The notes beneath the pieces were generated by a model. That model made no database searches, had not been told where the DNA came from, and was given only the letters and a program-made list of their open reading frames with translations. Both the position numbers and the translations under genes were made by a program. DNA of 64,000 nucleotides. Origin: Ectocarpus siliculosus (lineage: Eukaryota > Sar > Phaeophyceae > Ectocarpales > Ectocarpaceae). The stretch spans positions 542,333 to 606,332 of the forward strand of contig FN648619.1 of NCBI GenBank assembly GCA_000310025.1, written 5' to 3'. Within the stretch, counting starts at the first letter, position 1. Every line of letters starts with the position of its first letter. Below, in pieces: positions 1 to 64,000 of this stretch.

Positions 1-292
1 GAAAAAGTCCACAGGTCCCCCCCCCGGCGGTGGAAAACGCCCCCCCCCCCCAGGGTTTTCTTTGGCAGCCAGCCGTTTGGAAAAATTTAACCCCCCCCTT
101 TTTTTTTTTTTTTTTGGCCCTTTTTTCCCCCCCCCCCCCCCCGCCCCCCCTCGAGAGCCTGGTCCGGCGAGAACCCGGCGTGCTCCGTCCTTGCTTTATA
201 GCGATGCGAGGTCAATGGTCTGACGACTACGGTATGCACGACTATGAGTACCCCCCCCCGCCCCCCGCCCCTCTCTCTCTCTTCAAAATTAG

Positions 293-3200
293 GTGGTGCA
301 GCTGGCGGGGTACGTGTCGGAGCACTCTGCCTACCACCACGGAGAGACCTCGCTGAACGGCACCATCACCGCCATGGCGCAGAACTTCACGGGCAGCAAC
401 AACCTCAACCTCCTCACGCCGGGCGGCCAGTTCGGGACCAGGCTCATGGGCGGAAAGGTGAGAGAGGGGAGTTGGCGTGCCGTGCTACATATGCGTAGGT
501 TTTTGTTTTGGTGGTGGTGGTGGTGGTGGTAGAGTTGTTTGTAGATGGTGGGTGGTCGTGCAAGAGGCGTACGTACAACTGCCTCAAGTGCACACGGAAA
601 TTATGTCTCTCGTGGTTGAACCGGGTTCTTTTTTTTTCGTGGCACGACCGGGGTCTTAAGCATGAATGGGGCGGGGACGTGGACGGCGACTGGCAGTGTG
701 TTTCGGGCGGCAAGGGCCATTGAAAGCGTTGCACTTCGTGGTTTTCTGGTATGTTTTTTCGACGTGCATGTGTGGTTGGCTCTTGACCGCATCGCCTTGC
801 TGCCGTCCCCATCCCCTCACGCCTTTTCCCCTTGTGAATGTTTGTTGCTGTTATCGGTCCATTGATCAATCGGTCATCATCCGCTTTTTTTTTGTTGCCA
901 ATGATGCTGCTATCGGCCCATCAACCATCATCCGCCTTTGTTGTTATCAATGTTGCTGCTATCGACGCATGGACCATCATCCGCTCTTGTTTTTTCATCA
1001 ACGCTGCTGCTGGACCCGTTGATCCACCACGACCCCCTCCAGGACGCGGCCAGCCCTCGTTACATCTTCACCGCCCTTCAGAAGGCTGCTCGGGCGGTCT
1101 TCCACCCGGATGACGACGCTCTGTTGACCTACCTGGATGACGACGGCCTGTCCATAGAGCCCGAGTTCTACATGCCGATTATCCCCCTCATCCTCGTCAA
1201 CGGCTCGGACGGCATCGGTACAGGCTGGAGCAGCAACGTAAGACATGACCGTTGGCCTTGGACTTGTTTTTGGATTCAGTACCGTTGGTTGGCGCCCTGG
1301 TTCGTGATGCGGTGCCGTGATGTGGTCCTCAAATGCTCCTTCTTTTGGTTTCTTCGGCCTGTTTTTCGGGACCTGCGGGTTGGCTGCACTGATAGGGAAG
1401 TGTGGTCAGTGTTGTGCGAGCATCGGTGTGTCACTAGTCGGGTCCAGCCTTATCTTCGAATCGGCGCTCTGTGTGGGAAGCCGGCCAGCATGATCGTCTG
1501 CTTCCGTTCCTTCTTACACGTTGCGGTGTCTTTGACACGTGTCCACTCGTTCAAACCCCCGTTTCCCTATGACATGTATCTCTTTCTGGCTCGTGAGTAG
1601 GTGCCGAACTACTCCCCCCACGACGTGATCGAGAACCTCAAGAGGCGCATCAAGGGAGACAAGTTCGTCGAGATGCAGCCGTGGTACAAGGGCTTCGCCG
1701 GGTCCATCGAGGTCGGTACCCTTCGCAGCATTTTTTCTATTAAGTAATCACGTTGGATATAGCGTACAATCGGGGAAGTTGGCGGGGTCAGGGTTAGGGT
1801 TACGGGTGATAGGGTCTGCGTAACCCCCCCCCCCCCCGTTGTTCTATTTCCTTGCGAATCTTATTTCTCGCGAACGCGGTCCATCGAGGTCGATGGTGGT
1901 TCCGTGTCTCCTTAGCGTTTTCTTCATCCTACCTACCCTTGGACCCCGTTTATATTCTTCCCACAACTGGCGGTTTTCTCGTTTTTGGGGGGGGATGCGA
2001 GATTCCGGCGTTCTGACGCTGTTGGGTTGCGGGGCTGGGGATCTAGACTTCCGCCCGTCACACACGATCCCGTCTGTGTGTGGCGCATTGGTTCGGGTAT
2101 TTCCTCGGTTCAGGCTTTCGCCTGGCTTGGTGACACGATTCCCATGGGAGGAGGACGGGTAGCTGTTGGTTATGTCGTAAATTATGCGCAGTAGTTTTTT
2201 GCGTTGGCACCTACGCAAGGCCTCACCTTGGGCGCGGGGCTGCCTGGGTACGTGTAGCGCCCATCCAGTGGACGGCAATAGTAGACCACAGTATTGCTAT
2301 GTGTGTGGTGTGGCACCTCATCCAGCTTGGGCCTTGACCTACGCGCGCGGCCGTCTCCGCTTTTTTGCTGTCGCAGGCCAAGGTCGGCAAGAAGGGGTTC
2401 GAAGGCTCGTACACGGTCAGGGGCATTGCTAACCGCATCGATGACACCACGGTAAGAAGCTATTGTTGCTGGCCTTTTATTGTATTGAACAGAGCAGAGG
2501 GTGGGGTTGGTGCCTGGGCGAGATTGAAAAAGAGGAAGCTTGTTGATTGATTGTGCCCGTCATGCACAGAGAGAGAGCACCGCGAGGATTGCTGGTAAAG
2601 CGAGAGATTTGCTGGCAAACAAGGCGGTCGTCATGGAGCGTTTAGGGTTTGTTGTTATTGTTGTTGTTGTTGTCTTCACATTAAAAAACGCTCCGTTCTC
2701 TCTGCCCAGTACCTTCTTCTGTCCGTACTAGTCTAACCCTTGACGGGGTCGAGGTTTGGACGCATAGTAATACAATAAACTCAGGCGTCGTCGGTCGCTC
2801 CGACAGCCTGCCTATTTCTGCTGTGGCTTTTTTTCAGCCGGGTTGGTTGCAACCATTTTATTTTTCTGTTTATTGTTTTTAACCAGCGCTCATAGTCTCT
2901 CTGGCGGGTCGGAACTCCAGCCCGTGGTCAAACAGAAGAGTTCATCGCCGTGAGACCCCTTACCCACCCATCCTCCTCCCCCTGACCCCCACCATTCCTG
3001 CTGTTTGTTTGTTTTGGTTATGTTTTCAGGTGGAGATCACCGAGCTGCCCGTCCGGAAGTGGACCCAAGACTACAAGCAGTTCCTGGAGAGCCTTCTCCC
3101 GGGGGCCGAGGACGCCAAGTCGAAGGATGCCAAGGGCAACGGGAAGGGCAAAGGGAAGGGCAAGGGTGCGGCGGACAAGGACAAGTCGCCGACCCGCTGC

Positions 3201-6200
3201 ATCAAGGACTTCAAGGAGAACCACACTGACACAACGTGAGTTATTGGGAGGGACCGCTGTGCCGGGCGTGGTGCTGAGCGCTGTTCGTTTTTTGCTCTGG
3301 TTATGTGTACCTTTTAGCACGGTGCGTCCACCTGCACCGTTGGGCAAGGCCTTATTTCCCTATTGGCTTTTTACTTCTTCTTCAAGTGTTGATGCTTTTC
3401 TTTCTTTTGACGCACCTTTTCGAACTATGTTTTGTTGATTTTCGATTCCAGTAGAACTTGATCGTTGTAGCTGTATTTTTCATGTATCATTGTGGTGTGT
3501 ATGTGTGTGTGTGTTTTTTTTACAGGGTTCACTTCACCGTGACGATGTCGATGGAGGACCTCGACGCCCTCGAGAAGGGCGACGGTCTCTACAAGTTCTT
3601 CAAGCTAGAGTCAAGCGTCTCGACGAACAACATGGTGCTGTTCGACCAGGACGGGCACCTCGAGAGGTTGGTTGTGTCTATCGTTGCCGTTGCTGTGATT
3701 CACTGCTGTTGCTGCCGCTGCTGTTGCTGCCGCTGCTGTTGCTACTACTGTTTGCAGTCGTCGCGTGAGGTCCTAGCCCAAATCTAGGGTGCGGAACACA
3801 CGGCGGTAAGAATCGTCACGAGCAAAACTTTTCTCACGGTTCGTCCTGCGTCTGGTGGTTCGCCTGTGATCTCAACTCGTACAACCAAACGCCGGTAAAT
3901 GACGAGGTGTCGCTGTTTTCCACTCGTCGGGAACAGGTACGAGTCCCCCCAACACATCATGGAGGAGTTCATCACCCTCAGGAGTGAGTTCTACGGCCGA
4001 CGCAAGACCTCCCTCCTCAGCAAGCTGCAGAGCGAGTGGAGCAAGCTCGACAACAAGGTGACTTGTGCTTGATAGGTAAAGTGGGGGTTGTGCGGAATCG
4101 TTATCGTGTTGCCGCCCTCGTGATGGGCGGCATCATGTTGTGAAGCCTGTAGTGGCATCAGTGCCGTCCGGAAACCACTGGGTGGTAACCACACGAAATC
4201 CCTACCAATGCACTTGCTACCTGACCCGCAACAATGTGGGGGTCCCGCGCAATTGTGGTTACACCCCGCACGACCACCGTGCCGTTTTGCACCCGGAATT
4301 GTTTCCATGCTACTGGGCACTGCGGTGCGGATGATTTACGTGGTTGTGAATTGGGGCCCACGTGCTCTGTTGGGTTATTTTGTACGCCGTAGCCGCTTCG
4401 TTGCGTTTGGTCGGTGTTGTTGGCTGCTTCGTGACTGCCAGGTTTTCTTGTTTTGTTTTCTGTCGGGCTGTTTCGGACGGGTGGCGGCTCGTAGGTGAGA
4501 ACGGCAGAGTGTGTTCCGGCCGCAACGGCCCATTCCCATTTTTTTTTTTTTTTTGTCCATGACCGAAGGAGATCCCACTCCGAGGACAGCCAGTTTGCTT
4601 TGGCGCGTAAGCAATCACCACAGCGCAATTAGTTAGTGACAACGCGTCTTTCTTCCCAATCAAACAACCATGACGGTTGTTCCTCTTACTGATTTCCAGG
4701 GGTGGTTTTATGGTGTGGAAGGATCCCCTCAACCATGACAACAACTGTTGTATATATATTTTTCGGCGTGGCTCGTTCTGTGCCAGAAAGGAGCTGCCAC
4801 AACAGTATCACCAACAGGTACGCTTCTTCCTATTGTCATGATTTTCAGGTGCGGTTCATCCTGGCCGTGGTGGAAGACCGAATGCAGGTCAACAATCGCA
4901 AAAAGTCGGAGCTCCTGGAACAGCTAAAGCGGGAGGGCTACGACCTCTTCCTGCCGACGTGAGTACAATACAGCAGTCGCGGTCCATCAATAGCGCCGGG
5001 ATCATCTAGTGCCACTGCCCGGAAAAGTGCCCCTGAAATCGCGTAACTTTAACACGGATGGGCTATGTATTGAACTTATCTCACCACCTGAAATAGAGTG
5101 GGTGCCCGGTAGAGGCGCTGGCGAATCTGGCGGCGGCGCATACCGGTGTGAACGAGGGACCCCCTCGTGCATCTGAGAAGTTGTCGCTGTTGGTGATGGG
5201 GCGTGTGGCTCTTGTCTACACACTATTACCAAGATGTTGGTGCAGCCGGCGCCTGCCCATGACATGCATGCACTCCACTCTGGGCTGCTGGTAACATCTG
5301 GTGCTCCCTTTTTTTTTTTTTTGCTGGTTTCCCGGGGCGTTTTTTGCCGTTCGTTGTCCCCGATGTGTTGCAGTACGGACGTTTGGTGCTCTCATTTCCT
5401 TTGCTGATTTTTCGGGCTTGTTCGTGTGGTGCGTGTGCCGTCCGTCGCTTGATGTGGTGTGTGTGCAGCACGTCCAAGCTTCGCGTCGCCGGCGGTGCAG
5501 AAGACGGCGAGGGAGAGGACGGAAATGAAGGTGCGAAGGCGATCCTATCTCCTGGTTGTGTCTTGAGTGACGAAAAAAAAAAAAACTTTTTTGGCGGTGC
5601 TCTTCGACACGGCGTGTAGTTGTGCAGGCACCATGCCGATAATATCTGGCGAGTTAGGGTTTGGCCCAGCGGGCACACGTCAACCACAGCTTGTAGCGAT
5701 GATGTTGTAGTTTTCGGCGACAACGGAGACCCGGTTTCACTCTCTCTATATATTCATCTCTCAGCCCCCGCCTCATTCCCTATTCATCGCCGGCATCGAA
5801 ACCACTTTTTTTTTTTTTCAGAATCTGCGGCGGACGACAGCGACACGCTCTCGAAGGGCTACGACTACCTCCTCGGCATGAAGATCTGGAGCCTCACGCT
5901 GGAGAGGGTGAAGCTCTTGGAGAACGAGCTAGAGGGCAAGGCCGAGGAGATGCGGATCCTCAAGGTGCGTTAACGAAAAGACGCGTTTTTTTCGTTTCGC
6001 CGAGGGCGCGATGTCGGTGGAACGACATGTTCGGGTCGCGTAACATTTCGTCCCTGTGGTTAATGAGGGCGCGCGTCCGGCTGTGATTGGTGTAATAATA
6101 GATGGGGCGGACGCACGTGTCATGCGTGCGGCGGAGAGAGGATGGTGTTGTGTGGAGGCTATGTTGCTGCTGTTGTTTTTTGTGGCGGTGGTGTTATTTT

Positions 6201-7440
6201 TGTTGCCGCTACTGCTGCCGGTGCTCGCCTAACTGAGTAGGTCCGGAGTTAGGGATCGAAAGGTCAGTCATCAGCCTCGCCATAGTCTACCCGTACAACG
6301 GTCGTCGTGGGGTGTACATTTTCCGTTATCTTGGCGCTTCGGCAAGGTCTGTTTCCCCTTAACGGCCATCTCTCGTCGAGCACCAATGCAATACCGCTCT
6401 GTCTGTTCGGAAGTATACGGACGATCCGGACTCTGATGTGATTGTCCCAATGGTCCCTATTCAGTAGAGGCCCCTCCCTGCCTAGTACTGTATGTGCCCA
6501 GAAGATTCACCGGCAGTAAACCAGACCGGTACTATTCAAAGTGTTGAGAGTAACTTAGAAATTCAGTGCGTGTCCGCCGAAAACACTGGTACTATACCCG
6601 GCACCGGCTCTATTCAACCGGCAACTAAACGGGGACCTGTCGGGGCAAATTGTTTGAATCTGATGTTTTTTTGTCTTTCTTGGGTGTTGGCGCGACGTGT
6701 CTCTCCCCCGCCTCCCGCCGTTAGGCTACAGCGCCGTCGGAGCTGTGGTTGAAGGACCTGGATGCCCTGGGAGACGTCTTGGATGAGATCGACGACATCA
6801 TCCGCAAGCAAGAGGTCGAGGACACCAAGCAGCGCAAGAACGCCGGCAAGCGCAAGGTGTGTATGTGTGTGCTGTTACTGTTTGCGTCGACCGCGTTGAC
6901 CGGCTGACCAATGACAGTATGTCGGTCTTGTACATTGTAGCGAGGTACAAAACACGAACAATGTTTATGGGTGATTTTGTTTTTCTTGTAGCGTCTACAT
7001 AACCGGCTGACCAATGAAGGGAGACCAGTCTCAGTGCTGCTTAACTTCTACAGGCCACGATATTGGACTCCTCGAGGGGGGATGCTAAGCTATGCTTTGT
7101 TCGTATTTCCACGCGGAGGCGGATATTTACGTTTTTGCTGACGGAATTGTGGTTGCTTGTTTTCAAGTTTTGGTTGATTCTTCCGTTTGGTTCGGTCGCG
7201 GTATAATTGCGTAACAACAATCGCGCATTGGGAGGCGAGGTTACGTACAAGGGTTGGGTGCCTGCCGTGTCTGCTTTCGCCTACGATCTTGTTTCAAGGT
7301 TGTTGTTGGCTTGTGTTTGGGGGAAACATGGTGACGCCGTGGAGAGCGATAGGTGCAGGTACCAAATAGCAGGCGAAAGAGCAACCTTTTGGCCGATCAA
7401 AGCTCTGAACCATCTGTGTCTCGTTGTCCGTCGATAGTCT

Positions 7441-7473
<33 letters not shown>

Positions 7474-10400
7474 TTGCTGTCGTAGCAAGAGCACTCGCCG
7501 GTGATTGTTTTTTCGTCGGCGAGCTTAATTGTGTCGCGCACGTTGTATGACCAGGTCTTGTGTTGCGTCGAGTCTTGGCCTCTATGTACTACCAAGTTTT
7601 TTTTTCAGCAAGGTCGCGTTTTAGTGTTTCGTCGGCTCTCTCTTGTGTTGTTGACACGCGTCAGACGCAATCCATGACCTCCCGTTTTTTCTAACCCCAC
7701 TACTTTCTTCGCCGGATACGTTTCGTTGTTGTCGCCATCTTATGCTGCTCGGCGATCAGGGCGGGGGACGAGGCAGGGGCCGAGGGGCACACGATGACGA
7801 CGGCGACTCAGACTTCGAGGAGGGTGGCGGTTTCGGCAAGAAGAAGAAAGCCTCGAAGGCCAAGGCAACTCCCCCGCCTCCGCCGCCGACGCGGGCCCCC
7901 GTTCCGGAGCTCGTGTTGTGCTCCAGCGGAGGGAAGGTAATTGCATGATGACGGCGAAGGGGCTATCCAAGCCCATCCCCAACAAGACATCCACCCGAGG
8001 AGGGATATATGTAGTCATACCGAGAGTTTCCTCGTTTTGCTCGTGACTGTTGTTTTATTTTGACTGTGTGCCGAAACAGCAACGGGTATTTCTTTCCTCT
8101 GCCGGGGGGTATCTGCAATTATGCTCTCGTTGTCCCCCTTTCATTCAATGCCGGTCGCCCCGGGAGTCTAGTTGGTATCCTCGAAAACCTTCTATTATAG
8201 TGGTCAGGGTCTGGAGTTCGAATCCCGGCGTAAGCGAGCTTTTCGTTCAAAGTGGGTTTTTCTCCCACTTCCGTTCCTGGCCTGGCTGGGTGGGAAGCGC
8301 TACAGTACATGTTGTTCGTGTGTACACAGAAGGAAGAGAGTGCTGCACAGTTCTCGCATTAAATATTGAAGGCAAAGTGCCACAGGAAGGGTTGACAGGG
8401 GGCCTCGGGGAGAGGCACCCTCCAATGTGACCACGGGTTGGAGTAAACGGCAACAAGTGCTGTGAGCGCTGATTACAAGTGAAGACAAGAAATGCGAAAA
8501 AAACATCACTCTCTTCGGCAACGTTCCTTTCACTATTTTTCGGCAGCTCTTTATCCCTGTGGCCCTTTGTTGCGAGGAAAGTCAATCTGGCTCAAAACTC
8601 TCGGCTTGTGCGTGTCGAACGGAAATCACAGGTCTCACCGGCGTTTGGCCAGGCCGAATCAACGGGTAAGTTCTTCACGGTGGTGATAAAGTCGGACGAG
8701 GACGTCGGGAGCCTCGACGGGGACGGTGACGATGGCGACGGTGTGATGGACCTCGGCGGATCTGCAGGAAGCGGCGGCGGTGGCCGCGGCGACCAGGTTA
8801 GAACGCAACAGGGAGAGCTGGTTTTTGTGGTCCCTCTCGGGCGTCAATGGTGTTGGTGGCAGCGGTATTTTTGTGCCCCTTTCCTTTTTCGATTGTCGAC
8901 CGTTTTTTTTTTTTTGTAATTTCGACGATACAGCAGTAGATTCGGTGTTTGCGAATACAAAGGCTCCTGTATAGGCCCCGATTTTGGCCATCGCGGCCTT
9001 TTGGGGTAGGTCGGCAATGTTTTCGCGCCCTGAAATGCTGGGGCGCAACCTTGTCGTATATCCCAGCGTCATTTTTCCCGCCTCGAGCGGTATGATACAG
9101 CACCGTCTTTTCGCGCCTAGTTTCCGTCGGTAGCTAAGTGAAGGCGTTATATTATTGGCCGGCGTACGACAGCAGTAAACCTGGCCGCTTCGTGCGTACA
9201 TAACGACGAATGTATTAACAGCTGTGGATATGATATGCGCTGCTTGGAGCGATGTTATGTCGTGACCCTGGCCGTGTATGCCAGTTGTCAGGGGCGTGAA
9301 GAACGACAGTCGACGAAGATGCAACCCCTGCTCTCCCGCCGAAAATGATGGATATTCTCGGATCTTATCGCTGCTTACCTTTGGCTGATTCTGTTGCTTT
9401 GGGCGGTAAACACACGCACATGCACTCTCGGGCCTACGGACCGTGGCGTTTGGGATTTTATTTTTCGTGAGGCTTGTCATTTGGATGTCTGCTAGCGCGG
9501 TCAGTGACAGCAATGATCAACACCCACACACACACGCTCGCACGCGTGCCTACATCTGCCGATAGAACCATGCATTTGACTGGAAATTATGTTCTGTTTT
9601 GCTCGGTCCCATAACGTCACTGGTGTCTTTTAGTAGTTGGCAAGCCTGTTGCCGCGGCCGATCCGAATCTTAGATACACCTAAACGCGCTCCCCTCCGCG
9701 CTCGCGCACTTGATCTATCTGCCAACAGGACGACAGTGGCGGAGATGACGACCCGTTCGATGATGATGACGTCACCGCCCCGACCCGCCAGTTGGCCGCT
9801 CTGACCCTCGCCGATGGCGCTGCTAAGACGGCGAAGGGCAAGAAGGCCAAAGCGGCGGAGGACAAGAAGAAGAAAGCGGCGGCGGCGGCGGCGGCGTCCT
9901 CGACAAGCTCCTCCTCCTCGTCCATGTCTCTCGCGGCTAGGGTTAAGCACAAGTTCGGGGACACGACCACCCCCGCACCGAAGCTTCCGGTGAGCCTTTT
10001 TTTGTTATTACTTTTCTTACGGTAGTCGTGTTTTGTGTGTGTGTGTGTGTTTTTTTTTACCCAAGCTTGCTTCCGTGACAATTGACCCAACACTGGATTT
10101 AGAGAAAATGAGAAACAGAGGGAGAGAGAAGAAGAACAAGAGGTCGGCGCGTGATCAGCATGCTGAACGCTGAGGACATCCCTCGAGCGAGCCTACTTAA
10201 GATCTGTGTGGGGTCCTTTAGAAACCTACGTTCAGACATCCGGCGTGGTGTGCGATATCATGTGTGTGAGTGTTTTGCTTTTTTTGGGCCCGCAGGCAAA
10301 GCCCAAGCGGACCGCCACCCGGAAGCCTCCCAGCACGTACGTGGATTCCTCGGACGATTCCGGCTCAGACGACGACTTCCACGGGATGGAGGTGGGTCCC

Positions 10401-12077
10401 GCCGCATACCGTACCGTAGGTGACATGATGCAAGATATCACACACCCCGGACCGGTCTCAATGGTCGATTCCCCCACAGCAGAGGAGAGTGGCGTTGGAA
10501 CCGTCTTGTCAAGAGCTTTCCGAAAATGTGTCGGATTGACTCGCACAATTTCTTTGTTGTGGGGTAACGGAGCTGTGAATATCGGTACAGGGCGTATGGT
10601 ATCTTGTGAACCCCCACCCCCGACCTCACAAGTGAAGTCGGGGGAGCCGGCCGTCGTCTTGATTGTTAGACAGCATATGGTGTGGAAAAATACCAGTTTT
10701 CGTGTTTTTTTTCGGCGTCGGCTTTTGGCCAGTGGTTCAAGAGGGTTTTGCCATGGTCTGATTTTTGTGTGTGTGTGTGTGTTTTCTTCGGATTTTTCGG
10801 TGGTGCGAACGGACGGCCTGTTTCAGGACGAGGAAGTGGTGGCGGAGCCGGTGGTGAAGCCGTCGCGCCCCGGTCGCGTGGCCGCCAAGAACCGGAAGCC
10901 TATCGTGGACGTGATCAGCGATGAGGAGGAGGAGGAGGTTGGGTTCGACGAAGACATGGGGTGAGTGGTCGGTTGATTCGAATGCAGCTCTCGCGGGTTG
11001 CTTGTGCTTCTACAGTAGAGATTTTCTCGCACTTTCTGATTTGGGCCTATCTCTTCCCCGCCGCCCACAGTTTCATATTGTTCGACGAGTCGTTCCCCCC
11101 CAATACTTCGCTAGTTTACTCCATGAAAATATATTACAAACCCTGTGGACCGAGTTTGAATGTTCGACACCTTCACAGGTAGGGGAGAGGCACTGCCGAG
11201 AAACATCGAATTGAAGAGACACTTTCGGCAGCGCTTCAAAGGCGTGTCGTTTGGCATTGTGACTACTGTCACTGATGTGGAGATACGCAGTCACGAAAAT
11301 CAACATCTGTGCATACTGTGCTGTTTTGGTACGGTTTTCCGTGACACGGGGGCATGCTTACCGTAGGTTGCTTAAGATATCACACCACCTGGACTGATTT
11401 CCGAAGCTCGATATCTCGGCAGGCAAAGAAGTGACGGTGCTGAAAATGACGACGTTGTAACGATATCGTCGAGAGCTTCCCGAAAATGTATTATTAATTT
11501 TCGGCATCCTCTTGGAGCTTTGAAAATCGGTCCAGGGGGTGTGATATCTTACGCAACCCACGGTACGCATGTCTGCGAATGGTCATCACACCTCGTCCTA
11601 CCTTGTATGTGGACATAATTCGCGCATGGCGCATGTTTTGTCAGGCATATCGATATCATTCGCCACCGAATCAACGTCAGCCAAGAACAAGACCAACATT
11701 CCCGTAAAAATTCACAACCCAACGTCGTCCTGCATATCTGGATGTCTCGTTGCCCACCCCCGGCCCTCGTTGTATATGATATCCCTTTGGTTTTCCTCTT
11801 GGCAGGGACTCCGATGACTTCCATTCCGCCGAGGAGAATGACAGCGACGACGGTTACGAGCCCACCCCTGCCAAGGCGAGGAAACCGAGCAAGGCTAAGG
11901 GCAAGCCGGCCGCCGAGTCTGCTGCTGCTGCTGCTGCTGCGAAGAAGGCGCCCGTGGCGACGAAACGTGGAGCCGGCGGGGCCAGAGGCGCTCGCGGGAA
12001 GGTGGGGAACGGTGCTCGAACGGCGGAATTGCTGTAGCTGTTGCTTTGGTGTTAATGTTGATGGTGTTGGTGTTATG

Positions 12078-12126
<49 letters not shown>

Positions 12127-15100
12127 TCGTGCTTTTGATGTCGATGGTTGACGGCAGCATGTAGGCACCGACCACCTCGGGTGTCTCCAGACTGTTGCTG
12201 TTGCTGTTGCTGCTCCGGCTGTAGTGCAAAAAGTGTAGGCTGTTTGATGCCTCTTCGTTGTCGGTTTGTTGTAACGGCGCTGCTCAAGGCCGTCTATCGG
12301 GGACGTATGTGCTCTTTCGGGGATACTGTACGTGTCCCGTGTCGACTACATGATGAGAAGATAGGCGTCCACGGTTGATTTCGGCGTCTATAGGTGCCTC
12401 GAGCGTAACTGTTTCCAACTTCGTTTTGTTGTTTGTTATTGCTGCTGTTGAATACAGCCGTCAACAACAAAACACCAATGGCCGTCGATCGTCTAAGCAC
12501 AGCAAGCGCCAGATGTCTCTAGCTTACTCCTCTATTTTTTTTAGCCGCCGCATTGGGAAAGTTCGTTCCCCTTCACCTAGAGGCTTGTAGTCCTCGGCGA
12601 TAGTTTTTGCGATATATTTCCGCAAAATTTCTTCCGCTTTATGTTCAGTATGATCACCGAAATCGGCAACAGAAACACAAGGAAATCGAAATAAAATTGA
12701 AGAATGCCTACGGACTGCAAGCCTATTCACCTCCCCTTGGACGTTGCGTTGCGAAACTCTCTTCAAACCAGACCGCTGCGGCTGCGCCGGCGGCTACGAC
12801 CGTCCTCTCCTCCGACCATGAAGAGGACGAGGATGGGGATTCTGACGGCTGTGAGGTGGTGGAAGCTGGGCCCGCCGTCGCTCCCGTCAGGGGTGGGCGA
12901 GGCGGCAGGGCGACCGCTGGCAAGGGGAGGGCCGCGGCGAAGGTGCACCGCGCGGTGGCCTATAATGGCTCTTGTGGTTGGTTTCTTCACGGATGTGATG
13001 TAGCCAACCCCGGGCTGATCGCCGAGAGAGCAATACTCTCGGCGAACACGTTAGTCACCACCCCCCTTTCTGGGTTCATGGCTCATCCTTGTGAAAAGTA
13101 GATACCCTGGGCCGGCCAATAACCGGCATATCGCTCCGTCCCGGCATGCGAGGTCAATGGTCTCACGGCTACGTCATACGTTGGAGTTCGGTGTAACCCC
13201 TACCTCCTTCATTCGTTAAGTGCACCAACTCCATCCGGGCTTATCGCCCAGACAGCAATTCTCTTGGTGAATATTCATACGGTAGTTACCAACCCCCCTT
13301 TTCCTCGCAGGTCACCCTGGACTCCGATGACGAAGACGATGTCTTCGCGATGGAAGAGTCGGATGAGGAATCACCGCCGCCCCCGGCAAAGGCCAAGCGC
13401 GGTGGTGGCAAGGGAAGGACGCTAACCAAGGCGGGTGGCGCGGCTGCTGCTAAGGGCAAGGGAGGCAGCAGGGGCAAGGCGGCCGCTTCGAAGGCTGCTG
13501 CCACCACCACCCCGGCGAAATCCAAGGTAGGAGAGCATCCCCGGGTTGGTGGAGTGCGCTCGGTGTGGTATTGCCATGAGCTCTTCGGGTGGATTGTGTT
13601 TTTTCTTGTCGGGTGCATTCGAGAGGAAGTTTTTTTGAGGAATGATGATTCGTCACGGATTGCAAACGCCCGCGAAACACTGATGCTGTCATCATGCTTG
13701 TGGCAACGGGATGGGTAAGAGCTTCGATGGCCCTCATTATTTCCGTTGGTGTGGACTGGTTGGTCTCTCTCTGTGCTCACACCGGCCCAAGCGACCCAGC
13801 CCTAGCGGAGGGTGACATCCCACGCTGATGCTATCCCAAGCAACGAGAGAGAGAGGAGCATGCTTCTCTTTTTTTCCGTTCCATGTTGCCGTATATTTTA
13901 TCGTATCTTTGTCGCGTGTGGATGTATTTGTTTTTTCTGACGGCGTATTTTTTGGTTTTGTCCCCCGTGTTTCTTCTTTTCGTCAGGGAGTGAAAAGGGG
14001 AAAGCGCAACAGCCTGTCGGACGAAGGCGACGTCTTCTCTCCCGAAAAGTGAGTTTTTGCTCCACTCTCGATATTTTGCTCTCGATGTTTCACCCCAGGT
14101 CGTCCTGTTCGACGGCCGACCAAAACGAAACACAACCTACCGTTGTTTTGTTTTCGTGTGTCTTTGATATCTACGCCGAATAGGGAGAGCCTTACAAGGG
14201 TGACTTTTTTATCCCGGTGGGAATGTTTGCCGTGGGTTATATTTCTTTCTATCGTGCCAGATTGAATATGTTATTTTGTTTTTGCAAGATGCTCGTTTCG
14301 CGACGAGTAGATGGACTTGAGGACCCGTATCTGTAAGTACCGCAACTGAAGACGTTGGACCTTCCACTGTGTATTTCGTTACTTGGCGCGGCGAAATTGG
14401 GTGAGCGAGTGTTTCGGACCTTCTGTGGTACTAGAGGCAGTGTCACCCGTTCTTCCCTGCCACTTGCTATTGTTCCTCGACGAAATTCGTCCAAAGCGAC
14501 CCGTGTGATGGCGAATGGGTACTCTTGCCCTGACCGCCGTTACGATCTACCATACTTGGAACACGTTCTCACGCGCGACAACAATCGCAGGATGTCCCCG
14601 CCCATGAAGAGGGCTTCGCAGAAGTCGACCCCGGCCGCATCCCGCCTCCGCGCGAACAAGCCTCTAGCCGACGACAGTGACAGTGACAAGAGCGACAGGT
14701 ACTGTTGATATTGTCGAGAGAGAGAGATAATGAGAACGCTGCTGTAGCGATATTGCAGGGTATTGGGCTTTGGTTGGGCGGTTCGGCGCACTTCACCTCA
14801 AATGACCTCTGTTGAGGCATTCAACCAGAAGAGTTTGTGTAACCGTTTTTTTTTTCACGGTCTTCACCTCCTTCTCTCGATTTGCTGCTGTTTATGCCGT
14901 CGAGCAATTCCTGTCTTCGAGGTTTCGCTGACTGTTTTCTTTTCCTTCGTTTTTCATTCGTTCTTGTTTTCTATTTTTTTTCCCTGTTTGTCAGCGAGGA
15001 GGATGACGACAGCGACGTGGTGGAAGTTACCAAGACTCCTCGGCCGGCTCGCAGGGCCGGTCGCACCCAGAAGGTAGGTTTTATCATGTACCCTCCCTCA

Positions 15101-15912
15101 AGGATAAATCGTTACTGGGCTCGGTTCGGAGTGCACGACTCCACCGGCTGACGTTACATGGTCGGGTGGCATACAGCTTGATTGATTTCACCCAACAGTC
15201 ATCGCTTGCAACGTGTGCTGTTTGGGCTCGTTGCTATATTGGGTCCCGGTGCCGTCGTAGATGTCGAGATATTCTCTGTCTCTCGTTTCCGCCGAGGGCA
15301 TACGCCCAACGGCTTGCCTGCGGCTGTGGAGTTCCGTGCGTTGGTTATTCCCCCCTTGCCCCTTTTGTTTTGGTTGCGTGATGTTTTCCTCGTTATGCGT
15401 CGAATGCATCGGCAACGGGGAGATGATCTGTACTTTGTGTTGCTTAAAAGAAGTTGGAGGCAATGGAAGACAGCTTGGCCCACGACCTTGCTGCTAGTGG
15501 TAGGCCGTGTCGTTTCCTTCGCCGCGGTTTTTCATGTGCCTCAGCTGGAGGCATCGCTTAGATTTGCCGGAAGCACGACGTTGTGCTCGGGTAATCTTAT
15601 CAATTTGTCACATCACTAAACTATTGCATGTAAACGTGATGGTGCCAAGCTGTGTCGCATTCCCCGCCGCATTCTTTGTTTCATGCTTGTTTCGCTTCAT
15701 CATCAGCAGCAACAGGTTCTGTCGTTCAACTCGTTCTGGCTCTGAGGCCGATCCATGCTGCACTTTGTGTGTTGTGGTGGTGTGATTTGTTCCTCATCCA
15801 GGTGGTCTACGCCGAGCTAGACTCTGACGAGAGCGAAGAGGAAGAGGAGGAGGAGGAAGACGATGAGTCTGGTAAGTATGGCGTTCCCTGTAAGGCGTTT
15901 GATTCCAAGTAG
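293..15912 (+). CDS. TOP2: DNA topoisomerase II, 5'-partial, multi-exon
   Basis: Type IIA topoisomerase: passes one duplex through a transient double-strand break in the nucleus, using ATP. The window starts after the ATPase and Toprim parts. Phased exons: 293-457, 1043-1237, 1601-1711, 2377-2451, 3030-3235, 3526-3666, 3937-4057, 4849-4958, 5469-5530, 5822-5964, 6725-6856, 7760-7936, 8632-8796, 9729-9989, 10296-10391, 10827-10960, 11806-12001, 12772-12942, 13311-13526, 13987-14048, 14591-14698, 14995-15073, 15802-15871. All junction phases agree. SAYHHGE and QNFTGSNN open the breakage-reunion domain; DAASPRYIF carries the catalytic tyrosine in the second exon; [14 protein letters not shown] and [13 protein letters not shown] are further family landmarks. 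From 7760 the exons code only acidic and Lys/Ala/Gly-rich tail, typical of the variable C-terminal domain. The 3' end is uncertain: reading through the 15872 donor stops at 15912; splicing further is possible. Confidence 0.95.
2638..2755 (-). repeat. (CAA)n repeat-family fragment in TOP2 intron
   Basis: A (GTT)n-like tract is followed by CTTCTTCTGTCCGTACTAGT and CTTGACGGGGTCGA. The same string is found, reverse-complemented, at 46393-46582 and 51711-51955. This copy is cut short just after the CGGGGTCGA motif, so the rest of the family consensus is missing. It lies in the TOP2 intron between exons 2377-2451 and 3030-3235. Confidence 0.7.
7442..7471. repeat. (CT)n microsatellite
   Basis: Uninterrupted CT dinucleotides, about 15 units, in a TOP2 intron. 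Confidence 0.95.
8155..8505 (+). mobile_element. tRNA-derived SINE, copy A (TOP2 intron)
   Basis: Non-autonomous retroposon of about 350 bases between TOP2 exons 7760-7936 and 8632-8796. The head has an A-box-like GTCTAGTTGGTATCCTCG and, about 45 bases on, AGTTCGAATCCCGGCG, a near-perfect RNA polymerase III B box in T-arm context. The body matches copy B at 54994-55298 over its whole length, sharing for example GTGTACACAGA, GAAGAGAGTGCTG, TCTCGCATTAAA, TGTGACCACGGGTTGGAG and GTGCTGTGAGCGCTGATT, and ends A-rich. It lies in the sense direction of the host gene. Two copies with a tRNA-like head and A-rich end justify the SINE call; it is not a functional tRNA, because no acceptor-stem pairing was found. 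Confidence 0.85.
10412..10616. mobile_element. MITE-like element, diverged copy
   Basis: About 205 bases in the TOP2 intron after exon 10296-10391. Its left end (TACCGTAGGTGACATGATG then CAAGATATCACAC) and right end (GGTATCTTGTGAACCCCC) form an imperfect inverted repeat. Both ends and the interior GAGCTTTCCGAAAATGT match the better-preserved element at 11359-11565 in the next intron. No coding capacity. Confidence 0.6.
11359..11565. mobile_element. MITE-like element with ~50-bp terminal inverted repeats
   Basis: About 207 bases in the TOP2 intron between exons 10827-10960 and 11806-12001. The left terminus CCGTAGGTTGCTTAAGATAT continues CACACCACCTGGAC; the right terminus reverse-complements to CCGTGGGTTGCGTAAGATAT continuing CACACCCCCTGGAC. 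Similarity runs for about 50 bases inward with few mismatches. TA lies immediately outside each end, compatible with a TA target duplication as in Tc1/mariner-type elements. No transposase is encoded, so it is called non-autonomous. Confidence 0.75.
12079..12120. repeat. (CTG)n triplet repeat in intron
   Basis: Fourteen CTG units in the TOP2 intron after exon 11806-12001. The Leu, Cys, Ala, Ser and Gln runs seen when this is translated are not coding. Confidence 0.95.
13001..13305. repeat. Diverged tandem duplication inside a TOP2 intron
   Basis: A block at about 13003-13075 (CCGGGCTGATCGCC, AGCAATACTCTCGGCGAA, TTAGTCACCACCCCCC) recurs at about 13233-13301 (CCGGGCTTATCGCC, AGCAATTCTCTTGGTGAA, TAGTTACCAACCCCCC). 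The second block runs directly into the acceptor of exon 13311-13526. Confidence 0.6.
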
Positions 15913-18690
15913 GTTGTGCTTAACGTTGGCCACAGATCGATCGTGATCTCCGTTGTATGAAGACATCTCTTGTTCAGGGCGTACAGCATTGGATTCAGTC
16001 TTAAAAGGCATGTCACCGTGCGCGGAGACATCAACTCTTGAACCATGTAGAATTGCTTTCGTGGATATTTACGTTTTGGCTGCGTCTTTTTCGGTTGTAG
16101 CGATGGTGTGGTGTTGCTATGACACTTCAACATCGCGGGTTACACCCGACAGTATGACCGGTGTATCGTCCCCGGTGTTGGAAATTGTTTCCGGTGGACT
16201 CATTGCTCATCTTTCTGAAACGTGCGCTGGCATCATTTGACTGATTGATCATCGCGTTAAATCGTCTTTGTGTGGATCGTTCGTCGTCTATTGCCACGTG
16301 TACGTGACAGAGTTCGAGGGTTGAAGCCGCCGCTGAGCGGAACCCACACAGAAGCGGATCGTCTGCTCGTTACCAGGAGCGGTTGGCTTGTGATACCTGG
16401 CGCGCGCTTGTTGGAGCATTGAATAGCCCGTGAGGGGGGGCAAGTTGGGACCCGAATACCCCGGCACGGGGCCTCGAACAGCCTGGAGCTGAGTCGAGGC
16501 TTGGAATGCCCTGTGGGATGTTGGGGTGGGTGGGAGGTGGGGGGAGTTGAGTAGAGGCAAGGCTTGGGCTCACGCCTCAGCTCAAGACACGTTGGGCGGG
16601 GGGGATTCGGTACTTTTCCGATGTGAAGCAAAGCATCATGGAGTAGTTCATAGTACGAAATCAACTATTGCGGGGAAGTCAACGGCGATGCTAAGTGCAT
16701 GGCGTTCTGTGCAGACTTTGTGCATGATGTGGCGCGTGAAGTCTTTACGCGCTTGGCTCATGTTGTCGTATCGATTTGCTCTATGTGCGTCACTGTTCGG
16801 GCTATTTCGTTTTTTGTTGTCGTGGAGTAGCAGCGTTGCGCTCATCTCGACCGATTTACGCATGGCCTCGTTGGACGTTGTTGCGTAGGCGGCCTACGAT
16901 TGTGTTTTATGAAGCATCATTCGGCGAATATTGCCACCATTACGCACAAGGATTTCTGGCCACACCAGGATACCCGTGGATTTGGGGGGGTTGGTGTACA
17001 GGCAGAGTTGTACGTACGTGAGCGCGCCGAATCCGACACCTGTAGGCAAGGTTCAATTTGGGTTGTTGATCGTTTAGTTTCGGGGGCTATTGACGAGGTA
17101 ACAGCAGCGAGCAGGCGATGCCAAGGCTGATCGTGGGGATTTCGTCTTGGCGCCGGTCCAAAACCCTCGCATACATTTGGTGCTTGCGTTGTAGTGGAAG
17201 GGTTAACCGAGTTGTGAATAATAGAGTGCGGAAATTAGTGTGTATTGGTTGTGTATCATATCCATATGGATGATGGTCGAAATATTTTTTAGGTTCACAC
17301 TTGCATTTTTTTTGTTCGCACAAGTCTGTTCATCATACAACCCAACGCTGGCTTGCGCTGGACACACTTTCGACCGCCTTTTCGTAACGTGGTACGGTAC
17401 GATAGGGATAGGAGGACCGTTTTCGGAAAGTTCATTTTGGTCCGGATTCTCAACGGGAGAATTTCCAGCGTTTCGTGGTTGCCGACAAGGCGTGTACCAT
17501 TGTGCATCTCTTGGGGAATCCGAAGTGTTTCTACATGCATGCCCCTCTATGCATACCCGAGGGGGTCGTTTCAAACTCGTGCGATTTGATTTGTCTTTTC
17601 GGTGTGCGAAATGCGTGACGCCGTAGTTAATTTCGCTCGCACTGTTCGAGTTGTCAATTTGTTTTCACGGTCTCAAGAGCACCGTGCGGTGCAAGGCGTA
17701 CTTTGTTGCAGGACGTCACCGTCGTGCCATGTACACTGCAGGGCGGAACCACCCCTTTCAAGTGTGGTGCCGGCAATGTTGCCCAGCCCCGAGAAATTTC
17801 ATGCATTCTGCGCTAATAACGAAATGGCCCTTATCGGGAATGGGAGCAGATCTGCAAGACACCCCAGGGACGATTTGAGCACGAAAGCGTTGGTTCTCAT
17901 TTCGCATACATTGTAATACAGCAGTGATACGCACTGTGATAACGTGCATCGCATGCAGAAGACGTGGAATGTGGGCATCGAGCGAATGGCTATGCATACA
18001 GTAGGCATCACCAAGAATATCGCATTGAATTCGAACATTGCGGTGCGCGAACATACCTGGCAAACTGCGAGACTAATACCAATAGCGCATGATCACTCCC
18101 AGAGCAAAACTTGTAGCAGTGATATATCTCGTGCCAGCGGGCCAGCACGAAGCTGTAAAAACGAAGGCAAACGACAGCAGCAGTAGTGTAGTGGAAAACG
18201 CAGGTGTTCAAGCCCGTCGGAGGAGAGCACAACGAGTGAATTACTCCTGCTGCTGTCGCAGGGTTGGCCAAGAAATCTATCTGCTGTTGGGATCACGAAT
18301 ACGGGTCCGGGTGTCAGCTCTGAAGGCCTACTGTATTTGTTATCCTGACCCCCTGTTCATTTGTTTGGAGCGATGGTATGGTCGAAAGTATCGAAGTTTG
18401 CTTTGTTTAGTACGCCAATTGCAGGCTATGTGATGCTTCTATCAACAACAGTAGGAGGAATGGTCTGCTGGATGCACAGAAGTCAGAATGTTCTTGATCT
18501 CTGGAACAAATGGCAACGTTTGAGAGGACTTCATGAATCCAACGCATGCTGATCAAAGTTCAGTCGAGAACATTCTCATTCAGCCACGGAGAGACTTCTA
18601 TGATGCATGCGCTCTACGTGATACCGCAACGCTACACGCCGGTGACTGGTGACTGGCGTCATGAATCGACCTCTCATTTCGTTCACTCCG
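15913..18690. other. Intergenic region with no gene recognised
   Basis: Between the TOP2 end and the secreted-protein gene. Open frames here are short, overlap on both strands and carry no recognisable domain. A G-rich stretch near 16500-16615 and short direct repeats are the only visible structure. Confidence 0.6.
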
Positions 18691-18705
18691 CACCGCCGCT
18701 CCGAA

Positions 18706-18882
18706 CAGGAACCTCTTTCGATCCAAAACCTTTCGTGGTATCCCCTCTCATAGCTCCTCTGCGCTGCGCACCCCCCCCGGTCCGTGCCCCTCCGCCCTGC
18801 TTGGCCACATAGCCATATCTGATTGATCAAGGACTAGCACCGGTGCCCACAAGCCCTAGATCAATACGGCAGCAAGATTGCA
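18706..18882 (+). promoter_or_regulatory. Conserved 5' flank of the secreted-protein gene
   Basis: The stretch before the ATG at 18883 matches the flank of copy 2 (52528-52737) and, reverse-complemented, the stray first exon (30972-31192): AGGAACCT, a TCC-rich run, CTCCTCTGCG followed by a C run, then GACAAGCACCG-like sequence close to the start codon. Because all three copies come from duplication, conservation may reflect common descent rather than function; no TATA box could be assigned. Confidence 0.4.
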
Positions 18883-28603
<9,721 letters not shown>

Positions 28604-29583
28604 TTTGCCACCAGTGAGTGTTCGTTGCATGTTGCATTTCTCGCCTCACACTCGTATTGTTCGAGAAATTCCCTTGGTTTTCCAACCCGAACACCGGAGG
28701 GAAGTTAGCCTTGAGGGTAGGCTGCCCTCAATGTTTCTTGCCGCCTTTTAATCGGAGTGTATTTTATCGTTGTTCCGAATGACGCAAGCTCGAAAATGAT
28801 TACCTCGATGTTTTCGAGAGGTCGTACATTCTGTGAGACAGACACGATTTTGCTGGGAATGGTTGGGGTGGTGTGGCCCTGGATCGTAGCGGTAGTGGAG
28901 AAGGCAAACGCATGGTGGGTGTACTGGGAAATACCGTAGCATAGTACCGTGGGAGTGAAGCCAGATGTCGCAAAAACATACGACAACATCCCCGGTGATG
29001 CTGGGGCCGAGGAATGAATACGGACATCCGCATTCGACAGGTCAGCTGTTGCTACTCTGGTGGGCATCTATATCCTTCAAACGCGTGTTATTGTTACTGC
29101 GTCGCTGCTAATGTACCTGGCAGCATGGGTGGCAATATCGCGCACCCATGTTTCAGCGGCTCGGCATCTTTGCATTCGTTGACAAACGAGATACGCCATT
29201 GTTAGGTGGTATGATGAGCTACGACGAGGATAGCTTCTTGAGATAATGCATTGTTCAATTCTTGGATGGTAGCCAATAACGAAGGATTCTTTATTCCCTG
29301 CGGAAGGAAGATTATTGGGCATGTATCGGGTCCAAATAGAGTCAACTCGACACCCTCCAACGAGACGCTAACACGCAACCATTTCCATCCATCCGCCTTG
29401 GCCAAAGCCGTTGTTTGGCGGGAACTCCACAAGGCGCCCATGTGGGTCTTGTATTGGCGTCGACGAGACACTTTTCGGCGAACCCACCTTCCATGATAGT
29501 ATGAAAATTGTACAAGAATATAGTTGGGTACACAAAAGCACCGTTCGCTGCACGTACGGTCTCCCGCACTTTCTACAGTTTTC
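28604..29583. other. Intergenic region, no supported gene
   Basis: Between the secreted-protein stop and the palindrome array. Two minus-strand frames (28705-29067 and 29202-29648) are open for 120 and 148 codons but show no domain or convincing splice context. Confidence 0.5.
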
Positions 29584-30095
29584 CCAAGCGACCCATGTGC
29601 CGCGTATGGGCCCCCGTTAGGCCCATGGGCAGTCAATGGGTCACCCATGGGTCGCCCATGGGTGTGCCCATGCCCATGAGCATGGGCATGCGCGTGGGCA
29701 GCCTATATGGGCTGCCCATGAGCGTGCCCATGGGTACCCCATGGGCGGGCGGCCCATGGGCGGCCAATGAGAGCCCTTCACCCAACCAGTGTACTCCTAA
29801 GCAATAGATTATCTGCTTTGCAACGGGCACTATAGCGGCAAATAACCCTAACGCTAACCGTAACCCCAACCCCAAGCCCACACGATACGTGCTAGGTTGG
29901 CGCTGGTGGCTAAGTTCTAGGTTGGCGTGAAGGTGGCTAACTCCTAGGTCGATATCCCGGTGGCGAAGTTCTAGGTTGAAGTGCCCACGGTAGGCACTTC
30001 ATGGGCCGCCCATGGGCCGCTCATGGGGATGCCCATGGGTGGGCCATGAAGTGCCCATGGGCGGCCCATGGGTGACCCATGGGTGTCCCATGGAC
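29584..30095. repeat. CCCATGGG palindrome array
   Basis: More than twenty copies of GCCCATGGGC-like self-complementary words (also GCCCATGAGC, ATGGGTGACCCATGGGT) in two clusters, 29584-29780 and about 30000-30095. The gap between them holds degenerate AACCCTAAC/AACCGTAAC sequence and a repeated TTCTAGGTTGG motif. More such words occur at 30408-30545 and 30688-30770. The array can fold into many alternative hairpins. No open frame explains it. Confidence 0.85.
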
Positions 30096-30789
30096 GGTTC
30101 AAGAAAACGGTCGGTCAGTAGTGTGGGAGGTTGTGCACGTTTATACCCCAAGAGTTTGTGCGTACGCCCTTTCTTCACGAGGGCTGGGGTCCGATCCCAA
30201 GCATCCTCGTTTCCGTTCTCTATTTTTCTTCAAAAATGTTGGGGAGTACCCCCACGCTTTCACGTTTTTTTTTTTTCCTAGGCCGTCTTGGTCGTGGGGA
30301 TCAGGGGGACGTATATTTGTTGGACGTTATAGGGACTAAAACCAAAAGTTTTGGCCAACCATAAAAGGATCCCGGCCAAACCGTATTTCCCTGTAATTTT
30401 GCCCACGATGGGCGGCCCACTGGTATGCAAAACATGTTCACCATGGTGGGCTGTGCCCGACGATGGGCTGCACATGTTGGGGTGCCCATGGGCATTGTAG
30501 GCTTGCCCGTTGGGCATGACCATGGGCGGCCCGTCATGGCCAAGAATGCAGCAACATGGGCGGGCGGATGATCAAAACTCCGAAAGTGTGGGGAGACCCA
30601 TAGCAGGGGGAAGGGCGCGCGTCAACATGAACAAAAGGAAACAAACGTGATCCGTCTCGTGGACAGTGGACTTCCGAACACTTACCCGTCCGTGGACATG
30701 TCCATGGACATGCCCATGGAAATCCCCACGGACAACGCCCATGGACATCCACGGACGGACGTGTCCATGAAAAGGTCAAGTAATGTACA

Positions 30790-31192
30790 TAACCCCATGA
30801 ACCCTGCATATCCTCCATGCTCTTCCTCTCGTGCGCCGGTCAGAGGGCGGCGACCTGCGGCAGGAGCAGGAGGATCATGATGACCGCCAGATTCGTGAGA
30901 GAATCCTTGATCCTGGGGAACAAGGTCGCAGGGCGGGCAGCACCGTGCGAAGCAGCGGTGGAGTCCGCCATGGAGATCCTGTTACTGTTTTGATCTAGGG
31001 CTTGTCGGCACGGGTCCTACAGCAGTAGTCCTTGATCAAGTGATTGCTATGGGACCAGTGGCTCAGGACGGACATACACGGGCGAAGGGCGGTCCGATAA
31101 AGGCTGGGGGGTGCGCGGAGGAGAATCGGGAAGGATACCCGGAACGGTTTGGATCGGGAAGTGTTCCTCTTCGGACGACCCGATGAGGAAAT
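30790..31192 (-). pseudogene. Stray first exon and 5' flank of the secreted-protein gene
   Basis: On the minus strand the ATG at 30971 opens a frame homologous to exon 1 of the gene at 18883: MADSTAASHGAA, then LTNLAVIMILLLLPQ, the same hydrophobic segment. It meets TGA after 43 codons where the other copies continue; faint similarity to copy 2 runs on to about 30790 and then stops. The upstream 220 bases match the 5' flank of both other copies. No exon 2 or later exon was found nearby on this strand, so it is a promoter-plus-first-exon fragment in inverted orientation. Confidence 0.8.
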
Positions 31193-31887
31193 GCGCACGA
31201 CGAACGACGAACCAAACGAACAACAAATCATGAAAAAAATATAACGGCCGTCGTTACCTTCGTATTTTGAGGTTGTGTGAACTTGATTCAGTCGACTTAC
31301 ATACTTCGCGCAGTCCACGTGGTGAGTAAACGGTGAGCAAACCTGGCCCAAAAGGTACTGTAGTGACAACAAGAGTTAAACAAATCAACTGCGAGAGTAT
31401 CTCTAATCTAAGCAAGGGGCAGCGGGCGTACTCCCTCCAGATTTCTCTTGCGCAAATGGGATGCCTAGTCTATGCGGCGAGATTTTCTGACACGGACGAA
31501 ACAGCGAAGCAGGCAGGCTGTACAGCAGCAGTTCATCATGGAAAGCACATACTTAGAGAGCGGGTCCCCAAAGAGTGGGCTAATGAGGGCACAGGTCGTC
31601 AAGGGGTGATGCAAGATGAAAGAAAAGCCGGCTGGAGATGATACCACACAAGGCGGTCAAGAAATATGGCTGCACAAGGCTGCATGTTGTATAGTGCTCA
31701 GAGTAGATCTTTTAGAGTGGAATTTTTGTACTCCAACCTTGAACGAGCGTGCCATATGTAGACTGTGTACGTAGCCATAATGTACACACTACATGTACTG
31801 TACTTTGAGACGATAGGCCCGACAACAAAGACGCTGGAATCCCCCGCGTATTCTTATCCCGTACCCAGATCATTAATGAAGTCTAAG
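31193..31887. other. Intergenic region, nothing recognised
   Basis: Between the stray exon and the DIRS-type element. A 102-codon plus-strand frame (31333-31641) shows no recognisable domain. Confidence 0.5.
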
Positions 31888-31892
31888 TAGAC

Positions 31893-32033
31893 TGAGTATT
31901 GGATTTGGTTGGGTGAGCCCCCCTGTGCCGGTCTGTGGTCCCGCCCAGTGCTTTCTTGTTAATTATCCGCTGCTCCACATCTTAGTTTTTGACCACCCAC
32001 GCCTCTAAGCCAGGTCTCGCCCACCCAAACTTT
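31893..32033 (+). repeat. Left inverted terminal repeat of DIRS-type element
   Basis: GAGTATTGGATTTGGTTGGG, then GTGGTCCCGCCCA, TCTTGTTAATTATC and CGCCCACCCAAACT. Each block has a reverse-complement partner in the right repeat at 35880-36014, in the same order. Confidence 0.85.
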
Positions 32034-32035
32034 CT

Positions 32036-33454
32036 TTATTTTCCGCGGCGAGCACACGCAGAGAAATCGCACGTGAAGTCAGCCGACAACGGTAATGCGT
32101 TTGAGTCTGCGTACCGCTCGCTACGGCTCCTCTTGGAACCCGTTGCCCCTACACTAGTAGTGGCGCCAACATAGCGCTGCGCAACGCTCTCAGTACGCCA
32201 CCTGGTAATTTTCATGATAGCGTCCATCGCCGTTCCGTCAAGCGACTGTGCAACAGAACCTCCGACCCGGAACGAGTGCATAGTGCATAGCGGTATGGAA
32301 GTCCCGCCGCTCGCAAATGCCCTTGCCGGGCAGCCGTCATCTGAGCCGCCGTAAGCGGAGCGCAGCCCCGAGTTCCGTCCGGCAGGACGGTCAGAAATAG
32401 GTGCCCTCGGGACAGATTCTAGCCAATACGCTCCTCCGCACTGGTGTATACCGTAACATTGCTCACCGCGCAAATAGACGGGCAGGCGACGTCCGGACCC
32501 ACTACGACAGCATCGACAGAGTCGCCGAGGGTCATACCAAACTGGAAGTTGAAAATCAGACCCTCCCCCACCGGCAACCGCAGAACTTGCGACCCCATAG
32601 TGAAGGAGGGATCGTGGCCCCGCCGCATGGAGGCGAACGCCAGCGAAAAAAAGGCGACGTCCCTGGTAAGGTCAATGCGTACCGCCAAAGAAGATGCAGT
32701 TTGCGCACGAGAGCGCATGCCCCTCATCAAATCGATGAGGACGTGCGGCAACAAAGCCTCTACCTGGTTGACAGCGACACCCACACGTTTTAATCCCTCC
32801 CCCGTGAAGACGAGGTAGGAGTCGACGAGAGGACTACGACAAGGGTTGCCCAACTGTTTGACAGCTGTATTTTCCCAACTGTTCCTGCATCGCCATCGTC
32901 ACCTTGGACACGATCCCTTTCTGCATGGACGAGGCGGCATACCGCTTAGCACATGGCGAGTTTGGAAGGCAATCATGGCCGTGGTTCGTGCCGACACCAG
33001 GACATGCCCTGTCGTGCACCCACTTGGTACCACCGCCTTGTGTGTCCAAGAAGCAAAGATAGTCGAACACGTCTTGGTCCGAGGCCTGCTTCCAACCCCG
33101 CCGTTGATAGGTCGACGAAAGCATGAAAGCGTCAAACTCGTCCGCCACTGCGCATTTGCGCTGTTGAGCTCGACGGTTGGACACGGCCGAGAGGACCTGG
33201 TCGCCATGAGCACGCAACACGTCGAAATCGATCGACACCAGAGCCGGGACCGGACGCCCGCGGGCAGCCTGGACACCGCAGGACCAACAACAGTTGAAAT
33301 GTCCCACGTTTCCGTCCGGCATGACGAACGCGCTACAAACCGGACACAGCTGCCAGGAGGCAGGGCGGGGACCTGTTGTACCAAGCGCAAGCCATCCACA
33401 AGTCAAAGGGGGAAACTGGGCAAGATGGACGAGTGCTGTATCCTGCAGTAACAA
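32036..33454 (-). pseudogene. Tyrosine recombinase of the DIRS-type element, frameshifted
   Basis: Three minus-strand frames laid end to end. 33454-32834 carries a CPVC...CCWSC zinc-finger-like motif and a helical N-terminal region. 32853-32419 carries the first catalytic arginine region (SLAFASMRRGHD) followed by a beta-rich segment. 32473-32036 carries HSFRVGG, the H-x-x-R box, and QRYVG with the presumed nucleophilic tyrosine. The Arg, His-x-x-Arg and Tyr landmarks of the phage-integrase family are all visible, but they lie in different frames, so the protein cannot be made in one piece without frameshifting. Confidence 0.8.
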
Positions 33455-33920
33455 GGTTATCCGGAGTCATTTTTTCTGTTTAGAAAGGCAGCACCTAAGG
33501 ACAAGAAGCAAAATCAACCTCGTAAGCTACCACGGACCACCGCGGACACCTCCACTCTTTCAGGGACCCGTCTGGACAAGGCCATTGAAAATTTCCCCCC
33601 GCATTAATCGGGGATATCAACCGCGACCGCACCTCCTGCTTGCTGCACCCGAGAGAACCAGTAAGACTTACAACCCGGCACGACAACAACGGCATGCGCG
33701 TGGCACTCCGCAAGGTGTTGCACTACGTGGCCCGCCATCACCGAACGCTCGATTCAGGGTACCTGGGCACAATGACACGTCTTGGGCGAAGACACCTACA
33801 CCCGCTGACCCGGCAGGGCAACGTCTGGCCCCGGGATACGCTGAGCCGGAGCATCGGAGGCCGTGAGGTCGATAATAACCGGCCCCATGTCCTCCCAGCG
33901 TGCCTGAAAGGCCGCTGGGT

Positions 33921-34376
33921 TTAGCCCTCACGCGAGGGGCGAGAGATATCATTAGCGACGACATTGGCAGCCAACGGGGCCCGTTTGACAGCATAGTTCG
34001 CACTCGACCTATAGCTCAAACAAACGAACAAGAAGCGCATGCGTTTCCGGGTCGCGCGCCCGCCCCGTGTTGAACGATCCACATATCGCGATGTTGTCCA
34101 CGTCGATGAACACGTGCGCTCGCTGCAAGTTAGTCGGAAAACGAACACAGAAGAGGCGCAACAAGTGTACAACGCAAACATCTCCTTCTTGTTGATATGT
34201 TTGGGTAGCCAATCGTCGGGGAACACGCAACCAGCGCGGTATGGGCTCCCCCAATGTTGATCCGTCGAGATTGACGATGAGGTGGCTCGCTCGCTGCCAA
34301 GGCCCTTCGTGCGAAGAGGCCGTCAGCGACAGGCAATTCTGGAACTCTTGCCGTAGATCCGCGTAAGCATCACGTG
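33921..34376 (-). pseudogene. RNase H domain of the DIRS-type element
   Basis: Follows the RT on the minus strand. HVFIDVDNIAICGSFNTGRA with ALLVRLFEL resembles the retroelement RNase H core, where acidic residues bind metal, and HINKKEMFAL in the adjoining frame matches the usual conserved helix entry. A frameshift falls between these two parts. It would remove RNA from the RNA-DNA hybrid during element replication. Confidence 0.65.
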
Positions 34377-35613
34377 TCAATCGACCTGACGCTGGTTGGT
34401 TTTGTCCATCGCGGAAAGAACGGCAAACATGGCATGCGTCCAAACCGACGCCGGTAGGATCGCCATGGTCATGCTCATGCACTTGCCCGCAACGCGCCGC
34501 AGCGTTCGGTAGGACACGCATCCATCGGCCAGGGCTGTTCGCAGCAAGTCACGCAGCTTGTCCAGATTCTCTTGGGGATCCGGAAGGTCATCGTCTCCGA
34601 ATCGCAGATGATGCAGAGGTATTGTAGAGCCGTGACCGGTCGAAGCTCGCACTTCTTGAGTGACAGGAACTGTCTGCAGAAGAGCGAGGTCAGCATGGCG
34701 ACGTGGGTCGCTTCCCCGGCGGCCAACCACTGATCTCGCGCCAGCAGACCATATGTTGCCAGGAAATTTCTCCGCCAAAAGTAATCGAGGTATGCTAGAG
34801 AAGGGGCGCCCTTGGAACGCTGAAATGCCGCCTTCGCTTCGCTGAGGGTATGGTAGACGTACGGGCTGAGGCTAAGAGGACGCACCAGCAGTAGTCGACA
34901 CCCTTGTAGGATTAACCGAAGAGAGGCTAGGACGATGGCTGCAGGAGAATATTATTTGAACGCGGAGGAGTCATCGGGTGACGTCATGTAGCATCCCGAC
35001 GACGCGATGCTAGCCACGCGCGCTACCGTGTCCATGGGGAGAGGTATTGTTCGTGTGCAGCTATTGAGCGGTCGAGCATCGTAGATAAAAGCGGATTGGA
35101 CGTCTCCACCAACTAAGCCATGATCATGCGAGGACGCACCGGACCTGTGGGGCTCTTGACGTCAGCCCACTGTGAAATGCAGCCTCTGGCCAGCAAGGAT
35201 TGCATTTCGGCGTCGACAAAGCTATCAAATTCCGGCAGCCAACGGTGGTTGGAGAAAACTCGCTGCGGGAAATGATCAACATTGTAGGGGAGAGACGGCG
35301 ATGCGCCTCTGAATTTGGGAAGCAGAAGGTCGTAAAGGTCGACTCCATCCTGGATGTACGAAGTCAAGGTATCCCGTGAGGAGTGATCACGGAGGATGTG
35401 GTCCTCCCAGAAACCAGCATGGGCTCGCACGAAGCCCGTGATGAAACCCTTGGAATCCCACACGGGAGCCTGCCATGGCAAGCGGCATAGGTCGCCTTCC
35501 ATCGGGTCCCGCCTGACCTCATCCAAGGTAGGAAACCGGCCTGAGGCCGCTGGAAAGGCGCCCACTTGCGCCCACTCCGACTCATCTGGCGGCAACAGGG
35601 GGGCCGGAGGCAT
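34377..35613 (-). pseudogene. Reverse transcriptase of the DIRS-type element
   Basis: Starts with the frame 35613-35113, including ARGCIS and PTGPVRPRMIMA, which ends in a stop. The reading continues after frameshifts with YDARPLNS and DDSSAF near 35100-34955, then PYVYHTLSEA, the active-site box SLAYLDYFW near 34790, and SLKKCEL, ending RRVAGKCMSM. The order matches the fingers, palm and thumb of DIRS/LTR-type enzymes. The catalytic box reads YLDY where YLDD is expected, which would remove one metal-binding aspartate. At least three frame breaks are present. Confidence 0.8.
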
Positions 35614-35879
35614 GATTCACTCCACACTTTTGTGGCGGAGGTCACGGGTCCGCAGCCATTCGTTGGCTGCAACCTACCCGCGAGCCAAGTGTAAAGAACG
35701 GTTCGGAGTGGGGCGACGCAGACAACAATTTCGAGGCCAAACCGTGGAGTGTCAATGAGAACAATGTGGGCCATTGGACATGCGACAGATGCCCCAGAGT
35801 AGAGGGGGGCGGGGGGGGATACAGCGATCGAGCCCCCCCCCTTGTTTTTTTTTGTTTTGTTTTGGGACAGGAAGCCTGA

Positions 35880-36014
35880 GTTTGGGTGGGGCGAGGCCCA
35901 GCTCAGAGGCTTGTGTGATCAAAGTAATATATTGTAGATCAGACAATCAACAGGAAAGTAATGGGCGGGACCACAGCCTTGTGCAGGAGGCCTCACCCAA
36001 CCAAATTCAATACT
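35880..36014 (+). repeat. Right inverted terminal repeat of DIRS-type element
   Basis: GTTTGGGTGGGGCGAGGC, GGCGGGACCACAG and CTCACCCAACCAAATTCAAT reverse-complement to the blocks of the left repeat at 31893-32033, with moderate divergence. Confidence 0.85.
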
Positions 36015-37667
36015 TACATTGAATGATTCTAGGGGAGGGACAAGCATACAACAGTAATTGGCTCTCCGAAGTTGGTTGTCCCCAGCAGTCCGGACGATCG
36101 CTCCACGATCGCTCCTCACACTCGAACGCCGGCAACGACATTGCTGCTGCTTCTACTGCCGTTGTTCCGGCGTTCCCCTCAGAAAAAAAAAATACAAACG
36201 GATAGACGGTCTCCCCGTTCGAGATACGTACTGTACGTATGTACTGAAATATTGCTATTGTGCTGTCTGTGCCAGCTTTTCTCTCCACAGCAGGGAACAA
36301 CATCAGGCCAGGGAACAAAATCAGGCGGCGCAGTGCCACCCAATGTGATGGCGGCGGAGAACAAAACATATCGAATAGGAGGACTAGCCATTACAGGTGG
36401 GTCTATTACATGCTCTCTTGTCAGGGGTGGGTGTACTTTGTACGGATCGGGCGGGATGGCACGAAGGTTACAATGCCAAATTTCCAGACATGTGCCGGGG
36501 TTTGATTGGTCTGACGGAGGTTTAGAAAATGCTTGACGTTCACTCCACAGGACCACAAATCCTGTACTACACCATAAGAATACGGGTCTTGGCACCCTAT
36601 GCGGTCGTCTATTTATGTTTTATTATTCTAGTTTTTTGTGCCAAGACGCCACGTACCCAATACCTGTGCGCAACATGAATACAACAGTTGGTCCTGAAAA
36701 TATATCGCACACCCCGTGCGATGACTCCGACCCGTGCGATTCTGAAAAAATGGAAAGAGGCGATGTGTGGTGTTTGGAACGCGCACCCCCGTGCCAAGAC
36801 TCCGATGTGTGCGATCCTGAGCAAATCACAGCAGACACAAACCAGTATTCGTGTGCATGTGCAGTATTGCACCATCAGGACCACAACATAACGACCGCAG
36901 ACACAGAAGCGCACCAGGACCAGTTGGTTGGTAGGTTGGCGCTGGAACGTTTTGGTTGCAGCGGGGTATTGGCAGGTGTGGAGAATGTTGTTTCGTGCAC
37001 GTGGCGCTGTCCTTCTATTATAGTTGGCATGCATGGAGGACGAAACATTTTGGGGTTTATTTCCGGGAGCAGGGTGAGTTCGAGTGAAAACTCGAGGTGT
37101 GTGGTGTAGTGCGTAGTGAACGTTCCGGTGCGGGGCGCAGCGCTGCATCCCCGATCTACACCGCCTTGTTGTGCCTCAGTCGCACATGTACCGTCGTGGG
37201 CAGCAAAGCCAACATATTCATCATCCATCTTGTTGTCCCCAACTCCGCGGGGATTACGGTGGTTTCTTCCCAACACCCAGAACATTTCCATACCAAACGC
37301 GTATACCGACTGTCGGTGGGATACATCATTGAATACTTGCAGTAGTTGCCTCGACGGTAACAATATTGATCAACGGAATGATCTGGCAGCCGTAGGCTTG
37401 AGAAATTGCACGCGATCGTTCAAAGGCATCCCGGACGTTCCAAGCCTTCGCTAAACATGAACCATACGTCGGGGTACGTTGGGGGCTTCACCGCATGCAT
37501 TAATGCTTCTCTTACTTGCGTCGATTCTACAGTACATCAACTTACGTGACACTTCTCGGACACATCACTAGACGAGCACCAGGCTAATGCCTTTTATCGC
37601 GCCTGTCTGTGCCCACAACGCGACAATCGCATTGCTGTTGAATGTCGGCATATTGCTCTGTTTCCAG
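36015..37667. other. Region upstream of the receptor gene; first exon(s) not resolved
   Basis: The receptor's first recognised exon starts at 37668 in phase 1, so at least one coding exon with the start codon and signal peptide should lie in here or further left, but none could be chosen. A Cys-rich open frame (36615-37109) contains a short direct repeat (PCDDSDPCDSE then PCQDSDVCDPE) of unclear meaning. Confidence 0.5.
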
Positions 37668-40600
37668 GGACTGAGGCGTTTCTCGAGTCCTTCGAGCCGA
37701 CGTTCAGCGCCTACCTGAACCAGACCGTTGGCGAAGTATACCCAGGTGTGGGCTTCATTGCCGTCCCTCTGGCCTTCGACGACGTTTGGGATGCCGTCTC
37801 GTCTGCGAGCGTCGACTTCTTGTTTCTAAACCCCGGATCTGCAAGCTGCATGGAAAGGTAACACGCGTTGTCTATCCCCGTTTCAAGAAGCGAAACCGCA
37901 AGGTAGAAATTGGCTCTCTCTCTCTCTCTCTCCCTCCCTCCCTGGCACCCCCTTTCCTTCCGCCTAAACGTCTCCCGTTTTCTGTCTCTTTGTCTCTCTG
38001 TCTCTGCCATTTTCCTGCTTACCCGACAACCCTCTGTGATATTCTTCAGCGAGTTTGGGGTCAGTGCCATCCTCTCGCTGAGAAACTTTCGCCAAGGGAA
38101 CGAGCTGAACTTGTTTGGAGGGGTGGTCATCACGGCTGCAAACCGAAGCGATATCACAGAAGTCGCGCACTTGCAGGTCAGGCCAAACATGATATGACCG
38201 ACCGCATTTCTTGCTCGGTGGCATAATAGTGCCAAGACCTTTTCATCAACTTGTAGGTGCAAGAGTTACGCTAGTCCTTGGAAGGAAGCCCGCCATCTCC
38301 CTTCAGCTATTGCCGAGTTTATTTTCGTTTCTCTGGGGGGAACGGGGTCCAACTCGCACACCAGTTTTTCGCATCGCGCACGTGCTGGCCCCGCCCACAT
38401 GCGTTAGAGGCAAAGCTCAAACAACCTCGCAAACGAGCCACGCCAAAAAAAAACGATTCCGTCGATCCAAGGCGCATATTGCCCTGACAGCAACGTGAAC
38501 CGCGCAAACACGCAGGACAAAGTTGTCGAGGGCGTGTCGGTGTCAGGTTTGGGGGCGTTTCAGCTCCAGTGGGGGCTGCTCCAAGATCAGGGGTTTAACC
38601 TCATGGCGGACACTGAGGAGGTTCGATTTGCGTACAACCAAAAAAAGGTGAGGTACGCTGCTGCTGTTGCTCGTTGTGATATCTGTTGGTGGTGTTCTTC
38701 ATGTTGTTGCGACTGCTGAAATCTCGCTTCCAACCTTGCTTTTCCACCCTCACGCGTCGAGTTCAAGTAGTTGGACCATGAGCCTTTCTTTCGAGAAGCT
38801 CCAAAGTCTGGATCGCTTCTGCGCAAGACCGACGCGGGCTCTGACGGCAGGGCAATCTGATTTCGACATGAATGTGGGTGTAGGTATGGACCGGAACCGA
38901 CTGTAGCTTCAAGACCAACATAGGTTCCGTGCGTGTTTCTTATCTACGTCTCGCAGATTGTCTACGACGTCATCAACGAAAACGTGGATGTCGGTTTCGT
39001 TCGAACCGACATGGTCGAGCGCATGGACGCTGCAGGTGAGATACGCTGACAACGACGATGTGAGTGTCCTTTGTGCCACCGAATTAAGCTGATACCAGCG
39101 GCGATGTCGTGTTTTAATGATCGCGGCAACGTTTCCAGCACCCACAACCAGGACCCCAGGCCCTTTCCAACCGCAACCGCAAACCTAGAGTGAGCAAACC
39201 ATACAATTTCGATGGAAATTGATGTTTGATCGGGCTCCGTCCCCACCATTCTTGGGGTTTCTAAATCGCCTGCGATGTACATGCCTCTCAACGTTACCAG
39301 CTTCCGACGCAATGTCTGCACAGAAGAACACGTTTCGGACATGTCTGTCGGGTGTCGAAGTCAAGAGAAAGACCAATCACCCCCGCTCCCTTCCTACGCC
39401 TTGCGAAGCCTCTGTCTTTCCTCGGCAAGTAGACAGATGTTTAGGCCCACGTGAGAGCTACGATCGTAATATTCCTGTCCGAACAGGCATTCCTTGATCG
39501 CTGCTGACCTGTAGGACTTGTTTTAACGGAAAACGAAATCTTAGGGAGAAACATGTCCAAAATTGAACTCCAGTCGCGTTCGCCGCCGGGTCTTGTGGCA
39601 TTTTCAGAGTACGCCTGCTTCGTTCTCCACCACCGCGTCACCCCCACGCTTGAATCATTGACGTCACCCGGCGAATCAGCACCGATCTTACGTCCACCTT
39701 TGTTCTCTATGTGTGTGCCTGTTTTCACTGAACGCAATGTGTGTGAAAGGGGAAGTCAATATTTCGGATGTCAACTTTATTCTCGTCCGGGAGGACATCG
39801 CTGCCAGCGGGTTTCCTTTCCCGTGTTCCACAGGTAGGGGCCCCGCCTCGCGGTTTTTGCGCTGCCCCCCTCACAGTTATCTGAAATGCCGAGACTTCGA
39901 GCAGTCCATAGTCATGGGGAAAACTTGGTGCTTGGGTTCTGGTGTGGCGTTCTTGAGTTGCAAGCAAGGCTGTTCCTCTTGGTCTAACTAATCAAATTTC
40001 CATACCATGGTACACTTTTGCAATATCGATGAAACAATAAACAACGTATGTAGAAGTTCGCGAAAACACGACGAACTTTCGGAGCTTAATGGGGTGGAGG
40101 ATTCGTTTCAATTCTCGAATAGAACATTGGCTTGGGTATGTTTTCCGCATCCGGCAACCTCGGGCGGAAGTTTGGATTTTGCCGAGGTCGCATTCTGGAC
40201 GGCATGCGAACGGTGCGAATTTGAACCGAACGATGTTCGAGATTCATAATGAGCATTCTGTGTTCTATCTTCTGAGATTCTGTACTCATTTGTTTTGCTC
40301 TCCCGTAATGGATATATGATCGATCTTGGCGGGGCATGTTGTTTCTGGCGCACTCGAGATAAGTACCTTGCTTCGGTTCGCCTATGTGCTCGCGGTCCGC
40401 CTCTGTTCATGAACCATTAGCAAGGGGAAAATGAGGTAGGGAATAAACGGCAAGCTCCCCTTCTCATAATCAAGGCAGTGTTGCAGCAGCAGCAGTAGCA
40501 GTAGCAACCAACCACAGAGTGATAAACAACGCCAACAGCGTTCAAGGGCAGAGCGGTCCGTCATCGCTCCCCGTCCCCTTGTTGTTGTCAAGCAGCCACC

Positions 40601-43600
40601 GAAATCGTCCAAAAACGTGTTGCTGTAGATTCGATTCCAGGAATCGCGTCACCCGTACCGTGTTCACCGCCCCCACAAAAACTCGCGCTCTTCTCTTGCA
40701 CTTCCCTGCATGCGTATGTATCCCGAGCGACAGATTTGGTGCCAGAATGGCCTTTACAGGCGTTATCCCACGTCCCGTCGGACCTTGCCAAGGAAGTGGT
40801 GGGTGCCCTTCTGCTGATCAACGAGACCCACGAGGCAGCCGTGTCCGGCGGGTACTCCACGTGGGATGTGCCTCTCTCTTACGCCGACCTCAGGTTAGTC
40901 TAAAGTCCAAGGAAATGGCCACGAGGTCCCTTGCGATAAACTCTCATGGATACGGGGGAATGGGATGAAGAGACCACTTAGAAACACACCGACCGGAGCA
41001 AGTGTTCTAAACTTTTCCTCGCCCGTGCCTTTCGTCGTGTTGTCCGCAACCTCCTCCGCGCAGTAGAACACAGCCTGTGGCGGATGCCCCGACTTGTTTT
41101 TTGCTGATCCCTGACGCCATGTCCCGCCCCCCGCTGTCGGTTTCGTCGTATCTCAATTGCATCTGCACCGTTCGGCACACCCTCTTTCCTGAGTTCACTG
41201 CTTCCCTATTTTCAATACAAACAACGCTTTTCGCACATGAGCTTGTTTCTCGAACCCGGGATCATGTGTAGAGAATGCCCGTCTTCGATGTAGCTGATTT
41301 TGATCAAACTTCACCTACCCGTCTTTCACCCTATGATGAGAAAAGGGAATGAACTTCGTTGTCATTCATCCTAACGAGAACGACAGCAGGGTACCCAATT
41401 ATCGTGTTTTATGCGGTGCGTGTGCTGGGAGGATTTTGGGCCCAACCTGGCGGGATATTTGATCGTATGTGTATATTCAGGGGACGTTGGGATGCTATCT
41501 TTGGACTAGAGGGAGGGTAGACACTGGATTTTCATCCCCCGCGAGGTTCCCTAGTCAAGCTCATATTATTAAACACCCGAGAAACAAGCAAGGTTAGCGT
41601 AGGTTGTGCGCCCTGGATTGCCTTCCGTGAGCTCCCTTGGGAGAATCGTCAGAGGGGCCGGGAAATTCGTCGAGGCATGTGCAACCGTTTCTCAATTTGG
41701 AAACAGGGTTGATTTTGCGCCAAGTTCCATGGGGTACCACACTCGCAATTCACACATACCGACACGATAGTCTTTTCGAGGTTTTCACTGGTGGCAATTT
41801 TTGATGGATTTCTTTGAACAGCAGTGGTTGCTGTTGCCTTGCTCGCTTTGGCAGACTGAACAAACGTTGGTGGCGTTTCCTGCAGGCAGGGGTCCTCACG
41901 ACCAGAACCCCCTCTGACAATCTCTCCTGGAGTTGCAGCTCCCACCGCTGTTACCTGTTAATCCTTCCTTACAACTTGGTCCAGTTCCCCATACATGTAC
42001 GCAAATCCCCAAACAACGGCGTATACCCGTTTCCGTCAACGTTTCCACCCGTCGCTGGCCTCCACTCACCCTGACCGACTGCTACCCGCCGCCTCGATTC
42101 ATGTGTGCCGTACCTTTCACGAAGTGCTCTACTATTGCAACTCGGGGTGCTGGATTCCGAACAAGGACATTGCATCCAGTCCGAGAACGTGTACGGGGCT
42201 GTAGTGTGCCCGGAAGGGTTTTTCAAGATCGCCGAGAATTTGTTCGACTCCAAGTGCACGGAACTCGGTAGTAAGTACGCCTTAGCACACCCCTAAGTTC
42301 GGAAGCGTCCTGCATCGCTTAGCCTATATGTTCTTGATGGGTTGACAGTTTGTGTAGACTAAACTTTACACATTTATTTTCTCGGGATGATGCCATTCGC
42401 TACCCAGCGTGTCATCAATATGTTACCCCCATGGTCTGACGCGATAGTTTTGGTCTGAAAGTTCTATTTTAGGTTCCGGACCATGCTGGCGTCGGTGGTT
42501 GTGTACAAGGGAGACAGCGGGATACCGGAGCTCGACGAAACAAGTCGCGATTTGAGACATGCGTGAAGAAGATGACAACTTTCTTTAGGTTACCGTTTTG
42601 TAAGCCGACGCCTGTATCTGATGCGTTGGTTCCTTCCCAATAACCGAAATTCCTTAAGCTAACGCACCTAATTCTTTCTGTGACGTGTGTTTCTCATCAT
42701 TCCGTCGATGGTGTGTCCCGAAACGCGGGCATGGGTTCTGGTGTGGATTGGGGACGACGACTATAAACACCGTAAATGCCTCACCCTTTTCAACTTTCCC
42801 GTCAGTTCTGTGTCTCCCACCAGCAGCCTATTATTTGAGTGTGTTGAACGCACGATCACCTCTTTTGGCGAGCGACAAAATATCGCGCTGCATGTACCAA
42901 CTATGTACGCGACGAACATACTAATTGACAATAGAGAAATCGCAATTATAGCCCAATCGGACCTGGCGAGGTTTTCCCTCTTCGCTACAGCCCCTCTCCA
43001 CCAACTGTGCTAGACAACAAAACGTGTGCAACAACGGTCGCGACTCAACCGCCCTCAACGAAACCAACGTGTATCGCATTCCTCGTTTTTCTCTCGAACA
43101 AGCAGGAACGTGCCCCGACGGTTACACCTGTATCTGCCGCCCCTGCGAGCCACTGCCGGAAACGGAGTTCTCGTACAGCCTCAATGTCTCTAGACAGTCT
43201 GTGGGCACGGGAGACTGCCAAAAAATGACCTCGTGCGCGGAAGGGGTGGTTGCTTTCTCAAACCTGACAGTCGGTGTGGTGGACAATTGGGGACCGGCGA
43301 GAGAGGTACTGTTGTTTTGAGGTGGACGCCGTTTTCCTGCACTTACGAGTCTTGTTCGTCTATCATCCGTGACACGCTTGTTGTAGATTTTCCTTAACTT
43401 TGTTGTTCATCATGGAGAGACCTCATTGACGCGGGCGAGCACTTGCATTTTTCTCGAGTTCCTGTTGACTCTCCAACATCCGGATACGCATGAACATTGC
43501 TATCTAACTTCTTGTCCTGCCAAGTAAACAGCAAGCCCCCGATGATTGGGCCTGATTTGTAGTATTCACCTGCCGTCACGATTTTCCCTCCCACATCCCC

Positions 43601-46600
43601 GCAGACGTTAGGCCTCAACCGCTCCGACACTCTGGAAGTTCACGTGATCACCGCCGGTGACCAGACGTCGTGCTACGCCGTCGAGCACGGACCCTTTCCG
43701 TGTGCAGAAAGCTCTGTCCATGGAGGCTCGGGGGCACCGTCACTGACCACTACTCAGACAGGTTGGTCTATTGGTCTCCTTACCTTGTGTTTGGAAGCTA
43801 ATGTCGACAGCCCGGGATGTATGCTTGCGTTGTCGATCGAAGCAACTCTCCACCAACGAGAATCATGGCACAACGAAACCGCTGTTGTGGTGCTCACCCA
43901 ACAACCGTCCTTAAAGATTGTGGTGCTACGCGTGTTGGGCCATTGAATCGGGGCGCACTGGTCGCTGTCTTCTTTCTACGTTGTGGGAATGGATAAACGT
44001 TGTGCAACCGTCCAAGGAGAAACTGGAGCGGGGGGAGGAGGAGGAGAATTCGGCCAAGAACCGAAATATTTTTGTATTCGCTCTCCTTCAACGTTAAACA
44101 TGCCAGGGTGGGACTATGAGGTTCCGGTCTTCGTTGAGACACCGGGGAGCACCTTGCTAAGGTTTATCGTGGACGGAAGGGACAGCGAGGGATCGCCCAC
44201 CCTTATGGGCGTGGTAGAACCCAGGTATCCGTGGAACGTTTTGTACATGTGTATTTTTCTATGCGACCTCCATGAGCCTTTGTGGTCCTTAGTAGATCAG
44301 ATTGATAGCATACGGCGGGGGAGAATGAGAGTGACAGTCGCGTTCTTGCGCAATTCAAAAACCCCGGCGAGTGTGCTACCCACGCTGATCCGTAGACCTA
44401 GCCGGTTCATGCCATGTGGTTACGCCGGCCCTGTCAACAATGGCAAACAAATGAGGGGAACTTACGTTCGAAATGAAACCGAACGCCGTAGGGAAAGAGT
44501 TGGGGTGATCATTGGGATGGTCTTCGGTAAGCACAACGGTCACAACAGCTCGAAACTTGAAGACGTCTGGGCGGGCGGAAAATCATGCCCAAAAAGCAGG
44601 GAAATGACTTAGGACTCTTCATACTCCAAGGTGGTGTTCAAACCCTCCGTTTTAGTTGTCGGACAACTTCCTCCTACATAGAGCTGGGGGGGTACCGCAA
44701 CAATGTATTTCCCTACCCGCTCGTGGGGGAGACTACCACCAAGCCAGGCCGTCCAAGAGATACAGCAAAGTTTCTACGAAAATTGATTTTTCGCATCACG
44801 AACAGAAAATTACAGCATCCACTCTTCGCCTTCCCCCACCCCACTCGCCGATCACCCAGTTGCGGGGATTGGGTGTACGAGTCGCACGTTGGCAGCTGCA
44901 ACAACAATGCTTCGCGATCGGTAGTTTTTTCCTTCGCTGAAATATCCCGCGAGTGCGAGCATTTCGTCGACCTCCCGGACAACTTCTATGGCATGGTGAG
45001 GACGTGTGTCTCGCTTAATTTGTCGAAGAAGTACCACGTACGTTGGGTTGCCTATTGCGTGTGAGTGATGCCGGACGTTATTCAACCACTACTGTAGACT
45101 TCTCGGACCACACCCGCAGAAGCGCCGCGTGCGAAGGAATACAATAGAGAAGCGGACTGCGTTCTACGCCTATGGGCGACCAACCAAGCAGCTATAGATA
45201 GCACCACATATATGACCTCGCTACTGGCACCGTGCCCACCATTCTCGGGGATCTTGGTCGACAGACGAAATAGCCGTTAGCGACAAAACGGGACAAAGAG
45301 ATGCGTTTAAATCGCCTCAGAGAATGGGGAGCGGCAACAATGGAATAATAGTGGAGCAGATTTGAAAGGCGGGGATGAAATAATAGTAGCTTCACGCAAG
45401 GGTTGATAGCTTCCAACGTGCCCAAGGGCACCACACACACACGCGCAAGCACGAAGCAGAATGAAGAAGTGCCAACACATGGTGTATCCACGCATGGCCC
45501 TGCTGGAGCCCGCGTACGTGTTTCGCGTTTCGCGTCCGTTTTCGAAGAACCAAGCTAACGATCTCCACAACGGTCCAACAACGGTTAGGATGCAACGTTG
45601 ACCTACCTTTCTCCTATCCCCGCCACGTTCCTTCTATTCGCCCCTCCAAGTTCTTACAGCATGCTCCTCCTCTCCTTCGTGCTGACTACCCCCTACCCTA
45701 TCCCCCTCAACTATGTACACCGTCTTGCCGGGTTAGGAGTGCGACTATGCTCCGTGGGGATCTATGGCTGGGATCGTGGCTATCACAATGAGCAGCCTGA
45801 TTGCCGCGGTGGCGGTGGCACTTACCGCGTGGACCATAATTTACCGGTGAGCGAGATTAATAACCCTCTACATGGAGCGCAACTAGGGCTGGGCATTTTG
45901 CATGCATGAGACTGTTGGTTCTCCTCCATGGTTGCCAGCAGTACCCCTGGAGATGATTACAGAAACAGTACAGTAGAGCTCCTTGGAACAGTGTGGGATT
46001 TCGACGATCACGGGACGTAGACGAATGATAGTGTGTAGTTGCCGCGTGATGCACTTTGATTTGATGAATGGTGTTGTACGAGATGGTTTACACCACGCTG
46101 TGAAGCAGGAGCGTACTATTAGCAGGAATCGACTGGAGTGTCGGCTAGGAAGGCGAACGAAGGTCTTGCGAAGACTGCACAGTTGGGGAGCTCGTGATTC
46201 AACCACCGAATGAAGTCGGCGTTGTGACTAGACTCGTTTTTCAAAGCACTACATGATTTGTGGCCACGCCCATTTGCATTTTCGCAGCTCAGGCATTCCG
46301 AACGATGAGGTTTAGGCCTCGACCTGGACAAACTACAGCGCGCTGGATCTGTGTCTACAGGAAAACAATCCGATACACACGCATCAATTTATTTGCGGAC
46401 CCTTCGGGTCCACTATATTTTCGTGCACCCTTTTAGGGGAAGTTCGCCTGTGACCACGGAAATCGACCGCGTCAAGTGTTGGACTAGGACGGACAGAAGA
46501 AGGTTCTGGGCAGCGAGAGCGGAACGTTTTTAGTGTGAAAACAACAACAACAACAGCAACCACAACAACAACGACAACAACCTCTCGACACCATTCTTGA

Positions 46601-49600
46601 ATCTTGAACTCGGCAGTAAAGCGAGGCCGATCGTTGCTGCGCAGTGGATCTTCTGCGTGGTGTTCAGCACGAATATCGCCTTGATGACGCTTGGGGCGGG
46701 GTCGTTGGTGGGGCCTCCATCGGACTTCACTTGCACGGCCCAGCCCATCCTGGTAAGGAAGTATTGCAAATCTCGCCACCCATTGACCGTTATATTCTTC
46801 TTCTTACCAGACGAACGGGTCCATCTTTGTTCCTTGCACGATACGTTAGTTCGATAACCCGCCCAATACAGTGTAGGCGACATACTCCTTCATTGAATAC
46901 CACACATAACCACCGGTTTTCAAGCCTGTCATGTGCCACGAGTCATCTAGTGTCTTCAACACTACAGACGAACACCGCGTTGCTGTTGATGTCGTTCGCT
47001 GTGTTCCCAATGGAACCGGTCGCTCCTCCTCATGCTGACGGAGACATGGTTCTGATGGAGACGAGACCTCGGAGTCAAAGAGGTCCTGTCGGACAGAGAC
47101 AGACAGACTTAAAAGGCAAACGTTCGGCACCTATGGCGATGATCACATCGCGGCAGACGGCCACAGTTGTAAAGTTCGACGGGCTCTTGCGTGCCCTCTC
47201 CTCGTGCCGTGATTCGGCCGTGCCTTCTCCCTACGTTTCTCTGGATCGCCGCCAATCAATATACTTTGCCATTGATGTCGCTTTCGGCGGCCCGCAGTAC
47301 TTCATGGGATCCGGCACGGCAATATCGTCCCTGTTTCTCAAGATGTGGAGGGTGTTAGTGGTTTGGAAGGCCGGGTTGAAGAGGATCCGGATTAAGAACG
47401 CCGAGCTGTTCAGGTGATGATACCAACTATCGCGCGTACTGGGAAATTGGATTGCCTAGGCGAATGTACGGATTGCCCAATCGAAGTAAGTTGAATTGGA
47501 AAAAACAAACCGGCAGGGGGAAAGCAGACCCTAACCGTAACCCCTACTCCGACTTGGCCGATTAACCTTTTATCCAGAGTGTTGCTTGCTTACTTGGGAA
47601 AACCTGCATAGATTTTGTGGAACGATTTCATGCTCGGTTGCGAAGGGCCTGTCACGGGAGTCAAAGGATGCCCGGGAGAGAAAAGAACGCCACCATCCAC
47701 AACCTGAAATGCCCTGCGAATAGTTCTTTCGGAGTCACGAACTGCCAGCTCGTTTCGTCGACTTTCGGCTGCCGCTGTTCTGAGGACCTGGGCGTTGGGG
47801 TAGCGCAGGCAAACACTCCAGGGGCGAAGAGGGCGTAGGAAGAGCCCACATACTAGGGATATTGTAGCTTCATGGAGAGCCGTGGGCCTCCCTACTTCCT
47901 TCAGAGTACGACATAACCTTGGGTCCAACCTGACAGCTGTCTCACGGATATCGGCAGGTACCTCGCGATATTTTGCACCGTGGATGTTGCTCTTCTGACG
48001 GCGATGTTCATCGTCCACCGCCCGCGCGCCAGCGTTGCATCTGTGGCCGAACAAGTTTCCGGCGTTCCGGTTAGCGTCGAACACATCGCTTGCGACTACG
48101 GAGAGCTTCATTTTGTCACCCAAGCGCTCAACATTTACCATGCTCTTATAGCCGTCGCTGGGTGTGTGACAAGCTTCAAGGCGCGAAAAGTGGGCTCCCA
48201 GTGTAAGAGCTGCTGGAGGCACACGGCAACGATAGTACGGTATCATCTTATCAGCGACCGAATTCTAGGGTGTATCCCATGCCCTTAATTGCACAACCAA
48301 AAGCAAAAAAATGTCTTCGCTTGCTCCAGTCACAAAGCACAAAGGACTCCCAGGGTAGAGACATGCCTGTCCCGTTAGCTGGTCGACCAGGCTCGCTGCG
48401 CTCCATGGGGTCTGAAAAACCGCATGTAGTCATGACTTGCTTTCTGTCGATATCCCTTCCTCCTTGATTTCCTGCCCGGTGTTGAACAGTTGTGCATCGG
48501 AATTACCAACTATGTTGTCTTCCACGGCCTTGCCTCTCTACTTACGAAGAGCTCCGATGTCATCGAATCACTGACTGCAGATATGGAGACGCATCCGATC
48601 GCGTTTACCATATGGTCGACGACCCTCATCGTCGGGACCCTCGCGATAGTCTCCATGTCAACCTCTTGCGACGCCTCCTGCAAGGTGAGCCACGCAGCAG
48701 CCTCTGCCCTGCCGTTGGTGTAGCGGGATCGGGTTCGGGCAGATGTTATGTTGTGATGAGGACGCCGTTCGTTCTGTTTGGACAATTTCAGCCTTCGTTT
48801 TCACTTAAAATGTAATTCTCACTACTACTGCTGAGGCGGGCCGGTCCGCCCGTTCATTCCCTTTGCTGAGGCGGTCGAGCACACCAAGGTGGCGGGCTCG
48901 CTTCCAAGGAATATGGTTTTGGGCGAGGCTCAAACCCTCATCTAGGGGGATCGGTTAGAGCTCATTTTCCTTTTTCCTCGATGTTCCAAATCACAAGTAC
49001 CACCCCCAAAACAATTTCAGGTAGAGGCAGCTTCTTACCGGTTGTCTCAGGTGTTCGGTTGAGCATGCATCTGTACATTTGGACTTCGACCAGCAAGTCT
49101 CCTTCGCTGAACATGTGCCACACTCTGAAACATGCGGAATAACTCTGCCCTATCTAGGGCCCGATACCCTACCGCATCACCGGCTCGCCCAAGGACCACC
49201 CAACGTCACTCCCGTAGAATTCCAGGAACCCAGACCCCAACTCCAGCGCTCGTACCTGTGAATCCTCGGCTACGTGGGCCTCTGCTGTCCCACGAAAAGC
49301 CGTCGTAATACATCAATTCTTCTCATGTTGGTGCCTTGGCCATTTTCTGGCCAAAAATCATATCCTATAAGCAACATGAGCCTCAAGTTTCGAATATCTT
49401 GCAGTCTTGAGAGCAGGCCGTTGGCGTGCTATGGTCGACCTACGATCGTGTACGTGATTACACAACGATAATGGGTACGAGATCGGTCATTCGTGGCACG
49501 ACAACAATAGAACTGATGCATGGTACATAACCTTAGTTGAAAATACAGCCTTTGCCATTTTTTTACTGTCATCTACCTTTCCACCATAGTTTCTGCATCT

Positions 49601-50670
49601 CGATGGTGCGTGCATGCTTCGCGATGGTCGAATAATTGCGAACGCCAACAACACCGATCAAGGCTCTCTTATCCCCCTGCCTCCCCCCCCTCAACGCCCC
49701 AAAACCCGCCAACCCATGTGTCATTGAACGCCCAAACCGACGAAAAGATACTCCTCAACAGCTTGGGCACCACGGTTTCCGCCACGATCGCCCTGGTGAG
49801 AGACGTTGACGTAAACTGATGTTCTCTCCGTAGCGCGCGCATCGGTGTCTTGTGTCGTTTCTATCGTGAACACCTGTAGAGTGCCCCTCGTGAGACGTTT
49901 TCTATGTAGGATGAAACCGGCGGATGCCCACGCTTGCGGGCCGATCGATACGTGTGCTTAACGCCGCTCTTTCTCTCGTGAGCCTGGAATTTATTCCGTC
50001 AAATTGTCCACCTATGCTCGCTGGCAGATATGTATCTATGGCCCTAAGGTAGTGTGGGTTCACTTCAGCCAGACGACCATCTACCCTGACCTACCTTCGA
50101 ATCCGGGAACGCAACTCCGGTCCCAGATATATCAAGACGTAAGTGGTGGAACAGTTCCACATGCACTGGTCGTTTCGTTGAAGTGATGGTGCATCACCAC
50201 ACTATACTGGCGATGGCTGTGGAGGATGCGACGCCCAACAAGTTTTATTCTTCGGTCGAATTTCCGTGTAGGATTCTTCATCGTTTCGGCGGGAAATATA
50301 ACGGTGACCACCCAACAAGCGTCATAACTTCTCCCTCCTACCTCTGTATTTGATTTCCCGCCTGGAGGGTTATGGAGTCGCGTTCATCAGTGGTTTTCGC
50401 TTCGTCCCGCTCTCTCATTTGTTTGATTCCCCGTCTACGGCTTCCAACACATCTCTCGTTTTTCTTCGTCTGTCTTTCTGCGGCCGACGTGAACGGCAGA
50501 CGGACCACTATTCACCCAAGACGAAGCAGATGACATCCGGCAAACCAGGGGAAATTGGCAAATTAGGATCACCCGGCAAATTAGGGGGATTTGGCGAATT
50601 AGGGAAATTTGGCGCCGAAGAAGGCGAAGTCGGCCATGACCAGGTCGTCGAGCCCAAGCCTCCTGGATGA
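37668..50670 (+). CDS. PhnD-type binding domain / Cys-rich / class C GPCR fusion receptor
   Basis: Predicted plasma-membrane receptor; ligand unknown. Exons: 37668-37857, 38050-38176, 38516-38647, 38957-39035, 39750-39833, 40734-40893, 42125-42270, 42991-43305, 43605-43761, 44107-44224, 44860-44995, 45737-45846, 46617-46752, 47298-47413, 47958-48189, 48490-48684, about 49754-49795, 50028-50138, 50500-50670. Exons 1-7 encode a phosphonate-binding-like fold (VPLAFDDVWDAV, VDFLFLNPG, VDVGFVRTDM, VPSDLAKEVVGALLLI). Then a Cys-rich stalk (CPEGFF, CPDGYTCICRPCEP) and a Cys segment ending CEHFVDLP. Class C GPCR marks: KARPIVAAQW, LFLKMWRVLVV, an extracellular-loop Cys (IACDYGELHF) and ICIYGPKVVWV at the last helix. 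The tail has Gly-X-Y repeats. Phases agree except between 42270 and 42991, where an exon is probably missing; start codon not found; the start of exon 49754 is a guess. Confidence 0.8.
46393..46582 (+). repeat. (CAA)n repeat-family element beside a receptor exon
   Basis: TTGCGGACCCTTCGGGTCCA, CCTGTGACCACGG, GACCGCGTCAAGTGTTGGAC and GGACAGAAGAAGGT lead into a CAA-rich tail that ends about 35 bases before the receptor exon at 46617. Same family as 51711-51955 and, inverted, 2638-2755. Confidence 0.8.
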
Positions 50671-51082
50671 CGCCAGGGTAGCAATTTCTCAGTGAGTGAA
50701 GCGGTGAAATTTGGCGCCGACTCGTTCTCAGATGTATTCGTGGAGCACAATATGATGGATGAATATCGGGAATCTTCAGCAGAAACGGAGGAGAATATTC
50801 ATTGATGGCCGGAGAACAGGACGCTTGGCGCTCTTGGAGTGTCTTCGGTTGTTGGAGAACCATTTAGTGGTGGTCTGGATTGAGTAGTGGATCGATGCGG
50901 TGGTGATGTTCCATTACATGGCGACCTCGTCGCCAACCGCCACCGACTTGTACAAGAGTCTCCCATCTCGGCCCGCCGTCGTGGGGGTAACCTTTCTCCA
51001 CACAATCACGAGCGAAGGCGCGAAGTATCAACCACGGCATGAAGTCCCGAGATGTGGAAGGTCGCGGCAGTTGTATTTTTTC
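50671..51082. other. Receptor 3' flank, nothing further recognised
   Basis: Follows the receptor stop. GAAATTTGGCGCCGA from the last exon (about 50606) recurs at about 50705. No other gene seen. Confidence 0.5.
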
Positions 51083-51923
51083 AGTCACAACGACGGAGCA
51101 GAACCGGTGTAATGTGATTCTCTCCTGTAATGCTGGTTTGATAGGGAAAACCGTTGTGTAAGAAGTTGGGTAGAAACTGACGACGGAGAACACTTGCACT
51201 GGGAGGAACTCCACGAAAAGCGAGAGACTCGACTCGGAATACTATACAATACGTTCTCACCCAGACCGTGGTAGAGAAAAACAGTGAAAGGCAGGACCTC
51301 AGCACAAGGCGAAGCTGACCCAGAAATGGACTTTCTGACTAGATCGTAGAGAGCAACAACAAGAACTATCACTCGGCGAGACGCGAGGGAAGATTCACCA
51401 ACTGTGTCCCCTCGACAAGATCTCTCCCATCGTAGTGACAGACCGCAATCTATCTGTGCACCACGTATGGCTTGAGAGGGACAATCGACGTGCAGTATTT
51501 TAGACTACAGTAGGTGCATTTTCTGATTCAGTCACTCGCGACAGAGCAGAACCGGGGAAGTGTGGTGGTAGAATGTGATTCTCCCCTGTAGCGCTGGTTC
51601 GTTTTGTAAGGCGTTGGGTAGAAAGTGACGGCGGAGAACACTTCACTGGCAGGATCTCCGCGAAAAGCGAGAGACTCCACTCGGAATTATTTTCGTTCCA
51701 CCCAGGCCGTTTTTTTTCTTTCTTTTTAGGGTTACCTCGCATAGCGTGTAGAGGCGAGCGGAGTGGTCTAGATTATCTGTCGTTGGCTTTTTTGGCTTGC
51801 GGACCCTTCGGGTCCATTATATTTTCGTATATCTCTCTTGGGTAGTAAGTTTGCCTGTGACCACGGGAATCGACCCCGTCAAGTGTTAGACTAATACGGA
51901 CAGAAGAAGGTACTGTGGGCAGC

Positions 51924-51957
<34 letters not shown>

Positions 51958-52188
51958 GACCGTGGTAGAGAAAATCAGTGAGAGGCAGGACCTCAGCAGA
52001 AGGTGAAACTGACCCAGAAATGGACTTTTTGGCCAGATCATAGAGAGCAACAACCAGAAGTACACGCGGCGAGACGCGAGGCAAGATTCGTTAACTGTGT
52101 CCCCTCGACTTGTAGATCTCTCCCATTGTGTAGTGGCAGACCGCAATCTGTCTTTTTACCACATATGGCTTGAGAGGGACAATCGATG
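51083..52188. repeat. Two-unit tandem repeat, second unit interrupted
   Basis: Unit 1 is 51083-51505. Unit 2 is 51539-51710 plus 51956-52188. Shared blocks in order: GGAGCAGAACCGG or AGAGCAGAACCGG, AATGTGATTCTC, GGAGAACACTT, CGAAAAGCGAGAGACTC, CAGACCGTGGTAGAGAAAA, GCAGGACCTCAGCA, CTGACCCAGAAATGGACTTT, ACTGTGTCCCCTCGAC and ATGGCTTGAGAGGGACAATC. No coding frame is shared, so the repeat is taken as non-coding. Confidence 0.85.
51711..51955 (+). mobile_element. (CAA)n-family element inserted in tandem unit 2, with target duplication
   Basis: Comparison with unit 1 shows 245 extra bases, from a T run at 51711 to a (CAA)n tract ending at 51955. The target CAGACCGT of unit 1 appears on both sides: CAGGCCGT at 51703-51710 and CAGACCGT at 51956-51963. 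On the minus strand the element starts with (GTT)n, contains ACGGGGTCGATTCCCGT, which has the shape of a tRNA T-arm, and ends A-rich. This suggests a SINE-like retroposon; the sense strand is not certain. Confidence 0.75.
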
Positions 52189-52527
52189 TTCAAATTCTTC
52201 TGTCTGCTGTCATTCGCGGCGCTGGGGCATCATATGCGCCGGCTGATGTAGCATTTTGGTTTGGCATTGAATATGCGCCAACAAATCAATCATGAAGCAA
52301 GATGAATTCCTCATGTACGCTCGTGTCACTGAGGTGAATGATGGTATATATTCACCCCCGAAACTAGATGTAGTGCGCATGTAACCGCTCTGGGTAGACT
52401 GCAACATATGTAATGGCTCAAGCTTCTGAAAATACGCGTTCAACCACAGGAATACGTATACCTGTACGTCTACGATACATGCGTTTTGGCGGCGGCGCAT
52501 GATGCGGCGTGAATCGATGATATATTT

Positions 52528-52737
52528 CATTTCCTCGTCGGGTCGTCCGAAGAGGAACCTCCCGATTCAAACCTTTCCTGGTATCCCTCCCGATTCTCCT
52601 CTGCGAACCCCCCCCAGCCCCTTTTGCCTTGCCTTGCTTGCCTCTCCGTCCCTCTCCTTGGACACACGCGATCTCTGCTTGGCCAAGGACAAGCACCGTG
52701 CCCAAAGGCTTAGGATCAGCGATAAGACGACATGGTA
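52528..52737 (+). promoter_or_regulatory. Conserved 5' flank of secreted-protein copy 2
   Basis: TTCCTCGTCGGGTCGTCCGA, AGAGGAACCT, GGTATCCCTCCCGATTCTCC and TCTGCG followed by a C run match the flanks of the copies at 18883 and, reverse-complemented, 30971. The C run precedes a Cys/Leu-rich stretch as in copy 1. Confidence 0.4.
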
Positions 52738-53190
52738 ATGGCGGAAAACGCCGCTGCTCGCCGGGGTGGTCGCCGCTCCCCGACCTCTCTCTTCCGAATC
52801 AAGGATCTTCACTAGCTAATCTTCACGCGCATCTGGCGGTCATGATCCTCCTACTACTGCCGCAGGCCACCGCCCTCAAACCGGCGCATAAGAAGAAGCA
52901 GATGGAGGACATGGAGCGGTTATACCTATACTCGTGCGCCGACCTGCCGGCCAGCCGTAACGGGCTTCACAGCCTCGTACACATCAGGGATGGCATCATT
53001 TGTGACGAGACCAAGGTGTGCTGTTCTCTGCTGTCTGGGTTGTGCGATCCGGCCGATCCCGTTGCTGTTTTTGAGTTGGGTGTGCAGCGTGCTTGTCCGA
53101 TCTTCTGTCGGCGCATGAAACTGCGATATCGAGGCGTGCAGTGAGGTCTCCCATGCACCCCCTCGAGATCGAATCGTCTCGGCAACCTCA

Positions 53191-53742
53191 TTGGTGTCCG
53201 CCAACAAGAGGGTCAGAGTTTTTTGGAATATGTAGCCGGTGACGTTGTTTAATGTCTGAGACGGGCCCACTTTCCACCCGCGGCTCAGACAAAAACCTCT
53301 CACCAAACCACCCTCACTTTTTTTGAGGCGGGGGTTCCTGTTCAAAAGGTCCAGGTTTTTTAGCAGCATCAGAGTAATAGTAAAGCACAAGAAGATGGCA
53401 TCACAGGGTACAGACTCGTCCGAGCCTCCAGTCACGAAACCACCGGACAGACAGACCTCCTCCGATCTGGGCCGTGTGCGTCTACAGCATATGTATGTGT
53501 ATGTGTATGAGGTGATCGCTGTGGAAGGAACCGACAAGGAAGGGTTGGATGAGACAAGTTCGCGTATCACCAACCTCAAAATAGGGCAACTTGTCGACAA
53601 ACAGTTCAAGCTGTACCTGGTAGACCACTCGAACTGCTGGTAGGTGGCCCAAAAGTTGCCTTGTGTTACTCTCTATCGGCGCCACCCCCTCTAGACAGCT
53701 GTTGCGGTTTGCAATGCTGCTAAAAAAGTCGCTGTGTGAGGG

Positions 53743-53774
<32 letters not shown>

Positions 53775-54993
53775 GACAGCTAGCTGCTTCTGAACGAACC
53801 GTCACTTTCTCTCTCTTTCGCTTGATTGGAACAAGCGGCTGAGAGTTTGCTTGCAAGAAAAGCCTTTACATAGGGTACTTCTCTGCGGTGACAACACCCG
53901 GCACCTTGGATGATAGCAGCAGCCAACCAAGCAACAACAGCTATTTTCTTTCGTGTAGACAACAGGGAAGAAGCGGCGTGGGGAACGGCGCACGCGAGTC
54001 TTGCGGTCAACTAGCGGGGAGGCTTTTGCCACGTCATGCCGAGAAAACTCTGAGCCTCTTTTCGGATCTTTTTTATGCCAATTTTTGTCTGGGCAATTTT
54101 GCGTGACCATTTTGTCTGACGAAAACGAAACAATTTTCCGAAACTCCCCAATGTTTCGGTGCATTTCTTGGAGCAATTGTTAGGGAGCATGTACATAGAT
54201 AGAAAGGTGTCAGCAGAATCCGAGATGCTCTCGCACAAAGAGTTGAGATTGGGCGTTCGCTGTACCTCCGCGCGCTCAGCCGGAACTGTCAATGATTACA
54301 AAATCAAGAAATGTGGGTATATCTCGAGTGGGTAGTATTTCTGTGTGTGTGTTTTATTATTCCTTAATTAAGAAACACCCTTTACTTTGTTGGTGGTACC
54401 GCGAACCGCGAAACTAATTGGCAACACGTGACACAATATAATATCCTGCACCCATTGATGTGACCTTGCCCCAAATCAGTACCGTTTCTTTTCACGGGAT
54501 GATCGTTTCTCGAAAGGGAATGGTCAACTGCGGCTTTTCAAGAAAACAAGGTTTCCTCGGGTTCGACGTGCAGGGTCTTGTACCATAGACTACCGCGAGG
54601 CTGGCGGGTTTCTGTGTACTTAGTTGACCCAAAAACGTCGTATGTGGACGCAGTTGTTGTTTGGGTGAAGAAATCATGAACGGCAATGCTCGGCGACGAA
54701 GGAGCTCGGACACGATGGTGCCTGCACGTAGTAGTCCGTTTAGACGCAAATGGTTTAGGCTGTTGGTGAGGTTCACGGCCCACCGCCTCATATACCGGGC
54801 ACGTGTGTTTGAAAGCGAGTGGGTCGCAGCGAGGGGGGGGGCGCGGGGGGCGTAGAAGATTGGGAACTATCACAGCGGTCGGAGCGGTTGCTTTAACAGT
54901 GTCTCTCTGCAAAGTCATGTAGGTTTCATGAACAACAGAAGAACCACTTCAGATAAATCAGCAATCAGTGTGTCCGAGTTGAGACCATACCTT
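53191..54993. other. Extra DNA inside intron 1 of copy 2
   Basis: Intron 1 is 917 bases in copy 1 (19147-20063) but about 2470 here (53016-55487). The two agree near both ends; this middle part has no counterpart. It holds an 82-codon ATG frame (53395-53643, not recognised), a (CTG)n run at 53741-53774 and AT-rich DNA near 54060-54420, and it leads into the SINE at 54994. Confidence 0.6.
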
Positions 54994-55298
54994 GCCCCGG
55001 TGGTCTAGTTGGTATCCTCGAAACCTTCTAGAGGTCAGGTCAGGGGTTCGAATCCCGGCGTTAGCGAGCTTTTCTTGCAACGGGAGTTTTTCTCTCGCTT
55101 CCGCTCCTGGTCTAGTGGATAGCGCTAGTTCGTGTGTACACAGAGGGAAGAGAGTGCTGAACTCTTCTCGCATTAAAAATCGAAGCAAAGTACCGCAGGA
55201 GGGGAGGGTAGAGACGGGCTCTTCTGTGTGACCACGGGTTGGAGCAAACGGCACTAGTGCTGTGAGCGCTGATTTAAAGTGAAGACAAAAAAAAAACT
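54994..55298 (+). mobile_element. tRNA-derived SINE, copy B
   Basis: The head has TGGTCTAGTTGG at 55001-55012, a full match to the pol III A-box consensus, and GGTTCGAATCC at 55045-55055, a full B-box match, 32 bases apart. The body is as in copy A (8155-8505). It ends with a run of ten A. A second A-box-like stretch, TGGTCTAGTGGATAGCGC, lies at about 55109. The element sits in intron 1 of copy 2 and is absent from the same intron of copy 1; the copy 1-like sequence (GTCG, then GAACC, then ACATCAGAC) resumes right after the A run. Confidence 0.88.
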
Positions 55299-58200
55299 TT
55301 CGAAAGTCGTGAACTTGAACCCCCACATCAGACAGAAAGCTGCACAGATAGTCCCCGCTGCCTTCTCTGGAAGAAACAAGCTACGAAAGTCGCTAAAAAC
55401 AAACGTGTTTATCACAAACCGCCCGGTTCTTCGTACTACCGAGCAAGGTGAAATCTAACAACGCCGTTTACCTGATACCGCTGTCAGGTGATCGAGGTCA
55501 CCAAGGGAGAGCAGGAGGCTCTGTTCATCGGTGCGCCTGCTGCGCGGGTGAAGGGCGTGAAGTTTGAGGTTCGCGAGGGAGCGAGCATGTACTTTGGTGG
55601 TGAAGCATGCTTCTTCGAACGGAACGAGGCGCGTTGTGTTTCGAGCCGTTTCTTCGTGTATCTTGTCCGGTAGCCTAGGAATGCCGTCAGTTCCAACGTA
55701 CCCGACGAACCTCTTGCCTGCTGCATTGTTGAACAAAACTCGATGTTTGCAGAAGAGATCGAGCCAGTTACACCGTGCTGGACATACACGAGCCATCAAA
55801 CCGACAAAGTGTACCCGAGAAAGCCAAAATGACACCCAATTTTCTACAGTCGCTTCTTCTAAAGAGTGCCGAGCGGCCAACATCGGCTGCGCTGCGGTGG
55901 TGCTGCTCGGCACAGTGTCAAAAATTGATCTTGCCACCTTGCCAAACATTTTACGACTGGTTGGGGGCTTTGACCCGTCTTCGCCGCGGTACAGCAAAAC
56001 CTACATGCGCCCACCCAACGCTCTCTCTTACTCAATCACCTGTTCGCTCGTCCATGTTCCCCCCACGATGTTGGTGTCGGTATCGATATTCGTGCCGTTT
56101 AATGATAGGGGACACTGAAGGAGTTTTTAAGGTGGACGGCAAGATCACATTTCACGCGGACAACCCCGAGTACACGCTGACGGGGGAGACGACGGTGGGT
56201 GCTTTTATTCTATTGTTGTTGTTAAGGTTGTTGTTGTGGTTGTTGTTCACGATGATCATGTTGTGGCAGTCGTAGGTGGTTGCGGCTGCTGCTGATTTCT
56301 GGTGCTGCTCTCATGATTTGCACGGCTAAACGAAACGTTCATCGAGTTCGCAGCCGTTCTGGAATGCGTACGTCACAACCTGTTTACACGTTTACATTAT
56401 CAGGTTTTGAGTCAAGAGGCCGATCATCCTTATTGAAACATAGAAGTCACACTGGTTGGTATTGCAACTGTAGTTTGAAATTTCGATTATTTTGGCCGCG
56501 ATCCATTCTTCACCTCCAGAACATCCTTGCTTGAGCAATGGTATTTCCTACCGCTGCTCTCCCTCTCCCTGCCTCTATCTCCTGGTTGCACGGCGCCTGG
56601 AACTTCAAGAGAATTCACGTCCTCCGGCGAGGTCCGCGTACAATACCATCGTTGTTTCTGCCACAAGAGCCTGACTACCGCTGTAGTAGTCCACCGTAGT
56701 AGTAGCCCAGCGTAGCGCCATCAAAGTGACAATTGGAAAGGTGCACAGTGTTTGCGAAGGTCGCGACTCCGTTCACCGCGTCAATTCACAGGAAACTGGA
56801 GTCGCAACGCTCGTCGGGATTGGGTTGTTCCATGTTTCGCCTTCCCTTGATCTTGGAACGCCCCCCTTCGTCCCCACGTCATATTTTATCCAATACTCAA
56901 CCTGTTTGTTCAACGCACGCTGGCACCGTAGCACATACTATGGATATTTCCAATTATCATTCCGGTTTTTGCTTTTTGTGTCACCCCCTCCCCCCTCCCC
57001 GAGCGTGCTGTCTGTGCGCCACATATTACCCGACCGTGATTCCACATTTACCAACATCATCCCAATACAGGAAGAACACCTGCACGCCATGATCCGGGCT
57101 GGGCAAGCCTCCAGCATCGAAACCATCGGCGACTCGTTTGTGTACTTCAACGAGTACTCCGTCGTCTCGGACCCGGTGAAGGCTTTCTACTAGGCCATCC
57201 CCGACGTCGACGACCACACCAACACGACAGGTGCCGACGAGCAGAAGGAGCACCAACAGCAGAACGAGAACCAGCAACAGCAAGAATCAGAGCAGCAGCA
57301 GCAGCAGCAGCAGCAGCGGCGGCGGCGGCAGAGTCAGGTTCCCGAGCACAGGCACGCCCGGAGCGAGAGCGAACCGCCCCTCACCTCCACCGAGTCTTCC
57401 TCCTCGACCACGGGTGCTGGAGATCTTGCCTTGTACCCATTTGCCGACACTGATACTTGCAGCAACGACAGCAACATCGATTTCGATGACTACGACGGAC
57501 AGCACCATCAGCACCATCACCAGCACGAGCAGCAACAAGAGCCCGTGCGCGAGTTGGAGCAAGACTTTCAGGAGGGGCAGCCGCCGCAAATCGACACCAA
57601 CCCGCCCTTCAACCCCGCCGAATCCCGTTCTTCGCGTCAGACCGCGGTGGCCGACCAACAGGCCAACCCCAATAGCAACCCCGACGCTAGCACAAACACG
57701 ACTATCGACGACGACATTGAGACGTTCCCCGATGCCAACCCCAGCCCCAGCCGCGACACCCACCCCGACCGTGAAGCCATACCAGAGACCAACCCCAGGA
57801 AGAAGGCTAAGAGACATCTTTGTACTATCGACGAGCTGGAAGACCTACCCAAGTCGACGCTGTCCTCTTGCGATCAGCTCTTTGAACCAGTGGTGTTTGC
57901 CAACGGTGTTCCGCAAGTGACAGCCGATATCGTTTGCAAGCGAAAACGGGTAAGCTACTATTGAGAATTTGTTGGAGTCTGGCGTGCCTCCTTCTAGTTT
58001 TGTGCCCTCGATCGTTATGTGGTGCATTCTATGTGTTACGCTCCGCCTCCCCTGTATCTCTCTTCCGGTCTCTGTCGGCCCTCTCTCGCCCTGAATGTCG
58101 AGACAGACGTATCTACTCACGTTGTGTAAATTTCAAGTACTGTGCACATTATCCACAGCTTCAGATGCAACTCTTTGCAAGATCAGGCTAATATCCCTGC

Positions 58201-61200
58201 GTTGCATGGGACAAACCATGCGCCCCTGTCACATCAATTTACCTATTCGAGACGTCGATGTCCTCGTTGCAGCTAGTCGCGGTGACTGGTTTCGCATAAC
58301 CAGCGGTATCTTCGCCCGTGGGCGCCACATAGCAAAGGACACCTGTAATCTTCCCTCGATGGGATATGAGCGAATTTGATCGAGTCAAAATCAACGGGTG
58401 AGATGCAGCCAGGGTCGGGAGCCCCAAGAAATACGAGGACGATTTAACACCGTCACCACCACCAGCGACCCCAAAAACCACCATATCCACACCAAGACCA
58501 ACACGAACCACACCAACAACGACAACGAAAATAACCACAACTCGGACCATGGAGGTCATGTCCTCATTTGCTGTCTAACGCCCCCCCCGCCCCCATTTCC
58601 TCTCTTTTCCGGATTTGTTTTGCTCTGTAACGGCAACCACCCCAACTCAAGGTTATCGAGGTCGAGGAAGAGGTGATTCTCCTCGCTGAGAATTCTAACC
58701 TCTACACTAAGAGGCTTCACTTCAACGTTCGCATGGGCGCTGCCCTGCGGATCGCCGTGGAGACGAAGATGGTGATCGAAAATCTCAAGATCTGTAGGTC
58801 TTCATGTTTCGCTCTTTCTCCATCATGGCATACTCTCATCTGTCGTCGTCGTGGCCGGAGTGACTGACTGCTGCAAATCTCGCTGCGGGCAATCGGTGGG
58901 AGGTGTCCTATTTCGGGCAGGGGGTGTTTGAGGTGCATGATCTTGTCGGCGCGTTCAAACCAAGGCCACATTTCGGTGCCCTTCCGCGTTGTCGTTGCTC
59001 GAGCACGTGTTTGATCTCAACGTGCGACTGCAGCAACCTTAGTGTTAGCTGTGCACCGTCGGCCTGCCTTCGGCCACGCGCACGTCTACCTTGGAGGAGG
59101 AGGGTCATGCACAGAGATCCCTGAGCCGTTCCCACGGCTTCGCGTGTGTAGGAAGATATTTTTGCGGCCTTTGTCTTGCCATGTCTGCTTGCCCTATGCC
59201 CCTCACGTTCTCTGCTGAAGGGCTACGATCCAGGGTCACACAGGAAACGCCTGTCCAATGCATAGGCAGAAGTATATGGGCATGAGCGTTACGTTCTACG
59301 TGGTGAACATTCTTAGGAGGGTGAGAAAGGGCGCACTCAAAGCGTCCACTTGTAACAGGTTACGATGAGGTCATTGACCGCAGTTGAGCAAAGCTTAGCT
59401 TCCACGTGAATGGCCTAGGCACCACACCCTGCTTTGATTGATTGGGAAAATCCAGCCGCGTCAGTAGTTAAGTTTGGCTGTATCGTTGTCGTTGTTTCTG
59501 GGGTGCAGGGGGACAGCCCAATCTTCACGGTCGAACCGGGAGGGTTTCTACGTCTGGAAAGCGGCGAATTCAGTACGCCGCCGGAGGGTGGTAACACGGT
59601 GAGCCAACCTTTTGCTGTTGTTGTTCATGGTGGTATTATGGAGATTGTTGCTGGTGGTTCCTGTCGGCATCGTCTTTTTGAGCAGAGTGAGTGTGCTCCC
59701 TTGTGGTCCAACTAAGTATACCTCCTCGTCTGTGCCCCAAGGTGGAAGTTCTGAATGAGACCTTTTCATCAGCCTTGACGGATTACACAGCACAGGCACA
59801 GCAACAGATCCTCGCTCCACGCATTCACACGAACCTAACCAAAAGCCGAAAGCCAACCTTGGCGCGTGAGCGCAACAATAGAAACCTAACGTTCAACATC
59901 AAACTTTACGCAATAAGAAGGCAGCAATATTCTTGACCTCTTCCGGCATTTAGAGCGACATATCGATCCGACAAAGTCGCATAAATCGTTGTTGAACAGC
60001 CGATGGGCAGGCGACGCAAGCAACATGTTAAACTTCACGAAACAGGTGCCTTTCGTGAAAGCAGCACGGCACAGGTTCGCTGTGGCAAGACCGACCCATG
60101 TGTTGCTACGGTTCACATGTAAGAGTTACCTTGCAACCACCGGAAAGACGCCGAGCCTACTTTCCCGCCACGGTGTACAACGCCCTAGACATCGCAATTC
60201 GAACTGGGTTCCGCTTCCACAACGTGATCACTCCGACTATTGGGTAGCACATGCGTCAAGGGAACCTATCGCTAACCCGCAACGTTGGAATATCTGCTGA
60301 TCACCCCTCTTTTCTTTTGCTTACCTCACCACACGACACTTCTCTCTACTGCCCCCGTCCCGCTCTTCCTCTCGTGTGTGACCTGCAAAAGAGGGACACC
60401 AACTCCCGGTTGCGCGTGGATACGGGAGGGGAGTTTCAAGTCTGGGGTAAGACGTGGTTCACGAAATCGGCCATCCCGAAATCGGCCATCCCCTTCATGA
60501 GGCCCTGCACAAAGGGCCGCTCCTGGATCAGGAACAACAAACGCCGGAACGAGGTGCGGTGGACATGGGGGCAATGGAACCGACACCACCAACAGCAGCA
60601 GCAGCGGAGCGGCGCCCAGTCCGCCAGCGCTACGACCGCCCGCAAACAGCAGCCGCCGTTCTGCTCGCCCTTCGGCCCGAAAGTCTCGGCGGGGTACACT
60701 TTCTGGGAGCGCTTTGATATCAGCCCGTCATACCTCAAGGTCAGGAAGGGATGTTGGTCGTTGTTATGGTGAGCAGACGTTTCAAGAACCGTCTTGAGGT
60801 CCGGAACAGAGGAGTTGGTACCAGCATTGATATGAAACAAGGGACTGAATGTATACTATCGGTGGCTGGGGTTTCAAAGCGCGTGGGAAAAAACGAACGA
60901 CACTTGGCATTTTTTTCCAACAAGCGTGGGGACGGGTTGAGTGTAGATGCCTCACGGGCAGGTATTGGCTACGTTTCGTTCTGTTGAATCCAATCTGCAA
61001 AGTATTCGTACGCATGATCGTTTCGACTGTTTGGTAGCCTTCCTGCAGAGGTTTGTTTGCGCTCCATCTTCGTTCATTCCTGACGCACTTCATCCTGCCA
61101 TGGCCTCTTACAGTTGTCTGTGTCATGTTTTCAAGGTGGGTGAGGAGCTTCGATACCCGCCATCCATGACGAGCAGAATGGACGGCAGCGTCCTCTCCAT

Positions 61201-63442
61201 GGGAGCAGACGGCACCCTTCTGCATGCCACCGAGGACAGGCAGAATCATTTCCGCCTGGAAATGAAGACGGTGGTGGAGGCCGCCGAGGCAGCCGAAGAC
61301 TTAGACGAGCACGAGACGAAGACGGCCGTACCCGACATCACCGCAGACAGCGTCGACCCCGACAACGAACGCCTGCAGCCGAAGACGCTTGTCGCAGCTG
61401 ACCCCGCTACAGCCATCGCCGCACTCATGCGTCGCCCAGCGATGACGGTCGGCGGGGGATTGACGTGGTCTGCCGAGGAAGAGTTCGATGCAGCCCTCCG
61501 CAAGGAATGGTCTCGTTTGAGGGACAAAGTGCTTGGACGCACGGCCAACGGACAGGTATAGGAGAACAAAGGCGCTCCTGGAAAGTCCCCACCGACGAAG
61601 ACCGATGAGGGCTACGGCGGCGATGACAATGGGGATCCCCGAAAAACGAACCGGAACAAAGACAGGTGCGACCCGCGCACACGGTATTGAGTTTGTTCGT
61701 CACAATCTTGGTCCTTGCAACCCCAAGGTGACTTTGCGCTTCGGCGATTCTCGCTGAACGGGAGTAGGGGGGCTCCCAGGCGCGCCTTCGTATCGATCTG
61801 TTACAATTTCTTTGAGGGGGAGAGGAACTCACCCGTGCGCCTTCGCCGTTGACACCATGAATTGGCAAGCAGGCACGTATAGCCAAGAGGATGTATCTAT
61901 AGGCGTCAAGGGTGGGCGTCGTTTGTCATCTTCCCATCGGTCGCTTTTGTCAGCGTTTTGTGTTGTGCTTGTTGTCAGAATCACAGGTCGTGATCGATTC
62001 CCGCTCGAAAACAAAGATTGCTTTGTGCGCGACAGGAACTAGCCAGCAAGAAGAAGTATAGGACTGGTTGTTGGTCAGAGTACCTTGGTTGGGGAGCGTT
62101 GAGAGCTTGGGCCAGGGCGTCGGAAGGGGAGAGGATGTTTCGCCATTCTAGCATTGCGGAAAAAAACTGGTCAATACCAATGTCATGCGGCTGCACCAAA
62201 ACAAACAACAACATGGCGAGCGGTGAAGTAGACATTGGGTCATCGTCCTGTAGCAGGTGCACGAACCACATTGACGAGCTCGTTCAAGGCGATGACGTCA
62301 CTCCATTCCTTACGTCCGATTATCAGGAGGAGTCACCGGCGGAACATCGTCGAAGAAGGAGGCGGGCAACGCAGCTGACAATGGGTTAACCGACCCAGAC
62401 ATCAACAACACCGGAATCTCTTGCGGCAGAGCCAGCCGTAGGCGAATACCGTGGGGCCGTAAGCGAATGAAGTGGAACGCTGAGGTCGCCGTCGACAGCG
62501 ACGGACCGCCACCGTACTGGGGCCACGACATGGTGCTTAAGGTCACCGAGACCGGTGACGTGGTGAGTGAGAAAGAAGGGGTCAGGGATTGATGGGGTAT
62601 CTATTGGAATGGCTATACCGGCAGTCAAAAACAATGGCAGACCAAAATCCTGGCGCAGGTAGAAGCGGTCGGTAAGTCAGTTCGATATTTTAGTACAAGC
62701 ATTTGTTTGGGGCAGCAGGAGAGCTGGCCTTGGCGAGTATAAAGCAAGCAAGTCGAGTTTTATGGCCGAGCCTGACTCCACGTCATCGCCGTCCCGTCAA
62801 TCCCTTTGGGTCGGCCATCGCGCACGTCACCCTCACCAGTAAATTGCCGAAGTTTCCCGCTCCCATTCCTTCGAACAGAGACTTTCACCACTTTTTTGGT
62901 GCGGCAGGCGTTTACATGGGCGGCCGTGAGCCTGAACCACAGCCCAGAGTAAGGTGAAACTCAACGAAATCTTGATCTGCTCCCTGCCACCATTCGTCTC
63001 AAGTCAAGTAGAACCCTTCAGTGCCGTCCGGGGAAAAAAGTCATGTCGGTCCATCGTAGGTCGGTGAATCTGTTCCCCGTTGCTACCTTTGTTTTTCAAC
63101 ATCCGTTTTCCGTTGAGAAGTCACGAATCTGGTGTCGCAGACACTAATCCCCGTGCTGGGCATGTGACTAAAGTGGTCATTGGTTCTTGCCCTCGACAAT
63201 AGCCCATGACAATCACGATGAAGTGTGGGATGTTCTGCAGATCGGATTCCTGTCCAACACGACAACGCCATGCCGAGCTCTACCGTGATGCCGAACGGAA
63301 TGTTGATGAACGGTGATTGTGTTGCTTTTTCATCTTGCCCAGCATATCGAAAACAACCTGGATGATATGTGATGCGGGTTGCTTTGGCTGTCGCCCATCG
63401 CATGGTTACCCTATCACAAGCAGGTGGTGAGACACAATGACC

Positions 63443-64000
63443 GCCTCAACACGACAGTACCTCTCTCGCCGGTCCCCAATTTTCCACCACACGGACTGTC
63501 AGGTTTGAGAATGCGACAACCCCTTCCGCGCACGAGGTCATTTTTGCGCAGTCTCCCGTGCCCACAGACTGTCCAGAGACATTGAGGCTGTGCGAGAACT
63601 CCGTTGCCGGCATTGGCTCGCACGGGCGGCAGACACAGGTGTACCCGTCGGGGCACGTTCCTGCTTGTTCGAGAGAAAAACAAGGCATGCGAAACGAGCT
63701 GGATTCTTTGAGGGCGGTTGAGGTCGCGACCGTTGTTGCGCACGTTTTATTGGCCTGACGCAGTTGGTGGAGCGGGGCTGTAGCGAAGAGGGGAAACCCC
63801 GCCTGGTCCGATTGGGCAACTCTTGAGACTATTTTTTTGTCATGCGTGTGGTCGCCGCGCAGTTGCTACCTGCAGCGCGATGTATTGTTTCTCACCTGAA
63901 GAGGTAATCGTACATGCAACACATTTGGCAGACAATATTGGTGGGCGACACAGAACTGACGGGAAGGTTGAAAAGGGTAGAACGTTCACGGTGCTTACAG
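63443..64000 (-). pseudogene. Inverted partial copy of the receptor's Cys-rich exon
   Basis: On the minus strand this matches receptor positions about 42765-43325, both intron (CACCCTTTTCAACTTTCCCG-like, then TCAGTTCTGTGTC) and exon. Conserved peptide parts include FSLEQAGTCPDGYTC, CRPCEP, SVGTGDC and NWGPARE, and the donor after GARE-like GCGAGAGAG is kept. Relative to the receptor, a Cys codon TGC has become CGC and one extra C shifts frame shortly after, so the exon is not translatable throughout. The match runs to the window edge, so more of an inverted receptor copy may lie beyond. Confidence 0.8.

What the first reader, a model, noticed from the sequence alone, without database searches (positions are those of the whole stretch)
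37668..50670. Receptor fusing a bacterial-type PhnD binding domain to a class C GPCR
Seen: phased exons join a PhnD-like fold (VDFLFLNPG, VDVGFVRTDM, VPSDLAKEVVGALLLI) through a Cys-rich stalk to class C GPCR helices (KARPIVAAQW, LFLKMWRVLVV, ICIYGPKVVWV). Known: class C GPCRs such as GABA-B and metabotropic glutamate receptors usually carry a type I periplasmic-binding fold, while PhnD-type domains occur in bacterial phosphonate/phosphite transport and in some sensor kinases. Inference: ligand sensing by a type II binding fold wired to a G-protein module, possibly for phosphonates or related anions.
Basis: partly seen in the sequence, partly recalled or inferred. Interest (0 to 1): 0.85.

Follow-up and report, generated by a model that had tools for sequence, protein, structure and literature searches.

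The report
Algal receptor with borrowed bacterial sensor
A gene in what looks like a brown alga appears to join a bacterial-type sensing domain to a cell-surface receptor of the glutamate/GABA-receptor class; similar grafts are known in some fungi, but not with this sensor in the papers searched.

Summary
Eighteen hand-spliced exons (36291-50138, + strand, GT-AG, consistent phases, no stop, 820 aa) match Phosphonate-bd (PF12974, 74.0 bits, cut-off 27) and then class C 7tm_3 (PF00003, 73.4 bits, cut-off 33.5) in one model. A partial inverted duplicate supports exons 2-9: 0 gaps and 6.2% substitutions in exons against 17.4% and 21.5% gap columns elsewhere. The join to the helices is inferred: no transcript is available, and if the weak exon-9 donor is not used a stop follows four codons later in both copies. 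Coding signal in exons 10 and 12 favours the join. Two corrections to the interpretation: type II binding folds on class C GPCRs are already published in fungi and Plasmodiophora; and the domain resembles bacterial sensor domains (18 of 18 relatives scanned carry a signalling output), with the STS motif of PhnD/PtxB replaced by GLG. The ligand is unknown; phosphonate is not favoured. Verdict: probably a real, unusual receptor, a new variant of a known kind.

The parts
36291..36396 (+). Exon 1 (first one found; left edge uncertain): N-terminal strand of the binding domain, ...NKTYRIGGLAIT
   Evidence: similarity to copy B starts at 36324 and aligns with 21 gaps; donor GT kept in B; an 18-bp tandem repeat at 36291-36326 blurs the acceptor; frame not favoured by codon usage
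37668..37857 (+). Exon 2, PhnD-like domain (VDFLFLNPG)
   Evidence: splice sites kept in copy B, 0 gaps
38050..38176 (+). Exon 3, PhnD-like domain
38516..38647 (+). Exon 4, PhnD-like domain (SGLGAFQ at the site of the PhnD/PtxB STS motif)
38957..39035 (+). Exon 5, PhnD-like domain (VDVGFVRTDMVERM)
39750..39833 (+). Exon 6, PhnD-like domain (SGFPFPCST)
40734..40893 (+). Exon 7, PhnD-like domain (LVPEWPLQAL...SDLAKEVVGALLLI)
42125..42270 (+). Exon 8, end of PhnD-like domain and start of Cys-rich stalk
43103..43305 (+). Exon 9, Cys-rich stalk (CPDGYTCICRPC). Its donor is weak; if unspliced, a stop follows at 43318-43320 in this copy and at the same place in copy B
43605..43761 (+). Exon 10, stalk (edges less certain); no ATG-led frame of 12 codons or more between exon 9 and this exon
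44107..44161 (+). Exon 11, stalk (tentative)
44896..44995 (+). Exon 12, stalk (tentative edges)
45737..45846 (+). Exon 13, TM1 of the class C module; a Met just before TM1 is the only own start seen inside it
46617..46752 (+). Exon 14, TM2 and the Cys at the top of TM3
47298..47413 (+). Exon 15, TM3 (LFLKMWRVLVV)
47937..48189 (+). Exon 16, TM4, ECL2 with a Cys, TM5 (right edge uncertain)
   Evidence: Unspliced ORF 47917-48285 matches 7tm_3 at E 1.6e-5
48490..48684 (+). Exon 17, TM6 and TM7 (right edge uncertain)
   Evidence: mostly outside the Pfam match, placed by hydropathy
50028..50138 (+). Exon 18, end of TM7 (IYGPKVV) and start of cytoplasmic tail (tentative: no coding signal)
63441..64000 (-). 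Window part of copy B, a partial inverted duplicate of 36324-43325 that goes on outside the window; no helices found in it, and an in-frame stop in its exon 3 (outside the window)

Best explanation
One gene encodes a cell-surface receptor: an extracellular bi-lobed type II binding domain of the PF12974 (PhnD) family, a glycosylated Cys-rich stalk, a class C seven-helix domain and a cytoplasmic tail. The binding domain descends from the sensor domain of a bacterial transmembrane signalling protein (the family that sits on histidine kinases including TtrS, GGDEF/EAL proteins and chemoreceptors), gained by an ancestor of this alga and grafted in place of the usual type I flytrap. Most likely mechanism: a small, probably anionic, outside molecule closes the two lobes; the movement passes through the stalk to the seven helices and activates a heterotrimeric G protein. 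Shown: the domains, their order on one strand, open frames with matching phases, constraint on exons 2-9, kinship to bacterial sensors, G-alpha exons in the genome. Inferred: single transcript, surface location, dimerisation, G-protein coupling, transfer from bacteria, nature of the ligand.
For: Model and Pfam hits. Contrast with copy B: 69 substitutions and 0 gaps in 1121 columns of exons 2-9, against 921 of 5297 aligned columns substituted and 1455 of 6752 columns gapped elsewhere; nonsynonymous change below synonymous over nine exons, ratio 0.47, Fisher p 0.0013. Codon usage learned on exons 2-9: the modelled frame scores best of three in 9 of 9 later exons, with near-ties in exons 15 and 18; against open stretches of the gene's own introns, exons 10 and 12 lie in the top 0.3% and 0.2%, exons 13-17 in the top 4.4% or better, exon 11 at 5.4% (overlapping stretches, so these are not strict probabilities). 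No ATG-led frame of 12 or more codons lies between exon 9 and exon 10, so exon 10, if coding, must be joined to something upstream. 9 of 9 sequons lie before TM1. Relatives: 111 plasmid records; 193 genome stretches, 80 kept, up to 38% identity; 18 of 18 scanned relatives carry PF12974 plus a signalling output: 6 HisKA/HATPase, 4 GGDEF, 6 GGDEF+EAL, 1 MCP, 1 LuxR-type HTH. The algal domain falls among sensor domains in the tree. G-alpha exons in the genome. TM3 Cys and K..R shared with mGluR5. The same kind of fusion is published elsewhere.
Against: No cDNA. The exon-9 donor (GAGAG/GTACTG) is weak, and reading on meets a stop four codons later in both copies; copy B's similarity ends about 5 bases after that stop, so B does not test the join and would also fit a gene that ends there. 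The Met at the TM1 border could be an own start for the helices. Exon 1's frame is not the best by codon usage and exon 18 has no coding signal. No start or signal-peptide exon assigned: a strict scan of 31000-36400 found none, a looser one of 33500-36400 found three weak candidates. The algal branch in the tree is long (1.77), and E. coli PhnD, the only known transporter protein in it, is far longer (9.32), so the tree hardly tests kinship to transporters. The algal domain alone finds no solved relative (best E 0.12, an unrelated-looking lipoprotein). 8 of the 25 plasmid hits listed are annotated as PhnD/SsuA-family binding proteins; their architecture was not scanned. No second complete copy in the genome. 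Eukaryotic relatives could not be searched.
Confidence: 0.75

Rival explanations
1. Two neighbouring genes: a PhnD-like Cys-rich protein that ends at 43320, and a class C receptor with a short N-terminus.
For: A stop four codons past the exon-9 donor in both copies, a weak donor, and copy B's similarity ending about 5 bases after that stop; copy B carries the first half alone; a Met stands at the TM1 border; no transcript joins the halves.
Against: Exons 10 and 12 between them score as coding and have compatible phases; no ATG-led frame of 12 or more codons before exon 10. Copy B is broken by an in-frame stop, so it is no proof of an independent gene. A binding domain ahead of the helices is the rule for class C receptors.
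Confidence: 0.16
2. The locus is a decaying pseudogene.
For: Copy B next door is broken; the segment between TM5 and TM6 looks short in the model; no start exon assigned; exon 18 lacks coding signal.
Against: 18 proposed exons without a stop; nonsynonymous change below synonymous between the copies; codon bias kept in most of exons 10-17.
Confidence: 0.07
3. The binding domain is a true phosphonate/phosphite receptor, as the first reader suggested (a question apart from the gene model).
For: PF12974 is named for phosphonate; the best solved relative by profile is PtxB, E 6.8e-8.
Against: The STS motif of PhnD/PtxB is GLG here (its role in ligand binding is recalled, not read); scanned relatives are sensors, and two, TtrS and an Azospirillum kinase, lie beside tetrathionate-reductase(-like) genes; members of the family are reported to sense tetrathionate/thiosulfate or bind sterols (PMC5408782, PMC11293645, PMC10942540, passages read).
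Confidence: 0.08

Closest known systems
Fungal class C (Glutamate-family) GPCRs with type II binding domains (Allomyces macrogynus and SPPG_ sequences, by their figure Spizellomyces punctatus; PMC3251606, section 20 read)
   Same: Binding domain of Pfam clan CL0177 ahead of a class C seven-helix module; no NCD3G
   Different: Domains there are LysR_substrate, PBP_like_2, OpuAC and SBP_bac_1, not PF12974; fungi, not a brown-alga-like genome
Anaerobic gut fungal class C GPCRs (PMC5168858, passages read)
   Same: Almost half carry an N-terminal SBP type II domain; several have up to 10 cysteines in the N-terminal part that do not align to NCD3G
   Different: Their domains resemble sugar-uptake binding proteins
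Plasmodiophora brassicae 7tm3 fusions (PMC4815078, passages read)
   Same: Seven proteins join 7tm3 with SBP or PBP domains
   Different: SBP_bac_1 and PBP_like_2; described there as putative transporters
Diatom class C GPCR candidates (PMC3727952, passages read)
   Same: Photosynthetic relatives if the host is a brown alga; seven have PBP-like N-termini
   Different: PBP1 domains, and no evidence of a Cys-rich domain reported
Bacterial TtrS-type sensor kinases and their GGDEF, EAL and MCP cousins
   Same: The whole domain aligns at 22-38% identity, sharing VDF..NPG, VD.G.VRTD and ST.L.PEWP stretches
   Different: Output is a kinase, cyclase or chemotaxis module; the alga has lost the Tyr after NPG and the Tyr of LYPEW that 20 of 20 aligned relatives keep

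Membership tests
Class C GPCR | Seven-helix domain matching 7tm_3 (PF00003) | tested here: met
   73.4 bits, cut-off 33.5; the match covers TM1-TM5 and the edge of TM6; TM6-7 by hydropathy; depends on the splicing of exons 13-17
Class C GPCR | TM3 Cys with ECL2 Cys, K..R in TM3, PK at the end of TM7 (recalled as class C features) | tested here: met
   FTCTAQ, EHIACDY, FLKMWRV, IYGPKVV in the model; the last lies in tentative exon 18
Class C GPCR | Type I flytrap (ANF_receptor, PF01094) at the N-terminus | tested here: not met
   No PF01094 in the model; PF12974 in its place. Published non-animal class C receptors also lack it
mGluR/CaSR/T1R branch | NCD3G Cys-rich domain | tested here: not met
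   No Pfam match in the stalk at E 1; 14 Cys present
PF12974 Phosphonate-bd | Profile score over the curated cut-off | tested here: met
   77.1 and 74.0 bits, cut-off 27
PhnD/PtxB phosphonate or phosphite transport proteins | STS motif in the cleft (role recalled) | tested here: not met
   GLG at that place
PhnD/PtxB phosphonate or phosphite transport proteins | Partner ABC permease and ATPase | not tested
   No search for them was made
TtrS-type bacterial sensor domain | Full-length similarity to transmembrane sensor domains | tested here: met
   111 of 111 plasmid hits cover at least 80% of the query
TtrS-type bacterial sensor domain | Binds tetrathionate or thiosulfate | not testable with these tools
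   Needs binding assays; neighbour genes of the closest relatives give no consistent hint
Functional G-protein-coupled receptor | Activates a heterotrimeric G protein | not testable with these tools
   G-alpha exons exist in the genome

The most novel reading that the evidence does not exclude
A brown-alga-like lineage captured the sensing half of a bacterial oxyanion sensor and wired it to G proteins, giving a G-protein-coupled receptor for an inorganic or small organic oxyanion (sulfur, phosphorus or arsenic), a ligand class with no class C receptor known to me.
Probability: 0.2. Interest if true: 0.75.

Novelty: new variant of a known kind. Interest (0 to 1): 0.48.

Why it matters
If the two halves are one gene, it extends to a brown-alga-like genome, with a different bacterial module, the pattern reported in fungi and Plasmodiophora: class C seven-helix domains combined with bacterial binding folds more than once. 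Here the donor fold looks like a sensory domain rather than a transporter protein, so a domain already able to signal across a membrane would have been reused. The domain can be expressed alone and screened for ligands, which could identify an environmental cue sensed by the alga.

Tried and rejected
Searching the genome with PF12974 exon by exon gave 0 matches: short exons hide the domain, so I spliced by hand and searched again. Copy B was hoped to be a second complete receptor; its similarity ends about 20 bases after exon 9 and about 5 after a stop in the read-through frame, and tblastn found no convincing match to the helices on its side (best about E 0.04 apart from local repeats), so it supports only the first half. 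Viral contigs: 7 pattern matches, none a relative; with the alignment, 2 relatives. A tetrathionate-like ligand was considered because TtrS on an E. coli plasmid lies beside ttrBCA and an Azospirillum kinase beside dsrO/nrfD/molybdopterin genes. A second Azospirillum and a Rhizobium locus did not show this (the latter has a cytochrome c gene), and 15 neighbour ORFs that I scanned in 9 loci of closer relatives (L025, L026, L027, L031, L032, L034, L068, L082, L083) were mixed: MgtE, multiheme cytochrome, dihydrolipoyl dehydrogenase, kinases, outer-membrane proteins, MFS, a chemoreceptor, a ModA-like binding protein, PGA_cap; 4 of 15 matched nothing at the limits used. I therefore do not name a ligand. 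Of 10 other window ORFs scanned with Pfam only the topoisomerase II exon matched.
Full report
WHERE IT LIES. The window is contig C138:542333-606332 of a 189.5-Mb assembly in 492 contigs. 150 EsV-1-7 repeat matches (PF19114; 150 scored of 880 first-look candidates, a lower bound) suggest a brown alga; that this repeat is typical of brown algae is recalled. No species name is available.

GENE MODEL. Choosing splice sites by frame and site quality gave 18 exons from 36291 to 50138, each AG...GT with consistent phase, 820 residues without a stop. Pfam finds PF12974 at residues 62-273 (74.0 bits, E 1.5e-20) and 7tm_3 at 520-726 (73.4 bits, E 3e-20), both over their cut-offs. Of 10 unspliced ORFs scanned first, two matched 7tm_3 (E 0.028 and 1.6e-5, under the cut-off) and one PF12974 (E 0.18). 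By sequence the helices are nearest, among solved structures, to mGluR5 (E 4e-4); the algal binding domain alone finds nothing convincing (best E 0.12), while a three-sequence profile finds PtxB (E 6.8e-8).

CHECK FROM A DUPLICATE. A second copy of the first half lies just downstream in inverted orientation, from window 63441 to beyond the window end. Between the copies, exons 2-9 show 69 substitutions and no gap in 1121 columns; the rest (introns and exon 1) shows 921 substitutions in 5297 aligned columns and 1455 gap columns of 6752. The splice dinucleotides of all nine exons read AG/GT in both, though exon 1 aligns badly (21 gaps). Over the nine exons dN/dS is 0.47, Fisher p 0.0013. This copy has an in-frame stop in exon 3. 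Its similarity ends about 20 bases after exon 9, so it cannot test the join. tblastn of ORFs of 25 aa or more from 42.9-51.5 kb found no convincing second copy of the helices on its side, and the genome shows no close paralogue of stalk or helices; two other, distant 7tm_3 exons exist.

IS IT ONE GENE? Against: the exon-9 donor is weak, and if it is not used the frame ends four codons later, at 43318-43320, in both copies (AREVLLF and AREVLSC, then TGA); a Met at the TM1 border could start a receptor without an outer part. For: the three proposed exons between have open frames in phase, and exons 10 and 12 score above 99.7% and 99.8% of open stretches of the gene's own introns under codon usage learned on exons 2-9 (exon 11: 94.6%; exons 13-17: 95.6% or more; exon 18: 56%; stretches overlap). 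No ATG-led frame of 12 codons or more lies between exons 9 and 10. In the three-frame comparison the modelled frame is best in 9 of 9 exons 10-18, by 0.01 in exon 15 and 0.02 in exon 18, but not in exon 1. All 9 N-glycosylation sequons precede TM1, and 14 cysteines lie between residues 309 and 515. The same kind of fusion is published in other eukaryotes. I put the single-gene reading, with the mechanism below, at 0.75.

WHAT THE BINDING DOMAIN IS. tblastn of the domain found 111 plasmid records. Of the 25 listed, 9 are annotated sensor histidine kinase (eight Azospirillum at 32-33.5%, one Rhizobium at 30%), 6 ATP-binding protein, 8 PhnD/SsuA/transferrin-family binding protein, 1 hypothetical, 1 without annotation. 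Of 15 rows spread over the ranking, 4 are TtrS, 7 sensor histidine kinase, 1 ATP-binding, 1 PhnD/SsuA-family, 2 without annotation. A genome scan gave 193 relatives of 286 matched stretches, 80 kept, best 38%. I examined 49 of those 80 plus both viral-collection loci. Eighteen of these 51 ORFs, chosen by me for closeness or for a long region after the domain, were scanned with Pfam; all 18 join PF12974 to a signalling output: 6 histidine kinase, 4 GGDEF, 6 GGDEF+EAL, 1 MCP, 1 LuxR-type HTH. One of the 51 (L099) has almost nothing after the domain and was not scanned. A tree of 54 rows (48 of the 51 domains, three short ones dropped; plus the alga, E. coli PhnD, TtrS and three kinases) places the alga in a 15-row fork (99/95), next to three gammaproteobacterial sensors at 87/78; the algal branch is long (1.77) and that of E. 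coli PhnD longer (9.32), so the exact neighbour and the contrast with transporters are unsure. E. coli PhnD and PtxB carry STS where the alga has GLG; that STS holds the phosphonate is recalled (the paper is not held). Two Tyr kept in 20 of 20 aligned relatives (after NPG, and in LYPEW/LYPDW) are changed in the alga, so its ligand may differ from theirs too.

LITERATURE. Eight searches of the open-access library, of which I saw the ranked listings, showed no paper describing PF12974/PhnD on a GPCR; (30 of 34 papers listed) the one paper with both PhnD and GPCR is a biosensor review. They did show that type II binding domains on class C receptors are known: fungi (PMC3251606, section 20 and passages), gut fungi (PMC5168858, passages) and Plasmodiophora (PMC4815078, passages). 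Diatom candidates carry PBP1 domains (PMC3727952, passages). Non-animal class C receptors carry varied outer domains (PMC12716839, section 9 and passages). TtrS/ThsS sensing is from PMC5408782 and PMC11293645, sterol binding by BstB from PMC10942540 (passages). Ectocarpus GPCRs and G-alpha genes are mentioned in PMC3879662 (passages). PMC8687355 (passages) added nothing. Most subscription papers could not be checked.

MECHANISM. By analogy with class C receptors, ligand closes the flytrap, the stalk transmits, and the helices act on a G protein. G-alpha exons are present in the genome (22 matches on 7 contigs, 9 over the cut-off). The coupling itself is inference.

VERDICT. Observation confirmed; interpretation partly supported; new variant of a known kind.

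Noticed in passing
window 63441-64000 (-) and contig C138 up to about window-equivalent 70655: Partial inverted duplicate of the binding-domain half, with an in-frame stop in its exon 3 and no helices found; exons far better conserved than introns.
   Followed up: yes
window 905-1597 (+): Exon matching DNA_topoisoIV (PF00521, E 1.3e-22): a topoisomerase II gene upstream.
   Followed up: partly
G000:C17 around 1175605 (L001, L123): Another 7tm_3 exon (32.9 bits) with a nearby exon weakly like a Filamin repeat (PF00630, E 0.0075, under its cut-off): perhaps a class C receptor with a different outer domain.
   Followed up: partly
G000:C3:3813519-3813689 (-) (L122, L125): The only ANF_receptor (type I flytrap) exon found in the genome by the exon-wise search (30.3 bits there, 32.4 bits in hmmscan).
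   Followed up: partly
window 46393-46570 and 51797-51957: A repeat, 76.5% identical over 183 columns, one copy in the intron between TM1 and TM2, the other among local repeats at 51080-52192.
   Followed up: no
window 18838-19428 and 52521-53141 (+): Two ORFs share a similar hydrophobic stretch (AVMILLLLPQA); no Pfam match; possibly a repeated element.
   Followed up: partly
window 25975-26673 and 60947-61558 (+): Two ORFs share FKVGEELRY; the first had no Pfam match, the second was not scanned; possibly a repeated element.
   Followed up: partly
L026 (cyanobacterium MAG): A PhnD-type sensor on a methyl-accepting chemotaxis protein, with another chemoreceptor gene just upstream.
   Followed up: partly
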